Source: Candidatus Saccharimonadota bacterium
Lineage (GTDB): Bacteria; Patescibacteriota; Saccharimonadia; Saccharimonadales; Saccharimonadaceae
Assembly (NCBI GenBank): GCA_017514905.1
Contig: JAFWIK010000002.1
Span: 35,321 to 99,320 of the forward strand
Length of the DNA stretch: 64,000 bases
Direction of reading: 5' to 3'
Shown: one piece after another, positions 1 through 64,000 of the stretch
Layout of the letters: every line of letters begins with the position of its first letter
Numbering within the stretch: the stretch's first letter is position 1
Notes under the pieces: model-generated
Told to the model about the DNA's origin: nothing
What the model saw: the letters and a program-made list of their open reading frames with translations, nothing else
Databases searched by the model: none
Position numbers and translations under genes: made by a program

Positions 1-2
1 GC

Positions 3-347
3 GATAAGGCAGTTAATGCGCCTGCTCCAGAAGCAGCGCCTGCTCCAGGAGCAGCGCCGGCTCCAGAAGCTACTCCAGCTAATGCTCCAGCTCCAGCACC
101 GGTTCCGAGTTCGGCCCCAGTAGCAGCACCGGTTCCGAGTTCGGCTCCTGCATCAGTGCCAGCACCAAATTCTACTCCGGCCACTACATTATCTCAAGTA
201 CCAGAAACGGCGCCAGCTCCCGAACCAGAAGCTACTCCAGCTAATGCCCCAGCTCCAGCACCGGCCCCAGCCTCAATCCCAGTAGATCCAGCTCCAACTG
301 CTACACCACAGGTCGAAAATGGACAATCAGAAGATCCGGCTCAATAA
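3..347 (+). CDS. Pro/Ala-rich C-terminal tail of a truncated protein
   Basis: The reading frame is open from the window edge and ends at TAA, so only the C-terminus is visible. It is a low-complexity Pro/Ala/Glu tail built from repeats such as APAPEATPANAPAPAP, which occurs twice (about nt 50-105 and 220-270), and VPSSAP, also twice. Such tails are usually flexible linkers or wall-spanning segments. Its last 29 nt overlap the next gene, rluB-like, so the two are probably cotranscribed and translationally coupled. In many bacteria the gene before rluB is scpB; that identity is only an inference from gene order, because no diagnostic domain lies inside the window. Confidence 0.6.
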   Translation, partial: DKAVNAPAPEAAPAPGAAPAPEATPANAPAPAPVPSSAPVAAPVPSSAPASVPAPNSTPATTLSQVPETAPAPEPEATPANAPAPAPAPASIPVDPAPTATPQVENGQSEDPAQ

Positions 348-1104
348 GTTTTTAGCCGAACGCTTAGGAGTTTCGCGACGCGAGGCAGATGATTTGATTG
401 CCGCGGGTAAAGTCACGATTAATGATGACAAAGCGATTTTGGGCGCAAAAATTGACAAAAATGATAAAGTATGCTATAATAAAAAGATAGTTCCGTTTCA
501 AGCGGATTTTTCTTATCTTGCGTTTAATAAGCCCATCGGTTACGTCTGTTCACGTCGTGCTCAAGGGTCCACACCAACACTATATAATCTTTTGCCTATC
601 AAATACCAAAAGCTCAAAACTGTTGGTCGCCTAGACAAAGATACTTCCGGCCTGATTCTACTTACAAACGATGGTGATTTTGCTTTTCAAATGACGCACC
701 CAAAATTCCACAAAGAAAAGGTTTATGAGGTGGAGCTAAACAAGCCTCTAGAGCCCCTACACCAGCAAATGGTTTCCGATTACGGCGTCATGTTAGATGA
801 CGGACCAAGTAAATTTACCGTCATAAAAGACGATTCTATCCCCTCTAATCAAGGGGAGTTCCAGGATGTAACAACGCGAGAATTAACGCGCGAGTCTCGT
901 AGCGATGGATACGAAAGGTGCAACTCTGCAGACAAGATAACACAAAATCGTTACATTGTAACTTTATCCGAGGGTCGTAATCGCCAGATTAGACGAACGT
1001 TTGCTGCGCTTGGCTACCGAGTCATCAAGCTTCACCGCACACAATTTGGCAAATATCAACTTAATACTCTAGCTCCAGGCGAATTTACAGAATTCAAAAT
1101 TTAA
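319..1104 (+). CDS. rluB: 23S rRNA pseudouridine synthase, RluB/RsuA family
   Basis: 261 residues. An N-terminal S4 RNA-binding domain (residues about 5-50, RLNKFLAERLGVSRREAD) precedes the pseudouridine synthase core with the family motif VGRLDKDTSGLILLTNDGD, whose Asp106 is the expected catalytic residue, and the late motif EGRNRQIRRTFAALGY. The family isomerises a specific uridine in rRNA. Residues about 172-210 form an extra polar segment between the DDGPSK strand and RYIVTLSEGRNRQ that family members normally lack; its DNA resembles a decayed copy of the palindromic element described elsewhere in this window. The start overlaps the upstream gene by 29 nt, pointing to coupling. RluB versus RsuA/RluF cannot be decided from sequence alone. 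Confidence 0.85.
   Translation: MDNQKIRLNKFLAERLGVSRREADDLIAAGKVTINDDKAILGAKIDKNDKVCYNKKIVPFQADFSYLAFNKPIGYVCSRRAQGSTPTLYNLLPIKYQKLKTVGRLDKDTSGLILLTNDGDFAFQMTHPKFHKEKVYEVELNKPLEPLHQQMVSDYGVMLDDGPSKFTVIKDDSIPSNQGEFQDVTTRELTRESRSDGYERCNSADKITQNRYIVTLSEGRNRQIRRTFAALGYRVIKLHRTQFGKYQLNTLAPGEFTEFKI
834..950. repeat. decayed in-frame palindromic element inside rluB
   Basis: The arms are weak: ACGATT then 19-20 nt then GAGTT can be read inward from both ends. The centre holds CGCGAGAATTA, the same core as the element in alaS (CGCGAGAATTAGCGC). It encodes rluB residues about 172-210. I treat it as an eroded member of the alaS/iscS-type family. Confidence 0.4.
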
Positions 1105-1110
1105 TTCTTA

Positions 1111-1125
1111 TGTTATAATAGTATC
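1111..1125 (+). promoter_or_regulatory. extended -10 promoter of ftsA-like gene, leaderless
   Basis: TGTTATAAT with TATAAT at 1114-1119, followed by only 6 nt (AGTATC) before the ATG. No Shine-Dalgarno sequence fits, so transcription should start at or within a base of the ATG. Confidence 0.75.
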
Positions 1126-2349
1126 ATGAGTACAATTCTTGGTCTCGATATTGGTACTGAATTTGTCAAAGCCGTGCTAGCTCGGCCTACAAAAAAAGGT
1201 GATCTAGAAATTCTCGGTATTGGCAAAGCACGTCAAGTTGAAGGCAACATGCATGCTGGTGCCGTTGCAGATATTCCAGCTGTAGTCAACGTATGCGAAG
1301 AGGCCTTAGTTCAAGTCGAAGATCAAGCCGGTGAGCGGGCCGAGCTTACTGTAGTTGGTATTGCCGGTGAACTTATCAAAGGCAACACTACGACGGTTAA
1401 TTATAAACGCAAAAATCCCAACAAGCCTATCACCGAAACTGAAATGAATGAAATCATTAAAAAAGTTCAGCAGAAATCCGGTGAAATTGCCAAAAAGACG
1501 GTTGCTCTTGAAACTGGTAATGATAATGTGGAAGTTCGTTTGATCAACTCTGCTATCGTTTCCCTTTTGATTGATGGCTACAAAATTAGTAATCCAATCG
1601 GCTTCAAAGGCTCCGATGTCGTAATTCAATTCTATACGGCTTTTGCTCCCCTCATTCATGTCGCGGCCATTGAAAAAGTTTGTGCAGAATTAAACCTCGA
1701 TCTCTTGACTGTGGCAGTCGAGCCATTTGCGGTATGCCGCGCCTGTCTAGGCGATGACCTCGATTCGAATTTCTCTGGCATCGTCATGGATATCGGTGGC
1801 GGCACTACTGACATTGCTGTAGTAGAAGATGGTGGGGTGGAGGGTACCAAAATGTTTTCCATCGGCGGCCGCAGCTTTACTCATCAAATTGCCGAGTCGC
1901 TAGGAGTTGATTTTGAAACTGCCGAGAATTACAAACTGGATTATGATACTACTAAGCTAGACGATCGTGTTAAGGCCAAAGTTGAAACTGCGATCTCACG
2001 TAATCTCAGCGTTTGGCTGACAGGAGTTCAGGTGGCGCTTGAAGAATTTGACAGTGCTGGCAGCCTTCCTCGTAATGTTATGCTATGTGGTGGTGGCGCT
2101 AGCTTGTCGCTGCTACAAGAAAAGTTAGCCCTTTCCGATTGGTATGAAGGATTACCATTTTCTCGCCGGCCCGTAATTCATCTTATTGATGTGAATGATT
2201 TACCGAACCTAATTCTAGATAGCGATAGTAAACTTGATCATTCTTTTGCTACAGCCTTAGGTCTTCTCCGCGTAGGTATAGATACTGTGGCGGGTGCTCC
2301 AGAAGAAAACAAACTTAAAGCCAAAATTAGTAAACTCCTCCAAAAATAG
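1126..2349 (+). CDS. ftsA: FtsA-like actin-fold cell-division ATPase
   Basis: 407 residues of the FtsA/PilM actin-like superfamily. The N-terminal phosphate-1 motif LGLDIGTEFVKAVLA is at residues 5-19 and the phosphate-2 motif VMDIGGGTTDIAVVEDG at about 222-238, followed by IGGRSF; an adenosine-type glycine loop MLCGGGASL lies near residue 320. The C-terminus ends in a short basic amphipathic stretch (NKLKAKISKLLQK) like the membrane-targeting helix of FtsA, which tethers FtsZ polymers to the membrane. PilM of type IV pilus systems has the same fold, and no ftsZ or pil genes are in the window to decide; FtsA is favoured by the C-terminal helix. It is convergent with alaS. Confidence 0.7.
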   Translation: MSTILGLDIGTEFVKAVLARPTKKGDLEILGIGKARQVEGNMHAGAVADIPAVVNVCEEALVQVEDQAGERAELTVVGIAGELIKGNTTTVNYKRKNPNKPITETEMNEIIKKVQQKSGEIAKKTVALETGNDNVEVRLINSAIVSLLIDGYKISNPIGFKGSDVVIQFYTAFAPLIHVAAIEKVCAELNLDLLTVAVEPFAVCRACLGDDLDSNFSGIVMDIGGGTTDIAVVEDGGVEGTKMFSIGGRSFTHQIAESLGVDFETAENYKLDYDTTKLDDRVKAKVETAISRNLSVWLTGVQVALEEFDSAGSLPRNVMLCGGGASLSLLQEKLALSDWYEGLPFSRRPVIHLIDVNDLPNLILDSDSKLDHSFATALGLLRVGIDTVAGAPEENKLKAKISKLLQK

Positions 2350-2389
2350 CTGACCATTGAATTAACTGTTGTAAAAAATACAACGATAT

Positions 2390-4441
2390 TTATTCCAGCA
2401 CAGCTTTAATTCGGCGCACTCCAGCCGAGGAAGATTCTTCTTTTTTAATTCTGAAGTGACCAAGAACCCCAGTATGCTCCACGTGTGGCCCACCACAAAC
2501 TTCGCGTGAAATTGGTTTTTCAAAATCACCGATTGTATAGACTCTGAGTTTTTCGGGATATTTATCCCAGAACTGGCCATGCGCCTTCAGGGTATTTCGC
2601 GCATAAGCTTTGTCATATTCATCAAATACTACTGGAAGATCCGCTTTAATCCACTCATTCACTTGATCCTCGACAGCTTTTTTCTCTTCGTCAGTCATTT
2701 TGTGGTCCAAATTAAAGTCGAACCTTAATCTCTCTGCCGTAGTATTAGAACCGCGCTGCATTATGTCTGGCGAAACTAATTTCTGAAGCGCCGCAAGTAG
2801 TAGGTGTGTTGCTGTATGGTACTTCACGGTCTGTTCACCATGGTCCTCAAGCCCACCCTTAAACATGCCCTTCGACGCGGTTTGCGACCTTTCACGCTGT
2901 TCTTTTAAAGCTGTCTCAAATTCTTCACGGTAATTTTTTGTCAGTTTAATCCCTTCACGGTAGCATTCCTCCACCGAAAGTTCCATTGGAAAACCATAAG
3001 TATCCTGTAACTTAAATAAATCCCGGCCAGACAAGATGGCACTTTCGTCTCGACTCGGGGCATTTCGGAGCGCGGCAGCGCGAGAATTAGCGCCGGCCGC
3101 CCGTGGCGGACTGCCGGAGGAGTCGAGTGAAGAACGAGCTGGCTCGTTCTTCCGAGACGACGACGAGCAGACGACTTTAGTCGACGGGCCGGCCGGACGC
3201 GGCCCCGAGTGAGATGAAAGCGCCATCTTCTTTAACTCGCGTAATCCTTTATTTAAGGTTTGTCGAAAGGTCTTTTCCTCGTGAAGCATTATCTCGAGCG
3301 CTTTTTCGCGCTGGGTCAAGATTGAATCTGGTAAATCTGCATAAATGTCTGCTACTACTGGGACGATTTCTGCTAGGAAGTTTGTGGCAATCCCGAGGTC
3401 TAGCGCCCGTAAAATCGCTCTACGTAAGAGTCTGCGCATGGCATAACCCTGTGTTTTGTTTGATGGGACGAGCCCCTGAGCTGCTAGTAGGTATGCGCCA
3501 CGAATATGGTCAGCAATCACCCGCATTTCATCGGTGTTATTATCATAAGATTTGCCTGAAATTTTCCCAAGTTTATCAATAATAGGTTTCATTAATGAAA
3601 TCTTAAACACGTCAAACGAGCCAATCGCCGCTGCAGAAATCCGCTCCAAACCGCCACCAAAGTCCACATTTTTTTGCTCTAATTCGGCAAAAGTCCCATC
3701 CTCAAGTCGTCGATATTGCATAAACACCGAGTTGCCAATTTCCATAAATCTCGCTCCATCTGAAGCCGGATGTGCTTGGCCGAAGCGTGATACATCTTGT
3801 TTATCTTCGCCAAAATCATAAAATACTTCCGAATCCGGCCCACACGGGTCACCGATCGGAGTGTCTTCGAGCCCGCCACCCCGACTCCACCAGTTTTCGT
3901 GGTCATCATAAAAGAAAATACGCTCCCCTGGCTTAACACCGCGCTTATCGCCTTCGTCTGCCGAACCAATTTCAGCAATTTTAGCCTCAATTCCGGCGTT
4001 TTTGAATACTCTCTGCCAAATTTCTGCAGTATCGTTGTCTTTTGGAATGCCATATTTTTCGTTTCCGATAAAACAAGTCACATACAGCTTATTCGGATCT
4101 AGCCCTACAACTTTGGTCAAAAATTCAAAAAAGCTCTCAATCTGTTCTTCCTTAAAATAATCACCGAGCGACCAATTTCCTAGCATTTCAAACACAGTAG
4201 TATGCCTCGGATCGCCTACGTCGTCGATGTCTTGCATTCTAAGAGAAGGTTGCACGTCGGTCAATCTTTTGCCTTCCGGATGCTTTTTGCCTAAAAGATA
4301 CGGCAAAAGTGGCTGCATTCCTGAACTAGTAAAAAGCGTAGTCGGATCACCCTCTAGAACTAGTGGTGCCGGCTGGATTACTTTGTGCCCTCTTTTTTCT
4401 TGAAACTCTAAAAATTTTTTTCTAATTTCATTTGCATCCAT
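2390..4441 (-). CDS. alaS: alanyl-tRNA synthetase, compact form lacking C-Ala
   Basis: 683 residues from ATG 4441, chosen because the extended -10 box ends 7 nt upstream; the in-frame ATG at 4450 overlaps that box. It charges tRNA-Ala. The catalytic domain shows TSSGMQPLLPYLLG (motif 1 region), RHTTVFEMLGNWS (motif 2) and GGGLERI (motif 3). The editing domain keeps HTATH (542-546) and CGGPH (649-653). Usual bacterial AlaRS is about 875 residues: here the protein stops right after the editing domain, so the C-Ala domain is missing, and the segment between DTYGFP and HTATH is about 50 residues, much shorter than normal. Residues about 407-468 are a low-complexity insertion encoded by a palindromic element. 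Confidence 0.95.
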   Translation of the reverse strand: MDANEIRKKFLEFQEKRGHKVIQPAPLVLEGDPTTLFTSSGMQPLLPYLLGKKHPEGKRLTDVQPSLRMQDIDDVGDPRHTTVFEMLGNWSLGDYFKEEQIESFFEFLTKVVGLDPNKLYVTCFIGNEKYGIPKDNDTAEIWQRVFKNAGIEAKIAEIGSADEGDKRGVKPGERIFFYDDHENWWSRGGGLEDTPIGDPCGPDSEVFYDFGEDKQDVSRFGQAHPASDGARFMEIGNSVFMQYRRLEDGTFAELEQKNVDFGGGLERISAAAIGSFDVFKISLMKPIIDKLGKISGKSYDNNTDEMRVIADHIRGAYLLAAQGLVPSNKTQGYAMRRLLRRAILRALDLGIATNFLAEIVPVVADIYADLPDSILTQREKALEIMLHEEKTFRQTLNKGLRELKKMALSSHSGPRPAGPSTKVVCSSSSRKNEPARSSLDSSGSPPRAAGANSRAAALRNAPSRDESAILSGRDLFKLQDTYGFPMELSVEECYREGIKLTKNYREEFETALKEQRERSQTASKGMFKGGLEDHGEQTVKYHTATHLLLAALQKLVSPDIMQRGSNTTAERLRFDFNLDHKMTDEEKKAVEDQVNEWIKADLPVVFDEYDKAYARNTLKAHGQFWDKYPEKLRVYTIGDFEKPISREVCGGPHVEHTGVLGHFRIKKEESSSAGVRRIKAVLE
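3033..3229. repeat. in-frame palindromic element in alaS (core type B)
   Basis: About 197 bp. The outer arms AAGATGGCACTTTCGTCTC (3033 onward) and the complement of 3202-3229 match except at a few positions. A perfect 11-bp stem, GAAGAACGAGC, lies at 3129-3152. The core at 3066-3084 (CGGAGCGCGGCAGCGCGAG) is identical to the complement of 7012-7030 in iscS. It is read through in alaS without a stop, adding about 62 residues (SSHSGPRPAG to SRDESAIL). Confidence 0.85.
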
Positions 4442-4457
4442 ATCAAGCATTATATCA
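4442..4457 (-). promoter_or_regulatory. extended -10 promoter of alaS, leaderless
   Basis: On the minus strand TGATATAAT (TATAAT at 4454-4449) is followed by 7 nt and then ATG 4441. There is no room for a leader or ribosome binding site. Confidence 0.7.
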
Positions 4458-4489
4458 TATTTCCCAGTGGAAAAATAATTACCTACTAG

Positions 4490-4518
4490 TTGACAATAGT
4501 ATATTAGCGTGCTATTAT
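4490..4518 (+). promoter_or_regulatory. sigma70-type promoter of the small Cys/Lys protein
   Basis: TTGACA (4490-4495), a 17-nt spacer ending in TGC, then TATTAT (4513-4518). The gene has a leader of about 25 nt with an AAAGGAAA ribosome binding site, unlike the leaderless neighbours. Confidence 0.8.
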
Positions 4519-4547
4519 AAACATAAGTAAAATAAAAGGAAATATTT

Positions 4548-4748
4548 ATGGCACAAACAAAGAAAAAAACTGCAACTAAAACTGCGAAAAAAACAGCCTG
4601 CAACAAATGCCGCAAAAAGGCTTGCATGCGCACTAACAAAAGCAAAGGCATCAGCAGCGAAGAGCGTAAAGATGTTTATATTGTCACTGCTATGGGTATG
4701 ATCACTGGCCTTCTGCTTTGCGCGAATGCTGTAATGTTAATGGCCTAA
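4548..4748 (+). CDS. small Lys/Cys-rich single-pass membrane protein
   Basis: 66 residues. The first half is extremely basic (KKKTATKTAKKTACNKCRKKACMRTNKSK) with three cysteines as CNKC and KAC; the second half is one hydrophobic segment (VTAMGMITGLLLCANAVMLM). The start is set by the AAAGGAAA site and a consensus promoter with 17-nt spacing. It stands alone between divergent alaS and a strong terminator shared with mnmA. I do not recognise the family. The basic, cysteine-containing N-terminus could bind nucleic acid or metal close to the membrane, but this is not shown. Confidence 0.7.
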   Translation: MAQTKKKTATKTAKKTACNKCRKKACMRTNKSKGISSEERKDVYIVTAMGMITGLLLCANAVMLMA

Positions 4749-4760
4749 TTTATAGTTCAA

Positions 4761-4790
4761 AAAATAACCCCCTCCGGGGTTATTTTTTTA
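4761..4790. terminator. bidirectional intrinsic terminator
   Basis: The hairpin AAATAACCCC / GGGGTTATTT with a 4-nt loop is followed by a T run on the + strand and preceded by an A run, so it can end both the small protein gene and convergent mnmA. Confidence 0.9.
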
Positions 4791-6068
4791 TTCTGCAATT
4801 ATTCCACCGCCTAGACAAATTTCGCCATCATATAGTACGGCAGACTGCCCCGCCGCCGGACGCTTGACTTCACTTTCAAAATGTAAGGTTTTTCCATCAA
4901 AAGTCGCTGGAACTAGTGGTGCCCGGTGCCTCAGGCGAACAGAAACCTGTTTTTTCTGAAGCGTAAAATGATTTGAAAAATCTGAAACGTATATTCCAGA
5001 CGACGCCGAGAGGTTCGTCTGCGTAGCAGACGGTTCTCCCGGCCGTCCTGTGTATGACGTTTCTGATTTTTTAAGTCCAGCTTCAGAAAAAACAGGTTCT
5101 GTTCGCATGATGACATTCTTCAAGATTAGTTCCTTGGTCCAGATCGCCTCATGATTCAGATTCCTTGACACGTAAATAATGTTCTTTTTAATGTCTTTTT
5201 TGACGACATAATATGGCAAACCTTCATTCACTACACCTTTTTCGCCTTCGAGATATAACCCATGTCGCTGTCCGATTGTATAAAACACTGCTCCTTCGTG
5301 ATAACCTAGTACTTTGTCAGTTTCAATTTCGCGAATTTCGCCCGGTTCAATTTCAATATACTCCTTAAGAAAATCTTTCATTCCCACTTCGCCCACAAAA
5401 CAAACTCCCATCGATTCCTTTTTGTACGCGTTGTGTAGGCCCTTTTCCTTGGCTAATTTCTTAACATCAGGCTTTAGCATCTCGCCGATCGGAAAGATTG
5501 TATGCGCCAAAGCCTCGTCCGAAATCCGATACAAAAAATATGTCTGGTCTTTATTCTCATCTACGGCTCTTGCAAGAGCTATAGCCGTTTCGAGTCCGTT
5601 CGCGACAACGGGAGCGATCGACGAAGCGAGCCCTGTAACGACAGGAGCGAGCGAGGAGGGACGAGAAATGGCCATAGCTCTTGCATAATGCCCTGTGGCG
5701 ATAAAGTCAGCTCCAGTCGCCATGGCTTTTTCGTAAAACAATTTGAACTTAATCTCTTGGTTGCACATGATGTCGGGGTTCGGCGTATTGCCTTTTTTGA
5801 ATTCTTCCAGCATATAATCCACCACTTTTTGCCGATATTCTTCTTCAAAATCCCAGACTTCAAACGGAATTCCAAGCTTTACTGCCACGCGCTTAGCATC
5901 TGCTAAGTCCTCCGCCCAAGGGCATTTCATACCGGGCAGATCTCTTGACCAGTTTTTCATGTAAATACCGACCACGTCATAACCTTGTTCCTTCAAAAGT
6001 AAGGCCGACACGCTTGAATCTACTCCGCCGCTCATTCCAACATAAACTTTTTTTCTTTGAGTTTTCAT
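4788..6068 (-). CDS. mnmA: tRNA-specific 2-thiouridylase MnmA with two inserted segments
   Basis: 426 residues; typical MnmA is about 360. It thiolates U34 of tRNA-Lys, -Glu and -Gln using sulfur passed from a cysteine desulfurase. The PP-loop GMSGGVDSSV is at 11-20, the nucleophile Cys102 is in DIMCNQEIKF and the partner Cys223 in MGVCFVGE. The end QSAVLYDGEICLGGGII is canonical. Two segments have no counterpart in the family: residues about 131-167 (SRPSSLAPVVTGLASSIAPVV) and 328-372 (SEAGLKKSETSYTGRPGEPS to FTLQKK), each encoded by a palindrome. The ATG overlaps the stop of iscS in an ATGA, so the sulfur donor and user are translationally coupled. Confidence 0.95.
   Translation of the reverse strand: MKTQRKKVYVGMSGGVDSSVSALLLKEQGYDVVGIYMKNWSRDLPGMKCPWAEDLADAKRVAVKLGIPFEVWDFEEEYRQKVVDYMLEEFKKGNTPNPDIMCNQEIKFKLFYEKAMATGADFIATGHYARAMAISRPSSLAPVVTGLASSIAPVVANGLETAIALARAVDENKDQTYFLYRISDEALAHTIFPIGEMLKPDVKKLAKEKGLHNAYKKESMGVCFVGEVGMKDFLKEYIEIEPGEIREIETDKVLGYHEGAVFYTIGQRHGLYLEGEKGVVNEGLPYYVVKKDIKKNIIYVSRNLNHEAIWTKELILKNVIMRTEPVFSEAGLKKSETSYTGRPGEPSATQTNLSASSGIYVSDFSNHFTLQKKQVSVRLRHRAPLVPATFDGKTLHFESEVKRPAAGQSAVLYDGEICLGGGIIAE
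4935..5106. repeat. in-frame palindromic element in mnmA (core type C)
   Basis: About 172 bp. The arms GCGAACAGAAACCTG and TTTTTTCTGAAGC pair with the complement of 5080-5106, and ATCTGAAACGT with ACGTTTCTGAT. The centre GAGAGGTTCGTC...GACGGTTCTCCCGG is shared with the tatD element. The outer arms code for T-E-P-V on one side and Q-V-S-V-R on the other, that is, flanking MnmA residues. Confidence 0.9.
5571..5685. repeat. in-frame palindromic element in mnmA (second copy)
   Basis: About 115 bp. The arms TGCAAGAGCTATAGCC and the complement of 5671-5685 differ at one base in the first 16. The centre holds a duplicated unit (CGACAACGGGAGCGA and ACGACAGGAGCGA) resembling type B cores. It encodes MnmA residues about 131-167, including the repeated peptide S-[LI]-A-P-V-V. 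Confidence 0.8.
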
Positions 6069-7303
6069 GATTTTTTGACTCTCTTATATTCAGACGAAAC
6101 GGCATTATTAATGATCTTCGCTGCGTCACGCATTTGTTCTTCAGTGTTTGTTTCTCCCAAACTGAGTCTCAAAGATCCAGCAATTTGGGAGTCATCTAGT
6201 CCTAGAGCTTTTAAAACGTGTGATTTTCGACCTTTTGAAGCCGCACAGGCCGCTCCAGTTGCTACATACACCCCTTTTTCCTCTAAGAGATATATTAACC
6301 TCTCTGCATCAATACCATTATAGCATAAAACTATAAAATTGTCAAGAGCATGTTTTTTATTAATCAACTCATAATTCTCTAATTTGTTTAGTAATATTTT
6401 GCGCCAGGCAGCGTATTTTTTACGGTTTCCATTTAAATGCTCGCTTGCAATTTCTACGGCTTTCGCAAAGCCAATCACTCCAGGCACATTTTCCGTGCCA
6501 GAGCGCAAACCATTTTCCTGTCCGCCGCCAACCGTCATGGGTTGTAATTTTGCCTCGTGTGAAACATATAAAGCTCCCACACCCTTTGGCCCGTAGATCT
6601 TTGCGGCATTTAGTGTCAAAAGATCTATACCTAGTCTGGCCACTTTGATATCTAAAAGATTTAAAGCTTGCGATGCGTCAGAATGGAGTAGTAGTTCCCT
6701 TTTGACTCCTCGTTTGAAACGATCTAACTTGATATTGCGAATCAGGCTAGCAATTTCAGCCAAAGGTTGCACTACGCCGATCTCATTATTAACTAGACTG
6801 ACAGAAATTAATTCCGTTTCATCGGTAATTTTATTCTTCAAATCTGCCAGGTCAATTAGCCCATTTTTTAACACTTTAATAGTTTGTCCACCGTAGCGTT
6901 GGGCGACCGACCGCACCGAATCATGCTCCGTTTCTAGATATAGTACAGAATTTACACTTGATTCGGGGTCGCGTCGCTCGCGCCCGTCGCCACGGGGCGA
7001 GCGCGCTAATCCTCGCGCTGCCGCGCTCCGGAATCCCCCGAATTCAAGTGTAAAATCTGTACTAATAGCTGTAAACGCCAGATTATTTGCTTCAGTCGCG
7101 CCAGCGGTAATGACGAGGTCCGACGCCTTGGCGCCGATCGCATGCGCAATCGTTGCTTTGGCCGCTTCATAATCTGCCGCAACTTTTTTCGCTGGTAAAT
7201 ATGCGGCTGAAGGGTTAAAAAAATCATCCAAAAAGTACGGCTCCATTGTCGTGAGCACCCGTTTATCAACTGGCGTTGCCGCCGCATGATCCAGATAAAT
7301 CAT
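6065..7303 (-). CDS. iscS: cysteine desulfurase IscS/NifS family with insertion
   Basis: 412 residues, PLP-dependent class V aminotransferase fold. It takes sulfur from cysteine and, next to mnmA, most likely feeds tRNA thiolation. Features include YLDHAAATPVD at the N-terminus, TAGATEANNLA (61-75), the TEH motif near 125-127, the Schiff-base Lys235 in NAAKIYGPKG (the usual His before Lys is Ala here) and active Cys353 in TGAACAASKGRK. Residues about 81-121 (TLEFGGFRSAAARGLARSPR and on) are an extra Arg-rich loop encoded by a palindrome. The ATG at 7303 lies 6 nt after a TATAAT. A second class V enzyme (sufS-like) is at 44.6 kb. Confidence 0.9.
   Translation of the reverse strand: MIYLDHAAATPVDKRVLTTMEPYFLDDFFNPSAAYLPAKKVAADYEAAKATIAHAIGAKASDLVITAGATEANNLAFTAISTDFTLEFGGFRSAAARGLARSPRGDGRERRDPESSVNSVLYLETEHDSVRSVAQRYGGQTIKVLKNGLIDLADLKNKITDETELISVSLVNNEIGVVQPLAEIASLIRNIKLDRFKRGVKRELLLHSDASQALNLLDIKVARLGIDLLTLNAAKIYGPKGVGALYVSHEAKLQPMTVGGGQENGLRSGTENVPGVIGFAKAVEIASEHLNGNRKKYAAWRKILLNKLENYELINKKHALDNFIVLCYNGIDAERLIYLLEEKGVYVATGAACAASKGRKSHVLKALGLDDSQIAGSLRLSLGETNTEEQMRDAAKIINNAVSSEYKRVKKS
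6942..7063. repeat. in-frame palindromic element in iscS (core type B)
   Basis: About 122 bp. The arms AGTACAGAATTTACACTTGA and the complement of 7042-7063 differ at one position. The core 7012-7030 is the exact complement of alaS 3066-3084, so this copy has the opposite orientation to its gene from the alaS copy, yet both are read through without stops. Confidence 0.9.
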
Positions 7304-7318
7304 AAAAATATTATAACA
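7304..7318 (-). promoter_or_regulatory. extended -10 promoter of iscS-mnmA, leaderless
   Basis: TGTTATAAT on the minus strand, 6 nt (ATTTTT) before ATG 7303. Confidence 0.75.
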
Positions 7319-7321
7319 TAT

Positions 7322-7711
7322 TTAGCTGTTTGCTACAAATTCATACTCTTTGCCGTCAGCCGAAAGAGTCAACTTACCGTTTGACTGGTCCAAAGTGTAA
7401 TCATACTCATTCTCTAGTTCGTACAACCAATCCGTTTCGATTTTCAGTTTACCGTCTTCGAGTGCCCATTTGAATTCATAGTCATTTTCGTGACCATTAG
7501 TAGTCAAAGTGCCCTTTCCAATTTCAGTGAAGTCCCACACGACTTTATCCGAATCGCTCAGGGTCCAATTTTCCTGTGCTACCAAATAATCTCCATCTTG
7601 TGCCGCCGCGCCCTTGTTTAAATTCATTACCAAAAAAACAATGCCAGTAACGAGCGTTGCTAGCCCCACTATTAAAGTTGTAATAGCCCAAACTAATTTC
7701 TTTTTTCTCAT
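7322..7711 (-). CDS. small membrane-anchored beta-rich protein, unknown function
   Basis: 129 residues. A basic start (MRKKK) and one transmembrane helix (about residues 8-31) are followed by an acidic extracellular part rich in alternating polar and aromatic residues (WTLSDSDKVVWDFTEIGKGT, EYDYTLDQSNGKLTLSADGK), which reads like a small antiparallel beta domain. No catalytic motif is visible and I do not recognise the family. It has its own leaderless promoter 6 nt upstream and lies between iscS and tatD on the same strand without overlap, so it is probably a separate unit. Confidence 0.7.
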   Translation of the reverse strand: MRKKKLVWAITTLIVGLATLVTGIVFLVMNLNKGAAAQDGDYLVAQENWTLSDSDKVVWDFTEIGKGTLTTNGHENDYEFKWALEDGKLKIETDWLYELENEYDYTLDQSNGKLTLSADGKEYEFVANS

Positions 7712-7726
7712 AGCTTCATTTTATCA
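7712..7726 (-). promoter_or_regulatory. extended -10 promoter, leaderless
   Basis: TGATAAAAT on the minus strand, 6 nt (GAAGCT) before ATG 7711. Confidence 0.65.
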
Positions 7727-7748
7727 TAAGAACAAAAAAATGCCAAAA

Positions 7749-8636
7749 TTAAAGCTTAAATAGCGCTTCAGTGTTTGCCGTGGTAACTTTTTCGACGGTA
7801 GAAAAGTCAGAGTCAAGCGTCTCAGCCAGCCAGTTCGCGATATCTAGGATATGACTAGGTTCGTTCGTTTGGTTACGGAATCCTTTCGGCGCTAGAAATG
7901 GCGCATCAGTCTCTAGCATGATTCTCTCAAGTGGTGGCATCGGCAAAGTCGAATAGGTCGCTAAGCCGTTTACGCCAATATAAAAATCAGTTTCATTTAG
8001 AATCCGCTTTAATACTTTTTTACTACCAGTAAAAGAATGTACCACACCGCGAGCTTTAGGAAAATTTGCCACCACAGCAAAGAAGTCCGGAAAAGCTCCG
8101 CGTACGTGAAATGACAGTGGCAGATCATTGTCTTTCGCGAGCTGCAACATCTGCTCGAACAGCCTAATCTGCGCCGCCCGATCGTATCCTTCATCATGGT
8201 AATCCAGCCCGACTTCACCAATCGCGACGGGCAAGATTGGTTTTTGCCCTTTCTGAAGCGTAAAGATTTGATTTGAATTTTTAACACGTCTATTCCTGCA
8301 CCGAAGGTCCGACCTCTGGTCGACGCACCCGAGAGGTTCGTCCCGTAGGGACGGTTCTCCCGGCGTGCCAGCGTATGACGTGCTTAAAAATTCAAGTCCA
8401 GCTGAAGAAAAGGCAAAACCAGTCTTGCCCGTCTCGGATGGATGTATGCCATAGGTCCAGTACACATAATCATGCTTCGACGCAAATTCTGCTGCCGCCA
8501 GAGAATCCTCGTGCGACGTGCCAATACAGACGATTTTTTTTACGCCGAACTTTTCTGCGCGTTTCAGACAGTCTTCCGCTTGTTTTGCAGTATAAAACTC
8601 CTTATCGTGTAGATGGCAGTGCGAATCAATTAACAC
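7749..8636 (-). CDS. tatD: TatD-family metal-dependent hydrolase/DNase with insertion
   Basis: 295 residues, TIM-barrel amidohydrolase fold. The metal ligands appear as DSHCHLH (residues 4-10), VAIGEVGLDYH with Glu141, SFHVRGA, VVHSFTGS and ETDAPFLAP. TatD proteins act as 3'-5' exonucleases or DNases. Family members are about 260 residues; the excess is residues about 70-133, between GIHPSETGKTG and KPILPVAIGE, encoded by a palindromic element and containing TSYAGTPGEPS and FTLQK, motifs also found in the MnmA insertion. Translation starts at GTG, overlapping the end of typA by 11 nt, so it is the second gene of a typA-tatD operon. Confidence 0.9.
   Translation of the reverse strand: MLIDSHCHLHDKEFYTAKQAEDCLKRAEKFGVKKIVCIGTSHEDSLAAAEFASKHDYVYWTYGIHPSETGKTGFAFSSAGLEFLSTSYAGTPGEPSLRDEPLGCVDQRSDLRCRNRRVKNSNQIFTLQKGQKPILPVAIGEVGLDYHDEGYDRAAQIRLFEQMLQLAKDNDLPLSFHVRGAFPDFFAVVANFPKARGVVHSFTGSKKVLKRILNETDFYIGVNGLATYSTLPMPPLERIMLETDAPFLAPKGFRNQTNEPSHILDIANWLAETLDSDFSTVEKVTTANTEALFKL
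8226..8433. repeat. in-frame palindromic element in tatD (core type C)
   Basis: About 208 bp, the longest seen. The arm GACGGGCAAGATTGGTTTT at 8226 pairs with the complement of 8415-8433; TTGAATTTTTAA and CACGTC also pair with the other side. The centre GAGAGGTTCGTCCCGTAGG matches the mnmA copy. The outer arms are TatD-specific (ILPV / TGKTG codons), so only the inside is shared between loci. Confidence 0.9.
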
Positions 8637-10455
8637 GGTTTTCGCGCTTTCTTTTAATTGGATCGAGCTGGCGTTTGCGTAGTCTCAAAGATTTTGGTGT
8701 AACTTCCAGTAACTCGTCGTCAAGCAAAAAATCTAAGCATTGTTCTAGAGATAATTGTGTGTAAGGTGTGAGCTGAATCGCTCCATCCGAGGCGTGCGTT
8801 CGCATGTTGGTGAGTTGCTTTTCACGACAAACGTTGATATCTAGATCAGCTTTTTTATTAGAGAGCCCTACAATCATGCCCTGGTACACATCGACTTGCG
8901 GTGGAATGTATAAAATCCCGCGCGCTTGAGCACTATCAAGTGCGTAAGCCGTAGAAACACCAGCCTCCGAGGCAATAAGAGCGCCATTTCTTTCTGGCTT
9001 GTAGCGTCCTTCTACTGGTCGATATCCAGATGGAATACTCGACATAATTGCCGTGCCTTTGGTCCCTGTCAGCAGATTGTTACGAAGACCAATTAGGGCG
9101 GCAGTCGAAATTTCATACACGAATCTCGTGGTTCCAGTCGTAGTGAGCTCCTGGGATTTAAGCTCTGCTTTGCGAATCCCTAGCTCCTGACTAACAGCTC
9201 CAACAAATTCTGGTGCTACTTCTACAGTTAGTTCTTCCATTGGCTCGCATTTTTTACCATCGATTTCTTGATAAACCACTTCTGGTCGCCCAGCTTCTAG
9301 CTCGTAGCCCTCACGTCGCATGGTTTCAATTAAAACCGAAAGATGTAGTTCGCCACGTCCTGACACTTTATAACCAAGGCCACTTGGCTGCAATCTAAGA
9401 GCAATATTGGTCTCAAGCTCTTTTTCTAGCCTTTCCGCGATTTGTCGTGAAGTTGTAAACTCGCCTTCACGTCCTTTAAGTGGCGAAGTGTTCGGCCCAA
9501 TATAGATTGAAAGCGTCGGGTCCTCGAGCGAAATTCCAGGTAATGCCTCTGGATTATCCCCAGTGGCAATCGTGTCACCGATGCTAGCTTCATTCACGCC
9601 CGTGATTGCCACAATGTCTCCAGCAATTGCCTCAGTTACTTCTTCTTTGCTTAGCCCACGATAGGAAAAAATCTGATCAACCTTTGAATTAATGCTCCCA
9701 ATTTCATCCCCAGAAGGCTTCAAAATTTTTACACTTTGGCCTTTACGTAATTTCCCCTCAAAAATCTTACCAATACAATACTTGCCAAGATAATTATCTC
9801 CCGCTAGGGCTGCAACGAGCAACCTCGTTTCGTCACTTTCAGATTCAACTTTTGGTGCAGGGATATCATTAATGATTGATTCGAAAATCACATGTAAATC
9901 ATCATCTAAATCAGTTGTTTTGCCAGCTCTCCCCTCACGTGCAATGGCATAATAAACGGGATAAAAAAGTTGTGATTCGTTAGTTGCAAGTTCTAAAAAT
10001 AGGCTTTCAATTTCACTTAAAACCTCATTAATCCTGGCAGCTGGCTTATCAATTTTATTAATGACAACTACCGGCTTTAGATTTAGCTCCAAAGCTTTTT
10101 GCAGCACAAATTTAGTTTGTGGCATCGGACCCTCTTGAGCATCTACAATTAGAAGCACTCCGTCTGCCATATTTAGCGTACGTTCCACTTCGCCGCTAAA
10201 ATCCGCATGTCCTGGTGTGTCGATAATATTGATTTTATAACCGTCATAATACACGCAGGTCTGCTTTGCTGTGATAGTGATTCCACGTTCATGCTCCTGG
10301 TCCATCGAATCCATAATGAGGGTCTGTGACATTTCAGCTTGGTTATCGCGAAAAGTATGTGATTGCTTCAAAAGTCCATCAACTAAAGTCGTTTTGCCAT
10401 GATCAACATGGGCGATAATTGCCACATTGCGGATTTTATCTTTATCTAAAGTCAT
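8626..10455 (-). CDS. typA: ribosome-associated GTPase TypA/BipA
   Basis: 609 residues from ATG 10455; this start is chosen because a TGTTATGAT box ends 7 nt upstream and the protein then begins MTLDKDKIRNVAIIAHVDHG. Translational GTPase: G1 HVDHGKTTLVDGLL, G2 region GITITAKQT, G3 DTPGHADF, G4 NKIDKP. EF-G-like domains III and V and the TypA-specific C-terminal part (GVSTAYALDSAQARG, FLLDDELLEVTPKSLRLRK) follow. It helps ribosome assembly and translation under stress. It heads an operon with tatD. Confidence 0.95.
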   Translation of the reverse strand: MTLDKDKIRNVAIIAHVDHGKTTLVDGLLKQSHTFRDNQAEMSQTLIMDSMDQEHERGITITAKQTCVYYDGYKINIIDTPGHADFSGEVERTLNMADGVLLIVDAQEGPMPQTKFVLQKALELNLKPVVVINKIDKPAARINEVLSEIESLFLELATNESQLFYPVYYAIAREGRAGKTTDLDDDLHVIFESIINDIPAPKVESESDETRLLVAALAGDNYLGKYCIGKIFEGKLRKGQSVKILKPSGDEIGSINSKVDQIFSYRGLSKEEVTEAIAGDIVAITGVNEASIGDTIATGDNPEALPGISLEDPTLSIYIGPNTSPLKGREGEFTTSRQIAERLEKELETNIALRLQPSGLGYKVSGRGELHLSVLIETMRREGYELEAGRPEVVYQEIDGKKCEPMEELTVEVAPEFVGAVSQELGIRKAELKSQELTTTGTTRFVYEISTAALIGLRNNLLTGTKGTAIMSSIPSGYRPVEGRYKPERNGALIASEAGVSTAYALDSAQARGILYIPPQVDVYQGMIVGLSNKKADLDINVCREKQLTNMRTHASDGAIQLTPYTQLSLEQCLDFLLDDELLEVTPKSLRLRKRQLDPIKRKRENRVN

Positions 10456-10471
10456 AAGTAATATCATAACA
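10456..10471 (-). promoter_or_regulatory. extended -10 promoter of typA, leaderless
   Basis: TGTTATGAT on the minus strand, 7 nt before ATG 10455. Confidence 0.6.
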
Positions 10472-10517
10472 TATTTTTCATATAAAAACAACTGGCTTTG
10501 CCTTTTATTATAAAATA

Positions 10518-10532
10518 TGGCATAATGATTTT
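10518..10532 (+). promoter_or_regulatory. extended -10 promoter, leaderless
   Basis: TGGCATAAT, 6 nt (GATTTT) before ATG 10533. Confidence 0.6.
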
Positions 10533-10736
10533 ATGACTAATCGAAGCAAACACCTAGATCCAAACCGAGTCTATGAGCCCAAACGTTGCTGGGTAGGTGA
10601 TACCCATAAGATTATTTATGATACTTTAGAAGAGGCCGAGCTAGCTGCAAAAGTGGCCGAATATGATCATCATTCTGGCCAGCTCAAGGCCTACAAATGC
10701 CCTTACGCCGACCATTATCATCTTAGTTCAAATTAG
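10533..10736 (+). CDS. small conserved-looking protein, unknown function
   Basis: 67 residues, soluble, with aromatic, His and Cys residues: KRCWVGDTHKIIYDTLEEAE, then YDHHSGQLKAYKCPYADHYH. The ending CPYADHYHL resembles the short C-terminal motif of small proteins I have seen near phage and housekeeping genes, but I cannot name the family. One Cys and several His could bind metal. It is leaderless and converges on the cutinase gene, with a 14-bp overlap of 3' ends (10723-10736). Confidence 0.65.
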   Translation: MTNRSKHLDPNRVYEPKRCWVGDTHKIIYDTLEEAELAAKVAEYDHHSGQLKAYKCPYADHYHLSSN

Positions 10737-12450
10737 CCTTTCCGGTGTTGGGTGCTTTTGGCACAAAGAAATTGTCAGAATCAGCACTAGCGTTTTTCCT
10801 TTGTTTGCTTATTTCTATTGTCACCGCCTCACCCCGCGAGTCCGCATTGAGTGGCACCAACGTCAAAACATTCTCCCGAGAGAGGTTTAATCCACCAACC
10901 GTGATTTCTGTCTCATCTATAATACCTAGTATTTTATCATTTAGGGCCACTACTGTCTGCGCGCCGGTGTTAGAAAACTTCACATTTATACTGTCACTAT
11001 TTAACATTTTTTCGTTGATAGTTAGAACTGGCAGAGTGCTTGAAGCAGTCTCTTCTACGCGCGGCAGCGAATCGTAACGCTCCATAATATAATCCGTGAG
11101 TAGGTTCAGCTCGTCAAAATTAGTGACAACTTTACCATCAGTCTGTCGTGCCAGCTCTGTATAATTATCTCCATAAGACGCATTGGTAATAATATAGAAA
11201 TTCACAGGATCAATCTTTTTGCTGAGTTTTACCACTTCATCAAAAGTCATTCCGTCGCGGTCCGGTGCCAAAAAATTCGCATCTGTCAAAACCACCAAGG
11301 ATTTAGTCGAACCGCGTTTCCATTTGAGACTATTCATCACATGAAAAGATGCTGAAAGCAGAGATTCTGGTGTGTCGCCGCCACCATTAACTTGGATAGC
11401 GTCGAGTTCGCTCGAAAAATTCTCAATCGTACAGGTTTCAAAATTGCAGTGTTGCACCGGCGTATACGGATCGTTTAGATCGCGGTAATCGTATAGTGCC
11501 ACACGCCCACCAGCAGCGAAAGTCTCCTTTGCTAACCTTAAAGCCTCGGTTTTATACTCATCAATCATACTTGACATTGAACCAGTCGAATCAATCAAGA
11601 TTGCCGTGTCGTGTGGTGAAGAAATATGATTTTTTAGCCCAAACGCTTTGGTGATTTTATCAAAGATTACGCGCGAAGCATCTTCATAAAGGTTTTCACT
11701 AATGTACGCTAGATGGTCGCTCATATTAAAATGCGAACTGCAAAAAATGTCGCGTTTGTTACACCAAGTGCCGACCTTGCCCACCAAGTTTTCTGGCTCG
11801 TATGGTATATAGGCGCCGAGCAGACCTTTATATGCTTGGCAATCCGGTACATACATCCGGTAATCTGATAAATTCTTACCACTACATGCGGCTGGCATTA
11901 GGCCTTTCCCTTCTGGTAAATATAGTTTTGGATCACCGAAAGTAGCGGCGTAGATGATCCGATCGCTTTTTAGTCTTTTTAATGCTTTTGACACTACCAT
12001 TGCACCTTGCGAATAGCCACCAATCACATATTTAGTTTGCGGACAACTAGCCCCATTCACTAGTTTAGTTAAATTGCTTACGCCAGTATTCACACTATCG
12101 CCAAATTCATAAGCTTCGCCTGCGCCAACCCAGGCCCCGAGTGTGACGCCAATTTTATCGAGGCCAATGCCCACGGCTGGGTAATCTAGATCGATGAACT
12201 CATATTTTAGTTTTACGGTTTCGAGTTTAGTCTGGATTGTCTTTTTAAATTCCAAGTAGTTTTTGTCTTTCCATCTTTCTCCGCCCGAGCCACGCGCAAA
12301 CACCACACGTAGATCTGGGCAGCTGCTAGCTTGCACCGGAATCCGTGGCATGCTTATGCTAAAAAGAAGCATAGACACGATTACAAAAAAGCGGATTTTG
12401 ATGTGACTTTTTCGCCCACCCAATTTTTTAATTGGGATTTTTCCTCGCAT
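10723..12450 (-). CDS. secreted cutinase-like esterase fused to a VWA domain
   Basis: 575 residues. An N-terminal membrane or signal segment (about 18-42, ending PVQASS) is followed by a cutinase domain (about 42-280): CPDLRVVFARGSGGE, the nucleophile motif GGYSQGAMV, and Asp/His candidates in NKRDIFCSSHFNMSDHLAYI. A VWA domain follows (about 285-470) with a MIDAS-like DSTGSM. A beta-rich tail ends in PKAPNTGKANLN. Cutinases are serine esterases; actinobacterial relatives attack long-chain or mycolate esters, which would suit an epibiont on mycolate-bearing hosts (inference). PNTG resembles a sortase-type motif, but only four residues follow it, with no membrane segment. The start has a good AGGAGA site. 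Confidence 0.85.
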   Translation of the reverse strand: MRGKIPIKKLGGRKSHIKIRFFVIVSMLLFSISMPRIPVQASSCPDLRVVFARGSGGERWKDKNYLEFKKTIQTKLETVKLKYEFIDLDYPAVGIGLDKIGVTLGAWVGAGEAYEFGDSVNTGVSNLTKLVNGASCPQTKYVIGGYSQGAMVVSKALKRLKSDRIIYAATFGDPKLYLPEGKGLMPAACSGKNLSDYRMYVPDCQAYKGLLGAYIPYEPENLVGKVGTWCNKRDIFCSSHFNMSDHLAYISENLYEDASRVIFDKITKAFGLKNHISSPHDTAILIDSTGSMSSMIDEYKTEALRLAKETFAAGGRVALYDYRDLNDPYTPVQHCNFETCTIENFSSELDAIQVNGGGDTPESLLSASFHVMNSLKWKRGSTKSLVVLTDANFLAPDRDGMTFDEVVKLSKKIDPVNFYIITNASYGDNYTELARQTDGKVVTNFDELNLLTDYIMERYDSLPRVEETASSTLPVLTINEKMLNSDSINVKFSNTGAQTVVALNDKILGIIDETEITVGGLNLSRENVLTLVPLNADSRGEAVTIEISKQRKNASADSDNFFVPKAPNTGKANLN

Positions 12451-12454
12451 TTTT

Positions 12455-12487
12455 TCTCCTATTTTGATTAACGCGGGATTATAGGCA
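12455..12487 (-). promoter_or_regulatory. promoter and ribosome binding site of the cutinase gene
   Basis: TATAAT at 12483-12478 on the minus strand and AGGAGA at 12460-12455, 4 nt before ATG 12450. It is a leadered gene, in contrast to the leaderless divergent neighbour. Confidence 0.7.
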
Positions 12488-12525
12488 TATTCTCACCAAA
12501 ATTTCAACCCCCTCGCGCCTGCTTA

Positions 12526-12541
12526 TGCTATAATACATAAT
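12526..12541 (+). promoter_or_regulatory. extended -10 promoter of dCMP deaminase gene, leaderless
   Basis: TGCTATAAT followed by 7 nt (ACATAAT) and ATG 12542. Confidence 0.7.
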
Positions 12542-13087
12542 ATGAGTAAGCAAAAAGATTGGGACGAATACTTTATGAGCATCGCCGAAGCGGTGTCAAA
12601 AAAATCTAAAGACCCTTCAAGCCAAATGGGCTGTGTGATCGTAGATGATAAAAAACGTGTAGTTTCGATGGGTTATAACGGTTTAATTCAAGGTGCCGAC
12701 GAGTCCAAAATGACTCTTAGTGAGCGTCCAATGAAATATTATTTTGCCATTCATTCCGAAATGAATGCGGTAATTTTCGCGCATCAGGACCTCACTGGCT
12801 ACACGATATATAATCGCGTTGCCACTTGTGAAAATTGCCTCAAGTATTGTCTGCAGGCTGGCATTAAAAGGTTCGTTTACAAAGAACTTCGTGTGCATTC
12901 GCATACTACCGATCCCAAAAAATCTATGACTAATGTCGAGACCGACGAAGCGGTGATTCGACTCCTCGCCTCAATGCCGGAAATCGAAACCCTCAATCTC
13001 GAAAATGGCAAAACCTACACGCAAGACATTCTCGATTCTTACGCCAAGGATTCTGCTGAATATCAAAGACTCGCTCAGTGGGTTTAA
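12542..13087 (+). CDS. deoxycytidylate deaminase family protein
   Basis: 181 residues of the zinc cytidine/dCMP deaminase fold. The ligand and proton-shuttle motif is HSEMNAV (His and Glu) and the two zinc cysteines are in TCENCLKYC; the usual PC before the first Cys is TC here. The N-terminus WDEYFMSIAEAVSKKSKDPSSQMGCVIV is typical of dCMP deaminase/ComEB. The reaction is dCMP to dUMP, which would feed thymidylate synthesis and fits the nearby tmk and ung. The last third (LLASMPEIETLNLENGK) is less conserved. The stop abuts the convergent ung stop. Confidence 0.85.
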   Translation: MSKQKDWDEYFMSIAEAVSKKSKDPSSQMGCVIVDDKKRVVSMGYNGLIQGADESKMTLSERPMKYYFAIHSEMNAVIFAHQDLTGYTIYNRVATCENCLKYCLQAGIKRFVYKELRVHSHTTDPKKSMTNVETDEAVIRLLASMPEIETLNLENGKTYTQDILDSYAKDSAEYQRLAQWV

Positions 13088-13735
13088 TCACCACTCAATT
13101 GGCTTCATGTCATGTTTGGCTAAGAACTCATTACATTTAGAAAATGGTTTGCTGCCAAAAAATCCGTTAAAAGCTGATAAGGGCGATGGGTGTGCTGATT
13201 CTAGCACTAAATGTTTAGAAGTATCAATCAAGGCTTTTTTGTTGCGCGCGTCTCTGCCCCACAGAATAAATACTAAATGTGGCCTAGTTTGATTTAAATA
13301 TTCAATGGTCGCGGTTGTAAAAGTCTCCCAACCTTTGCCACTATGCGATTTAGGTCGGTGCGCTTCCACGGTGAGAACCGTATTTAAAAGCAGTACGCCT
13401 TGTTTTTGCCAATTCGCTAAACTACCATGCGGATTAACATGATGACCAATGTCATTGTCAATTTCTTTATAGATATTGATGAGTGATGGCGGGATCGGCT
13501 GCGAATTTGGCACTGAGAAAGCCAGACCTTCCGCTGCCCCTGGAGTGTGATACGGGTCTTGGCCCAGAATCACCACTTTTACTTCGTTTAAATCCGTTGC
13601 AAAGGCTCGAAACACCAGGCCTTTAGGTGGGAAAATCGTTTTGTGCTCATACTCTTCGTGCAAAAATGCCGATAGCTCTTTAAAATACGGCTTTTCAAAC
13701 TCCGCCTTTAAAAATGGTTTCCAACTCTCGTGCAT
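13088..13735 (-). CDS. ung: uracil-DNA glycosylase
   Basis: 215 residues from ATG 13735, set by a TATAAT box ending 6 nt upstream. It removes uracil from DNA as the first step of base excision repair. Family 1 motifs are complete: the water-activating GQDPYHTPG with catalytic Asp, GLAFSVP, VLLLNTVLTVE, and the Leu/His loop ESAHPSPLSA. Its stop touches the stop of the dCMP deaminase gene, which makes its potential substrate dUMP; the proximity of ung, dCMP deaminase and tmk forms a small uracil/thymidylate group. Confidence 0.95.
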   Translation of the reverse strand: MHESWKPFLKAEFEKPYFKELSAFLHEEYEHKTIFPPKGLVFRAFATDLNEVKVVILGQDPYHTPGAAEGLAFSVPNSQPIPPSLINIYKEIDNDIGHHVNPHGSLANWQKQGVLLLNTVLTVEAHRPKSHSGKGWETFTTATIEYLNQTRPHLVFILWGRDARNKKALIDTSKHLVLESAHPSPLSAFNGFFGSKPFSKCNEFLAKHDMKPIEW

Positions 13736-13750
13736 AAAAAAATTATAACA
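13736..13750 (-). promoter_or_regulatory. extended -10 promoter of ung, leaderless
   Basis: TGTTATAAT on the minus strand, then six T, then ATG 13735. Confidence 0.7.
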
Positions 13751-13798
13751 CAAACCTCTCGCGGGCTATTTATATATAAAAACTCGTTTCCCGGCGTA

Positions 13799-13814
13799 TG
13801 TTATAATAACAAGT
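13799..13814 (+). promoter_or_regulatory. extended -10 promoter of tmk, leaderless
   Basis: TGTTATAAT, 7 nt (AACAAGT), ATG 13815. Confidence 0.7.
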
Positions 13815-14417
13815 ATGTATATCGTTATTGAAGGCCAGGACGGCACTGGGAAATCCACTCAAGCCGAATTATTAAAAAAACATTTTGAGGATCAAGGTAA
13901 AAAAGTCGTAATGTTAGAAGAGCCGGATGGTGATTTACCGCAAGCTCACGATTTGCATGATATGATTCTCACGCGTGGCTACAATCTAGAACCACTCACC
14001 AACGTCTTATTATTTACCGCAGCCCGCGTAGAGCTCTGGAAAAAAATCGCAGAGCCCGTATTAAAAGAGGGTGGCGTCGTAATTTCTGCTCGCAATTACT
14101 GGTCTACTCTCGCTTATCAAGGTTATGGCGAAGGTATTTCGCGTAGCAAGATTATCAGAATCACGAAAGATTTATTACCCGAAAAATATTTCCGCCCAGA
14201 CTACGGTTTTATCCTTACGGTCTCAGATGAGGAACGTTTGAAACGCCAAAAAGCCCGTGGCAAAGCTACCGAAACTTTCGAAAAAAAGCCTGATGAATTC
14301 CAGGAACGTGTGGATCACGCTTATCCTAAAATTGCGAAAGAATTTAATTTGAATATAATTGATGCTTCCGGCACTATCGAAGAAATCTTCGAGGCAATTA
14401 TTAAGAAGCTGAAGTAG
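13815..14417 (+). CDS. tmk: thymidylate kinase
   Basis: 200 residues. It phosphorylates dTMP to dTDP. The P-loop IEGQDGTGKSTQ is at residues 4-15, EEPDGD follows (the family usually has EPGG), the dTMP-binding stretch is VVISARNYWSTLAYQGYG, and the lid region has EERLKRQKARGKATE. The family length is about 200-210, so it is complete. The gene is leaderless, divergent from ung and convergent with the ABC exporter, whose stop begins one base after this gene ends. Confidence 0.9.
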   Translation: MYIVIEGQDGTGKSTQAELLKKHFEDQGKKVVMLEEPDGDLPQAHDLHDMILTRGYNLEPLTNVLLFTAARVELWKKIAEPVLKEGGVVISARNYWSTLAYQGYGEGISRSKIIRITKDLLPEKYFRPDYGFILTVSDEERLKRQKARGKATETFEKKPDEFQERVDHAYPKIAKEFNLNIIDASGTIEEIFEAIIKKLK

Positions 14418-14418
14418 T

Positions 14419-16209
14419 TTATTGCTCCGCAAACTGTGAATTGTATAGCTCCGCGTAGAACCCATTCAATTTGAGTAACTCCTCGTGAGTGCCCTGCTCT
14501 ACGATATTACCATTACGCATTACTAGGATTAGGTCAGAATTACGAATAGTTGATAGTCGATGCGCAATTACGAACGAAGTGCGGCCAGAAGTCAGCTTTT
14601 CAAAAGAATCTTGAATCAGTTGTTCGGTACGAGTATCTACGTTTGAAGTCGCCTCATCTAGAATCATCATCGGTGGATTTGCCACCATCGCTCTAGCAAT
14701 CGTAAGGAGTTGTTTTTCGCCAGCTGAAATATTGTCTGAATCTTCAGAGATTTCCGAATGGTAAGCTTTTGGTAGTGCTTCAATAATATGGTTAACATTT
14801 GAAGCCTTCGCTGCATGCTTGATATCGTCGAGCGTCGCTGATGAATTACCATAGCGCAAATTTTCTTCTACCGTACCACTAAATAGCCAAGTATCCTGCA
14901 GGACCATACCAAACATTTGTCGTACATCTGATCTTTTCATCTCGCTTGTTGGTACGCCATCAACCGTAATATATCCAGAAGTGGGTTCATAAAAACGCAT
15001 TAATAAGTTTATGATTGTGGTTTTGCCAGCGCCCGTTGGGCCCACGATGGCTACTTTCATGCCAGGCGTAATCTTGGCCGAAAAATTCTTGATTACTGGT
15101 CGATCTTCAATATAGCTAAAGTTTACATTATGAAATTCCACCTCGCCACGAGCTTTCGTAATCGCCTTTGGAGGCTCCTTGTCTGGTTCTTCTTCTTTCT
15201 CATTCAAAAAATCAAAAATTCGTTCCGATGCTGCGAGCAAAGCTTGCATAGTCGAAGTCGATGATGCGATTTCTGTAATCGGCCGGTTAAATTGCGACAC
15301 ATATTGGATAAATGCTTGGATGTTACCTATGCTGATACGCCCCTCGATCACGAATATGCCGCCAAGTGCACACACCGCCACATAGCCGAGATTAGTAAAT
15401 ATATGTGTGACCGGGAAAGAAAGTGACGAAAAGATTTGGGCTTTACACGATACTCGCGTCAGCTTGTCGTTAACCCTGGAAAATTCCCTCAACGCGTCGT
15501 CTTCATAAGAATTGGACTTAATCACGATTTCGCCAGAATAATCTTCTTCGATTTCGCTATTTAACACCCCGAGCGTATTTTGCTGCTCGCGGAAATATTT
15601 TTGGGCATAACGCATGATGCGCCCTACCACTAATACTGAAACCGGCACCACCACAAAAGCGATAAGCGATAATGGCACGCTGATTGTTAGCATGATAATC
15701 ATCACGCCCACTAGGATAGTAAACGATAGCGAAACGTCGGCAATTTCCTGCGACATCGAAGTAGTAATTACGTCAACGTCATTTGACATTCTAGATAGAG
15801 TATCGCCATACTGGTGTTTATCAAAATAAGCAATCGGTAACTTAAAGACTTTATCCAAAATTTTTTCGCGAAGTTCTTTAGTATATTTAGCAGATACTAC
15901 TGCCAGAATATATGCCTGGCCATAGTTTAACCCTGCCGAAGTCAAGAATAAAATGATAGCTAAAGTCGCTTTGCCACCGAGCGCTGCCCAATCAATGTTG
16001 GGATAAGTTTGAACTGCAATAGTGGTCATGTCACCTAGAATTTTAGGTATGAATAATCCAAACAAGGCTGAGCCGACTGATAGCAAAATTGAGACAGTTA
16101 TCGCAAAACGATGTCCTTTAAGAGATTTCAAAAACACTTTGAATGAGGAGAGCATACTTTTTTTACCTTGCCCAGTATAGGCAAGAGGGCTACCAAATGA
16201 ATTAGCCAC
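14419..16209 (-). CDS. ABC exporter half-transporter with canonical ATPase site
   Basis: 596 residues: six-helix transmembrane domain (residues about 20-320) plus nucleotide-binding domain. Walker A is GPTGAGKTTIINLL and Walker B is MMILDEATSNVD with the catalytic Glu. The signature loop is NISAGEKQLLTIARAM, where the usual SGGQ is SAGE. Translation starts at GTG 16209, overlapping the partner gene by 8 nt. With the upstream gene it should form a heterodimeric multidrug or lipid exporter in which only one composite site is fully catalytic. The substrate cannot be predicted. Confidence 0.9.
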   Translation of the reverse strand: MANSFGSPLAYTGQGKKSMLSSFKVFLKSLKGHRFAITVSILLSVGSALFGLFIPKILGDMTTIAVQTYPNIDWAALGGKATLAIILFLTSAGLNYGQAYILAVVSAKYTKELREKILDKVFKLPIAYFDKHQYGDTLSRMSNDVDVITTSMSQEIADVSLSFTILVGVMIIMLTISVPLSLIAFVVVPVSVLVVGRIMRYAQKYFREQQNTLGVLNSEIEEDYSGEIVIKSNSYEDDALREFSRVNDKLTRVSCKAQIFSSLSFPVTHIFTNLGYVAVCALGGIFVIEGRISIGNIQAFIQYVSQFNRPITEIASSTSTMQALLAASERIFDFLNEKEEEPDKEPPKAITKARGEVEFHNVNFSYIEDRPVIKNFSAKITPGMKVAIVGPTGAGKTTIINLLMRFYEPTSGYITVDGVPTSEMKRSDVRQMFGMVLQDTWLFSGTVEENLRYGNSSATLDDIKHAAKASNVNHIIEALPKAYHSEISEDSDNISAGEKQLLTIARAMVANPPMMILDEATSNVDTRTEQLIQDSFEKLTSGRTSFVIAHRLSTIRNSDLILVMRNGNIVEQGTHEELLKLNGFYAELYNSQFAEQ

Positions 16210-18028
16210 GCTTCCCCCTTTCTGATATACCTACGCTCGCCGCGCCTACTTTCGTCACATTCGTCGCCTCTTGTCTTGTTTTCTCTGCTATCGCCATTTC
16301 TTTTTTGAATTCTTTATCGGAAAACTGTGATTTAACGATTTCCTGGTAAACCTTGCAAGATCTTAACAGCTCAAAATGTTTACCTTTCCCCACAACTTTA
16401 CCATCATTTAAAACTATAATTTGATCGGCGTCTTTAATTGTGCTTATTCTCTGTGCTACAATTAGCGTTACCGTCTCTGCAGTGACTTCTTTAAGAGCAG
16501 CTCTTAGCTTCGCATCGGTCCGCATATCAAGTGCCGAAAATGCATCGTCAAAAACAAAAATATCCGGATTCTTGCAAATTGCTCGGGCGATCGAGAGACG
16601 TTGTTTTTGTCCACCCGATACGTTAGTTCCACCTTGCGCAATATGCGAGTTATATTTGTCCGGCAGTTTTTCAATAAAGTTTTCGGCTTGTGCGATTCTA
16701 GCCGCTTTTTTCATTTGCTCTTCTGAAGCGTTCGGCGCTCCAAACTTAATATTCGATCTTATCGTTCCCGCAAAAAGGACTCCTCGTTGTGGTACGAAGC
16801 CAATTCTTTTAATCAGGTCTTCTTTGGCGTAGTTTTCTACTGGCAAGCCATTGATTAACACTTTCCCGCTTGTGGCTTCATAAAACCTCGGTACTAAATT
16901 AATCAGTGTCGACTTTCCAGAACCAGTTGAGCCAATAAACGCCGTAGTTTCGCCTGCGACCGCTTTAAACGAAATGTTGTCCAAGATTTTTTCCTCGGCT
17001 TCTGGATAAATAAAATCTACATTTTTAAATTCCACTGAGACGGTTTTTTCTGGTATGCCGTTAGTTTTTTCGCGCCAATGGATACGCGTTGTTTTTTTCA
17101 GGACATCATTTATACGATGCGCTGAGACGTTCGCACGCGGCAGCATGACAAATAACATCGACATCATCAGAAACGACATCATCACAAACGTCACATATTG
17201 CGCAAATGCCGTCATATTGCCTAAATATGCAAAGTCTTTTGACAGAAGTGAAATCCCCACCCACGAACATAGTAGCGTGGTGCCATTAAATATAATATTA
17301 ATCAAAGGATTCTGTAGTTCTAATATTTTATCGATAAAGATTAGTAGTCTAGTTAGTCTATCGTTGGACCTTACAAATTTTTTCTTTTCTAATGATTCAT
17401 TGTCAAACGCTCGCACTACTTTGAGCCCAGTCAAATTTTCACGCGTGATCAAAGTTATTTTATCGATCAATTCCTGGAAAACTTTGAATTTCGGCATCAC
17501 AATCGAGATAATCGTAACTGCCGAACCAAGGATTGCTGCCGCTCCAACTAGAATGATCCAACTCATATCGGGTGCCGTCTGAATTGCCATAATAATAGAA
17601 ATTACCAAAAATAGCGGCGCCCTCAACATAATTAAGAAAATCATTATCATCACGTTTTGTACTTGATTTACATCATTTGTAGTACGAGTAAGTAGTGATG
17701 CCGTACTAAAACTTTTGAGGTCAAGTAAGTTAAAGTTCAGAATTTTAGTGAAAATCGCCGCGCGCACATCGCGGGCAAAATTGGTTCCGACGCGTGCAGC
17801 AAAAACACTGGATGTCAAAGCACCTGCTGCCGAAATTGCAGCAAGTCCAATCATTTTGAGACCAGTCAGCCAAATATAGTTAGTATCACCAGCCACAATG
17901 CCGTTGTTGATAATATCCGCCATCAGCGCTGGTAACCTCAAAGTTGTATAAACCTGTAGAGCGGTTGCAAATAGGAGGATTATCACCTGCCACCAATACG
18001 GCTTCAAAAATCGGAACAGTTTAAACAT
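16202..18028 (-). CDS. ABC exporter half-transporter with degenerate Walker B
   Basis: 608 residues, six transmembrane helices then an ATPase domain: Walker A GSTGSGKSTLINLV, signature NVSGGQKQRLSIARAI, and Walker B IFVFDDAFSALD, where Asp replaces the catalytic Glu. Its signature is canonical whereas its partner's is SAGE. This reciprocal arrangement is the hallmark of asymmetric heterodimeric exporters of the BmrCD/TM287-288 type. It is the first gene of the pair. A basic tail with ERGKRG encodes the overlap region. Confidence 0.9.
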   Translation of the reverse strand: MFKLFRFLKPYWWQVIILLFATALQVYTTLRLPALMADIINNGIVAGDTNYIWLTGLKMIGLAAISAAGALTSSVFAARVGTNFARDVRAAIFTKILNFNLLDLKSFSTASLLTRTTNDVNQVQNVMIMIFLIMLRAPLFLVISIIMAIQTAPDMSWIILVGAAAILGSAVTIISIVMPKFKVFQELIDKITLITRENLTGLKVVRAFDNESLEKKKFVRSNDRLTRLLIFIDKILELQNPLINIIFNGTTLLCSWVGISLLSKDFAYLGNMTAFAQYVTFVMMSFLMMSMLFVMLPRANVSAHRINDVLKKTTRIHWREKTNGIPEKTVSVEFKNVDFIYPEAEEKILDNISFKAVAGETTAFIGSTGSGKSTLINLVPRFYEATSGKVLINGLPVENYAKEDLIKRIGFVPQRGVLFAGTIRSNIKFGAPNASEEQMKKAARIAQAENFIEKLPDKYNSHIAQGGTNVSGGQKQRLSIARAICKNPDIFVFDDAFSALDMRTDAKLRAALKEVTAETVTLIVAQRISTIKDADQIIVLNDGKVVGKGKHFELLRSCKVYQEIVKSQFSDKEFKKEMAIAEKTRQEATNVTKVGAASVGISERGKRG

Positions 18029-18046
18029 ATATATTATATTATAACA
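18029..18046 (-). promoter_or_regulatory. extended -10 promoter of the ABC exporter pair
   Basis: TGTTATAAT on the minus strand with TATAAT at 18043-18038, 9 nt before ATG 18028. A second TATAAT overlaps it (18038-18033). The leader would be absent or two to three nt. Confidence 0.55.
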
Positions 18047-18082
18047 CTTGTTTCACACTCGTACTCATACTCATAAACTATC

Positions 18083-20119
18083 TCAATTGCATTTGCCATT
18101 TTTTAGATCCGAAACTTTGCCAGTGGCTTTGAGATAATGTTCCAAAGAATCATACTTACCGTTATTGTATTTGCCAGTAGCGATTTCTGTGGCCGGTTCC
18201 ACTCCCACATAGCGATAATGCCAGGTTTCAAATAGCCCCGTAGTGCCATTTGCATCTACGTTGAGTGGTTCACTCATTGATCCTCCCGCCCATTCTGCTG
18301 GGAAACGATCAATAAAACCGTATTTATACGAATTAGCATACAACCATTGCCAGTCGATATGCTGATTATAAGTATCGGTATCTAATGACGTACCATAGGC
18401 TGGGTCCAAAAGATCGCAGGTTAGTCCTGTGTGATGGTCCGAAGTACCTGTTTTGGCGCAGAGCCTACCGCACGTAGTACCTCGCGCGCGGTAGCACGAG
18501 CGCGTTTCAAAGGTGTGTCCCGGATAAGCTTTTTCATAGGCTTTAACCATCTGGTTTAGGTGTTCGGCCGCCTCCGGCGTAAGTAAATTATCGCCATTAT
18601 TTTTGTTTCCTTCAATAATTCCGTATCGCGAAGATACACTTACAAGCCCGGCTTTACGCCCGTCAATATAGCTAATGCTGACTGGAAAATTCGGGTTAAT
18701 TAGCACCAAATTACCAAAGCTAAGTGTGCAGTTTTCGGAATTACTACTGTCACTTTGAGCTTGGTTTTTATCTGTATTCTCTTTTTTTTCTTCAGTTAGC
18801 TTTTCGGCTTCGTTTGACGTTCCCTCTTCAGTGGGTTCAGCTTCATTCGGCTCGGCTTCCACGTTTGTAAAATCGGTGTCACTACTTTTACTCCAACCGA
18901 AACTATGCGACAGTCTCTCGCCCAAACTCGGTTCCGCTGCATATTCTGCTGCTGACACTTCCACTTCGTAATTAGAGTTACCAATTTGAATCTTTAGCGT
19001 CCCGCTTGTTCCATCCATCAAAAGCTCCACATTTTTGTCCGCCGTGCTCCAGCCAATTGCCTTTAATTCCGTGCTCGCAGTGATCGTTACTGGGCCAGTC
19101 CACCAACTATTATAATAACCTACCGTTTGCCCCGCCGATACTATTATTTGTTCTTTCACCAAATTCTGCATATCCACTGTGATATCTAAACTATCATTAA
19201 ACGATTGTATCCTAGTAGGTGCACCAAGAAGCGCCGTAGTAACGATATGTTCGCCTTCTAGATAACCAGAGACTAAACAATACCCCGAAGCATCACCAAT
19301 ATAGCCTGTTTTTACACCAATGATTCGGTTCCGTCCTAAAGTCTGGTTCGTATTGGTGATTTTCCCAGCTACCGGGATTTCGTACTCAGCGGTTCCTACA
19401 ATTTCTTTAAGTACCGGGTTAGCTAGGACTTTTTGTCCTAGCATTGCTAAATCGCTCGAAGTGCTAGTAGTGCTAGGATCAAATCCACTTGCATCTGCTC
19501 CTACTGTCGTATCATTGATGCCCCACTCCTTCAGTTTTGAATTAGCATAGTCGCGATACGCTTCGAGCGAACCAAAAGCCCAAACCGCTAAGGCGTCTGC
19601 CATGTTGTTTGACGACGGCAAAAACACTGCCATCAGTGCATCATATTCACTAATTATTTCACCAATCACCACGCGTGTATTGGAACCGCCATGCATTTTA
19701 TACCATAGGTATCGATTAAACATATCGTTTGAAATGGTTAGAGTCTCGCCTTTTTCTCCTACATTAAATGGTTTTTGCTCCATCACCATGAGTCCCAAAA
19801 TCATTTTAGCAGTACTTGCTGTCGGCAAGACCTTTTTCTCACTGCTCATTGAATGCGTAATTTTACCATCAATCGCTACAGTATAGTCGCCATAATCTAG
19901 CTTGGTGAGCTCATCAAGATTTGCAAATTCTGGTAGGTTGAAAGTCGTATTCAGTTCGATTTCGGCTTTTGCCGTGAGGGCACTGATAAAAAGCCACGTT
20001 AAAAACCCTACAACAAATACACCAAAAACTATACCCACAATTACTGGTGGTCGTCTCCAAAAATTATTTCGTTGCTGCGACTTCTTTAATTTCAATTTGG
20101 TGCTCTTTTCTTCTTTCAA
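18083..20119 (-). CDS. D,D-carboxypeptidase with S11 (DacA) and M15 (VanY) domains
   Basis: 678 residues. An N-terminal membrane anchor (about 25-50) is followed by a penicillin-binding D-Ala-D-Ala carboxypeptidase domain with SxxK as S102-T-A-K105, SSNN near 169-172 and VKTGYIGDASGY. A Glu/Thr/Asn-rich linker (about 395-450) leads to a VanY-type zinc D,D-carboxypeptidase domain with SDHHTGLTCDL (HxxGxxxD) and FETWHYRYVG (the EPWH motif). Both domains trim the terminal D-Ala of peptidoglycan stem peptides by different chemistry, so one protein carries two catalysts for one bond. The start is TTG 20119, overlapping the upstream gene by 56 nt. Confidence 0.85.
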   Translation of the reverse strand: MKEEKSTKLKLKKSQQRNNFWRRPPVIVGIVFGVFVVGFLTWLFISALTAKAEIELNTTFNLPEFANLDELTKLDYGDYTVAIDGKITHSMSSEKKVLPTASTAKMILGLMVMEQKPFNVGEKGETLTISNDMFNRYLWYKMHGGSNTRVVIGEIISEYDALMAVFLPSSNNMADALAVWAFGSLEAYRDYANSKLKEWGINDTTVGADASGFDPSTTSTSSDLAMLGQKVLANPVLKEIVGTAEYEIPVAGKITNTNQTLGRNRIIGVKTGYIGDASGYCLVSGYLEGEHIVTTALLGAPTRIQSFNDSLDITVDMQNLVKEQIIVSAGQTVGYYNSWWTGPVTITASTELKAIGWSTADKNVELLMDGTSGTLKIQIGNSNYEVEVSAAEYAAEPSLGERLSHSFGWSKSSDTDFTNVEAEPNEAEPTEEGTSNEAEKLTEEKKENTDKNQAQSDSSNSENCTLSFGNLVLINPNFPVSISYIDGRKAGLVSVSSRYGIIEGNKNNGDNLLTPEAAEHLNQMVKAYEKAYPGHTFETRSCYRARGTTCGRLCAKTGTSDHHTGLTCDLLDPAYGTSLDTDTYNQHIDWQWLYANSYKYGFIDRFPAEWAGGSMSEPLNVDANGTTGLFETWHYRYVGVEPATEIATGKYNNGKYDSLEHYLKATGKVSDLKNGKCN

Positions 20120-21176
20120 AATTCATAATTCCATACGTCACTAGCCCCATTATAATATAAATATAGTATGAGAAGAAGCGCCAAACTAGCATAGCCCAAA
20201 AAACATAGCCGGACGAAAGCGCCGAAAATACCACAAAGAACGTACCTTCCGCCGCACCAGCATTACCAGGTGTTGGAATAAAGTACACCGCGGAAGTCAC
20301 TGCTACCGTCGTAACAAAACACGGTAAGAAGTCCACGTCACCGCCAAATGCCGTCAGCACGAAAAACGGAATCGTCGAAACCAGAACGTGGAAAGCGACT
20401 GACAGTAGTACAGTTTTAAGAAACAGCCCTCGCGTTTTGAGGATCATCCGTACACATTTAGCGTATTCATTGACTTCATACTCCACCCTTTTAGTAGTTT
20501 TCTTTTGGTCTTTGACGATGTGGACTTTAGCCAAAAACTTCACCACAATGTTAATTAGCTCGGCAGTTGCTTGCGGCAAAAATGTTGCGATCATTACCGT
20601 TACTGGCCAAAATGCGTAGAATAAAAGACCAAAACAAGCTGTGCCGATTAACACTGCGTTGTCGATCGAAGCGCTACCAAACAAGAAACAAAAAATAGCA
20701 ATAATGATAAAGCCAATTTGCCCGGCGATCATAGCGAAAACCGGAATCGCTGTTGATTCCCCGTCTGGCAACTCGCTGTTTTTACGCATATAATAAATCT
20801 GGAAAGGTTGTCCACCAATGGCTGCTGGCGTAATGCTATCGTAATAACGTCCTAAGAAATAAGTCCTTCTAGCCACCTTATGCGCTCTTTTTACATCAAA
20901 GTTCTTTTTGGTCATCGACCTCATAATGAGCACGTATTTACTAATTTCGGCCACCATTGCCAGCACAAAACAGATTACTGGTGGTAGCAAAAACCACCAG
21001 TTAATTTTGACTTCTGAAAGTTGTGCTGCATTTTGAGAATTGCCAAATTCTGAAAACGCAGTAATTGCAATCACTACGATATTGATTAGCACGAAAAGCA
21101 CGATTAAAATCGGCTTTTTCATCATTTTTTTAGGAATCAACTTTTTGTCGTCGATATCGGGCTCTTTGTCTGTCAT
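20064..21176 (-). CDS. flippase-like integral membrane protein, UPF0104/LPG-synthase TM family
   Basis: 370 residues with about eight hydrophobic helices after a charged N-terminus (residues 1-20). Motifs typical of the UPF0104/lysylphosphatidylglycerol-synthase membrane domain are visible: DSITPAAIGGQPFQIYYMRK (the PxxxGGQP loop), then FIPTPGNAGAAEGTFFVVFS (the TPGGxGxxE loop). The family is thought to translocate lipids. It lies 3 nt after the stop of the AI-2E-type permease and overlaps the carboxypeptidase gene, so the three form one operon of envelope proteins. Confidence 0.8.
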   Translation of the reverse strand: MTDKEPDIDDKKLIPKKMMKKPILIVLFVLINIVVIAITAFSEFGNSQNAAQLSEVKINWWFLLPPVICFVLAMVAEISKYVLIMRSMTKKNFDVKRAHKVARRTYFLGRYYDSITPAAIGGQPFQIYYMRKNSELPDGESTAIPVFAMIAGQIGFIIIAIFCFLFGSASIDNAVLIGTACFGLLFYAFWPVTVMIATFLPQATAELINIVVKFLAKVHIVKDQKKTTKRVEYEVNEYAKCVRMILKTRGLFLKTVLLSVAFHVLVSTIPFFVLTAFGGDVDFLPCFVTTVAVTSAVYFIPTPGNAGAAEGTFFVVFSALSSGYVFWAMLVWRFFSYYIYIIMGLVTYGIMNFERRKEHQIEIKEVAATK

Positions 21177-21179
21177 AGT

Positions 21180-22283
21180 CTATTCTCGGGCTGCTCTTAG
21201 ATTCGGTATTTCTTCAATCAAAACTCGTATGCAGCCTGCAATTGGAATGGCGATTATAGCCCCGAGCAGTCCAAACATATACATCCCAATCACGATGGCT
21301 GAAAGGATTATAACTGGCTGCAGTTTCAAAGCATCACCTTGAATCTTTGGCGCAATCACGTTGTTTTCAATTTGTGCATATACAATATAGATCACAATAA
21401 AGATCAATGCTGCCACCCAGTTTGAAGCAAGTAGGATTAGCGCAACGATCGAGCCACCGATAAATTGTCCAAACATTGGAATCATATAAAACAACATCGT
21501 CACCATACCCATCGGGATTGCCAAGTTCGGCGAAAAGCCCATGATGAGAGAAAGAATAAACACAATAATCATGGTGGCACAACCGTCAATAATAGCAACT
21601 AGAATTTGCTTTGAAACGTAGGTCGAAACTACATCTGCCATCCTTGTAATGATGCGTCGATATTCTTTGACTCCCTTACGATTTTCGTTGGATTCCAGAC
21701 TGCCCCAAAGCATTTCCATCAGACCCGGACCTTCTAGCAGGAATAGCAATGTGAGAACGAGCACTAGCGCAATCTTTGCAACAATATCTGTAATACCGCT
21801 GAGGCTAGACATCAAGTTATTACCAAAAACCCCTAGGATGTTATTCGAAAGATCCATTATAGCATGGTCGATTTGTTCATGTAAATCGGAAATCCCAAAA
21901 TTTTGACCAAATTTATTAATTCCATCCCAGCCGCCAAATGATTTTTCAAAAGTATCCGGAAAATTCTGAACAAACTTGGTAGATTCATTCACCACGACAG
22001 GGCCCACAATCGCAATGATCGAACCGATCACCAAAACCACAATGATGTAAGCCATCACGGCAGAAAGTGATTGATGTTTTTTGTCTTTGCCAAAAACGTG
22101 CGCAAAGAAACTATTGACCTTATTCACAAGCGGACGGAGCGCCAATGCCAAGAAAATCGAAGCTCCGATGATTACTAGGCCAGTAGCAGCCTTATATAGA
22201 ATAAAAATAATTACCGCTATGAGGAGTGGCACCATCCAAAACTTCACGAATGTTTTTAAATCTGTTTCAATTTGTTTAGACAT
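21180..22283 (-). CDS. AI-2E family permease (PerM/YdiK-like)
   Basis: 367 residues, about eight transmembrane segments, with a soluble helical loop after the second hairpin (residues about 100-165, ESTKFVQNFPDTFEKSF). The C-terminal half carries the family pattern PMGMVTMLFYMIPMFGQFIGG and the ending ILSAIVIGMYMFGLLGAIIAIPIAG. The family includes putative exporters and ion/H+ antiporters; no substrate can be deduced. It has an AAGGAGG ribosome binding site and its own TACAAT box, and heads the operon with the flippase-like protein and the carboxypeptidase. Confidence 0.85.
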   Translation of the reverse strand: MSKQIETDLKTFVKFWMVPLLIAVIIFILYKAATGLVIIGASIFLALALRPLVNKVNSFFAHVFGKDKKHQSLSAVMAYIIVVLVIGSIIAIVGPVVVNESTKFVQNFPDTFEKSFGGWDGINKFGQNFGISDLHEQIDHAIMDLSNNILGVFGNNLMSSLSGITDIVAKIALVLVLTLLFLLEGPGLMEMLWGSLESNENRKGVKEYRRIITRMADVVSTYVSKQILVAIIDGCATMIIVFILSLIMGFSPNLAIPMGMVTMLFYMIPMFGQFIGGSIVALILLASNWVAALIFIVIYIVYAQIENNVIAPKIQGDALKLQPVIILSAIVIGMYMFGLLGAIIAIPIAGCIRVLIEEIPNLRAARE

Positions 22284-22287
22284 TAAA

Positions 22288-22311
22288 CCTCCTTATAGCC
22301 TTATTGTAGCA
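22288..22311 (-). promoter_or_regulatory. promoter and Shine-Dalgarno of the AI-2E permease operon
   Basis: TGCTACAAT on the minus strand (TACAAT 22308-22303) and AAGGAGG at 22294-22288, 5 nt before the ATG. It is back to back with the leaderless queH promoter. Confidence 0.65.
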
Positions 22312-22315
22312 TAAA

Positions 22316-22332
22316 TGTTATAATTGTGACAA
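22316..22332 (+). promoter_or_regulatory. extended -10 promoter of queH, leaderless
   Basis: TGTTATAAT, 8 nt (TGTGACAA), ATG 22333. Confidence 0.65.
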
Positions 22333-22890
22333 ATGAAATTATTGATGCATACATGTTGTGCACCATGTAGCGTGTACTGTATTGAGAGACTAAGAGCAGA
22401 AGGCATTGAGCCGACTTGTTTTTGGTATAATCCCAATATTCATCCATATATGGAATATAAAATGCGCCGTGATTGCCTGAAGGAATATACCAAAAAAGTG
22501 GGCGTCGAATTAATTTTGCACGAAGAATACGGCCTGGACGATTTTTGCCGTCACGTCGTCTCTGACATCCCCAATCGTTGTGTCAACTATTGCTATCCCA
22601 AGCGTCTTGGCGAGACTGTGCGCTATGCGGCCGAAAACGGTTTTGACGCTTTTACCACTACGCTACTTGTTTCGCCATACCAAAAACACGAAGAACTAAA
22701 AAAGGTCTGTGAAAAACTAGCCAAGGAATCCGGTCTTGAATTTGTCTATCGTGATTTCCGCGTGGGATTTCGCTATGGCCAAGCCAAAGCTCGCGAGGCA
22801 GGGCTATATATGCAAAAGTATTGTGGCTGTATTTTTTCTGAGGAAGAGCGTTATCAGAAGCAGATTCAAAAAGACTTGCTGGGCGGGTAA
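22333..22890 (+). CDS. queH: epoxyqueuosine reductase QueH
   Basis: 185 residues, the DUF208 family that reduces epoxyqueuosine to queuosine in tRNA, the last step of the pathway. The cysteine pattern of QueH is complete: MHTCCAPCSVYCIE at the N-terminus and KYCGCIF near residue 168, giving the iron-sulfur and redox ligands. DIPNRCVNYCYPKRL and VSPYQKHEELKKVC are also family signatures. It is the non-homologous replacement of QueG and sits directly upstream of queA and tgt, whose products make its substrate. The start codon lies 8 nt after TATAAT. The stop is followed almost at once by a palindromic element. Confidence 0.93.
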   Translation: MKLLMHTCCAPCSVYCIERLRAEGIEPTCFWYNPNIHPYMEYKMRRDCLKEYTKKVGVELILHEEYGLDDFCRHVVSDIPNRCVNYCYPKRLGETVRYAAENGFDAFTTTLLVSPYQKHEELKKVCEKLAKESGLEFVYRDFRVGFRYGQAKAREAGLYMQKYCGCIFSEEERYQKQIQKDLLGG

Positions 22891-22893
22891 GTC

Positions 22894-23028
22894 TGTTGCA
22901 TAATTCATCAATATCGAAGGACATAAAGAAAAAATCTTTGATTTTTTCGCCGAAAGGGCGGAGTGACGTGATAAAATCTTTAAATTATCACGTCACGGAG
23001 CTCCTGAGATATGATGAATTATGCAACA
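22894..23028. repeat. intergenic palindromic element between queH and queA
   Basis: About 135 bp. The arms TGTTGCATAATTCATC pair exactly with GATGAATTATGCAACA at the far end, and an inner stem GTGACGTGAT/ATCACGTCAC (22962-22996) is nested within. It lies between the queH stop and the queA promoter and may also act as a terminator or processing site. Confidence 0.85.
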
Positions 23029-23047
23029 ATACAATTACGCAAAAATA

Positions 23048-23063
23048 TGTTATAATATGTTTT
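23048..23063 (+). promoter_or_regulatory. extended -10 promoter of queA, leaderless
   Basis: TGTTATAAT (TATAAT 23051-23056), 7 nt, ATG 23064. This sets the queA start and rules out the longer upstream frame, which would run back through the palindrome. Confidence 0.75.
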
Positions 23064-24113
23064 ATGTTAGTATCAGACTATAATTATGATTTGCCAGAGG
23101 AAAGGATTGTAAAATTCCCTCCCAAAGAACGTGGCACGACTAGACTTTTAGTTTTAAATCGTAAAACTGGTGAGATGAAAGACTCATATTACAAAGATTT
23201 TGTTGATTATTTAAATCCAGGAGATGTCTTGATCCTAAACGATACCCGCGTGATGCAATCGCGTTTGTTTTGTGAACTGCCCGACGGCCGCAAGCGCGAA
23301 ATCGTTGTGCTTGAAAAGCACGGCGACGAACCTCAGCGCGTGATGTATCGCGGCAAACTTCACGACGGTGACGTCTTAAAGATCATGCCGACGAAACTTG
23401 GAGATGTTGCTTTCGAGGGGGCGTTCCGAGAAAGCAATACTCCAAGTTTTGTCATCTCTCACATTTTAGGCGACGGTATTGCAGAAGTTGAGTCCGATAC
23501 ACCACTTTCTGAACTCGCTGAGAAATACGGCACCGTTCCCTTGCCGCCCTACCTTCACCGCGACGCCACCGATTCTGATAAGAAACGTTACCAAACCGTT
23601 TGGGCCAAGAATATGGGTTCTGCAGCAGCTCCTACCGCCAGTCTGAATATGACGGATGAGCTTCTAGAAAAAATCCTTAAAAAAGGAGTCACGATTAAAT
23701 ATCTAACTTTGCACGTCGGCCTCGGCACTTTCTTGCCGATTCGTTCTGATAATGTCGAAGACCACAAAATGCATTCCGAATGGTTCCGCATTCCAGAAGA
23801 TACGATTGAGGAAATTAAAACTGCCAAAGCTTCTGGTCACCGTGTGGTCGCACTAGGCACTACGGTTACTCGTACGTTAGAGTATTATGGCAAAACCGGT
23901 AAAACCGAAGGTGAAGACGATATTTTTATTTATCCTGGTTTCGAATTTACCACCGTCGATGCAATTTTGACGAATTTCCACGCTCCCAAATCTACCGTTC
24001 TCATGCTCGCCGCCGCTTTCGCCGGCTGGGATCATCTCCATGCCGCCTATGACCACGCCGTGAAGGAAAAATACAACTTCCTGAGCTATGGAGATTCAAT
24101 GTTTATATGTTAA
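23064..24113 (+). CDS. queA: S-adenosylmethionine:tRNA ribosyltransferase-isomerase QueA
   Basis: 349 residues. QueA transfers and isomerises the ribosyl group of SAM onto preQ1-tRNA to give epoxyqueuosine. Family motifs: DYNYDLPEERIVKFPP at the start, RGTTRLLVLNR, GDVLILNDTRVM, YGTVPLPPYLHR, TVWAKNMGSAAAPTASLN, HVGLGTFLPIR, EWFRIPE and TNFHAPKSTVLMLAAAFAG. Residues about 110-131 (TKLGDVAFEGAFRESNTPSF) replace the usual loop and are encoded by a small palindrome. The order queH-queA-tgt runs the pathway in reverse. The start is defined by the leaderless promoter. Confidence 0.95.
   Translation: MLVSDYNYDLPEERIVKFPPKERGTTRLLVLNRKTGEMKDSYYKDFVDYLNPGDVLILNDTRVMQSRLFCELPDGRKREIVVLEKHGDEPQRVMYRGKLHDGDVLKIMPTKLGDVAFEGAFRESNTPSFVISHILGDGIAEVESDTPLSELAEKYGTVPLPPYLHRDATDSDKKRYQTVWAKNMGSAAAPTASLNMTDELLEKILKKGVTIKYLTLHVGLGTFLPIRSDNVEDHKMHSEWFRIPEDTIEEIKTAKASGHRVVALGTTVTRTLEYYGKTGKTEGEDDIFIYPGFEFTTVDAILTNFHAPKSTVLMLAAAFAGWDHLHAAYDHAVKEKYNFLSYGDSMFIC
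23390..23453. repeat. short in-frame palindrome in queA
   Basis: 64 bp. GACGAAACTTGGAG pairs with CTCCAAGTTTTGTC with one mismatch, and TTGCTTTC with GAGAAAGCAA inside. It is read through in frame, encoding about 21 residues. Confidence 0.75.
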
Positions 24114-24126
24114 ATAAGAAATTACA

Positions 24127-25403
<1,277 letters not shown>

Positions 25404-25408
25404 TCTAT

Positions 25409-25442
25409 TTGCAAAAATATTCCGCTCGTGTATAATAAAAGC
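25409..25442 (+). promoter_or_regulatory. promoter of FISUMP surface protein gene, leaderless
   Basis: TTGCAA (25409), 16-nt spacer, TATAAT (25431-25436), then 6 nt (AAAAGC) to ATG 25443. Confidence 0.7.
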
Positions 25443-26804
25443 ATGAGAAGTCATATATGTACTGAAAAGATGGCGCTAAGCACCTTTTTGTTAGGCTTAA
25501 CTATAATTAGCTCTGCACTTCTAGTAGAAGGCGCCTCCGCCGTTACTTACCAAGATAGTGTCGATGTTTCTTTCACTTTTAATCCCACTATTTCTATTAA
25601 TCTTTCTTCCGATACGGCTAGTACCGATTTAATCATTGATAACCTTGCCCCTGGTTCTGTCGCAGATAGTAATACTCTCACTGTGAGTGTTATAACAAAC
25701 GCTGCCTACGGTTATTATCTCACCGCTACAGCTGGCACCTCTTCTACTAATACGGATTTAGTAAATACTAGCAACAGTAATTATAAATTTACTAGCTTAG
25801 CTCCAAATGCAGACTTATCTACTCTCACTACCGACAATACTTGGGGCTATCGTACTTCAGACGATAATGGTTCTACTTGGTCTAATTATTCAGGTCTTCC
25901 AAAAGATAATAACGACGAAGGTGCTACTGGAAAGTCCCTTATTGAAACCACCAGCCCGGCAGATAATAGGTCCATCAAATTCAAAATCGGCGCAAAGGCT
26001 TCAACCGACCAAGCCTCAGGCACCTATACCAATATCATTACTTTCTACGCTGTGACTAGCCCAGAGCCAGAACCACCAGTCGGCCCAGATCCTCCAGTTA
26101 CTTGCAATACTCCAGTACCAAACATCACCTATATGCAAGAAATCAATTCATCTAATGCCGCTACTGTCATGAGTAATATGACTGATAATGCACAGTACTA
26201 TCTACGCGACTCTCGTGACGAAGAACCTTACTGTGTATCCAAAATTAAAACTAAAAACGCTAGTGAAGAAGATCAGTACGCTATCTGGATGACTCAGAAC
26301 TTAAGAATCACCGGCATAGTTAACTCCACTAACTCTAACTTTAGTACCCACGAAAACGTCAATGTCTGTGAAGGAGATCTCACCGGCGGTGATAGCTACG
26401 ACGAGGCTAGATGCCACGATTCAGGAAACACAGAAAACGGCGTCTGGTACAATTACGCCGCAGCCAGCGCTAAGACTATTCTTACAAGTAATAACTCCAC
26501 CCTGGATACTGAAAACATTTGCCCAGCCAACTGGACTTTACCTAGTTACGATACTAGTAAACCAGCGGGCTCCATAAATAGTTTAGTCGGTTCGGATTCG
26601 GTTTATGCCTTCTCCCCAGTTACCGGTGGCTACTACCGCGGAGGCTCCGTTTACGTTCCTGGCAACGGCTACTGGTGGTCTACGACGGCTAGCAGTAGCA
26701 ACTATCGTTACTACCTCTACTACAATGGTAGTAGCCTGGGTACCAGCAGCGGCAGCTCTCGCAACTTCGGGAACTATATTCGCTGCGTGAGAGCATCGTT
26801 ATAG
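25443..26804 (+). CDS. secreted FISUMP-domain surface protein
   Basis: 453 residues. A signal peptide (LSTFLLGLTIISSALLVEGASA) is followed by a beta-rich N-terminal domain (about 35-205) related to those of the other surface proteins here, a proline linker (SPEPEPPVGPDPP) and one FISUMP domain (about 225-453) with YYLRDSRDEEPYCVSKIK, IWMTQNLRI, VWYNYAAASA and NICPANWTLPSYD. The last 55 residues are Tyr/Ser/Gly-rich and encoded by GC-rich DNA dense in NNC codons, unlike the T-ending codons before it. No sortase motif or C-terminal membrane helix is present. It is probably an adhesin-like protein; its ligand is unknown. Confidence 0.8.
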   Translation: MRSHICTEKMALSTFLLGLTIISSALLVEGASAVTYQDSVDVSFTFNPTISINLSSDTASTDLIIDNLAPGSVADSNTLTVSVITNAAYGYYLTATAGTSSTNTDLVNTSNSNYKFTSLAPNADLSTLTTDNTWGYRTSDDNGSTWSNYSGLPKDNNDEGATGKSLIETTSPADNRSIKFKIGAKASTDQASGTYTNIITFYAVTSPEPEPPVGPDPPVTCNTPVPNITYMQEINSSNAATVMSNMTDNAQYYLRDSRDEEPYCVSKIKTKNASEEDQYAIWMTQNLRITGIVNSTNSNFSTHENVNVCEGDLTGGDSYDEARCHDSGNTENGVWYNYAAASAKTILTSNNSTLDTENICPANWTLPSYDTSKPAGSINSLVGSDSVYAFSPVTGGYYRGGSVYVPGNGYWWSTTASSSNYRYYLYYNGSSLGTSSGSSRNFGNYIRCVRASL

Positions 26805-26828
26805 GTGCTTCTCCCCCTAGTCCTCCAT

Positions 26829-26943
26829 CGGACGAGTGAGCGAGTAAAAATCGGAAACTTGTTTACGATTTTTCGAGCCACGAGGAACGAAAGACACTGG
26901 AAGTGTCTACTAGAACGTGTGCCCTCGCCCGGGGCGAGGGCAC
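26829..26943. repeat. hairpin cluster downstream of the FISUMP gene
   Basis: An imperfect palindrome, CGAGTAAAAATCG/CGATTTTTCGAG (26829-26887), is followed by AGACACT/AGTGTCT (26892-26908) and a perfect 12-bp GC stem, GTGCCCTCGCCC/GGGCGAGGGCAC (26919-26943). It may terminate the surface-protein transcript; no T run follows. Confidence 0.65.
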
Positions 26944-27071
26944 GGTGAAATAGTAGCGATGGACATCAATAACTCAAAAAGAGATTTAGAAAAAAGATGA
27001 CACAAATTCTGGTCACAAATAAAATCAGTGTCACCAACATACTGGATCTGTTTCACTCCAGCTGCTCGTAG

Positions 27072-27272
27072 TACACCCCAATTAAGACTGCTCTCGCTGG
27101 CCGCTGGTATGGCTCGCTTGGAGGCACTGGCACCAATGGCTACTGGTGGTCACCTGTGGTAAACAGTGGCGGCGGCTCGTACCATTTGGACACCAATTCC
27201 GATGGGCGCGTTACCCCTGACCTCAGCAGCGCTCGCGACGATGGGTTTAGCGTACGTTGTCTTGCTCGGTAG
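27072..27272 (+). pseudogene. orphan FISUMP C-terminal fragment
   Basis: The open stretch from 27072 to the stop at 27270 reads about 66 residues containing NGYWWSPVVNSGGGSYHLD and ARDDGFSVRCLAR, the typical end of a FISUMP domain (WWS, then GFSVRC). It has no start codon, promoter or signal peptide, and a stop (TAG 27069) lies just upstream. DNA identity with the intact gene's end is limited to short motifs, so it is a diverged paralogous tail rather than a recent duplicate. It could be a dead remnant or a silent donor cassette for the C-terminus of the neighbouring gene. Confidence 0.65.
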
Positions 27273-27559
27273 TGGTTTAGTTTTCAGGGGTTTCGTTTCT
27301 TCCCGCCTTTCCGAAACTTCCGATAAGTACGATAGCACAATTTTGATAACATCAGAGATTACAAGTGATAAGTCAGGATGGCTCTGCTTCTAAACTCTGG
27401 TGACAGAAATCTAGATATATGACAACGTAAAATAATGATTTAGAAATCACTGCACCAAGAAATCTGGTAACATTGGAGAATCGTGACAATGAACAATTGA
27501 GGCTGAATAGAGAACCTAGTTCCTTGTTAGTTCCTTGCTTGCCACAGGTTTAATCTAGT

Positions 27560-27676
27560 TTTTTTGAAAGGCCTTTTTCATTCTGAAGCAATAAAAAATG
27601 ATTTGTTACGTTGGGATTTTGTGAAAATCACTAACGTAACAAGCCCTGCTTTAGAATGAAGGAGGCTTGGCAAAAC
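27560..27676. repeat. intergenic palindromic element upstream of the KilA-N gene
   Basis: Outer arms TTCATTCTGAAGCA versus the complement of TGCTTTAGAATGAA (one mismatch); inner stem TTGTTACGTT/AACGTAACAA around GATTTT/AAAATC. The inner GTTACGT resembles the GTGACGT stem in the queH-queA spacer. Confidence 0.75.
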
Positions 27677-27702
27677 AATATATAATATATAGTGACTATC
27701 AA

Positions 27703-27753
27703 CCGCTATGTCTAGCGTCTAAAATAAGCCAAAATCCGCTATATCTAGCGTCT
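27703..27753. promoter_or_regulatory. pair of inverted-repeat operator candidates
   Basis: CCGCTATGTCTAGCGTCT (27703-27720) and CCGCTATATCTAGCGTCT (27736-27753) differ at one base, and each contains CGCTA-N4-TAGCG. They lie 33 bp apart, close to three helical turns, and 56 bp upstream of the -10 box of a DNA-binding protein gene. Confidence 0.6.
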
Positions 27754-27805
27754 CACCGAACAAATCCCGAACACTTACTCATTTTTTTGTATTATTACTA
27801 TGGCG

Positions 27806-27834
27806 TGATATAATACTTTTCAACGAAGGAAGGA
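27806..27834 (+). promoter_or_regulatory. extended -10 and ribosome binding site of the KilA-N gene
   Basis: TGATATAAT (TATAAT 27809-27814), a leader of roughly 18 nt and GAAGGAAGG at 27826-27834, 4 nt before the ATG. Confidence 0.75.
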
Positions 27835-27838
27835 TAGT

Positions 27839-28699
27839 ATGGCAAATAATAATAACGAAGGGATTCTTATGCCAAAAGAAACTATCCATGCCAAAGGCTT
27901 GACCATCGGCATCTACTCCAACGATTTTAATAACGAGTTTATCTCACTCACAGATATTGCAAAATATAAAAAGATACAAGATACGAAATTCATAATTAGG
28001 AACTGGATGCGCAATCGCGATACAATAGAATTTCTCGGTATTTGGGAACAATTGCATAACCCACGTTTCAATGGTGCCGGATTTGGCACCATTAAAAATG
28101 AAGCAGGAGCAAATTCCTTCGTAATTTCGCCAGAAAGATGGATAAATGAGACCAACGCAATCGGCATGGTAAACAAACGAGGTAGATACGATGGTGGAAC
28201 GTACGCCCATGCCGATATCGCCATGAGCTTTGCCACTTGGATTTCCCCAGAGTTTCAGCTTTATATCATGAAAGATTACCGTAGACTTAAAACTGACGAG
28301 AATTCTCGTTTATCCCTCAACTGGAATTTAAATCGTGAAGTCAGTAAACTCAACTATCATATTCATACGGATGCCGTTAAAGATAGTCTCCCACCCGACC
28401 TCACTCCGCGTCAGATTCATTTTACCTATGCTAGTGAAGCGGATTTACTAAATGTTGCTCTTTTTGGCATGACTGCCAAAGAATGGCGAGACGAGAACAA
28501 ATCCAAGAAAGGTAACATCCGCGATTTCGCTAATCTCAACCAACTTCTAGTGCTTGCGAACTTAGAGAGCTATAACGCTATCTTGATCAAACAAGAAAAA
28601 CCACAAAGCGAACGTTTGGTTCTGCTTCGTGAAATGGCGATCACTCAATTAAAGACGTTTATAGGTCATGAAATACATTTGCCAAATCAGACTGGTTAA
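27839..28699 (+). CDS. KilA-N domain DNA-binding protein
   Basis: 286 residues. Residues about 15-155 match the KilA-N fold: FISLTDIAKYK, FIIRNWMRNRDTIEFLGIWEQLHNP, ERWINETNAIGMVNKRGRYDGGTYAHADIAMSFATWISPEFQLYIMKDY. The second half is charged and helical (LNWNLNREVSKLNYHIHTDAVKD, then a C-terminal region with DLLNVALFGMTAKEW). KilA-N proteins are widespread in phages and mobile regions and bind DNA. The paired CGCTA-N4-TAGCG repeats upstream suggest that it regulates itself (inference). Its position beside a gene fragment and palindromes hints at acquisition, but the protein is intact. Confidence 0.85.
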   Translation: MANNNNEGILMPKETIHAKGLTIGIYSNDFNNEFISLTDIAKYKKIQDTKFIIRNWMRNRDTIEFLGIWEQLHNPRFNGAGFGTIKNEAGANSFVISPERWINETNAIGMVNKRGRYDGGTYAHADIAMSFATWISPEFQLYIMKDYRRLKTDENSRLSLNWNLNREVSKLNYHIHTDAVKDSLPPDLTPRQIHFTYASEADLLNVALFGMTAKEWRDENKSKKGNIRDFANLNQLLVLANLESYNAILIKQEKPQSERLVLLREMAITQLKTFIGHEIHLPNQTG

Positions 28700-28754
28700 A
28701 TAGAGCTGTTTATCCGCAAGTATCTACAAATCTGAATTTAAGCCTCAAATAATA

Positions 28755-30098
28755 CTACTCCAAGTATTCCCAAACCGTCCCATCGGCCGTATCGCGCACT
28801 GCAATGCCTTGCTCCGCTAAAGAATCTCTAATTTCATCTGACCCAGCAAAGTCTTTTTTCGCTCTTGTCACTTCCCTTTTGTGAATTAGATCATATTGTT
28901 CCGGTGAAATATCTGGCGTCTGATCAAGCAATTTTAATCCAAAAAGCTGATCCACTTTTTGCCAATCATCTAGAGAAAGTGAAGCGTTGTCGATAATCGC
29001 AAAGGCTTCCGGCGAATTCAGATTATTATTCACCGCAGCGAGAATTTCATCAAACTTTCCATCAGACGGAATATCTTTCTGATAGCATAGCGCAATGCGG
29101 TTTCGCCAATTCAAACGTCGCGTCTTGGCTGCCTCTAGAGACTCAAAAGTAAAGTTCCTAGTCCCTTGGAAGTGCCCAGACAGCACCCACATTTTATAAT
29201 CTAATGGAGAGAACCCTTTTTCAGATAGTTCAGCAAGGGTGTAAGTATTCCCGAGTGATTTCGAAATCTTCTCCCCATCGATGGTGATAAAATTACAATG
29301 CAACCAATTCTGAGAGAGCGCTCGTCCCGTCATCGCATAAGTCTCGGCAATTTCGTTAGTGTGGTGCACTGGAATGTGGTCCACGCCACCCGTATGAATG
29401 TCAATCGGCTCCCCCAATTCTTTATGGATAATTGTGGCGCATTCTAGATGCCATCCAGGGTAACCAGGTTGGCCCAAATAGTCCCATCGCATAGCATGCT
29501 TCTCACCTGGCTTAATAAACTTCCACACGGCAAAATCCGAAGCATTCCGTTTTTCATCACTAAACTCTACTCTGGCTCCTGCTTGCAGACCGGAAAGATC
29601 TAGCCGCGCGAAATTAGCATATTCAGCGAATTTACTCGTATCGTAATATATTCCATCTTTAGTTTCGTAGGTAAAGCCATTTTTGATCATTAGGTCTACT
29701 GCTTCCATGTCTTCGTCGATATAATCCGTGGCACGAGCCAGTACGTCCGGCTCGACGAGCTCCAAAGCATGATAATCCTTCATAAATTCGGCAATGTATT
29801 TATCTGCTACTTCATAAACACTTTTTCCTTCCCGCGCCGCTCCTTTTTCTAGCTTGTCCTCGCCCGTATCGGCGTCCGAAGTCATATGTCCCACGTCGGT
29901 CAGATTTAATACACGTTTTACTGCATATCCATCTTTTTTTAGCACTCGCACCAACAAATCCCAGTATATATAAGCCGTCAGATTACCAATGTGTGCCACG
30001 CTATAAACCGTCGGTCCGCAGGTATATATTTTCACCATTTTGCCGAGCGGTTTGAATTCCTCGACTTTACGGCTTGCTGTATTATAAAGCTTCAGCAT
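28755..30098 (-). CDS. cysS: cysteinyl-tRNA synthetase
   Basis: 447 residues, class I synthetase for tRNA-Cys. The zinc and substrate motif YTCGPTVYSVAHIGNL contains HIGN, and KISKSLGNTY is the KMSKS loop. Further zinc ligands are visible in WHLECATI and HTGGVDHIPVHHTNEIAE, so the site is complete. Length is close to the family norm (about 460). The start overlaps the end of the alpha/beta hydrolase gene by 17 nt, making it the last gene of a nrnA-hydrolase-cysS operon. Confidence 0.95.
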   Translation of the reverse strand: MLKLYNTASRKVEEFKPLGKMVKIYTCGPTVYSVAHIGNLTAYIYWDLLVRVLKKDGYAVKRVLNLTDVGHMTSDADTGEDKLEKGAAREGKSVYEVADKYIAEFMKDYHALELVEPDVLARATDYIDEDMEAVDLMIKNGFTYETKDGIYYDTSKFAEYANFARLDLSGLQAGARVEFSDEKRNASDFAVWKFIKPGEKHAMRWDYLGQPGYPGWHLECATIIHKELGEPIDIHTGGVDHIPVHHTNEIAETYAMTGRALSQNWLHCNFITIDGEKISKSLGNTYTLAELSEKGFSPLDYKMWVLSGHFQGTRNFTFESLEAAKTRRLNWRNRIALCYQKDIPSDGKFDEILAAVNNNLNSPEAFAIIDNASLSLDDWQKVDQLFGLKLLDQTPDISPEQYDLIHKREVTRAKKDFAGSDEIRDSLAEQGIAVRDTADGTVWEYLE

Positions 30099-30828
30099 TT
30101 AGCACCTCCTCCAAAATGTTAACCATTTTACTATATTTATCATGCGTGATGCCATGTCTACCTTCGGTCTTAATTGCCGTTAAATGCTTCGAATTCTCTT
30201 TTAAAACTTTTGGCACATTGTATGACGCTATAATTTGATCCATATTACCATAAATCAAAATTGTCGGCGTAGTGAGCCCCGCCAGAACTTTATAGTTTTT
30301 GCGATTTAAAACGATTTTTTCCATCGAATTATTAAAAGACTTCTCTTGCAAAATATTATGGTCTTTTAAGTTCACAGCATCTTTAAAAACTTTAATTGCC
30401 TTTTCAAAAGCCGGATTATCTAGGTCCTCCTCTGTGTAGATTGGTGGTGAAATCAAAATCAACTTTTTCAAGGTCCCTTTATAAGTGTCAGCATAACGTG
30501 TTACGATAAAAGTACCAAGCGAGTGGCCAACTAAAACTAAAGGCGTACTACCGAGCTTCAACTTAGAAATTGCATTATGAAGCGCTTCTAGCTGATCAGC
30601 ATAGTCATAGTTCAGCTGATCACTTTTTAGAGATTTGCCAGAGCCAAGTAGATCGAAGGTTACAAATCTCACATCTTTTAAAGAACGTGTGCCTTCGAGG
30701 TATTTTAAGGCACTATTAAAAGTCGTAGAATCCGAAGCGATGCCATGAATCATTACCACTACTAGTCGCGGTGTTTTGGCAGCGCAAAAGTCATGGGTTT
30801 TTTTGAGACATAGTTCACGTTTAAACAT
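30082..30828 (-). CDS. alpha/beta hydrolase
   Basis: 248 residues. Alpha/beta hydrolase fold with the strand VVVMIHGIASDSTTF (oxyanion region), LLGSGKS, the nucleophile elbow VGHSLGTFIV, an acid candidate Asp in ILIYGNMDQIIA and the catalytic His in EGRHGITHD. No secretion signal is present, so it acts in the cytoplasm. The substrate is unknown; size and motifs fit small esterases or lipases. It overlaps nrnA by 8 nt and cysS by 17 nt. Confidence 0.85.
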   Translation of the reverse strand: MFKRELCLKKTHDFCAAKTPRLVVVMIHGIASDSTTFNSALKYLEGTRSLKDVRFVTFDLLGSGKSLKSDQLNYDYADQLEALHNAISKLKLGSTPLVLVGHSLGTFIVTRYADTYKGTLKKLILISPPIYTEEDLDNPAFEKAIKVFKDAVNLKDHNILQEKSFNNSMEKIVLNRKNYKVLAGLTTPTILIYGNMDQIIASYNVPKVLKENSKHLTAIKTEGRHGITHDKYSKMVNILEEVLNAEAL

Positions 30829-31801
30829 CTTGAGAAAGCTCCGGTACGATTTTAACTAAATCCTGTACTACCTCATCGTAGGTAGTGTCGTAAGTTCTAA
30901 AACCTGCAGCTTGAGGGTGTCCACCGCCGCCAAAATACTCAGCGACTTTTTCGGCAATCGGTGTAGAAACATTGCAACGAATTTTGCCAGTGACTTTTCC
31001 ATCCGGGTAAGTTTTGATTGCAACGGCCACTTCAACTCCCTCGATCAAGCGCATTTCCTCGAGAATTAGTACATTTGGATTGTACTCTTCCGAGTATTCA
31101 CGAATTTCGTCCCAAGTAATATGTACTACTGCGAGTTTACCATCTAGGTAGTATTCAATCTTTTTGATCAAATCCGCCTTGTAATCTAGGATTCGTGGTG
31201 ATTTTTTCATATACTCACGTCGCTCGTCTTCGAGTAATGTGATATTAGCACCGAGCCGGGTGAGCTCCGCCGCAATTTCAAAAGTTTCGGCTGTCACAGA
31301 GCCACTCGTGAGCCCCAATGTGTCAGACAAAAGTCCCTGAAAAATTGCTGCGGCAGCATCCTGGTTAATCTCAATTTTCTCATTTTTAGCAATGCGGTAA
31401 ATCAATTCTGTACATGATGGCCTCACTTCTATAATACTTTCGTGGGGAAAACTCAGATCGTCTGCCGTTTCGTGATGATCAATCACGAGTACCGGTGCCG
31501 AAAATAGCCGATTTTTAATCGCAGTATCTTCCATTAGCTTTGAGAGTAAAATCTCTGCTGCCGTATCTACAATAATGTAGCCGTCAGCTTTAAAATCAAA
31601 TTCATTAGTTACCCTAGACCAATCTTTGAAATAGTGCAAATATTTCGGAATATCAATTGGGCAGTACAGACTGATTTCTCTGTCAGATAACAAATAATCT
31701 AGCGCTACTGCACTACCAAGCGAATCGCCATCTGGATTTTCCGCCTGGATCACGCAAATTTTCTTTTTGCCCTGCAAAAACTCAGTAAACTTTTTATACA
31801 T
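30821..31801 (-). CDS. nrnA: DHH/DHHA1 phosphoesterase, NrnA/RecJ-like
   Basis: 326 residues from ATG 31801, set by the leaderless promoter 7 nt upstream. The DHH domain shows CVIQAENPDGDSLGSA, IIVDTAA and VIDHHETADD; the C-terminal DHHA1 domain shows FGGGGHPQAAGFRTY. Relatives degrade nanoRNA and pAp (NrnA) or act as phosphodiesterases on cyclic dinucleotides; the lack of membrane or PAS domains favours the nanoRNase class. The choice of NrnA over other DHH members is by size and architecture only. Confidence 0.8.
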   Translation of the reverse strand: MYKKFTEFLQGKKKICVIQAENPDGDSLGSAVALDYLLSDREISLYCPIDIPKYLHYFKDWSRVTNEFDFKADGYIIVDTAAEILLSKLMEDTAIKNRLFSAPVLVIDHHETADDLSFPHESIIEVRPSCTELIYRIAKNEKIEINQDAAAAIFQGLLSDTLGLTSGSVTAETFEIAAELTRLGANITLLEDERREYMKKSPRILDYKADLIKKIEYYLDGKLAVVHITWDEIREYSEEYNPNVLILEEMRLIEGVEVAVAIKTYPDGKVTGKIRCNVSTPIAEKVAEYFGGGGHPQAAGFRTYDTTYDEVVQDLVKIVPELSQDV

Positions 31802-31817
31802 ATATATTATTATATCA
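31802..31817 (-). promoter_or_regulatory. extended -10 promoter of nrnA operon, leaderless
   Basis: TGATATAAT on the minus strand, 7 nt before ATG 31801. It is divergent from the cdsA promoter. Confidence 0.7.
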
Positions 31818-31833
31818 TTAAAACACATTTGTA

Positions 31834-31848
31834 TGGTATAATCGAGGT
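31834..31848 (+). promoter_or_regulatory. extended -10 promoter of cdsA, leaderless
   Basis: TGGTATAAT, 6 nt (CGAGGT), ATG 31849. Confidence 0.7.
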
Positions 31849-32532
31849 ATGGACAAAAACTTTAAGGTTAGAGTGATTGTGGGTCTTAGTCTCTTTATTG
31901 TGGCGCTAATTGCGCTCTACACATTTGACGGTGTACCCTTCAAAATTCTATATGGACTATTTTCGTTAGTAGCCGCGGTAGAGCTACTCAGCTTCTTAAA
32001 ACGCCGACACAGTTTCGATCATGTGATTTTGATTATTGCCGAGCTCGGATTTATGTTTTACGGTTTTCTTTTTATCAATCAAATCGACGTTGCGCACTTT
32101 TGGTACATTATTCTAGGTGTGCCAGGATATGATATTTTTGCCTACCTTTGCGGTAAGGCTATCGGCGGTAGGTTTTTCAAATCTCGTCCTTTCCCTAAAA
32201 TTTCCAAAAATAAGACTTGGGAAGGCACTATTCTCGGGCTGACGATTGCTATAGCGCTTGTAGCAATCTTAATGGTGGCTCGAAACGCCTTTAGCACAGA
32301 TTGGTTCTATCTGTTCTGCGGTCCGCTTGCTCTAATGGGTGATTTGTTTGAGAGTTTCTTAAAACGTCAGTTCGCGGTCAAAGACTCCAACGAAATTCTC
32401 ATTAAAAACAAATTCTTCGCTAAATTAGAATTACTCGTCGGTGGTTCAGAAGGCCACGGCGGTTTTCTTGATCGCGTCGACTCTACTGCTTTTGCAGCTG
32501 CCATTCTCCTCGTGATTTCTTGTTTTGTTTAG
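31849..32532 (+). CDS. cdsA: phosphatidate cytidylyltransferase CdsA, short form
   Basis: 227 residues with about seven membrane segments; typical CdsA is about 270-285. It makes CDP-diacylglycerol from phosphatidate and CTP. The C-terminal signature is complete: SKNKTWEGTILG, GPLALMGDLFESFLKRQFAVKDSN, and EGHGGFLDRVDSTAFA. The missing length is in the N-terminal membrane region. Convergent with pgsA-yqeG, which use its product, so the three lipid genes lie within 1.7 kb. Confidence 0.88.
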   Translation: MDKNFKVRVIVGLSLFIVALIALYTFDGVPFKILYGLFSLVAAVELLSFLKRRHSFDHVILIIAELGFMFYGFLFINQIDVAHFWYIILGVPGYDIFAYLCGKAIGGRFFKSRPFPKISKNKTWEGTILGLTIAIALVAILMVARNAFSTDWFYLFCGPLALMGDLFESFLKRQFAVKDSNEILIKNKFFAKLELLVGGSEGHGGFLDRVDSTAFAAAILLVISCFV

Positions 32533-32543
32533 TTGTTTTTTAT

Positions 32544-33089
32544 TTAGTTTAGTTTTTTGTAACCACGAATTAAATAATCCATGCCCGAAAAAATGGTAAG
32601 CGCTAGTGCGAGATATAGCGCAATATTACCCAGTATAGCGATAAATTCGACATTCACAACCAGGTTGAAAAGTAAAATGATCAAAGCAATCATCTGCACG
32701 GTCGTCTTGAGTTTACCATAAAAAGAAGCTGGTACAGTGATTTGTTTTCTGGCTTCCATCATTCGCATACCATCTACCGCAAAATCACGTACCAAAATCA
32801 TTGCAAAAACCCAGATTGGCACTACATATAGATAAACCAGGACCAGAAAAGCCAGATTTACTAGCATTTTGTCTGCCAAAGGATCCAGGAAGGCGCCTAA
32901 ATCAGTTACGAGTTTCTGACGCCGCGCCCAAATCCCATCAATTTTATCCGTAATTGCCGCAATGATAAAAATTACAAGTGCGGTAATTTTAGCCCAAGGT
33001 GGTGGCAACAACGCAAAAACGAAAAAAACTACCGCCAGAATCATCCTGAGGAAAGTGAGATAAGTTGGACCAGTGATTCTAGTTTTCAT
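32544..33089 (-). CDS. pgsA: CDP-diacylglycerol-glycerol-3-phosphate phosphatidyltransferase
   Basis: 181 residues. The CDP-alcohol phosphotransferase motif reads TDKIDGIWARRQKLVTDLG followed by AFLDPLADK, with all Asp, Gly and Arg positions in place. About five membrane segments. It forms phosphatidylglycerol phosphate. I choose ATG 33089 because it overlaps the yqeG stop as ATGA and follows a GGAGAAA site; a longer start at 33119 would overlap more. The next enzyme, a PGP phosphatase candidate, is the coupled upstream gene. Confidence 0.9.
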   Translation of the reverse strand: MKTRITGPTYLTFLRMILAVVFFVFALLPPPWAKITALVIFIIAAITDKIDGIWARRQKLVTDLGAFLDPLADKMLVNLAFLVLVYLYVVPIWVFAMILVRDFAVDGMRMMEARKQITVPASFYGKLKTTVQMIALIILLFNLVVNVEFIAILGNIALYLALALTIFSGMDYLIRGYKKLN

Positions 33090-33517
33090 ATAATGTTTCT
33101 CCGATGGTCTACTTTCCATGCTCTAATACCAGCGAATCTGGCGGCTAAAACATCTGTAGACCATTTATCACCTAGCATCACAGTATCTTTTGGTTTCACT
33201 TTGTAATCCGCCATCGCTTCAGTTAGCTTGGTGCTCATTGGCTTTTTGGCCCACCAAACGCAGTCCACACCAATCGGTTCGCAGAACTTCTGCATCATTT
33301 TCTTGCGACCATTATTTGAAATAATTACAATTTTAACTCCGGCTTTTTTGCATTCTTCTACCCAATCAGCCAATTCATCAGCGGGCTCTTTTTCAGAATG
33401 TAGCCTAAGAGTGTTATCAAGATCGCATAAAAGTAGTTTCACGCCAGACTTTTTGAGAAGCCCGGGCGTTACATCTTCAAATCGTTCAAATTCTTTGTCT
33501 GCACGAAAAATGCTCAT
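33086..33517 (-). CDS. yqeG: YqeG-type HAD phosphatase, probable PGP phosphatase
   Basis: 143 residues, HAD superfamily subclass IIIA. Motif I is LLCDLDNTL, motif II VIISNNG, motif III KKP and motif IV MLGDKWSTDV. Bacterial YqeG is related to eukaryotic GEP4, a phosphatidylglycerophosphate phosphatase, and its coupling to pgsA through an ATGA overlap supports that role here (inference). The start is leaderless, 6 nt after a TAAAAT box. Confidence 0.8.
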   Translation of the reverse strand: MSIFRADKEFERFEDVTPGLLKKSGVKLLLCDLDNTLRLHSEKEPADELADWVEECKKAGVKIVIISNNGRKKMMQKFCEPIGVDCVWWAKKPMSTKLTEAMADYKVKPKDTVMLGDKWSTDVLAARFAGIRAWKVDHRRNII

Positions 33518-33532
33518 AGATTTATTTTAGCA
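33518..33532 (-). promoter_or_regulatory. extended -10 promoter of yqeG-pgsA, leaderless
   Basis: TGCTAAAAT on the minus strand, 6 nt (AAATCT) before ATG 33517. Confidence 0.65.
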
Positions 33533-33561
33533 TATTTTATTAGAATAAGTCTTTTTTAATA

Positions 33562-33596
33562 TTGACTTAAGGACTTTGAAAACATATAATATTATT
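33562..33596 (+). promoter_or_regulatory. promoter of second surface protein gene, leaderless
   Basis: TTGACT (33562), 17-nt spacer, TATAAT (33585-33590), then 6 nt (ATTATT) to ATG 33597. Confidence 0.75.
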
Positions 33597-35726
33597 ATGC
33601 TTAAAAGTAAGGAGGTTAAACTATCAAAAGGTTTTCAGTTGCCTTTTCTGTCGTATCGTTATTTACTTGTAGCTTTTACCCTTTTTGGAATTATAATTCT
33701 TTCCGACAACCATAATGTCTCTGCCTCCTCCGGCACTCTCACCATGTCCATTCCAGATAGCATCTCTCTCAATATCCTTCCATCTTCTTCTGGCACCTTT
33801 GCTTCTACTTCTGGCACGATTAGTGTAAGTACTACCTATGCTTCTGGCTATACGCTAGGCATTAAAGCCACTAGTTCTAATAACAATGCTCTGATTAATA
33901 CCTCAGATTCTTCTAAGACTATTCCATCTATCACTGCATCTATTTCTGAATCTACCTTCTCTACTAATAATACTTATAATGATAAATGGGGCTATAAACC
34001 AAGTAAACTTAATTCATCTGCTAACTCTAACTTTCTAGAAGCTCCTACTTCTACTACCACTACTACACTAGATCAAACTAGTACATCAAATAGCACTGCT
34101 AATACTTATACTATTACTTTAGGTACTAGACTCACTAATGCTACTGCTCCAGGTACCTATGAAAATACCTTTGTCTTTACCGTTCTAGCTAATCCTACAC
34201 CATATACCATTACTTATAATGCTAATGATGGAGCTAGTGGAGCTGATACTACTAATATGCCTACGCCAAACCCAAACTCATCTTCTACTTATGCTGATAC
34301 TGTCACCTTATCAAACACTGTTCCAGTAAGAGACGGTTATAACTTTAAAGGCTGGTGTACAGTTCAAGTAGCAGATGGTGCAGCATGCTCTGGTACTACA
34401 TACAATCCTGATGGCGGTGGGACTGATCTTACTTGGACACTAGACCAGACGGCTTCAACCAATTCACTCGCTATCTATGCCATGTGGGAGAGTGCAAGAT
34501 GTAGCGATACTTTATATAATTGCATTGCCACCGCCTGGGCAACTGAAGGCTCTAGAGTTCTAACCAACGATACCGATACTAATACTGGTATCCAAGCCGC
34601 TATCACAACCAGCAACTCCGGCGTATTCAAATACAACCCATCTACCTTTGGGGCATCTAGTGATGCTGCAAATACCAGTGATATCTATTTCTACCGTGGT
34701 ATCCTAGATACTACAGTAGGTAGTTATGGCAGCGATGGTGATAATACAGCTCACCCTAATACTGTCGTTCTCTCCTCTGCTAGTGAAAAATCCAGTCTTA
34801 CTACTTCAGATACTTGTTGGCGCATAGTCAGAACTACTGGTTCTGGTGGAGTAAAAATGATCTACCAAGGCAAGTGGACTGGTTCTACCTGTGCCAATGC
34901 CACTACCAATGCTCAGGTCACCACTTCGGCCTTCAGTGGCACTTCCAACACTTATCGTCAGATCGTCCGTGTAGGCTATACCTATAATTCTACTTATGCC
35001 ACTAATACCTCTCAGTCTGGCACTATTGCTCAAATCTTTGGTACTAATTCTAACCCAGAAGCTAACAATACGCGTTCTACTATCAAAGAATATATTGAAG
35101 ATACTTGGTATTCTAGTGCTATAGGATCAAGTAGTGGCCACGACTATACCAATATGCTAGAAGCTAGTGCTGGTTATTGTAATGATCGTACTATGAATAC
35201 ATCCACTGATTGGACTACTCCACTTGCTGAATCTTCCACCATCGCCTCCACCTACGGCACATCAGGCCAACAGGCTTACTATTTTGGCGCATATCCTAGA
35301 AATGTAACCACCAACCAACCACCATCTCTCACTTGTGGCAATAAATATAGCCAAATAGACCGTAGTACCGTAGACCTTTATCGCTACGTTTCTGGTAGTA
35401 CTGGCGTATCCAACCAGCTTAAATACCCAGCCGCTCTTCTCACTGCTGATGAAGCCGCCTTTGCAGGCTCTGGCTATAACTCATCCACTATCCCTTATCA
35501 TGCTAATTCGTTCCTGCGTTCCGGTTCTAACTTTTGGTTGCTGTCCCCTTACGGTCGCTTCTCGGGCGGTAATGCGTGCGGCTTCCGCCTGAGCTCGTAC
35601 GGCGGTCTCGGCTACGGCTACGTCTACAACACGTATGGTGTGCGTCCCGCCATTTCCCTCACCCCTGAAACTATGGCTGCAAATGGTACAGGAACCGCTG
35701 CAGATCCGTGGATAGTAAACCCGTAA
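33597..35726 (+). CDS. surface protein with Listeria-Bacteroides repeat and variable-looking C-terminus
   Basis: 709 residues. Start ATG 33597 lies 6 nt after TATAAT. An internal signal/anchor segment (YLLVAFTLFGIIILS) precedes a Ser/Thr-rich beta domain (about 45-205) akin to those of the other surface proteins, then a Listeria-Bacteroides repeat (YTITYNANDGASGADTTNMP, GYNFKGWCT, YAMWESA; about 207-300). A large domain ends with FWLLSPYGRFSGGNACGFRL and YGVRPAISLTPE, like DUF6273-type endings (WL-SP ... GVRPA). The coding DNA is T/A-ending in its codons except for 35505-35660, which is GC- and NNC-rich. No sortase signal is visible. Probably cell-surface exposed; ligand unknown. Confidence 0.75.
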   Translation: MLKSKEVKLSKGFQLPFLSYRYLLVAFTLFGIIILSDNHNVSASSGTLTMSIPDSISLNILPSSSGTFASTSGTISVSTTYASGYTLGIKATSSNNNALINTSDSSKTIPSITASISESTFSTNNTYNDKWGYKPSKLNSSANSNFLEAPTSTTTTTLDQTSTSNSTANTYTITLGTRLTNATAPGTYENTFVFTVLANPTPYTITYNANDGASGADTTNMPTPNPNSSSTYADTVTLSNTVPVRDGYNFKGWCTVQVADGAACSGTTYNPDGGGTDLTWTLDQTASTNSLAIYAMWESARCSDTLYNCIATAWATEGSRVLTNDTDTNTGIQAAITTSNSGVFKYNPSTFGASSDAANTSDIYFYRGILDTTVGSYGSDGDNTAHPNTVVLSSASEKSSLTTSDTCWRIVRTTGSGGVKMIYQGKWTGSTCANATTNAQVTTSAFSGTSNTYRQIVRVGYTYNSTYATNTSQSGTIAQIFGTNSNPEANNTRSTIKEYIEDTWYSSAIGSSSGHDYTNMLEASAGYCNDRTMNTSTDWTTPLAESSTIASTYGTSGQQAYYFGAYPRNVTTNQPPSLTCGNKYSQIDRSTVDLYRYVSGSTGVSNQLKYPAALLTADEAAFAGSGYNSSTIPYHANSFLRSGSNFWLLSPYGRFSGGNACGFRLSSYGGLGYGYVYNTYGVRPAISLTPETMAANGTGTAADPWIVNP

Positions 35727-35727
35727 G

Positions 35728-35804
35728 ATAGGCACTGCACTTTACAAGTTCCAGACACTAGCGAGCGAAAGCTCGCTTACCCTCCACCCCGATCCGGTGC
35801 CTAT
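35728..35804. terminator. hairpin structure after surface protein gene
   Basis: ATAGGCAC/GTGCCTAT arms enclose an inner hairpin, TAGCGAGC-GAAA-GCTCGCTTA (35759-35778). It starts just after the stop codon, so it probably ends or stabilises the transcript. No T run follows. Confidence 0.55.
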
Positions 35805-35860
35805 GAGCGCCGCATCCACTTCCAGTTTACAGCATAGCACAACAGTTAATAATTTGAGTA

Positions 35861-35875
35861 TGTTATAATAGTTCT
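35861..35875 (+). promoter_or_regulatory. extended -10 promoter of the acyl-CoA synthetase gene, leaderless
   Basis: TGTTATAAT, 6 nt (AGTTCT), ATG 35876. Confidence 0.75.
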
Positions 35876-37609
35876 ATGCCTTTAGAATATTTGTACAAAA
35901 AAATCAAAAACACTTTGCGCAAAATCGACATGAAGATCGAGCGCGCTAAATATGGTTACATCGATAAATTACCTCGCGACATCGAATATTTCGACGGTGG
36001 TCTCTACGACGCCATTTATGAATCATCTTGTAAATGGCCGCACAATACTGCCCTCGAATATTTTAACACACAGGTGACTTACAAAGAACTCATCAAAAAA
36101 ATCAACAAAGTTGCCGCTGCCCTCAAGGTTATGGGTGCCGAAAAAGGAGAGCGTATCACCGTCTGTATGCCTAATACCCCAGAGGCGATTTACATGTTTT
36201 ATGCCATCAACGAAATCGGCGCCGTGGCCAATATGATCCATCCGCTTTCTTCTGAAAAAGAGATTGAGGACTATTTGAACCAGGCGCATTCTAAAATCAT
36301 GCTTTGTATCGACGTGAGCTACCCGCGAGTCGAAAACATTGTCAAAAACACTGATGTGGAGCAGCTAGTGGTAGTTTCGCCTACCCGCTCGATGGACATG
36401 CTAGTGCGCCTAATCTACAAACTTACCAAAGGTCGTAAAAACCACATTAAAAAATCTCAGCGTGTAATTACCTGGGATCAATTCATGATGAAAGCTAATA
36501 AATTCGTCGGTAATCCGCACGCAAGGGTGAACTCAAAGGACGATGCTGTGATTCTCTACTCTGGTGGTACCACTGGCAAGCCCAAAGGCATCATTCTCTC
36601 AAACCTAAACTTTAACGCTCAAGCTCTTGGCGCCAAATACTTAGTCCCAGAGCTCTTTAAGACCGAATATTCCTTCATGGCCTTCTTACCGAATTTTCAC
36701 GCCTTTGGCCTCGGCTGCTGTATCCATATGCCGCTTTACTTTGGTGCGACCACCTTTCTCATCCCGCAGTTTAATCCTAAAAAATTCAAAAGCTATATCA
36801 CGAAATATAAAGTTAATATCTTGGTCGGTGTGCCATCGGTTTTTGAATATCTCACTAAGATCAAATTCAAAAAAGACCAACTAAAAACCGTGAAATTCGT
36901 AGTCTCGGGTGGCGATATGATCAGCATGTCAAGCAAAGAGACTGTCAATGATTTTCTGCATGAGCACGGTTCTAAGGCTGTAATCGAAAACGGCTATGGT
37001 CTGACCGAAGCTTCGGGTGGCTTTATTTTCTCGACCCCAAATGTCGCGGAAGACCCAGACGCTATCGGCTATCCATTGCCCGACAATGAAGTAATTATCC
37101 TAGGATTAAAGTCTAATAAGCCCGTTAAGAATGGTGAAGATGGCGAAATTTTGGTGCGCGGCTTGGCCGTGATGAAGGGTTATCTTGACAATCCGAAAGA
37201 AAATGAAGCTGCCTTTGTCACGGTTAACGGAAAAAAATATTTGCGAACAGGTGATATCGGCTACATGGATGATCGCGGCGTGGTGCATTTCCGCTCGCGG
37301 CTAAAACGCATGATTATTAGCAACGGCTATAATATTTATCCATCTACCATCGAAGATGCTACTTTGAAATGCAATAAAATCGCAAGCTGCGCCGCCGTTG
37401 GTAAACCCGATAAACTGCGCGGTGAAAAGATTGTCGTCTTTGCGGTTCTCGCTAAGGATGCTTCTGAGCACGCCGCCAAGAAGGAACTAGCAAGCATTTA
37501 TAAGAAATATCTTGCTAAGTACGAAATTCCACGCGAAATACGCTTCATTGACGAAATGCCGAAGACCAAGCTTGCCAAGGTTGACTTTAAAGCTCTGGAG
37601 CAATTGTAG
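35876..37609 (+). CDS. AMP-dependent acyl-CoA synthetase/ligase
   Basis: 577 residues, ANL superfamily. The adenylate motif is VILYSGGTTGKPKGIILSN, then GYGLTEASGG and RTGDIGYMDDRGVVHFRSRLKRMI, and the C-terminal lysine motif MPKTKLAKVDFK. These are the marks of enzymes that activate a carboxylic acid to acyl-AMP and then a thioester. The fatty acid is a plausible substrate, given the acyltransferase and cdsA nearby, and would suit an organism that scavenges host lipids (inference). No membrane segment. The last codons (CAATTGTAG) lie inside the arm of a large palindrome. Confidence 0.88.
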   Translation: MPLEYLYKKIKNTLRKIDMKIERAKYGYIDKLPRDIEYFDGGLYDAIYESSCKWPHNTALEYFNTQVTYKELIKKINKVAAALKVMGAEKGERITVCMPNTPEAIYMFYAINEIGAVANMIHPLSSEKEIEDYLNQAHSKIMLCIDVSYPRVENIVKNTDVEQLVVVSPTRSMDMLVRLIYKLTKGRKNHIKKSQRVITWDQFMMKANKFVGNPHARVNSKDDAVILYSGGTTGKPKGIILSNLNFNAQALGAKYLVPELFKTEYSFMAFLPNFHAFGLGCCIHMPLYFGATTFLIPQFNPKKFKSYITKYKVNILVGVPSVFEYLTKIKFKKDQLKTVKFVVSGGDMISMSSKETVNDFLHEHGSKAVIENGYGLTEASGGFIFSTPNVAEDPDAIGYPLPDNEVIILGLKSNKPVKNGEDGEILVRGLAVMKGYLDNPKENEAAFVTVNGKKYLRTGDIGYMDDRGVVHFRSRLKRMIISNGYNIYPSTIEDATLKCNKIASCAAVGKPDKLRGEKIVVFAVLAKDASEHAAKKELASIYKKYLAKYEIPREIRFIDEMPKTKLAKVDFKALEQL

Positions 37610-37795
37610 AGATTTAAAATAAGAGTTTTGCGAGCATTTTTGTGAGCCCACGAAGTTTTTTGGAATTTTAGGAAATTTTTGCAGCGAGACCCCCATCCGG
37701 CGTGAGACGCAAAAATTTCCGTAAAGAAATTCCAAAAAACTTCCTGGCGCGAATCAAACCGCGAACAAAACCTTATTTTAAATTTCTATAAATTG
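37601..37795. repeat. palindromic element spanning the convergent acyl-CoA synthetase and recR ends
   Basis: About 195 bp. Outer arms CAATTGTAGAGATTTAAAATA and the complement of the right end match with few differences, and the inner arms GAAGTTTTTTGGAATTT and AAATTTTTGC pair exactly. Both flanking stop codons (TAG of each gene) are inside the arms. Confidence 0.9.
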
Positions 37796-38391
37796 GTTCT
37801 ATTCTCCAAAGCTGCACTGAGAGTGATTTGATCAGCATACGACAAATCTACACCGAGCGGTAATCCCCGTGCTAATCTAGTCAATTTCAGATTTGGGTTT
37901 TGCTCGTGTAACATCTTTTCGAGCAGCAGTGCCGTGGATTCGCCCTCTACGGACGGATTGGTGGCGATAATCACTTCCTTAACATTGTCATCATTCACGC
38001 GCTTAATTAGCTCACCAATGTGAAGCTGCTCTGGCGTAATGCCATCAATCGGCGAAACTGCGCCACCTAGTACGTGATAAGTGCCTTTGTAGGCTTTAGT
38101 TTGTTCAATTGCATAAATATCCAGCGGCTCTTCTACAACTAAAACCGTTGTTTTATCGCGTGAGGGATCGGTATAAAGTGGCGACATTTCTTCGCTCGCA
38201 TCAATCAGAGCAAAAGTTATCGGACAAGATTTAACTTGGGCATGTAAAGCTTTGAGTGAGTCAGAAATAGTAGACGCAACTTTGTCGTCGGCTTTAAAAA
38301 GATAGTAAGCGTACCTTTCAGCCGTACGTGGCCCCACGCCAGGCAAACGCCCTAGCGCATCAATAACATTCAAAAGAGCCTGTGGCAGCAT
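37786..38391 (-). CDS. recR: recombination protein RecR without zinc-finger cysteines
   Basis: 201 residues. Helix-hairpin-helix LPGVGPRTAERYAYYL at the N-terminus and a Toprim domain (TTVLVVEEPLDIYAIEQT, then TNPSVEGESTALLL) as in RecR, which loads RecA with RecF/RecO at gaps. The zinc finger that normally sits between them (CxxC-x-CxxC) is reduced to KSCPITFALIDASEEMSPLY with one Cys, so zinc binding is lost. The start is directly after the ybaB stop, the usual ybaB-recR arrangement. The stop lies within the large palindrome. Confidence 0.93.
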   Translation of the reverse strand: MLPQALLNVIDALGRLPGVGPRTAERYAYYLFKADDKVASTISDSLKALHAQVKSCPITFALIDASEEMSPLYTDPSRDKTTVLVVEEPLDIYAIEQTKAYKGTYHVLGGAVSPIDGITPEQLHIGELIKRVNDDNVKEVIIATNPSVEGESTALLLEKMLHEQNPNLKLTRLARGLPLGVDLSYADQITLSAALENRTNL

Positions 38392-38697
38392 TTACATTCC
38401 GCCAAGGCCGAGGTTAGAAAGGCCACCCATTAGAGGCTTCATTTTATCAGTTGCAATTTCCTGCGCTTTAGCAAAACCATCACGCATACAATTTTCAATC
38501 CAGCGTTCTAACTCATGGATATCATCAAAATCAATCTTTTCTGGGTCCAGTTTAACTTTTTTAACTTTTAGTTCCCCGTTGATTTGTACTACTACCGCCC
38601 CATCACCGGCTTCCACTTCTACAATTTCGTTTTTGAGCTCTTTTTGAGCTTTTCTTAATTGATTTAATAGTTTCATTTGGTCCATTGTTTGACCCAT
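38392..38697 (-). CDS. ybaB: YbaB/EbfC nucleoid-associated protein
   Basis: 101 residues: MDQMKLLNQLRKAQKELKNE, a central VVVQINGELKVKKVKLDP and a helical end with a Gly-rich tail (GGLSNLGLGGM). YbaB dimers bind DNA and are almost always encoded before recR, as here, where the next gene starts one base after the stop. The upstream GT-C gene ends 1 nt before it, so all three are probably one operon. Confidence 0.93.
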   Translation of the reverse strand: MGQTMDQMKLLNQLRKAQKELKNEIVEVEAGDGAVVVQINGELKVKKVKLDPEKIDFDDIHELERWIENCMRDGFAKAQEIATDKMKPLMGGLSNLGLGGM

Positions 38698-38698
38698 T

Positions 38699-40144
38699 TT
38701 ATTCTCCTTCCGTTTTCTCGGTGTAAGTATATAGATATATTATATCAGAATTGTCGCGCTTTGGCGAGGTGATAATGCGTGAGAGCGAGTAAGACTCATC
38801 GTCGTCAAGCTTGCCCATTACAGCTAGCTTTTCTTCTTTTTCAGCCTTATCAATTACTTTAATATCAGAAGATTTCTCGAGAATCTTGTAAAAATCAAAA
38901 TGGTCATGAACTAGAAGTTTTTCGTCCGTTAGATTCTTTTTAATAATGCTAAGATTGTCAGTAAATTCGTCAGCGACACTTGGATTGTAGCGGTAGCCGT
39001 AGATATATTGGAGTAATGCTGGGATAATCATAATTCCGAACAAAATAGTAAGTGGTATTAGTGCCGAAATCCGCGCATAAGGGTTTTCTGGAAAAAGTCC
39101 ATACCACTTTTCGAGCAGATATTTCAAGCCGTGTGCTACCAAAATTGAAAACGGCAGGATAAAGAATATAATTGCATTAGGGTTGAAACCGGTAATGAGC
39201 AAACCAAATATAATTAAAATTGAAGCGATTGAATTGCGTGAGGCAAAGAAGCCTTTAGTGGTAGAAAAGAGGCCGATGAGAGATAAAGCAAAAATTGGCA
39301 GACTCATCAGCGGCGATAAGAAAACACTAGCTATCCCGCCGGAATGCCATGAAAACAGTGGCGTGAGCCCAGAAGCAATATTATTAAAGAAATTACCAAT
39401 CTGAAAATCAGGCGCAAACAATAGTTCTATAAGAGTTTGAGGATGATGGAAAATACTGATCCCGATTACAGTAAATCCAGCCGCAATTATTAAAAATACT
39501 AATGTAAGAGGTAGCTTTGGTAGATTTTTGACGATAAATCTGAGATGAGGCTGCGCTAACACAAAGACTACGCAAAACACCGCAAAGTAAAGCATGTATG
39601 GTGTAAAAATCGAAAACAGCATCGTAATTGCGAAAATAAAACTATACAGTGGTTTTGGTCGTTTCTCTCCTTGAATTTTGGAGCCGAGCCAGAGTAGAAG
39701 TGTTGGCCAGAACACTAGCATAATTAGAGGAGTTCCTGATCCCGCTAGAAATAGGAATGGCGTTGAAAGGACCATTAAACACGAAGCTAATAGCGAGACG
39801 TTACTCTTAAACCACCTGGATAGAAGTAGTATCAAAAGAAGACCTAAGAATAACCCCACGATAATACTAGGCAGTTTTATCGTATAGGCAGATAGTCCAA
39901 ACCAGCTGATTGAAAACTTCTGCACTATGCGATAAGGTAAATCTACGATATCACCGTTTAGAATGCTGTCTTTGCTTAGATAATATGAATTAGAAGCAGA
40001 TTCGATTTCGGCTTCAGAAAGACCCTTTTGCGCTACAGTAGGTAGTGAAATTAAAAGAAATATAAAAGCTAGTCCTAACACAATATAGCCAATTACGAAC
40101 CTGTATCGATACAAAAAAAGTTTAGAAATAATAATTCTCTTCAC
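38699..40144 (-). CDS. GT-C type membrane glycosyltransferase, PMT/ArnT-like
   Basis: 481 residues with roughly ten to twelve membrane segments. After the first helix comes a periplasmic loop (LSEAEIESASNSYYLSKDSI) with acidic residues, where the family has its catalytic DE, and KLPSIIVGLFLGLLLILLLS is the typical second helix; a soluble C-terminal part follows (about 410-481). These enzymes move sugars from lipid carriers to proteins or lipids. Start: GTG 40144, exactly 6 nt after TATAAT. Substrate unknown. Confidence 0.65.
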   Translation of the reverse strand: MKRIIISKLFLYRYRFVIGYIVLGLAFIFLLISLPTVAQKGLSEAEIESASNSYYLSKDSILNGDIVDLPYRIVQKFSISWFGLSAYTIKLPSIIVGLFLGLLLILLLSRWFKSNVSLLASCLMVLSTPFLFLAGSGTPLIMLVFWPTLLLWLGSKIQGEKRPKPLYSFIFAITMLFSIFTPYMLYFAVFCVVFVLAQPHLRFIVKNLPKLPLTLVFLIIAAGFTVIGISIFHHPQTLIELLFAPDFQIGNFFNNIASGLTPLFSWHSGGIASVFLSPLMSLPIFALSLIGLFSTTKGFFASRNSIASILIIFGLLITGFNPNAIIFFILPFSILVAHGLKYLLEKWYGLFPENPYARISALIPLTILFGIMIIPALLQYIYGYRYNPSVADEFTDNLSIIKKNLTDEKLLVHDHFDFYKILEKSSDIKVIDKAEKEEKLAVMGKLDDDESYSLSRIITSPKRDNSDIIYLYTYTEKTEGE

Positions 40145-40159
40145 CACTCCATTATAACA
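40145..40159 (-). promoter_or_regulatory. extended -10 promoter with leaderless GTG start
   Basis: TGTTATAAT on the minus strand, 6 nt (GGAGTG), then GTG 40144. Confidence 0.65.
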
Positions 40160-40163
40160 TAAG

Positions 40164-41525
40164 CTAATGCTCTTTGTCGAGCGACATAAATCTGAGTAAC
40201 TCTGGGTGGAAGTAAAGCTCAATTTTGCCAACTGCGCCATGACGGTGTTTGGCTATTAAAAGCTCAGTAATATGGGTCTCTTCATAATTGTCGTCATTTT
40301 GCTTGTAATAATCAGGGCGGTGCAAGAACATCACAAGATCAGCATCCTGCTCAATGGAGCCTGACTCGCGTAAATCGGACAGAACCGGTCTTGGATCATC
40401 ACGACCAGTAACATTACGCGAAAGCTGCGCGAGAGCCACTACTGGTATTTCTAGCTCACGCGCCAAAATTTTTAATCCTCGAGATATTTCAGTTACTTCC
40501 TGCACGCGATTCCCTGCGTAACGATCCGAACCTGACAGTAGCTGTAGATAGTCCAAAATAATAATTCCAATATCATGGTCATGTATTGCCCTCCGGGCTT
40601 TGTTGCGAAGTTCCACGATCGTCATCGAACTTGTATCGTCGATATAAATCGGTATTTCATCCATTTCGGCGAGTGCATCCCCGATTTTTTGAAACTCTTC
40701 GTCGGATAAATTGCCAGTACGCATTTTCCAGTTATCGACACCCGAAACGTCTGAAATCATCCGATCAATGATCTCGTTAGCCGCCATCTCCATGGAGAAA
40801 AACAGTACGCCTTTCTTATTAATACTGGCGATATTGTAAGCCAAATTTTGTGCGAAAGTAGTTTTACCCATAGCCGGGCGGGCACCTACGATAATTAAAT
40901 CGCCCTTTTGAAATCCTGCCGTCTTTTTATCAATATCGCGAAACCCAGTCTTGAGGCCGCGCAAAGCGCCTTTGTTTTTATGTAATTCTTCAATGCGGTC
41001 AAATGCATCAGCTAGCAAATCATCCATCGCCACGTAATCGCTTTTGATGATCTTGTCGGACACTTCAAAGAGGTCCTTTTCTGCCGCGCCGATTAAGTTG
41101 TCTACGTCGGCTCCTTCTTCGTAAGCTTTGTCGGCGATATTATTACCTGCCTTAATTAACCGTCGTCTCACCGCAGCCTTCTCTACGATCTCTGCATAGG
41201 CTTTTGCATGCGCTGCAGCAGGTGTAAAATTAGATAGTTCCGTGAGATATGGTGCACCGCCGATTTCGCGGAGTTTTTTTCTAGCTTTCAATTCGCTGGT
41301 GAGCGTTAAAAGATCAATTGGCTTGTGCTGATCGTAAATATGCATCATAGCCTCAAAAATCGTTTGATGTCGTACATCATAAAAATCCTGAGGTCGGAGA
41401 ATAGTTAGAATTTCTGGTAAAGCCGCATCAGAAAGCATAATTGCACCAAGCAGCGATTTCTCTGCGGTGATGTCTTGTGGCGGCACTCTGCCGTCGGTTT
41501 TAGAATGGGTTACCTCCTCCGTCAT
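40164..41525 (-). CDS. dnaB: replicative DNA helicase DnaB
   Basis: 453 residues. N-terminal collar domain (AEKSLLGAIMLSDAALPEIL) and RecA-like motor with Walker A GARPAMGKTTFAQNLA, ILDYLQLLSG (Walker B region) and LRESGSIEQDADLVMFLHR. It unwinds DNA at the replication fork. A GGAGAGG site precedes the ATG, which lies inside dnaX (26-bp overlap), so the clamp-loader and helicase genes form one operon. Confidence 0.95.
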   Translation of the reverse strand: MTEEVTHSKTDGRVPPQDITAEKSLLGAIMLSDAALPEILTILRPQDFYDVRHQTIFEAMMHIYDQHKPIDLLTLTSELKARKKLREIGGAPYLTELSNFTPAAAHAKAYAEIVEKAAVRRRLIKAGNNIADKAYEEGADVDNLIGAAEKDLFEVSDKIIKSDYVAMDDLLADAFDRIEELHKNKGALRGLKTGFRDIDKKTAGFQKGDLIIVGARPAMGKTTFAQNLAYNIASINKKGVLFFSMEMAANEIIDRMISDVSGVDNWKMRTGNLSDEEFQKIGDALAEMDEIPIYIDDTSSMTIVELRNKARRAIHDHDIGIIILDYLQLLSGSDRYAGNRVQEVTEISRGLKILARELEIPVVALAQLSRNVTGRDDPRPVLSDLRESGSIEQDADLVMFLHRPDYYKQNDDNYEETHITELLIAKHRHGAVGKIELYFHPELLRFMSLDKEH

Positions 41526-42849
41526 TTTTTACCTCTCCACCCATTATATCAGAAATTTTATTCAAAGTCTCGTCTTTTTGTGCAGAACTTGGCATTTCAC
41601 CAGCTTCATGTATAACAACTTTTATTTCGCCTGCTAACTTATTCAAAATCGATCGATTATTATCGCGAGTTAAAATCGTATGAACGATTTTCTTTTGTGG
41701 ATATAATTCGAGTACATTATTATTAAACTGATGTGTGGTTTTGAGAAGCTGAGAATAAATTGCGTCGCTCGTAACTTTCATTTCGTCCATGAATTTTCCC
41801 CAGTCAAATTCGATATTCGAATGAACCAACGTCTCGGGAGTGTTTTCTTTTATCTCGGGCTGGGGCTTGGCAGGCTTTTCAGTTGCTAGAGCGTTTTGGG
41901 CAGGAGGTTGTTTAGAAGCTGTGGAGCTATTAGTAGCCAGAGCGACGAGAAGCTTTGCTTCAGCAAACGGGGCTCTAGTTTCAGGCAATTTATTTAAAAG
42001 CGGTAGTAATTCCGGAGTCGGATCATTTAGGATATAATCAACCATCTCCTCAGCTAGAGTCTCAGGTTTTACACCGGTAGACAGCAGCTCGCGCAAAAGT
42101 GTAGAGATTGCATTCAGATCCTGTTTTACATAGTATTTTAGAAGTTCTGCGATCTTTTCGTCTTGTGGTAGACCCATAGCACTGATCACCATTTCTTTGG
42201 TAATTTCTTTTGAAGAAAGTGTCGAAATTTGATCTAGTAAACTTAGCGTATCGCGAAATGAACCGCCGCCATGTTTAACAATTAAATCCAATGCATCGTC
42301 TTTGATCGGGATTTTCTCTTGCTTTGTAATTCTTTTAAGATAGTCTAGCATGATTTGGTGATCAGCTAGTTTAAAAACGTAGGTCTGAGCACGTGAGGTG
42401 ATTGTCACCGGCACCTTGTAGGCATCGGTCGTTGCCATGATAAAAATCGCGTGTGCTGGCGGCTCCTCAAGAGTCTTAAGCAGCGCATTGAAGGCCTCTT
42501 TGGTCAGCATATGGACCTCATCGATGATATAAACTTTGTATTTACCTTTGGTTGGTGCAATCATCACCTTTTCGCGCAGATCTCTAATATTGTCGATTCC
42601 ACGATTAGAGGCTCCATCAATTTCTATAATATCAACGTAATCATCTTCTAGCTCGTATTTAAAATCATTTACGGCATGCGCCAAAATTCGAGCGACCGAA
42701 GTCTTGCCACAGCCTCTCGGACCCACAAAAAGGTAAGCATGGCTAATTTTTCCAGCCTTTAGAGCACTCATCAACGGCTTCATTACTTGAGGTTGACCCA
42801 CCACATCCTCAAGCCTGAGGGGCCGATACTTCCGATATAACGTCTTCAT
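41500..42849 (-). CDS. dnaX: DNA polymerase III gamma/tau subunit, no zinc module
   Basis: 449 residues. AAA+ clamp-loader motor: YRKYRPLRLEDVVGQ, Walker A GPRGCGKTSVARIL, Walker B YIIDEVHMLTKEAFNALLK, sensor ATTDAYKVPVTITSRAQTY. Between Walker A and DGASN the family has a zinc-binding four-cysteine module; here the stretch is NDFKYELEDDYVDIIEI and has no cysteine. The C-terminal part (about 330-449) is short and variable, ending KNDGGGNPF, shorter than a full tau. Leaderless start 6 nt after TATAAT. Confidence 0.93.
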   Translation of the reverse strand: MKTLYRKYRPLRLEDVVGQPQVMKPLMSALKAGKISHAYLFVGPRGCGKTSVARILAHAVNDFKYELEDDYVDIIEIDGASNRGIDNIRDLREKVMIAPTKGKYKVYIIDEVHMLTKEAFNALLKTLEEPPAHAIFIMATTDAYKVPVTITSRAQTYVFKLADHQIMLDYLKRITKQEKIPIKDDALDLIVKHGGGSFRDTLSLLDQISTLSSKEITKEMVISAMGLPQDEKIAELLKYYVKQDLNAISTLLRELLSTGVKPETLAEEMVDYILNDPTPELLPLLNKLPETRAPFAEAKLLVALATNSSTASKQPPAQNALATEKPAKPQPEIKENTPETLVHSNIEFDWGKFMDEMKVTSDAIYSQLLKTTHQFNNNVLELYPQKKIVHTILTRDNNRSILNKLAGEIKVVIHEAGEMPSSAQKDETLNKISDIMGGEVKNDGGGNPF

Positions 42850-42864
42850 CTTTTTATTATAACG
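42850..42864 (-). promoter_or_regulatory. -10 promoter of dnaX-dnaB, leaderless
   Basis: TATAAT at 42861-42856 on the minus strand, 6 nt (AAAAAG) before ATG 42849. Confidence 0.65.
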
Positions 42865-43375
42865 CAGCTTCTACTGCTGCCCAAGTCGCATCATCATTTT
42901 TAGCTGGGATCGTCACAGAAACCTGCGAGCCTTCTTTGAGGTGAAAATAAGTTACTGAAGCATACAGAATCTGAAATTCCCTACCAGCTACCTCAACAAA
43001 ATATTTGTCGTCGTGATGTACTAATGTTCCAATCACGGTCTTGCGTTCGACTGGCCCAATTTGCTTGTAAAGGAATTTGCCATCCTCAGTAATAGTCAAC
43101 TTCATAATATCACCTTCTACTAGCTTCGACTTTGAAGCATAGTTGGCCGGTACCGGGTAATTCTTACCATCTGGACCAATCATAATTTGACCGTCAAAGA
43201 TACCTTCAATAATCTTGCCTTCGGGTGCCGAAACTACAGTATCGCGTGGAGCAGTAATCACTTCGCCATCGCCAATAATCGAAACTAAAAGTTCCTTGGC
43301 AGCCGACAAATTAGTCTCTGCTTCGCTAAGTAAGCTCCGTAACCTTTTTATTTGTTTTTCTGGAATTTCAGACAT
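42857..43375 (-). CDS. conserved-looking protein with N-terminal coiled coil, unknown function
   Basis: 172 residues from the ATG at 43375; alternative ATGs at 43384 and 43405 are in frame. Residues about 3-38 form a heptad-like helix (EKQIKRLRSLLSEAETNLSA), followed by three beta-rich blocks with Gly-Asp turns (IIEGIFDGQIMIGPDGKNYP, VEGDIMKLTITEDGKFLYKQ, VIGTLVHHDDKYFVEVAGRE). The last looks like an OB-type nucleic-acid-binding strand pattern, but I cannot name the family. It ends only 8 nt before the dnaX start and overlaps the dnaX promoter, suggesting replication- or translation-related expression. No signal peptide. Confidence 0.6.
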   Translation of the reverse strand: MSEIPEKQIKRLRSLLSEAETNLSAAKELLVSIIGDGEVITAPRDTVVSAPEGKIIEGIFDGQIMIGPDGKNYPVPANYASKSKLVEGDIMKLTITEDGKFLYKQIGPVERKTVIGTLVHHDDKYFVEVAGREFQILYASVTYFHLKEGSQVSVTIPAKNDDATWAAVEAAL

Positions 43376-43507
43376 ACCTCGCATCCTGTCTAAATATAAT
43401 ATCATTATTATAATATATCTTTATATAATCAAAGTCAAGCCCTTTTTAAAAAAGTTTTCCACTGAAAAAACAGAGATTAAACTAATATTGTTGTAAAAAA
43501 TACATTT

Positions 43508-44560
43508 TTATTCTTGCTTCCACAAACCAGTGTGTAATTTGCCGTCATAAATGATAGTAGGAATGCCCTTGACTTTCAGGTTATCCTCGATAATCTTGCG
43601 GTTTTCGTCCATTTTTGTAGCTATTTCGGGGTAAGTGGTAATCTTACGGATTTCTTTGATTTCGCCGTCCTTTAAGCCGCTCTCCTTCAGCCAAGTTTCT
43701 ATTACTTTTGCCGCTTGCTCGTTGGTATAATCCTCATTGAACTTATCCTGATAAGGGATCCCATCCCTGTCTTTATCGGCAAAGATTTTATCGAGGATAT
43801 TTAATGACGATTTGGCACGAACTTGCTCCGCTGCAAACATGTATTTTACAATTACCGCTGAATTCTTGAATTTGTAGTTGCCGCCAGCATCTTGAATCGC
43901 AAATGGCACTAACCTGACGTTGTAATCATTAAAGAAACCAGCCGCTTTTTGATTGTTATAAGAGTTTTTACAAACTACGCAACCAGGATCAAAGATATCG
44001 ACAGCAACTGGAGCGTCGTCAGAGCTGTTAGTACTTGCATCAATATAGTTAAAATGGTAATCGTTGGCATCATAGGTTCTAAATTTATCTGGTATCGCGC
44101 CAAAGATTTCACCCCATTCCGTGAACCATCTACCGGTGGCTTCAAGCGGGTTAGTCGGTTCAGACTCGTCAATTGAACAGACTTCTGCACCTAGCGAACA
44201 GGATGAAGGCTTCGTTACATTACAAGAACCAAATACCCAGAGAGCAAGGAGCGATTTAATTGCAGTAAGAATTGCCCAAATCGTTACAAGGACAATGATA
44301 ACCGCCACTATCTCAATCAAGATAGAAAGCGGCTTGGTCCATTTGGGATGTTTTACAATCACGCGACTAAGGATACTGTTTTTAATATCTTCTTTAAAGC
44401 CAATTTCACATTTTTGCAACCTAACCTTTTTCCAAAGGCAACTCCAGGCCTTCTTCATCGCTTTGGTATAAGATTTCCATAGTTTAGGCTTAAAAATCGA
44501 GACAATCGCGACAAACAGTCCGATTAGAGCCAAAATAATAAAAGCAGCTATACACACCAT
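43508..44560 (-). CDS. membrane-anchored DsbA/thioredoxin-like protein
   Basis: 350 residues. Two N-terminal membrane segments (about 2-22 and 80-108) flank a basic cytoplasmic loop; the rest is extracytoplasmic. The thioredoxin-like part begins VDIFDPGCVVCKNSY, giving a CVVC redox motif, and the fold closes with GIPTIIYDG, the cis-proline loop. A second cysteine pair lies near the membrane (FGSCNVTKPSSCSLGAEVCS). It probably forms or shuffles disulfides in exported proteins; the many Cys-containing FISUMP proteins here are plausible clients (inference). Confidence 0.75.
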   Translation of the reverse strand: MVCIAAFIILALIGLFVAIVSIFKPKLWKSYTKAMKKAWSCLWKKVRLQKCEIGFKEDIKNSILSRVIVKHPKWTKPLSILIEIVAVIIVLVTIWAILTAIKSLLALWVFGSCNVTKPSSCSLGAEVCSIDESEPTNPLEATGRWFTEWGEIFGAIPDKFRTYDANDYHFNYIDASTNSSDDAPVAVDIFDPGCVVCKNSYNNQKAAGFFNDYNVRLVPFAIQDAGGNYKFKNSAVIVKYMFAAEQVRAKSSLNILDKIFADKDRDGIPYQDKFNEDYTNEQAAKVIETWLKESGLKDGEIKEIRKITTYPEIATKMDENRKIIEDNLKVKGIPTIIYDGKLHTGLWKQE

Positions 44561-44578
44561 AATATAAATATTTTACCA

Positions 44579-45742
44579 CTAGTGGATTATTTTTTCCATT
44601 ACTTTTTGAATTTTCGTGATATCTTCAGGCGAATTGTGCAGTCCAAGAGAAAATCTAATTAGAGGCGGCAGATGTAAAACATGATCTAGATAATAATGAG
44701 CGCAGAAATAACCAGTACGTGCCATAATGTTTTCGCGAGAAAGCGCATTACCAAGTAAGTGTGAATCTAGCCCATCTACATAAAACGACATGGTCGGATT
44801 AGGCTTTTCATTCACTAAGTGCACCTTATCTGAACTAGACAGAAACTCAAAAACAGTCGTGTAATTCTCTGCCAAATTCTGCCAATCCTTCTTCGAACGA
44901 GCGTTTAGCCAATCGAGTGCAGTGCCTAAACCAATGATTTCACCCCAAGCTTGCAGGCCAGATTCAAATCTCGTATAACGATGCTCTTTGTTCTCTGCTG
45001 AGAGTACATATGAGGACTTATCGACATCATCTACCATACCACCACCTAAGAATAATGGTTGCATTTTTGAATCTAATTCATCTCGCCAGACAATTACGCC
45101 TAAAGACGGAGCGTACATTTTGTGCGCCGAAAAACAAATTGCATCGGCTTCTACGCCACGTACGATGTCAGCTGAATGTGCCATTGCCTGGGCGGCATCA
45201 ATGATTATTACGCCACCATCCTTATGCACTTTTTTAACTAGATCCTTAATATTGAGCAGTTTCCTACCGTCAAAATTAGCCGCGCAATTAACAACCACGA
45301 CCGCTTTTTGAAAATCGTAGTCGTCTAGATTAATTGAACCATCCGGGTTACGCCTCATCACTTCACGTGGCAAATCCGTACGTTTCGAAAAAGCTATTGA
45401 AGCTAGAAACGGCGAATTATGTTCAATCTCGCTAGTCATAATTTTAGAAAAATGCCTCGGATCTAGCTGTGACAGTATTAAATTAATCCCGTAAGTAGTA
45501 TTAAGTGTAAAAGAAACGGTATATTTTCGGCTTGGTAACTTCACGAATTTTAAAACTTTTTCGCGCGTTTCTTCGACTTTTTCGTCAGTTATGACGCCCC
45601 ATTTATATTTTACTCGTTCGCCGCAAGAATTATGCTTCGTATAATATCTATCGACTGCATCGATGACTGAACGTGGTCTTAAGCTTTGGCAGGCAGCATC
45701 TAAGTAAACCTCCCCTTCATGTAAATAGTCAAAATCTTCCAT
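44579..45742 (-). CDS. class V aminotransferase, SufS/Csd-like cysteine desulfurase
   Basis: 387 residues from ATG 45742, 6 nt after TATAAT. PLP lysine in CFSAHKMYAPSLGVIVW, the DAAQAMAHS motif with the cofactor-stacking region, and a possible active Cys in ARTGYFCAHYY, matching the SufS position. It differs clearly from iscS at 6 kb. It may supply sulfur for iron-sulfur clusters, but no other suf gene is nearby, so kynureninase-like or selenocysteine lyase roles cannot be excluded. Confidence 0.75.
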   Translation of the reverse strand: MEDFDYLHEGEVYLDAACQSLRPRSVIDAVDRYYTKHNSCGERVKYKWGVITDEKVEETREKVLKFVKLPSRKYTVSFTLNTTYGINLILSQLDPRHFSKIMTSEIEHNSPFLASIAFSKRTDLPREVMRRNPDGSINLDDYDFQKAVVVVNCAANFDGRKLLNIKDLVKKVHKDGGVIIIDAAQAMAHSADIVRGVEADAICFSAHKMYAPSLGVIVWRDELDSKMQPLFLGGGMVDDVDKSSYVLSAENKEHRYTRFESGLQAWGEIIGLGTALDWLNARSKKDWQNLAENYTTVFEFLSSSDKVHLVNEKPNPTMSFYVDGLDSHLLGNALSRENIMARTGYFCAHYYLDHVLHLPPLIRFSLGLHNSPEDITKIQKVMEKIIH

Positions 45743-45757
45743 ACTCCGATTATACAA
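45743..45757 (-). promoter_or_regulatory. -10 promoter of the SufS-like gene, leaderless
   Basis: TATAAT at 45754-45749 on the minus strand, 6 nt (CGGAGT) before ATG 45742. Confidence 0.6.
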
Positions 45758-45780
45758 CATTTGCGAATTTAAAGGTAGTG

Positions 45781-45915
45781 TGATATAATAGATACAGTTA
45801 CCAAAGACAGTGGCGGCTTTCAGGCTTAATCATGCCACCGAGGAATTTCTTAAATTAGTTTTGGTGACGCTATTTAACAATTAGCTAGCTAAATCAAACT
45901 AAAAAAAGGATTAAT
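45781..45915 (+). ncRNA. promoter and L10-type ribosomal protein leader of rplJ-rplL
   Basis: TGATATAAT (TATAAT 45784-45789) should start a leader of about 120 nt. It folds as an outer stem ACCAAA/TTTGGT and an inner stem GTGGC/GCCAC (45810-45838) with flanking AGACAG and CCGAGG, a layout resembling the L10(L12)4 binding site that autoregulates this operon in other bacteria. A ribosome binding site AAAAGGA precedes ATG 45916. Confidence 0.7.
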
Positions 45916-46437
45916 ATGGCAATTTCAAAGGATAAAAAGAACACATTGGTTGCCGATTTAACTGAGCTTCTCGGGAATGCTAAAGCGACAGTTTATGCCA
46001 AATATCAAGGTTTAACTGTGGCCGAGCTCCAAGAGCTCCGCAAAAACGCCCGTGCTGCTGGTGTCAAAATCAAGGTTGTCAAAAACCGTTTGGTGCGTGT
46101 AGCAATGGGACAAATTGCCGTCTATAAAGATACTGATACTACTGGTCTTACGGGCCAGTTACTCTATGCGGTATCGAACGATGATGAAGTGGCTCCGGCC
46201 AAAGTTTTGGCTGAATTCGCCAAAAAGCACCAAGCTCTCAACCTTGTCGGCGGTTTTTCCGATCTAGGTAAAAATCTTTCCGAAGACGAAGTTAAGGCGC
46301 TTGCCAACATGCCGAGCAAAAACGAACTCATCGCTCAGGTCGTGGCACAACTGCTTTCGCCAGTCACCGACAGCGTTTCTGCCCTTTCGGGCGGACTCTC
46401 TGGAATTTTGTCTGGTCTCGAAGCTCATGCAAATTAG
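45916..46437 (+). CDS. rplJ: 50S ribosomal protein L10
   Basis: 173 residues. N-terminal rRNA-binding domain with VYAKYQGLTVAELQELRKNARAAGVKIKVVKNRLVRVA and C-terminal helix that carries L7/L12 dimers. It forms the ribosomal stalk base. Its leader holds a probable L10 autoregulatory site. The C-terminus (GGLSGILSGLEAHAN) is short, which suggests few L12 dimers bound. Confidence 0.96.
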   Translation: MAISKDKKNTLVADLTELLGNAKATVYAKYQGLTVAELQELRKNARAAGVKIKVVKNRLVRVAMGQIAVYKDTDTTGLTGQLLYAVSNDDEVAPAKVLAEFAKKHQALNLVGGFSDLGKNLSEDEVKALANMPSKNELIAQVVAQLLSPVTDSVSALSGGLSGILSGLEAHAN

Positions 46438-46461
46438 CAACCAAATTTAATATATTAAATT

Positions 46462-46497
46462 GTTTTGAAAATCACGATATGCGCCTATTTTCAAAAC
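46462..46497 (+). promoter_or_regulatory. hairpin between rplJ and rplL
   Basis: GTTTTGAAAAT/ATTTTCAAAAC, an 11-bp stem with a 14-nt loop and no T run. It is likely an mRNA processing or attenuation site; an AAAGGAG ribosome binding site follows before rplL. Confidence 0.6.
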
Positions 46498-46556
46498 CAT
46501 AATCAAAAGGAAAGTTGGAGAGAGATATTCCCTCCCCACTCTAAAGGAGAATTTAT

Positions 46557-46943
46557 ATGGCTACTGATATTAAGAAACTAGCCGAGGAATTGGTCAAATT
46601 GACCGTTCTCGAAGTTAACGAACTCAAAAACACTCTTAAAGATGAATATGGCATCGAGCCAGCCGCCGCTGCCGTGGCTGTCGCCGCTGGTCCAGCTGCC
46701 GATGCTGGTGCCGCTGCTGCTGATGAGGGCAAATCTGAATACGATGTCGTCTTGAAGGACGCTGGCGGTCAAAAGATTGCCGTCATTAAGGCTGTTAAGG
46801 AAGCTACCGGACTTGGTCTTGGCGAAGCCAAAGCCATTGTCGATGGTGCTCCTGCTACCGTCAAGGAAAAGGTCGCTAAGGCTGACGCCGAAGCAATGAA
46901 GAAGAGCCTCGAAGAAGCTGGTGCTACTGTCGAACTCGCCTAA
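46557..46943 (+). CDS. rplL: 50S ribosomal protein L7/L12
   Basis: 128 residues. N-terminal dimerisation helices ([20 protein letters not shown]), an Ala-rich hinge ([20 protein letters not shown]) and the C-terminal factor-binding domain ([32 protein letters not shown]). It recruits translational GTPases. Strong AAAGGAG site and a terminator right after the gene. Confidence 0.97.
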
Positions 46944-46964
46944 AAACCCAAGCTAGCTAATTGT

Positions 46965-46995
46965 AAAAACCGCCCCGTTGAGGGGCGGTTTTGGT
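46965..46995. terminator. intrinsic terminator after rplL
   Basis: AAAACCGCCCC/GGGGCGGTTTT with a 5-nt loop and flanking A and T runs. It ends 1 nt before the stop of the convergent membrane protein gene. Confidence 0.9.
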
Positions 46996-47559
46996 TTATT
47001 TGATCTTTTTTGTAGTTGAAAACTGAAAAATCGCTCCGACTGCCGAAATCCCAGCAAGTATTGGCCAGTAGAAGACGTCAAAATTGATTTGCGGGAAAAA
47101 TGAGAAAATCACCAAAGTCAAACCGTATCCACCAGCTAGAGAACTTGCTACAATGATAGCTGGTTTAATTAGCATCACGGCCAGAGACCCAGCTGCTACA
47201 CCGATTACGCCACCTATAATGAGGGTTGGTACCTCGGTGCCAAAATATTGAATCGTAATCAACATTACTAAAGCTAGAGCACTTAGCGAAACGCAGACTT
47301 TTTCGATTGAAAACCCCAGTAAACCTAGAAGCAACCCACCTGCTATCGGTAGCAATGATTGGTAAAGCTCGCTTTCAGCAACTGCAGACACATTTTCATT
47401 AATAATTGGCATCAAATAATGCATAGCATTAATGCCAATCAAAAACCAAACGATAAAAAATGCGATCTTTTTAATCCGGTAGCCAAAAAACAATACAGCG
47501 AGGCTCAGCGCCGCAAAAATCAAGATTTCGTACAATTCTAAATCCTGGATCATTTCCAT
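46996..47559 (-). CDS. multi-pass membrane protein, DUF4203-like
   Basis: 187 residues with about seven hydrophobic segments and small Gly-rich turns (GGLLLGLLGFS, GGVIGVAAGSLAVML), ending in a basic tail (STTKKIK). The pattern of paired helices with glycine motifs resembles the DUF4203/TM7SF3-like membrane family, an assignment by general appearance only. ATG 47559 lies 6 nt after TATAAT. Function unknown. Confidence 0.6.
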   Translation of the reverse strand: MEMIQDLELYEILIFAALSLAVLFFGYRIKKIAFFIVWFLIGINAMHYLMPIINENVSAVAESELYQSLLPIAGGLLLGLLGFSIEKVCVSLSALALVMLITIQYFGTEVPTLIIGGVIGVAAGSLAVMLIKPAIIVASSLAGGYGLTLVIFSFFPQINFDVFYWPILAGISAVGAIFQFSTTKKIK

Positions 47560-47574
47560 AACCTTATTATATCA
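47560..47574 (-). promoter_or_regulatory. extended -10 promoter, leaderless
   Basis: TGATATAAT on the minus strand, 6 nt (AAGGTT) before ATG 47559. Confidence 0.65.
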
Positions 47575-47583
47575 TGAAAAGAC

Positions 47584-47685
47584 AAAAAATACTTTTGGGA
47601 CACAGGTCGTTCACTCCCGTCGTCACGGAGACTAAGCCATAATTCTTAGTTGTAACCCCAGAATTGTCCCAAAAGTACTATTTTA
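47584..47685. repeat. intergenic palindromic element after rplA (core type B)
   Basis: About 102 bp with perfect 13-bp arms TACTTTTGGGACA/TGTCCCAAAAGTA. The inside aligns along its length with the element at 49896: GGACAC, GGTCG, CCGTCGTCACGG, TAATTCT, GTAACC and TGTCC in the same order. Confidence 0.85.
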
Positions 47686-47701
47686 CCATTCCAAATGATA
47701 A

Positions 47702-48745
47702 TTAGTTGTAGATATTCTCAATCTGGACTGATGGACCCATGGTAGTCGTGATGTAAATCGACTTGATGTAAGATCCTTTAAGGGATGCTGGTTTCTGAGC
47801 TTTCAAAGAATCAAAGAAAGCTTCAGCGTTTGCGATAATTTTATCTTCACCAAACGAAACTTTGCCAATCCCGATATGCACAATGGCCTGCTTGTCTACG
47901 CGATATTCAACTTTGCCAGCCTTAGCTTCTTTAACGGCTTTCTCGACATCCATCGTCACGGTGCCAGCTTTTGGATTTGGCATCAAGCCCTTGGGCCCGA
48001 GCAATCGTGCGTACTTGCCAAGCTTCGGCATGTATTGTGGCGTAGAAATTAAAACGTCAAAGTCAATCGTTCCCTTGTCGAGGCGCTTCAAGAATTCTTC
48101 ATCTTCAGCGATGTCGGCACCAGCAGCTTTTGCGGCTTTAGCGATATCTAACGGCGCAAATACCGCAACTCGAACCGATTTTCCATTTCCGTTAGGAAGA
48201 ACCAAGGTGGTACGGATATTTTGATCGGCTTGACGTGGATCTACACCAAGTCTGGCATGAATCTCAACGCTCGCATCAAATTTAGCCGGATTCGTCTTAA
48301 TAGCTAGAGCTACGGCATCCTTTAGAGATAAAGCCTCGCCTTTTTTGACTAGTTTAGCGGCTTCTTGGTATTTTTTGCCACGGCGCTCAATTCGAGGACG
48401 AGTAACTGGAGCTGCGCCCTTTGGCTTGACGGCAGCTTCCTTTTCAGCACGCTCTTTCTTGCGCTCTTGGCGTTCTTCTTCAGCCTTTACTTCTTCGATA
48501 TGTTTTTTTGATTTCTTACCAGATTTAGCATAGGACTCTTTGGCGTCCGCAACTTTTTCAGCAATTTCTTCTTTTGCGTCCGCAACTTTTTCAGCAACGT
48601 TTTCCTTAACGGCTTCCTTTACGCCTTCAGCGATGCTGTGTGCTTCTTCTAAGTCATCTTTAACTTTTTCTGCGACCTTTTCAACTTTTTCTTTTACTTC
48701 CGCTGCCTTTTTGGCAACTTCTTCTTTGACTTCTTCTTTAGCCAT
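47702..48745 (-). CDS. rplA: 50S ribosomal protein L1 with a long charged N-terminal extension
   Basis: 347 residues; L1 is normally about 230. The L1 fold begins near residue 120 (RGKKYQEAAKLVKKGEALSL) and shows FDASVEIHARLGVDPRQADQNIR, PKLGKYARLLGPKGLMPNPK and GTVTMDVEKAVKEAKAGKVE. The first 115 residues are an Ala/Glu/Lys/Val helix with 11-residue-like periodicity, including two copies of AEKVADAKE. Such amphipathic stretches resemble LEA or apolipoprotein helices. L1 lines the E-site stalk; the extension is unusual. Own promoter and AAAGGA site. Confidence 0.93.
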   Translation of the reverse strand: MAKEEVKEEVAKKAAEVKEKVEKVAEKVKDDLEEAHSIAEGVKEAVKENVAEKVADAKEEIAEKVADAKESYAKSGKKSKKHIEEVKAEEERQERKKERAEKEAAVKPKGAAPVTRPRIERRGKKYQEAAKLVKKGEALSLKDAVALAIKTNPAKFDASVEIHARLGVDPRQADQNIRTTLVLPNGNGKSVRVAVFAPLDIAKAAKAAGADIAEDEEFLKRLDKGTIDFDVLISTPQYMPKLGKYARLLGPKGLMPNPKAGTVTMDVEKAVKEAKAGKVEYRVDKQAIVHIGIGKVSFGEDKIIANAEAFFDSLKAQKPASLKGSYIKSIYITTTMGPSVQIENIYN

Positions 48746-48803
48746 ATAATCCTTTCTGTGGTAATAACGAGTTATACTCTCCCAACCTTAAATATTTTGT
48801 ATT

Positions 48804-48812
48804 ATTATAACA
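48804..48812 (-). promoter_or_regulatory. extended -10 promoter of rplA with a leader
   Basis: TGTTATAAT on the minus strand (TATAAT 48809-48804). A leader of about 50 nt containing GGTTGGGAG...TTACC follows, possibly an L1 regulatory site, then AGAAAGGA before ATG 48745. Confidence 0.6.
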
Positions 48813-48831
48813 AATTTTAGTTATATTGGCA

Positions 48832-48860
48832 AGAAAAAAGGGAGCCTTTAGAGGCTCCCA
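48832..48860 (-). terminator. intrinsic terminator of the 134-residue protein gene
   Basis: GGGAGCCT/AGGCTCCC stem followed on the minus strand by a run of T. It separates this gene from rplA. Confidence 0.9.
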
Positions 48861-48870
48861 AAGAGTTAAT

Positions 48871-49275
48871 TTAACGTCTGCAATAACAATTCGTTATTGT
48901 CGCATAGTGACGTTTTGATTCTGGATGGGCGAGTCGATACTCATACTCGGCTATCTTATTACAAAGTGTACGATAGATGTACGATTCGAGATAATCCTGG
49001 ATTGTGTTTGCGAGAATAATCATCTCGCTTTCATCTAGCCGGTCAAGATAAGCTCTTGCATCACGCTCGCGATGAATCTTGAGCAACTTGATAGTGGGAT
49101 AATCTTTCAAATCACTTTTTTTAATTTTGAAAAATGTTATCCGATCTCCACGCTTAGAATTTAACTCTCGAATTTGGTCCAATAGCTCGTTATACTTTGG
49201 AATAAGAGACTCATATGTCTCATGATTCTTTAGCCATAAGCCCATTAACCGTTCTTTTAACTCTTTCTTTGCCAT
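48871..49275 (-). CDS. 134-residue charged helical protein, unknown function
   Basis: Soluble, Lys/Glu/Arg-rich and mostly helical: ERLMGLWLKNHETYESLIPK, NELLDQIRELNSKRGDRI, DESEMIILANTIQDYLESYI. Three Cys fall in the second half (RTLCNKI and TNCYCRR at the end). No recognised domain. It stands between rplK and rplA, normally adjacent genes, with its own TAAAAT promoter, a GGGGGG-rich ribosome binding site and a terminator, so it is an independent insertion into the secE-nusG-rplK-rplA order. It could be a regulator or ribosome-associated factor, but nothing in sequence proves this. Confidence 0.65.
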   Translation of the reverse strand: MAKKELKERLMGLWLKNHETYESLIPKYNELLDQIRELNSKRGDRITFFKIKKSDLKDYPTIKLLKIHRERDARAYLDRLDESEMIILANTIQDYLESYIYRTLCNKIAEYEYRLAHPESKRHYATITNCYCRR

Positions 49276-49282
49276 ATTACTA

Positions 49283-49323
49283 CCCCCCTAGTTCAACTAG
49301 TAACATATAATTATATTTTATCA
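49283..49323 (-). promoter_or_regulatory. promoter and ribosome binding site of the 134-residue gene
   Basis: TGATAAAAT on the minus strand (TAAAAT 49320-49315) and TAGGGGGG at 49290-49283, 7 nt before ATG 49275. Confidence 0.55.
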
Positions 49324-49372
49324 CACTTATGTCAATTTGTCAAGAGTTAGCCAATTCTAGGCTACGCGTTTA

Positions 49373-49404
49373 ACAAAAAAACGGGCCAGAAGCCCGTTTT
49401 TTAC
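49373..49404 (-). terminator. intrinsic terminator after rplK
   Basis: AAAAAACGGGC/GCCCGTTTTTT hairpin with a short loop and T run on the minus strand. Confidence 0.9.
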
Positions 49405-49411
49405 TAATGCT

Positions 49412-49840
49412 CTATTCTTCTACGGTCACACCCATTGAACGAGCAGTACCTGCCACGACTTTAATGGCGCCCTCAATGTCAACTGCATTGAGTTGGTCCA
49501 TCTTTTTCTCAGCGATTTCTTGAAGCTGAGCCTTGGTAATTTTGCCAACCTTGTCAGTATTTGGCTTACCAGAACCTTTATCAATCTTAATCGCTTCCCG
49601 GATGAGATCATCTACAGGCTGACCGAGTGACTTCCAGTCAAAAGTGCGGTCTTCAAATACGCGAATATGAACGATTACGTTTTTGCCCATCATATCTTTA
49701 GTGGCTTCATTGAATGGGTTAATGAAATCCATCATATTAAGCCCCCACTGACCAAGCGTAGAACCAACTGGTGGTCCAGCAGTCGCTCGACCGGCTGGAA
49801 TACGTAATTTCAAATTGCCAATTACCTTTTTTTCTGCCAT
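49412..49840 (-). CDS. rplK: 50S ribosomal protein L11
   Basis: 142 residues: KLRIPAGRATAGPPVGSTLGQWGLNMMDFINPFNEATKD at the N-terminus, then the rRNA-binding C-terminal domain with GKITKAQLQEIAEKKMDQLNA and AIKVVAGTARSMGVTVE. It binds the GTPase centre of 23S rRNA. It has an AAAGGGA site and its own promoter and terminator, so it is transcribed separately from nusG despite the conserved gene order. Confidence 0.97.
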   Translation of the reverse strand: MAEKKVIGNLKLRIPAGRATAGPPVGSTLGQWGLNMMDFINPFNEATKDMMGKNVIVHIRVFEDRTFDWKSLGQPVDDLIREAIKIDKGSGKPNTDKVGKITKAQLQEIAEKKMDQLNAVDIEGAIKVVAGTARSMGVTVEE

Positions 49841-49870
49841 AAAAATCCCTTTCTAGTGCGTAACTTAGCC

Positions 49871-49879
49871 ATTATAACA
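49871..49879 (-). promoter_or_regulatory. extended -10 promoter of rplK
   Basis: TGTTATAAT on the minus strand (TATAAT 49876-49871), followed by a leader of about 25 nt with AAAGGGA. Confidence 0.7.
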
Positions 49880-49895
49880 AATCTACACTAAAAAA

Positions 49896-50010
49896 GCAAC
49901 TAAAAAGGTACTTTCAGGACACGGGTCGCTCCGGCCCGTCGTCACGGGCGGAGCGCCCTAATTCTCGGTCGTAACCTCCGAAATGTCCTGAAAGCACCCT
50001 TTTTAGTTGC
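49896..50010. repeat. intergenic palindromic element between nusG and rplK (core type B)
   Basis: 115 bp. GCAACTAAAAAGG and CTTTCAGGACA pair with TGTCCTGAAAG and CCTTTTTAGTTGC. The interior CCCGTCGTCACGGGCGGAGCG followed by CTAATTCTCG aligns with the iscS and alaS elements and with the copy at 47.6 kb. Confidence 0.9.
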
Positions 50011-50016
50011 TAGTTA

Positions 50017-50565
50017 TTAGTTTAATTGTTTTACTTGTAAAGCATCAAGTTCAACTGGGGTCTCGCGCCCAAACATCGAAACCATAACCTTGAGCTTGCC
50101 TTTAGCGGCGTCAATTTCAGAAATCGAACCGTCAAAGCCTTTAAATGGACCGTCAGTAATCGACACCACTTCACCAACTTCATATTTGACTGAGAACTTC
50201 GGATCTTCTACACCCATCCGTTTCTTGATCTTAGTGATTTCCTTCTCAGAAACTGGTGTAGGTTGTGTGCCAGTACCGATAAAGCCAGTGACGCCTGGGG
50301 TATTACGAATAATATACCAAGTTTCATCGGATAGCTTCATATCTACTAAAACGTAACCCTGTAAAATCTTTCGGTCCACGATTTTGCGTTTACCATTTTT
50401 AATCTCAATTTGCTTTTCTTTTGGTACAATGGCTTCAAAAATCTTGTCGGCCATCTCGACCGTGTTTACACGCTGGTTAATGGAATCAGCTACCTTGTCC
50501 TCGTAGCCAGAATACGTCGAAATCGCGTACCAAGCTCTTGTATCATCATATCTATTTACTGCCAT
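50017..50565 (-). CDS. nusG: transcription termination/antitermination factor NusG
   Basis: 182 residues. NGN domain with WYAISTYSGYEDKVADSINQR and GYVLVDMKLSDETWYIIRNTPGVTGFIG, then a KOW domain with VVSITDGPFKGFDGSISEID. It couples RNA polymerase to ribosomes or Rho. It follows secE by 21 nt, the standard arrangement. Confidence 0.96.
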   Translation of the reverse strand: MAVNRYDDTRAWYAISTYSGYEDKVADSINQRVNTVEMADKIFEAIVPKEKQIEIKNGKRKIVDRKILQGYVLVDMKLSDETWYIIRNTPGVTGFIGTGTQPTPVSEKEITKIKKRMGVEDPKFSVKYEVGEVVSITDGPFKGFDGSISEIDAAKGKLKVMVSMFGRETPVELDALQVKQLN

Positions 50566-50586
50566 TTTTTACTCCTTTTAATTAAA

Positions 50587-50967
50587 TTATCCTAAAATTA
50601 ATCCAAATAACCATGTGAAGAACAGGTCAAGTAATGAAATAATTGCAACAAATAAAGCTGTATAAACTAGTACTGCGAAGACCATTTTCCAAGTGGCTTT
50701 ACCATTTGGCCAACGAACTTGACGAATTTCTCGCCATGAATCACGCAGATACTTGAAAAAAGCGATAAATGGTCGAAACAGGATAAATGGTTTTTTCTTG
50801 TCAGAATCCTTTTTCTCCAACTTTTTCTCGGCCTTTTTGAGCTCTTGACGTTTTGCTTTTTCAGATTTTTTGTCTTTTACGACTACCTTCTTGCGAGTAA
50901 TAGTTGGCTCATCAGACTCCTTTTTTTGGGGAGAATCATTTGCCTTGATCCTGGTTATTTTTGCCAT
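50587..50967 (-). CDS. secE: preprotein translocase subunit SecE with a basic extension
   Basis: 126 residues. The first 70 are Lys/Glu-rich (KKVVVKDKKSEKAKRQELKK), then the SecE core: an amphipathic helix FIAFFKYLRDSWREIRQVRWPN and one transmembrane helix (VFAVLVYTALFVAIISLLDLFF). SecE stabilises SecY in the translocon. Typical bacterial SecE of this one-helix type is 60-80 residues, so the extension is a lineage trait. AAAGGAG site before the ATG. Confidence 0.93.
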   Translation of the reverse strand: MAKITRIKANDSPQKKESDEPTITRKKVVVKDKKSEKAKRQELKKAEKKLEKKDSDKKKPFILFRPFIAFFKYLRDSWREIRQVRWPNGKATWKMVFAVLVYTALFVAIISLLDLFFTWLFGLILG

Positions 50968-51080
50968 ATTTTACTCCTTTTATCATCAAAAAAGTCTGAT
51001 ACCAGACTTGTCAAGATTTTATCATGCCGATTCTAAAAAGTCAATATGGCAAAATCTTGGCCGCCAGGCCTTAATTGATA

Positions 51081-52832
51081 TTACATCGAAAATAAATAGT
51101 CAAGATAATCGTGCATCATTCTAGTGCCAGAAATCACCGGCAGAAAGGCGCCAAGCGCATGCTTGATCGAATATTCAAGATCAAAATCGTTTTCCCAAAT
51201 CAGGGCGGCATTTTCCATTTGCTTATAAACAGCATCTAGCTCCTCTGGCTCGTTTTCGCCAGAAACGTTAAGATAAGCACTCATTGGCCCGTCCGCCACG
51301 CCACCATCGTGAGTCGAAATCAAAAGATTGAGGTTGGTGACATCTTTCATCCAAGAAGTACCGCAAGCCTCGAGCCCCACAATTGGAATGTTAATCGTTA
51401 CGTTTGAACCCACCGAAAGTGCGTAGGCTAGCTCTTCATTGTAATCCGGCAAATAAAAGACATGAGTTTTTAGGTAGTCATCGTGCTCAATCGTATCGAA
51501 AATCATTTGCAGCTTGTCTGACATTGTTTTGTCACCAGAGTGTACTCGCCCAGCCAAAATATAATAAGCGCTGTGCTTTTCTAGGACTTGGCGGAGCCTC
51601 TTGGGATCTTTAAATGGCATTTCTGGTCGCTTGTAGTCAACTAGGCGCCGTCTAAAATCAAAAATCAAATCATCGTCTTTGAATTCCAAAATCTGACCGT
51701 TATGGTCAGGATATTTTTCGAGGATACGGTTCATTTCTTGCCGCCCTAGGAGCTTAAACTGCCGAATCTTATCAGATGACAAAAATTCGAGTTTTTGTGC
51801 ATAATCCGCAGTTGGCAGTAAAGTTTGATCCAATATTCCGTTATTCTGATAGAACTCTAGCAACCTAGGCAAAGTCCAAAACTTCAGATCTACGCCATTA
51901 GTTACAGCTTTAAACTTAACTTTATTGCCAGCTAGATCGTGATAATTTGCCACCCGCGCGTGCAGTTTTGAGACACCACTTCGCATTTCTGCAATTTCAA
52001 TCGTGACAGAAGATAGCTTGATTTTGCCATCCGTAAAGTTATTGCTTAGCCACTTTTTGACTGCCAAAGATTTGAGATTAGGAAAAACGAACCGCTCAAA
52101 CTGTTCGTAGCTAAATTCCGCCTCTGCTGCCTGCACCAAAGTATGATTCGTATATAAAGTATGCTTCCGGGTGTAAACCATCGCTTCGTAAAAATCCATT
52201 CCGTTGCCAGCCAGCTCATCTAGACGTGCTAAAGCCGCGAAAAAAGTAGCCACTTCGTTTAACTGCATAATAGCGGGCTTCAAACCGAGTAGTTTAAGTG
52301 CGGCATAGCCACCAAACCCTAGTGAAACTTCCTGATAAAGCCGATGATCTGAGCCACTCAGACCTTGATATAGTTCGCCAAAGTTTGGCTCCGTGATCCC
52401 GATAATCCGCGTGTTTCTAAAGGCTTTTTCGACTACATCGAGTGCACACAGATTGCCACAACATTTGACAAAAACTTGATTGATGTATTTAAAACCAAAC
52501 TTTTTGTAGTCTACTGGAATATGCTGATCCACCAGCTTGCCATTTTCCATCACCTGATGCGCTTCGTATGGATAAAAAGGTGTAATGAGAGCAAAAGGCA
52601 CGCCCATGTTCTCAGCTACACGTCTAGTATCCGCCGCCAAGATTCCGAGTCCGCCTCCACCACGAATCCCGTTTTGCTGGTCATATAATTCAATGGTCCA
52701 ATAAGTATAAGGCCGTTCTTCAGAAACTTTCTTAGTCAAATGCTTACGCTCAAGAGCGTCGTTAAAAATATCTACCTCTTCGATATTCTCGAGCGGATGA
52801 TAAGAGTATGGATCGTGGTTAATAATGCTCAT
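51081..52832 (-). CDS. alpha-glucan phosphorylase, short form (GT35)
   Basis: 583 residues versus about 800 or more for glycogen phosphorylases, but close to the shorter AGP type. Motifs: GGGGLGILAADTRRVAENMGVPF, QLNEVATFFAALA (HxxE-like region changed to NE), AGRVHSGDKTMSDKLQMI, and the PLP-lysine region GLEACGTSWMKDVTNLNLL followed by STHDGGVADG. It would release glucose-1-phosphate from stored or scavenged glucan. The family is clear; exact substrate length preference is not. Its -10 box (TGCTAAAAT) ends 9 nt before the ATG. Confidence 0.82.
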   Translation of the reverse strand: MSIINHDPYSYHPLENIEEVDIFNDALERKHLTKKVSEERPYTYWTIELYDQQNGIRGGGGLGILAADTRRVAENMGVPFALITPFYPYEAHQVMENGKLVDQHIPVDYKKFGFKYINQVFVKCCGNLCALDVVEKAFRNTRIIGITEPNFGELYQGLSGSDHRLYQEVSLGFGGYAALKLLGLKPAIMQLNEVATFFAALARLDELAGNGMDFYEAMVYTRKHTLYTNHTLVQAAEAEFSYEQFERFVFPNLKSLAVKKWLSNNFTDGKIKLSSVTIEIAEMRSGVSKLHARVANYHDLAGNKVKFKAVTNGVDLKFWTLPRLLEFYQNNGILDQTLLPTADYAQKLEFLSSDKIRQFKLLGRQEMNRILEKYPDHNGQILEFKDDDLIFDFRRRLVDYKRPEMPFKDPKRLRQVLEKHSAYYILAGRVHSGDKTMSDKLQMIFDTIEHDDYLKTHVFYLPDYNEELAYALSVGSNVTINIPIVGLEACGTSWMKDVTNLNLLISTHDGGVADGPMSAYLNVSGENEPEELDAVYKQMENAALIWENDFDLEYSIKHALGAFLPVISGTRMMHDYLDYLFSM

Positions 52833-52850
52833 GCTTATTTTATTTTAGCA
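52833..52850 (-). promoter_or_regulatory. extended -10 promoter of the phosphorylase gene
   Basis: TGCTAAAAT on the minus strand (52850-52842), 9 nt before ATG 52832, leaving at most a two- or three-nt leader. Confidence 0.5.
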
Positions 52851-52874
52851 TATAAAATATAGAATCGAGCACAA

Positions 52875-53834
52875 TTAATACCAAAATTCTTTTGGCAATT
52901 CATCGGCAATCCGTTGATGGAAATCATGATCAAAACCCTCTAGGCGCTTCGGATTCTTGGTCTTGAAATATTTATCACGAATATAATCTGCTGTCATTAC
53001 TTTTCCCGGAATTAAGCGATATTTTTTATAAAAATTCAGACTTCTTTTATAATTCTTCGGGGGCATCACCGCCATCGGCAAAAAATCACATTTCATTTCG
53101 GGGTCAGTGTAAAGTTTTACGGCCAGCATCGACATAGTTGGGATAATCTCTTCGTCACCTTTATAGGCTTGCTCAGACTTAAAAACCGTCGCTTGCCTGG
53201 TAGCCGAAGGCGCCACAAATATCACTCCACCCTTTTTTAGGGCGTCATGCGATAGATTTGTATAAATATCGCGGAATTCTCTTTTGAGCCGATCTCCTTG
53301 CTCGTAGCGCCAAGTGCCTTCTTTGAGGCCCATCTTGGACCAGGTAGCTGGCGTAATGGTGGGCGTAATTATAATACCAAGCCGTTTGATGCGATCGTAA
53401 TTCGGCGCTAGCGATTCATACCATGGCAGATTTACTGGAAAATACATTGGAGAATCGCCCATAATATCGATTTTCATTGTCAAAATACGTGCAATTTCAC
53501 CTAGACTAGGGTGATTGAAGCCAATTACTAGACCGTTTTTGCGGTCTTTTGGCATGCCTCGGTATGAGCCTGGAGTAATCTTAGAAAGCACCCGTACTAA
53601 TTTACGACGAGCAGCCTTGTTGTGAGCTTCGGTGTCGTTTTTTGGTCCTGTGGTACCAAAAAAATAGTTAATTGCAGCATTACAAGCTTTGCCTACCGGC
53701 ACCATTTCTTTCCGTAAATCTTCTGCCCCCAGAGTAGCCAGTAAAGAATAGTTTTCGTGTTGAATTTTATCAATTACCGCCTCGGCGGAGAGAGAGGCTA
53801 ATTCTTTTTGCGTAAATGTTTTTTTCTTTGCCAT
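52875..53834 (-). CDS. putative PlsC-like acyltransferase
   Basis: 319 residues, soluble apart from a hydrophobic middle. The acyltransferase-like motif is GFNHPSLGEIARI (HxxxxE instead of HxxxxD) and the second block GGVIFVAPSATRQATVF resembles the FPEGTR phosphate-binding loop. These point to a diverged glycerol-phosphate acyltransferase. With the acyl-CoA synthetase, cdsA and pgsA in the window it would complete a route from scavenged fatty acids to phospholipid (inference). The N-terminal 60 residues are charged and unassigned. Confidence 0.6.
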   Translation of the reverse strand: MAKKKTFTQKELASLSAEAVIDKIQHENYSLLATLGAEDLRKEMVPVGKACNAAINYFFGTTGPKNDTEAHNKAARRKLVRVLSKITPGSYRGMPKDRKNGLVIGFNHPSLGEIARILTMKIDIMGDSPMYFPVNLPWYESLAPNYDRIKRLGIIITPTITPATWSKMGLKEGTWRYEQGDRLKREFRDIYTNLSHDALKKGGVIFVAPSATRQATVFKSEQAYKGDEEIIPTMSMLAVKLYTDPEMKCDFLPMAVMPPKNYKRSLNFYKKYRLIPGKVMTADYIRDKYFKTKNPKRLEGFDHDFHQRIADELPKEFWY

Positions 53835-53852
53835 AACGGATTAATTATAGCA
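53835..53852 (-). promoter_or_regulatory. extended -10 promoter of the acyltransferase gene
   Basis: TGCTATAAT on the minus strand (TATAAT 53849-53844), 9 nt before ATG 53834. Confidence 0.55.
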
Positions 53853-53885
53853 CAAAACCCACCAGACGAAAAAGCTTCAGTTTAC

Positions 53886-53914
53886 TTGCAAAAAGTCAAG
53901 AATAATGCTATAAT
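53886..53914 (+). promoter_or_regulatory. promoter of the GGDEF protein gene
   Basis: TTGCAA (53886), 17-nt spacer ending TGC, TATAAT (53909-53914). A leader of about 36 nt follows with a strong AAAGGAGGGG site. Confidence 0.8.
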
Positions 53915-53957
53915 TATACTGTCAATTAGAAGTACTTTAATAAAGGAGGGGGGGCTT

Positions 53958-55244
53958 ATGTTATCAAATTATTGTGTAATAGCGGGGATATCAATTTTAT
54001 TTTTGGCAGGGTGCTTAATGCACCTTTCCGAAAATGACATTTTCTCGAAATGCGTAATCATAAAGTTTAGGAAACTAATATATGTATTAGCATTAGAGAT
54101 TATAATTGATAATGTTTTTGTGTTTTTGGCCGATAGAACTGCGGCAGGGATAGAGGTACCAATTACGTTACTTTATCTGATTAAGAGCCTGGAGCTAGTC
54201 TTAAATCTCGTAGTAGCATTTTTAGTATTTGAGATTTTTTACAACAAAAAGGCAAATGCTCGTGACAAATTAATTAACGGTTTGCGCAGAATAATGCTAA
54301 CGATGATTGCGCTTAGCGTATTCCTGCAGCTTGCCCCATTACTCGGCGGCAGCCTATTCTATATCAGCAGTGATGGCGTGTATCATAGAGGAGAGCTGAT
54401 GTTCGTCTACGTGTCAATTCTACTTCTCTCTATTAGTGTGCTAATATATACCATCATTATTTTTTCAAACAAGACACAAAGCATCATGAGAAACACTCTA
54501 ATTTCGTTTGCCGTAATACTAGTCGGGAGCGTTCTTTTAAGAGCGGTCTTCCCGAACGATAATTACGACTATTTGTGTTTATCGATTGCCGTATTATTCT
54601 TACTTATGTATTATTCGCACGTAACGCTAAGAGTCGATCCTTTAACTCGCCTTTTGAACCGTCAGGTTTATATGAGGTTAGTGGAAAAAATCGACTACAC
54701 TACAATTTTCATCATGATTGATGCGAATAATTTCAAGAGTATTAATGATACCTTTGGCCACGAATGTGGTGACCAAACTCTCAAACAGTTCGCAAATGTA
54801 ATCTTAGAGGCCTATGGTAAATATGCATACTGTTTTAGAATCGGTGGCGATGAATTCTGTGCGATTTTGAAGCCTGAAGTTTTCGACAAGATGGTAGCAG
54901 AAACGGATTTCTGCGATGCTTACTCCATGGCCGAAAAGTTTATGGAGAGGTTAGATGATCTAATCAAGACTCGCGCAGAAGCAAACGAAGGCTCAAGCAG
55001 CTATCTAAAACATGGCGTATCCCAGGGCTATGGGATCTACTATGCAGACGAAAGTCGTCCAAGCATTGAAGAAAACATGCCTTTAAGAAACGTTATTGAA
55101 TTGGCCGATAAAAGAATGTATCTAAACAAAGAAAAGTTTAGAGCGAAGCATCCTGAAACGGTCGATATCAGAGAAGAGGCAACTGAGAGAGCAAAAGTGG
55201 TTTACGAACCATCTACTCCAGAGTTAATTGACGACAAAGCCTAA
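53958..55244 (+). CDS. membrane diguanylate cyclase (GGDEF)
   Basis: 428 residues from ATG 53958, set by an AAAGGAGG site. Seven or so membrane helices (about 1-230) form an integral sensor. The GGDEF domain (about 235-400) has DPLTRLLNRQ, FIMIDANNFKSINDTFGHECGDQTL and an intact RIGGDEFCAIL, so it should make cyclic di-GMP. No RxxD inhibitory site is seen upstream of GGDEF. No EAL or PilZ protein is in the window. The tail (VVYEPSTPELIDDKA) is acidic. Followed by a terminator. Confidence 0.9.
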   Translation: MLSNYCVIAGISILFLAGCLMHLSENDIFSKCVIIKFRKLIYVLALEIIIDNVFVFLADRTAAGIEVPITLLYLIKSLELVLNLVVAFLVFEIFYNKKANARDKLINGLRRIMLTMIALSVFLQLAPLLGGSLFYISSDGVYHRGELMFVYVSILLLSISVLIYTIIIFSNKTQSIMRNTLISFAVILVGSVLLRAVFPNDNYDYLCLSIAVLFLLMYYSHVTLRVDPLTRLLNRQVYMRLVEKIDYTTIFIMIDANNFKSINDTFGHECGDQTLKQFANVILEAYGKYAYCFRIGGDEFCAILKPEVFDKMVAETDFCDAYSMAEKFMERLDDLIKTRAEANEGSSSYLKHGVSQGYGIYYADESRPSIEENMPLRNVIELADKRMYLNKEKFRAKHPETVDIREEATERAKVVYEPSTPELIDDKA

Positions 55245-55250
55245 GCTAAA

Positions 55251-55278
55251 GCCAGCTTCATTGAAGCTGGTTTTTTCA
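55251..55278 (+). terminator. intrinsic terminator after the GGDEF gene
   Basis: GCCAGCTTCA/TGAAGCTGG hairpin followed by TTTTTTC. Confidence 0.9.
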
Positions 55279-55341
55279 ATAGCTTAGCCTGTGGAAAACT
55301 ATGCAAAAAGCACAATTTCTTTCAACACAAAAAAATGGTTG

Positions 55342-55356
55342 TGCTATAATAGAAAC
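55342..55356 (+). promoter_or_regulatory. extended -10 promoter of the leader peptide and giant gene
   Basis: TGCTATAAT (TATAAT 55345-55350), 6 nt (AGAAAC), then ATG 55357 of the leader peptide. Confidence 0.7.
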
Positions 55357-55386
55357 ATGCGAGAGTGTCGGAGGTGGTCCCAGTGA
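55357..55386 (+). CDS. leaderless nine-codon leader peptide
   Basis: ATG to TGA encodes MRECRRWSQ. Its ATG is exactly 6 nt after TATAAT, the spacing of the leaderless genes here. Within it lies GGAGGTGG (55370-55377), a ribosome binding site for the GTG at 55383, and its stop overlaps that GTG as GTGA. This layout predicts coupled translation of the giant surface protein. Confidence 0.55.
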   Translation: MRECRRWSQ

Positions 55387-58300
55387 GGGGGCCAATTGAA
55401 AAGCTATTAGTATTTATTGCCCTCGTATGTTCCAGCCTAATTTTTACGAATCAGGCCGTTTTTGCTGCCCCGAGTATATCTGTATCGACTTCACCAGAAA
55501 TGATTGAAGCCAGCTTGCTTCCTGGCCAATTTGATACAGCTGATCAGACTATTACCGTTTCCACTACCAGTGTAGCTGGCTATCAAGTTAAACTCGCTAC
55601 AACCGGGGCGTCTTCCGCTCTAGTTAATCAAGCCGATAGTACAAGAACGATTCCGACTTTTACCTTGCCTAGCGGGTCTACCAGCATTCCGGTTGCCAAC
55701 ATTGGCGAAGGCTATGGATATAGTCTAGATAGTGGCGAAAACTTCTACCCAGTGCCAGAGCCGAATGCTACACCACACGAGTTATTTCGTACTTCTACAG
55801 CTGGTTCTAGTGAACATACTTTAACTTTTGGCTTCAATATTTCAGAGACTGCAACGTCAGGCACTTATAGCAACACCTTTAATATTATAGCAATCGCTAA
55901 TCTGGAACCTTGTCCAGCCAATAGCATTTGTTATTACGGCAATGGCGATGACGAAACTGGTGAAATGAGCAATCAGCCGGCTAGTTCCAATTCAAGTGTG
56001 GATTTATTAGCATCTAATTTCTCGCGCCCAGGGTATGGATTTGCTGGTTGGAATACCGAAATAGATGGCACCGGCACCAATTATGGCCCTAATCAAAACA
56101 TTACTACTGGGGATCTTTCGGCCACAGGCCTGCAACTCTATGCTAGATGGATCCCGTCCGCCGGCTATTTACAAGGCTGGAATGGTTGTAGCGAAATGAC
56201 CGCCATCAGATATGACGAAAACACTGGTGCACTCATTACGTCCGCAAATAGTATCACCGCCCTCACAGACAATCGAGACGAAAACACTTATGCCGTAGCT
56301 AAATTCGCCGATAATCAATGCTGGATGATTGAAAACCTCCGCCTAGATCTCCATGATCAGGATTTAACGATTACCGACCTCAATACCAACAAACCGGCTA
56401 GCGATTTCACCACCACAGTCAACACCAATCATCCAACCTCATCAAATAGTTTCTGCGCCAACAATAATGCTACTTGTAATAACCAAGTTAAATTTAACGC
56501 TAATAATACGGACCGAAATTTAACTGCGTCTTATATTGCAAATACTAACTCTGCCTCTTGGTATTCCTACGGACACTATTACAACTGGTATACAGCTACC
56601 GCTGGAAATGGTACCTACGGCATGGATGCAGAAGGCGCAACAACTAATGGCGATATCTGCCCAGCTCATTGGCGGTTACCGTCTGGCTATGGCATTGATA
56701 GCGACCTAGCAATTTTGGATATTACTATGGGCGGAAACGGTCAAAAACGTGAAACTAGCACACCGGAAGGAGCGGCCTCTTCAATACGTTGGCGCACCTA
56801 TCCATATAACTATATTCTGAGCGGTGAATATCGGAGTAATGCAGGCTACAACCGTGGCACATCAAGTAGTTATGCTACCCTCAATGCATCCAGCGCTACT
56901 AGTACTAATAATCTTTGGCTAAAGCCCGATGATAATCGCATGAACTCTAACAATACAGCAAAAAACAGAGGACAAACCGTCCGTTGCCTATTTAATCACG
57001 GTTATCAAATCACTGGCAATATTCATTACGATGCCAACGGTGGCACTGGTACAATGACGGATGACACTAACATCGATTTCAATACTGCCGTAGCATCAAA
57101 TAATGCATTTACGAGAGAGTACTATGAATTCCAAAGCTGGAACACGGCAGCCGATGGCTCGGGAATAACCGTAACTGAAGGCAGCGCGGTTGCCACCGCT
57201 GCCGAGCATAAAAATATCGCCGAAGGGGGCACACTCACGCTATATGCTATTTGGCACTCACAGTACAATTTAGTTTATGACGGTAATGGCGCTACTGCCG
57301 GAAGTATGACGAATGCCAAAGTTAATCATCTCGAACTAGGCCAAAGGACACTAGTTGCATCTAACTTTTCCCGGACAGGTTTCGGCTTTGCGGGCTGGAG
57401 TCCAGATAGTACCGCTGGTACCAAACTATTAAATGGCCAGGCAGTGACAGTTTTCGGACCAAATGAGATTATTACAGTCGACGGTAATTTCTATAATTAT
57501 GCTGATCAAAATAATCAAATCACCTTATATGCAGTGTGGTTGCCAGCAGATTCTAATTACACCATGCAATCGTTTGACTCAACCCAGTGTAACAATATGG
57601 CATTTGGTGATGTGATCGCTTTAAGAGACACCCGCGACAATGACGTATACACTGTGGCTAAACTAGAAGATGGAAATTGCTGGATGACAGAAAACCTTCG
57701 CCTTGATCCTTCTACTACTACTTTTAGCAGCAGCAATACTAATTCACCTACTGCAGACTTTATTGCAGCCGCACCTCAATCGGGAAGTTCCAACACATTA
57801 TGCCATAGCGACGATGATACCTGTATAGATACAATTCGTTACAATGCGAACGCCCTTAATCGCAGCCTTTCCCCTTCGCACAATCTTAATAGAGTTAACA
57901 ATTCATGGTATAGCTATGGTATGATGTACAACTGGTACACGGCCTCGGCTGGAAATGGTACTTATGACACGGATAGCACTAGTGTAGCTGGAGATATTTG
58001 CCCAGCTAGGTGGCGTTTACCAACTGGCGGAGAAAATGGTGAATTTGTCACTCTCAATGATCTAGCTAATAATAGCTCAACCACTTCAGATAGCGGGTTA
58101 GTGAAGTTCCCTGACAACTTTATCTATTCTGGTGACTTTAATTATGATACGCCTGGCGGACGTAACCAATATGGACGCTTCTGGAGTGCTACACCAAATG
58201 GCAACGTTGACGCTTATCGGTTAGGTGTACTCGCTAATAATCCTACACCGGCTGGATCATATAGAAAATGGGATGCCTTTGCTGTGCGCTGTATCTTCCC

Positions 58301-61300
58301 TGGTAACGGCCCAGCTATTGAATATGACGAAGTGACTGTCTCTCTTGACACCGGCGTTTCATCTGTTAGCTTTTCTCACCCAGATTATCCTACCCAAAAT
58401 GTCACTACTAATGGTGGTACTGTCCAGTTGAGACGCAATGTTGAATATATTATTACTGCTACTTATGAAGAAGGTTATACTTTTAGTAGCTGGTCTACGT
58501 CTGCTAACGGCGCTCTAGGTAGTACTACCGCTAGTACCACTACTTATGCAGTTTCCGGCGATTCAACTTTATCGATCACTGCTCAGGACGCCGAGCTTCT
58601 GGAATACATTCTTCACTACGATGCTGGTGAGGGCGTGACTAATGTTCCAGCAGACGATACAGCAAATAGTGCTCAAGATACGCATCAATTTACTATTTCA
58701 AGTACTATTCCTTATTTGTTTGGTTATACTTTCTTGGGATACAGTGAAATTAGCGGAGCTACGACACCTACTTATTCCTATGATGCTCCTAATCATATCT
58801 TCACTCCTAGCACCATTACTGTTTCCTCTACTGCTCATTCTACAACCAAAACACTATATGCCGTATTTATAGAAGATACCTGCCCAGCTAATAAAATCTG
58901 CTACTTTGATAATGGCGCAGATAGCATAAATGGCGGCATTGGTACTATGAGTAACCAATCTGCAACGTCTAATAGTACCGCTACACTTATCCCGTCTAAT
59001 TATTCCAAAGCTGGTTCCGGCTTTGCTGGCTGGACCACGTCAGAAGATGACGTTGTTTATGGTCCAAATGCTACTATTACAACTGGAGATCTCAGCTCTG
59101 AAGGGCTAAAACTTTATGCTAAATGGATACCTTCTTTTGGCAATCTCCAAAACTGGACTGGCTGTAACTCTATGATTCAAAATGACGTCATAGCATTGAC
59201 GGATACTCGTGATAATCAGACTTACGCCGTAGCCAAGCTAGGTGATGAAAAATGCTGGGTCATCGAGAACCTCCGCTTAGATCCCGGTAAGGCTACTATC
59301 ACTGCTGGGAACACTAACAATCCAGTTGATGCTTTTATAGAAGCTTCAAGTGATAGTAATACCAAGTCCTTAAATACACTTTGCAACGCCGGAGACCTTG
59401 ATTGTCTTGATCAAATTCAATATAACGCAAATAGCCTTGATAGGAATAAGACACAATCTCATACTAATAACGATGCATCAAGCGGATGGTATTCTTACGG
59501 CGTATATTATAACTGGTATACCGCCACGGCTGGCCATGGTAAATTTAGTACCACGGAACAAAGCGGCCCAAACCATGATGGTGTGCTCGAAGGTGACATT
59601 TGCCCTCTCGGCTGGCACTTGCCGACAGGTGGTAGTGGTGGCGAATATAATATACTAAACGGAATTATTAACAATAATTCGGATACTTCCGATGTCGTGT
59701 GGCGTGCATACCCTAATAATTTCATCTGGTCTGGTGATTATAACCATAACAAGAGGACATCAAGCTATTCGAATGGTAGAGCATGGACATCGACGACGAA
59801 GGACAATAGAACTGCCTATCGACTTGGGTATGCAGAAGGAGTGCTACAATCAAGCGCAAATTCTTACAATAAATGGGATGGATTCGTAGTTAGGTGCGTC
59901 TTCAATGGGGCTGCTACGGAGTATAATAATGTAACGGTGACATTCCCGCAGAATGTTAGTAAGGTCACGTTTACCAGTAATAATTACAGCACCGTAACTG
60001 CAACTAGAACTAATAGCACCGTTAGCCTCGCTAAGGGAGCTACATATACAATGGCAGCCAGTATTTCAGCCGGCTACATATTAGATGCCTGGGACGCTGG
60101 GACAAATGGTTTCGTAGGCGATTCGGATCAAAATCCTACTACCTTTGCTATTACGGGTGACACGACTCTTACACTTTCCGTGGATCAGGCCGAGAACTAT
60201 ACGGTGACGGTAAATCTAGACGCCGGCACTTCTAGCGTTGGCTTTTATCACGCAGACTATGGCACCCAAACGGTCACAAATAATAATAACAATGGTGACG
60301 GCACTGCAACGGTTACTATTAACTTGTACGCTGGCATTGATTACACTATTACATCCAGTTCCCCAAGTGGCTATTCATTCGACAGTTGGTCTACTACCGA
60401 AAATGGCATTCTGGGTTCGACCTCGAGCGCTGCTACGTCCTATTCAATTAATGGCACTGCAACTCTTAGCGTCGTAAGCCAGGCCTATCTAGGCCCAGAT
60501 CCTCCAGCTACCTGTAATACTGAAGTTCCAAATATTACCTATATGCAAGAAATCAACTCCAGTAATTATGCCACTGTTCTCGGAACTCTTACTACTGAGC
60601 AACCCTATTATCTAAGAGATTCTCGTGACGGAGAGCCTTACTGCGTTTCGAAACTAGCCGATGGGCGCCTTTGGATGCTGGATAACCTCAGACTAGACCT
60701 CGGTGATAGCGACACCCTCGCTAGTGTCACCGCATCAAATACCAACGCAACCGCCGCAGAATTACAATATCTTAAGAACGGTGGCGGCACTGTCAGTGAT
60801 CAATATCCAACCGCACCTTTAAACAACGTCGCTTGGACTAGTGCTAGTCAAGACTACTACAGCGTGCCGATGTCAGTCTCTTCTGGCACGTGCTTAAATT
60901 CAGGCTCTTGTGTTACTGGGAATAATTCTCAATGGAACAAAAACTCTAAAGTTCCAGTCTATGGGGATGGTAGTGGGAAAGTAGGTGTCTTCTATAACTA
61001 CTGCGCTGTTTCTGCGGGTACTTATTGCTACGGTGACGGCACGAGCAAAACTAATATCCCAGATACAGACCTTAAACCAGACTCTCTCTATGATCTTGAT
61101 GGCGATATTTGTCCGGCTGGTTGGCGTTTACCTACAGGTACTATACATGGTGATATCTATGGTCTCTACAATTATTATGGTTATACAGACGCAAGCTCGC
61201 CCAATAGTTTACAGTACAAGACTTCTATACCATTTGTAAATAACTTTATTTCTGGCAAATTCAACAGCCAACCAAATTACCAAGGTAGCATTTGGACTTC

Positions 61301-62930
61301 CACAAGAGGTGATACTTCGAATCCACAAGAATTCATTATAAGGCAAAATACAATAGTGCTTAGTAATAGCCTTTCCCATAATTATGGTATAGCTGCTAGA
61401 TGTATACTTGAGGTTCCAGCCCATACTACCACCGTCAACTTTGCCGGCACAGGTATTTCTAGCGTCACTATTTCCAACCCAGCTTATGGCTCCCAGACCG
61501 TGACGACCAGTGGTGATACCGTCATGCTGAAGAACGGCATATCCTATACGGTCACCGCCACAATGAGTGGCACTGGCTATAGATTTGTGGACTATGCCAC
61601 CTCATCGAATGGCACCCTGGAAATAGACACAGATAATCCTACGACCTATGTTGTGAGTGGCGATTCTACCCTAACGGCTACTGGCGAGGCGCTGACACCA
61701 CACAGCACAACCGTTAACCTAGATTCCCATACAAATAGTGTCACTTTGTCTAGCACCGATCATGGCACCACCACAATTACTAATACCGATAATAATGGTG
61801 ATGGCACCCACACTGAAGCTGTGACAGTTTATGGTGGGGTAACCTACACCTTGACTGCAGATATTGAAGTCGGCTACCTGTTTGATGCTTGGACTACTAC
61901 TGGTAGTGGGGATGTCGCATCTACGATGGACAATCCAACGACCTTTGAGACAAACGGCGCTTCTACCTTGTCTGTTACCAGCTACATTATTCCGATACCA
62001 ACCGCCTGCAGTACCCCCGTACCAAATATTACCTACATGCAAGATATCACTAATAGTAACTATAGCACCGTGATGAGTTCGCTTGAAGCCGAGCAGGCTT
62101 ACTATTTGAAAGATGCTCGTGACGGTGAACCATATTGTGTTTCCAAGTTGGCAGATGGCGGGCTTTGGATGCTAGATAATTTGAGGCTAGACCTCAGTGA
62201 TGGTAGAATTCTTGAAAATACCACTGCTCTAAATACCAATTCTACAGAAACGGCTCTTGGCTACATGAAAAACGGCGGAGCTACTATAAGTGATCAATAT
62301 TCCACATTAAGATTTAACCGCTTCGACTGGTCTAAATCATATGCCCATAACTATATGAGTGGCGCGACGTCAATCTCCGCAGGCCCTTGCTTTGGGACAG
62401 ATTGTACTGGTAATACCGACTTCGAACACTGGACCAAAGACACTACCACGACTTCCTATGGCGGAGGCACAGGCAAAATTGGAATTTTCTATAATTATTG
62501 CGCTGCTTCTGGTGGTACTTATTGTTGGGGCAAAGATGAATCTGTTGGTGATTCACCGACAACCGACCCGAAGCAAGATACAATTTATGATATTGACGGA
62601 GATATTTGCCCAGCGGGTTGGCATTTGCCTACTGGTAACAATAATGGAGAATTCGCTGCATTGCTCGGCGCATATAATAATAATTTTGACACCACCGATC
62701 CGTCTAGTGTTCAGCATTTGCTTTCCACACCACTAGCTGGTCGCTATGTCAGCAATATGGCTTCGTCGCAAAATAACTATCATGGCACAAGAGGCTATTT
62801 CTGGACTTCTACATACACCAGCGCAAGCGAGATGGGTGCATTCTGGGTAGATTCTGGGTCAGCCACTCTAAATGATAGCTCTAATCGTGGCTATGGACTG
62901 CCTATAAGGTGCAAACTAAGTAATAACTAG
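55383..62930 (+). CDS. giant surface protein with five FISUMP domains and InlB-like repeats
   Basis: 2515 residues from GTG 55383. Signal peptide (LLVFIALVCSSLIFTNQAVFA), then an N-terminal beta domain shared with the other surface proteins. Listeria-Bacteroides-type repeats (GYGFAGWNTEIDGTGTNYGP, LQLYARW; FGFAGWSPD; GSGFAGWTTS) alternate with five FISUMP domains, recognisable by their starts (DENTYAVAKFADNQCWMIEN, DNDVYTVAKLEDGNCWMTEN, DNQTYAVAKLGDEKCWVIEN, DGEPYCVSKLADGRLWMLDN, DGEPYCVSKLADGGLWMLDN) and the GDICPAxWRLPTG motif. VTVxLDxGxxSVxF repeats separate them. It ends RCKLSNN with no sortase motif or membrane helix, so attachment is unclear. Probably a long adhesin. Confidence 0.85.
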   Translation: MRGPIEKLLVFIALVCSSLIFTNQAVFAAPSISVSTSPEMIEASLLPGQFDTADQTITVSTTSVAGYQVKLATTGASSALVNQADSTRTIPTFTLPSGSTSIPVANIGEGYGYSLDSGENFYPVPEPNATPHELFRTSTAGSSEHTLTFGFNISETATSGTYSNTFNIIAIANLEPCPANSICYYGNGDDETGEMSNQPASSNSSVDLLASNFSRPGYGFAGWNTEIDGTGTNYGPNQNITTGDLSATGLQLYARWIPSAGYLQGWNGCSEMTAIRYDENTGALITSANSITALTDNRDENTYAVAKFADNQCWMIENLRLDLHDQDLTITDLNTNKPASDFTTTVNTNHPTSSNSFCANNNATCNNQVKFNANNTDRNLTASYIANTNSASWYSYGHYYNWYTATAGNGTYGMDAEGATTNGDICPAHWRLPSGYGIDSDLAILDITMGGNGQKRETSTPEGAASSIRWRTYPYNYILSGEYRSNAGYNRGTSSSYATLNASSATSTNNLWLKPDDNRMNSNNTAKNRGQTVRCLFNHGYQITGNIHYDANGGTGTMTDDTNIDFNTAVASNNAFTREYYEFQSWNTAADGSGITVTEGSAVATAAEHKNIAEGGTLTLYAIWHSQYNLVYDGNGATAGSMTNAKVNHLELGQRTLVASNFSRTGFGFAGWSPDSTAGTKLLNGQAVTVFGPNEIITVDGNFYNYADQNNQITLYAVWLPADSNYTMQSFDSTQCNNMAFGDVIALRDTRDNDVYTVAKLEDGNCWMTENLRLDPSTTTFSSSNTNSPTADFIAAAPQSGSSNTLCHSDDDTCIDTIRYNANALNRSLSPSHNLNRVNNSWYSYGMMYNWYTASAGNGTYDTDSTSVAGDICPARWRLPTGGENGEFVTLNDLANNSSTTSDSGLVKFPDNFIYSGDFNYDTPGGRNQYGRFWSATPNGNVDAYRLGVLANNPTPAGSYRKWDAFAVRCIFPGNGPAIEYDEVTVSLDTGVSSVSFSHPDYPTQNVTTNGGTVQLRRNVEYIITATYEEGYTFSSWSTSANGALGSTTASTTTYAVSGDSTLSITAQDAELLEYILHYDAGEGVTNVPADDTANSAQDTHQFTISSTIPYLFGYTFLGYSEISGATTPTYSYDAPNHIFTPSTITVSSTAHSTTKTLYAVFIEDTCPANKICYFDNGADSINGGIGTMSNQSATSNSTATLIPSNYSKAGSGFAGWTTSEDDVVYGPNATITTGDLSSEGLKLYAKWIPSFGNLQNWTGCNSMIQNDVIALTDTRDNQTYAVAKLGDEKCWVIENLRLDPGKATITAGNTNNPVDAFIEASSDSNTKSLNTLCNAGDLDCLDQIQYNANSLDRNKTQSHTNNDASSGWYSYGVYYNWYTATAGHGKFSTTEQSGPNHDGVLEGDICPLGWHLPTGGSGGEYNILNGIINNNSDTSDVVWRAYPNNFIWSGDYNHNKRTSSYSNGRAWTSTTKDNRTAYRLGYAEGVLQSSANSYNKWDGFVVRCVFNGAATEYNNVTVTFPQNVSKVTFTSNNYSTVTATRTNSTVSLAKGATYTMAASISAGYILDAWDAGTNGFVGDSDQNPTTFAITGDTTLTLSVDQAENYTVTVNLDAGTSSVGFYHADYGTQTVTNNNNNGDGTATVTINLYAGIDYTITSSSPSGYSFDSWSTTENGILGSTSSAATSYSINGTATLSVVSQAYLGPDPPATCNTEVPNITYMQEINSSNYATVLGTLTTEQPYYLRDSRDGEPYCVSKLADGRLWMLDNLRLDLGDSDTLASVTASNTNATAAELQYLKNGGGTVSDQYPTAPLNNVAWTSASQDYYSVPMSVSSGTCLNSGSCVTGNNSQWNKNSKVPVYGDGSGKVGVFYNYCAVSAGTYCYGDGTSKTNIPDTDLKPDSLYDLDGDICPAGWRLPTGTIHGDIYGLYNYYGYTDASSPNSLQYKTSIPFVNNFISGKFNSQPNYQGSIWTSTRGDTSNPQEFIIRQNTIVLSNSLSHNYGIAARCILEVPAHTTTVNFAGTGISSVTISNPAYGSQTVTTSGDTVMLKNGISYTVTATMSGTGYRFVDYATSSNGTLEIDTDNPTTYVVSGDSTLTATGEALTPHSTTVNLDSHTNSVTLSSTDHGTTTITNTDNNGDGTHTEAVTVYGGVTYTLTADIEVGYLFDAWTTTGSGDVASTMDNPTTFETNGASTLSVTSYIIPIPTACSTPVPNITYMQDITNSNYSTVMSSLEAEQAYYLKDARDGEPYCVSKLADGGLWMLDNLRLDLSDGRILENTTALNTNSTETALGYMKNGGATISDQYSTLRFNRFDWSKSYAHNYMSGATSISAGPCFGTDCTGNTDFEHWTKDTTTTSYGGGTGKIGIFYNYCAASGGTYCWGKDESVGDSPTTDPKQDTIYDIDGDICPAGWHLPTGNNNGEFAALLGAYNNNFDTTDPSSVQHLLSTPLAGRYVSNMASSQNNYHGTRGYFWTSTYTSASEMGAFWVDSGSATLNDSSNRGYGLPIRCKLSNN

Positions 62931-62974
62931 TTTTAAGATTTTACGTAACAATATATACAAAGCAGAAACGAATA

Positions 62975-62995
62975 TGGTATAATTGCCCCAAGGAG
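62975..62995 (+). promoter_or_regulatory. extended -10 and Shine-Dalgarno of the HdeD-like gene
   Basis: TGGTATAAT (TATAAT 62978-62983) and AAGGAG at 62990-62995, 5 nt before ATG 63001. Confidence 0.65.
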
Positions 62996-63000
62996 AAACA

Positions 63001-63576
63001 ATGAAAGATATTTTCAAAAGAACTACTACATCAATTCTAATATCATCGGTAGTCGCCTTTATTTTAGGCCTATTGATGGCAGTTATACCAAACATCTCTT
63101 TGCAAGCCATTGGGATTGTGTTTGGTATTTATATTATCATCCATGGGGTTGTGCTAATTGGGCTCGACTTCGCAGCGCACAATATTTACATTCCCTTTCA
63201 AGGCATCATGTCCGGCATTCTATCGATCATCGTCGGTATCATTATGCTTGCGATGCCAAACGTCTTAGCCACCATATTTACTATTGCGCTAGGAATTTGG
63301 ATTATCCTTTCGAGTATCAACGTCATCAGCATTTCTATTTCAGTTAGAAAAGGAGTACCAAATTGGTATCTCTGGTTGCTACTCGGGATTATCGATTTAA
63401 TCTGTGGTATTATCATTCTCTTCAACCCATTCGCTTCGTCCATCTCGATCGTAGTGCTTGGCGGCATTATTATGATGATCCACTCTGTGATTACATTTGT
63501 CGACACTATCATGATTAAAAATGATGTAAAAGAAGTTACCAAGGCTTTGGAAGAAAAACTAAAAGATATTAAATAA
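63001..63576 (+). CDS. HdeD/DUF308 family membrane protein
   Basis: 191 residues, six helices arranged as three pairs with the internal repeat pattern of DUF308 (GLLMAVIPNISLQAIGIVFG, LIVGIIMLAMPNVLATIF-like, GIIILFNPFASSISIVVLG: the P at each pair). HdeD in E. coli relates to acid resistance, but family members are functionally diverse. The ATG is chosen over a GTG-like frame start upstream because of the AAGGAG site. Ends in a charged tail (KALEEKLKDIK), then a terminator. Confidence 0.75.
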   Translation: MKDIFKRTTTSILISSVVAFILGLLMAVIPNISLQAIGIVFGIYIIIHGVVLIGLDFAAHNIYIPFQGIMSGILSIIVGIIMLAMPNVLATIFTIALGIWIILSSINVISISISVRKGVPNWYLWLLLGIIDLICGIIILFNPFASSISIVVLGGIIMMIHSVITFVDTIMIKNDVKEVTKALEEKLKDIK

Positions 63577-63593
63577 TCTAAATTTAGGTCGAC

Positions 63594-63622
63594 AAAGTAG
63601 GGCCTCTAGCCCTACTTTTTTA
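63594..63622 (+). terminator. intrinsic terminator after the HdeD-like gene
   Basis: AGTAGGGC/GCCCTACT stem with a 5-nt loop, followed by TTTTTT. Confidence 0.92.
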
Positions 63623-63650
63623 TAGAATTTTAAAAAACAGCAAAAAAACC

Positions 63651-63678
63651 TTGAATCAAATAAGGATTGTAGTATAAT
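63651..63678 (+). promoter_or_regulatory. promoter of the last surface protein gene
   Basis: TTGAAT (63651), 16-nt spacer, TATAAT (63673-63678). A short leader with AAAAAGG precedes ATG 63705. Confidence 0.7.
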
Positions 63679-63704
63679 GGTTATAGTTAAAAAGGTCATT
63701 TTAA

Positions 63705-64000
63705 ATGAAGAAAAATTATAAAAAAATAAGTATATCATTCGTCACATTGATGAGCCTCGTGGGCTTAACTACAATTTCTGGTCTAGCATTAACTGCGGCT
63801 AGAGCCTCCGCCGACGACGTAGTAGATAACGTCGCCATCACAGTACCAGTATCCTGTACTATGAGTGGTACTGGTATAAATACTCATACTAAAGAAGTAG
63901 TAAATGGTACTTATGAAGCAAATATTGGTACTACTACTATGAAAGTACTATGTAATGATAACTCAGGCTTTTCTATTTATGCTACAGGCTTTACTAATGA
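63705..64000 (+). CDS. secreted surface protein, N-terminal part only
   Basis: The frame is open to the window end (98 complete codons). A signal peptide (VTLMSLVGLTTISGLALTAARASA) is followed by DDVVDNVAITVPVSCTMSGT and LCNDNSGFSIYATGFTN, the start of the beta domain that opens the other surface proteins here (short strands, then a GxxIxA or GYxLxA stretch). It therefore probably belongs to the same FISUMP-type family, which would be the fourth member in the window, but the diagnostic part lies outside. Confidence 0.65.
   Translation, partial: MKKNYKKISISFVTLMSLVGLTTISGLALTAARASADDVVDNVAITVPVSCTMSGTGINTHTKEVVNGTYEANIGTTTMKVLCNDNSGFSIYATGFTN

Follow-up and report, generated by a model that had tools for sequence, protein, structure and literature searches.

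How do long palindromes come to lie in frame inside core genes of a very small genome? Reduced genomes are expected to shed selfish DNA, yet core genes in one genus of Saccharibacteria carry foreign hairpins in frame. The window considered here, 64,000 nt of one such genome (G000), comes from this genus, whose housekeeping genes contain many short fold-back pieces where relatives have none or a different one. They are likely to be mobile DNA that repeatedly rewrites the loops of essential proteins, and they amount to a large set of natural experiments on protein tolerance of new sequence.

Palindromes in the window

Comparison of the window with itself on opposite strands, a family model and orthologues together recover the seven long imperfect inverted repeats that a first-pass annotation had placed inside alaS, iscS, mnmA (twice), tatD, queA and tgt. 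Outside gene interiors, where it had counted at least five more, six palindromes are located, some of them at gene edges, in addition to an eroded one in rluB (Table 1). Open reading frames are uninterrupted in all seven insert-bearing genes, as annotated. The gene that we take to be iscS, following the annotation's name, encodes a class-V aminotransferase according to Pfam.

Table 1 Palindromes and inserted elements of the window, with scores from the opposite-strand self-comparison and matches to the family-A model R1.
Feature	Position	Strand	Score	Evidence and remarks
rluB, eroded remnant	847..948	+		L164 and L166 carry an element at the same spot
alaS insert, family A, holds nested element	3011..3257	-	30	Palindrome; R1 match 3041-3222 +, 97.7 bits; family-A peptide RAAALRN
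Nested element N, 75 nt, in loop of alaS family-A hairpin	3109..3183	+		Copies without interruption read CCCGTGGCGACGGG
mnmA insert 2, family B, between MR and VRLRH strands	4909..5133	-	77	Core common to tatD and other genomes
mnmA insert 1, diverged family A, antisense, after GHYAR	palindrome 5571-5685; element 5577..5680	+	20	R1 25.7 bits, E ~0.0004 (rough, as all R1 E-values); hot spot in relatives
iscS insert, family A, sense	palindrome 6908-7098; element 6949..7055	-	48	R1 120.5 bits (training sequence of R1); 77-nt core identical to second copy in genome
tatD insert, family B, outer arms of its own	8218..8441	-	53	Palindrome; core comparison
Palindrome between queH and queA; longer queA frame passes through	22894..23028	.	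26	Palindrome
queA palindrome, unclassified, around extra residues (~23388-23453)	23333..23512	+	33	Palindrome; orthologues
Family C palindrome, queA/tgt junction, overlaps ends of both genes	24095..24239	.	30	Palindrome; clustering
tgt palindrome around extra residues (~24747-24833), family-C-like by eye	24719..24855	+	23	Palindrome; orthologues
Intergenic palindrome, outer blocks family-B-like by eye	27535..27702	.	37	Palindrome
Intergenic palindrome, no cluster partner in sample	37604..37791	.	70	Palindrome; clustering
Eroded family A copy, intergenic	47582..47684	-		R1 41.8 bits
Family A element, 3' end of 50017-50565 CDS	49864..50042	-	41	Palindrome; R1 match 49901-50003, 89.5 bits (training sequence of R1)

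Three shuffles of two-base units give best scores of 24, 33 and 26. By this measure the mnmA-2, tatD and iscS palindromes are far above chance, and those of alaS, queA, tgt and mnmA-1 are not above shuffled sequence by palindrome score alone. The alaS and mnmA-1 elements are both recovered by R1, which was trained without either. The queA and tgt inserts are supported by their orthologues rather than by score. The queA spot is shorter by 17 residues in 13 of 28 orthologues, intermediate in 5 and longer in 10, with family-A-like peptides in at least three of the longer ones (L333, L347, L355); the tgt spot is shorter by 17-29 residues in 18 of 21, and the other three (L360-L362) hold other inserts. 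The annotation's eroded eighth palindrome, in rluB, is a fair description, its spot being occupied by a family-A element in the relatives L164 and L166.

The alaS family-A element has its own plus strand on the plus strand of the window and is therefore antisense to alaS. Elements also nest: a composite like that of alaS and N occurs in mnmA of genome G036 (L164:10060-10284). No Rfam RNA family scores over its cut-off at the elements, and a sub-threshold match of RF02180 (E = 2.8) overlapping mnmA-2 is taken as chance.

A dispersed core with a covarying fold

Clustering of 82 long palindromes, spanning 90-354 nt with 90 nt as the floor, yields clusters of 45, 8, 4 and 3 and leaves 22 single. 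The core of family A is GC-rich, about 79 nt long, and folds as a three-way junction in which both sides have changed in 31 of 40 pairs. In the alignment 84.3% of cells are paired, against 67.4% when shuffled and 36-46% when slid, the structure having been taken from folding the iscS copy in the window, a choice that favours real over slid versions. The families are dispersed and share a core with covarying stems. The first-pass claim of shared cores stands in this form, with one correction: only the core is common, and the outer arms are particular to each copy.

Similar palindromes do occur elsewhere in the genome, G000 holding at least 26 family-A copies. The core is matched in 123 of the 174 genomes of the genus and rarely elsewhere; an element search in a 47-genome sample matched the own genome and 10 of the 47. 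Among 77 copies (79 of 110 R1 hits, with weaker, nested and short ones left out, minus duplicates), 65 are in-frame insertions within open reading frames, and these occur in both orientations. Their hosts include aminoacyl-tRNA synthetases, DNA ligase, UvrB, UvrC, PriA, TruB, MnmA and Der, among others. With the aligned core as an approximate reference, five reading frames are used by 6-14 copies each and the sixth once. A 77-nt core is identical in two G000 copies and one copy of G006, a genome whose MnmA is 72% identical to that of the window.

Arms particular to each copy

Outside the core, the arms of each copy pair with each other and are unrelated to the arms of other copies. Counts that start from palindromes, and the R1-based set, whose model stem includes part of the arm, favour paired arms; copies picked by core sequence alone are a fairer sample. 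In 42 such copies, arm complementarity is at least 8 in 40 and at least 10 in 34, compared with cross-copy scores that have a median of 1.5, a 95th percentile of 6, a 99th of 10 and a maximum of 17.5. In the own genome, where the best 14 of 21 core matches were used, 12 of the 14 have mutually complementary arms, and the two failures (L202, L211) hold a nested piece. The G000 pair with the identical 77-nt core has arms unrelated beyond a few bases. MITEs have terminal inverted repeats common to their copies, with a target duplication; the arms here are inverted repeats too, but they differ from copy to copy. Capture of arms from elsewhere is rejected: within 37% of the own genome, the longest match per arm (mean 12.3) is close to what random pieces give (11.8), apart from one nested case of 24.

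Mismatches in the arms, read on the element's own strand, are more often G.T than A.C: 88 vs 47 in the R1-based set (p = 5e-4), 39 vs 21 in the 42 core-picked copies (p = 0.03) and 43:12 in an additional arms-restricted count. The excess is present whether copies are sense (32:19) or antisense (44:25). A whole-palindrome count, which mixed in badly paired stretches, lacks it (159 vs 178 on the element strand, 211 vs 214 on the host sense strand). Plain symmetric repair does not predict such an excess, which is a hint that a folded single strand (RNA or DNA) has a function in its own right. The host sense strand shows no wobble excess (22 G.T vs 26 A.C), and selection on host mRNA pairing is not supported.

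Turnover among relatives

Across relatives, the inserts of mnmA, iscS, tatD, queA, tgt and rluB differ between species, and at the same spots presence, family and orientation vary. The segments that the first-pass annotation had described as extra to their protein families are indeed absent, different or inverted in orthologues. MnmA was compared in 117 of the best 120 proteins out of 7772, two sites agreeing when both are empty or their inserts are at least 50% alike. At a backbone identity of at least 99%, 35 of 36 site-pairs agree; agreement falls to 14 of 28 at 97-99% and 19 of 56 at 95-97% (33/84 over 95-99%). Proteins P0011 and P0030, with backbones 91% alike, have 95% of an insert in common, including its arms, at a site that is empty or different in P0015 and P0017, which are about 96% like P0011. 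Such sequences suggest that entire inserts pass from one species to another.

At mnmA-2, the arms of L166 and L167 match and the core lies in opposite orientation, a single case of inversion. Some short sites retain, by eye, remnants of arms or cores (L179, L285, L293). The genomes compared are drafts, and among them there is no true pair of strains that differ by a fresh insertion. The mobility of the elements is well supported, as the first-pass annotation had proposed for an element class new to the phylum; in the samples searched, however, the elements are nearly confined to one genus. No earlier report of them in Saccharibacteria or Patescibacteria was found in the open-access literature searched.

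Both mnmA sites lie within a single open frame at 96 of 101 loci examined, and one of about 150 mnmA matches listed has a stop (G099). In the AlphaFold model of MnmA, whose predicted fold matches solved MnmA and TrmU, pLDDT is 25-56 in insert 2 and 45-63 in the middle of insert 1; other blocks are mostly at 74-98, except 210-230 (51-59) and 271-280 (61). The inserts are predicted to be translated as disordered loops.

Possible routes of spread

Identical cores within unrelated but complementary arms pose a testable question: how does the hairpin move and gain a new stem? The best guess is a switch of template during replication, by which the conserved hairpin core would be copied into a new place. 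The core would need no enzyme of its own, being carried by a polymerase that slips between hairpins, and the same switching may make the arms complementary or keep them so. Homologous recombination of the host gene would then carry whole inserts from one species to another, and survivors would be those insertions that lack stops and sit in tolerant loops. For these dispersed in-frame elements, spread of the core by this route is about an even call. Template switching is a known means of homogenising the arms of an inverted repeat and inverting the piece between them, according to the available text of PMC8604942 and PMC8794818. The hairpins described there share with the present elements complementary arms, compensating changes that span several bases and inversion of the piece in between, but the text presents a local mutation process, whereas the core found here is dispersed and turns up at many places.

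A direct test, in which an arm would equal the inverted native linker, does not support template switching. Likeness to the nearest versus a random short allele is 0.34/0.29/0.37 vs 0.26/0.28/0.32 on the left side and 0.47/0.37/0.25 vs 0.43/0.37/0.22 on the right (mnmA-1/mnmA-2/iscS, n = 27/39/21), at sites whose frequencies are not a random sample, the 60 loci being the highest-ranked by likeness to the window's MnmA. Fold-back copying of the native linker finds no general support as a source of arms, the nearest short alleles hardly resembling the inserts more than random ones do; L294 and L269 are single suggestive alleles in which one arm may be inverted native flank. The added length is consistent with a core and a single arm at iscS and in most mnmA-2 copies, and not clearly so at mnmA-1 and tatD. 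The strand bias of the arm mismatches also counts against this route. Pre-existing hairpins are rejected as targets, short (empty) sites being no more palindromic than elsewhere (p = 0.55, 0.08 and 0.23 at mnmA-1, mnmA-2 and iscS).

More tentatively, the element may be a folded core of about 79 nt without fixed ends or a transposase of its own, which acquires a fresh complementary stem at each site, nests within itself and rewrites the loops of essential proteins by gain, inversion and interspecies exchange. If true, such a core would be a genus-wide engine of protein change.

Movement of the hairpins as non-autonomous elements by an IS200/IS605- or RAYT-type single-strand transposase is unlikely. 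Hairpin form and the strand bias in wobble pairs would suit single-stranded transposition, but Y1_Tnp, one of the two profiles searched, is without a match in G000 and finds one in just 2 of 47 genus mates, against 11 of 32 genomes from other families. The ends of the element, moreover, are not fixed, the shared inner arm being about 9 nt in L200/L205 and about 5 nt in L199/L200. Movement through a folded RNA and reverse transcription is somewhat harder to sustain. The G.T excess in both sense and antisense copies fits it, as does the frequency of RVT_1, the other profile, in the genus (29 of 47 mates vs 2 of 32 others); against it, RVT_1 is missing from G000 and from carriers such as G036, G046, G026 and G018 (99-100% complete), and G027 and G032 have it yet show no A-core match. 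Neither enzyme is therefore supported as a necessary partner.

Equally improbable is a set of old, static inserts whose cores are kept alike by recombination between copies while the arms drift with compensating changes. The orthologous rluB inserts of L164 and L166, with a closely kept core and more changed arms, agree with this, but half of the MnmA site-pairs at 97-99% backbone identity differ in presence, family or orientation. Excision of the hairpin from the messenger, or its skipping by the ribosome to leave a normal protein, is very improbable: a long closing stem would bring both edges together, but frames stay open through the inserts, both orientations occur and the host sense strand shows no wobble enrichment. 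Ordinary fast-evolving loops that are palindromic by chance can practically be dismissed, and are already contradicted for families A and B, for although the spots are tolerant loops and 4 of the 7 genic palindromes score within the shuffled range, the same DNA recurs in numerous unrelated genes as well as in intergenic positions, in either orientation and with covarying stems.

Relation to known palindromic elements

Mitochondrial mobile hairpins (byps and double-hairpin elements) also invade coding sequence, but the ribosome is said to skip byps, whereas the present inserts are open in frame. REP sequences are extragenic and associated with RAYT transposases, whereas most copies examined here are intragenic, and Y1 (RAYT) transposase is found in none of G000 and 2 of 47 genus mates. 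In the available text of PMC3733652, REP sequences are likewise many short palindromes per bacterial genome, but of 20-40 bp, against a core of about 79 nt plus arms.

A close parallel is with Rickettsia palindromic elements, described in the available text of PMC10969869 as short palindromes (~150 bp) that form several families and insert, with the frame kept, into unrelated metabolic genes of reduced genomes. The likeness noted on first pass holds in concept: the Saccharibacteria elements, too, fall into several families and sit in frame within metabolic genes that are unrelated to each other, again in a reduced genome. They differ in phylum, in a three-way-junction core read in several frames instead of one conserved peptide, and in copy-particular arms, nesting, rapid turnover and apparent transfer from species to species.

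Palindrome families and their common core

The draft genome that contains the window comprises 700,269 bases in 26 contigs, and its nearest named relatives among the matches listed are uncultured Candidatus Saccharibacteria, several of them from goat, sheep and yak gut. The first-pass annotation claimed long palindromes lying in frame inside housekeeping genes, and opposite-strand self-comparison of the window recovers them: seven are genic (alaS, iscS, tatD, queA, tgt and two sites in mnmA) and five are intergenic or at gene edges, with a sixth of this kind added by the family A model. Palindromicity far exceeds that of shuffled sequence in mnmA site 2, tatD, iscS and one further palindrome (table), and for alaS, queA, tgt and mnmA site 1 the support is family membership or orthologues.

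Features of the window located by coordinates
Position	Feature	Remark
25428-26804 and 55365-62930	Large secreted-looking proteins	W.STT...YYLY...RCV type domain, terminal or repeated
37604-37791	Palindrome	Palindromicity far above shuffled sequence
45783-45887	Ribosomal protein L10 leader	RF00557, 51.4 bits, above cut-off; 5' of an L10-like gene at 45916
47582-47684	Intergenic or gene-edge palindrome	Family A, by extension with the model
49864-50042	Palindrome	Family A

A survey of 972,137 bases (the window, 14 other stretches of the own genome and 40 of genus mates) contains 82 palindromes of at least 90 bases, which are grouped by their cores into family A (45 copies), family B (8), another family of 4, family C (3) and 22 single elements. 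The alaS and iscS palindromes belong to family A, to which a model trained on 27 copies adds mnmA site 1, and those of tatD and mnmA site 2 belong to family B. A smaller element, N, is nested in the family A copies of alaS and of mnmA in another genome (G036). Viewed by eye, a PriA-type gene of the own genome (L201, contig C26) carries a family A core within family C-like outer blocks, so that families are nested here too. The family A core folds as a three-way junction with changes on both sides in 31 of 40 pairs, above all shuffles and all slid controls, a count to be taken with caution because the structure was derived from one of the sequences tested.

Arms and candidate mechanism

Beyond the core, most family A copies are little alike, and the two arms of each copy pair together. 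Among 42 copies picked by core alone, the pairing score is at least 8 in 40 and at least 10 in 34, against a median of 1.5 (95th percentile 6, 99th 10) for arms combined across copies. The iscS copy and another from the same genome (L060:6981-7087) have cores identical over 77 nt and about 5 further bases in common, after which their arms are unrelated. Some pairs have a longer common inner arm, about 9 nt in loci L200 and L205, and orthologous copies have arms in common, as in rluB of L164 and L166. Empty sites, when examined, are not palindromic, and a search of 37% of the own genome gave no second occurrence of the arm sequences. Our reading is that the core moves, and that the stem around it would be newly made at each place. 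On the strand of the element itself, though not on the host sense strand, G.T mismatches outnumber A.C ones, which hints at a role for a folded single strand; a coarser mismatch count lacks this excess.

Template switching is the mechanism we prefer. The growing strand would copy a hairpin core encountered elsewhere or on an imported molecule and go back to its original place, where the hairpin would allow the polymerase to copy one arm onto the other. Template switching is reported both to create and repair the arms of hairpins and to invert the spacer between them (PMC8794818, PMC8604942). Two alleles, compared by eye, are suggestive of it: in L294 the left arm is similar to native linkers, for example the one in L175; in L269 an older right arm has apparently been retained outside a new one. 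A general comparison with the nearest short alleles gave no support to such an origin of the arms. Y1 transposases were not found in the own genome and most of the genus, with matches in 2 of 47 genus mates versus 11 of 32 other-family genomes. The occurrence of reverse transcriptase does not follow that of the elements, RVT_1 matching 29 of 47 genus mates and nothing in the own genome.

The likeness to Rickettsia palindromic elements proposed at first pass holds in concept, as those elements are described in PMC10969869. A single conserved peptide like theirs was not found here, and on this descriptive comparison the present elements are not classed among them. No earlier report of such elements in the phylum of Saccharibacteria was found in the open-access listings searched.

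Distribution and host genes

Counting the own genome, matches to the 77-nt family A core occur in 123 of the genus's 174 genomes. Of 148 genomes sampled across the order, the family A model matches 9. This genus supplies six of them (the own genome among these), and the other three belong to a second genus in the same family, in which matches are few and some form inverted pairs. By eye, two loci of the second genus (L255 in G308, L256 in G302) have inverted pairs of family-A-like elements within a spacer that adjoins a primase-like gene; between the two genomes, one copy including its arms shows a single-base difference over 98. A 136-base piece of the family B element at mnmA site 2 finds matches in the own genome and in 10 of 47 genus mates, and in none of 32 other-family genomes.

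The own genome holds at least 26 family A copies, and 20 of 25 among those listed lie in open reading frames. The hosts are AlaS, MnmA and IscS and, by Pfam, UvrC-, TrmD-, UvrD-, PriA-, TruB-, Der-, UvrB-, RecX- and Wzy-like proteins, NAD-dependent DNA ligase, an M1 peptidase, a methylase and class I synthetases, among them a leucyl type.

Host proteins and insert turnover

In 96 of 101 loci, one uninterrupted reading frame spans both mnmA sites. In the predicted structure of the window's MnmA, whose fold matches solved MnmA, the second insert and the central part of the first fall in low-confidence loops between strands; two further stretches are of low confidence too. The inserts are expected to be translated as disordered, mostly harmless loops. 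IscS and MnmA form one frame in 2 of 100 loci (L188, 803 aa; L182, 756 aa), and in L188, from genome G034, the linker is an A-like palindromic element.

In a non-random sample of parsed loci, inserts of at least 90 bases occupy mnmA site 1 in 30 of 99, mnmA site 2 in 42 of 96 and iscS in 23 of 85; tatD, queA, tgt and rluB show a similar turnover pattern. Among 117 public MnmA proteins parsed from the best 120, the inserts of 35 of 36 site-pairs agree in content at backbone identity of at least 99%, those of 14 of 28 at 97-99% and those of 19 of 56 at 95-97%. Two of these proteins (P0011, P0030) have a common insert, arms included, although their backbones are further apart than those of relatives that lack it, suggesting that inserts are exchanged between species. 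Loci L288 and L298 have mnmA DNA 92% alike and unrelated site 2 inserts, and L166 and L167 have matching arms around a core in reversed orientation. Apart from the palindromes, the W.STT...YYLY...RCV type domain of the window's secreted-looking proteins resembles targets of diversity-generating retroelements.
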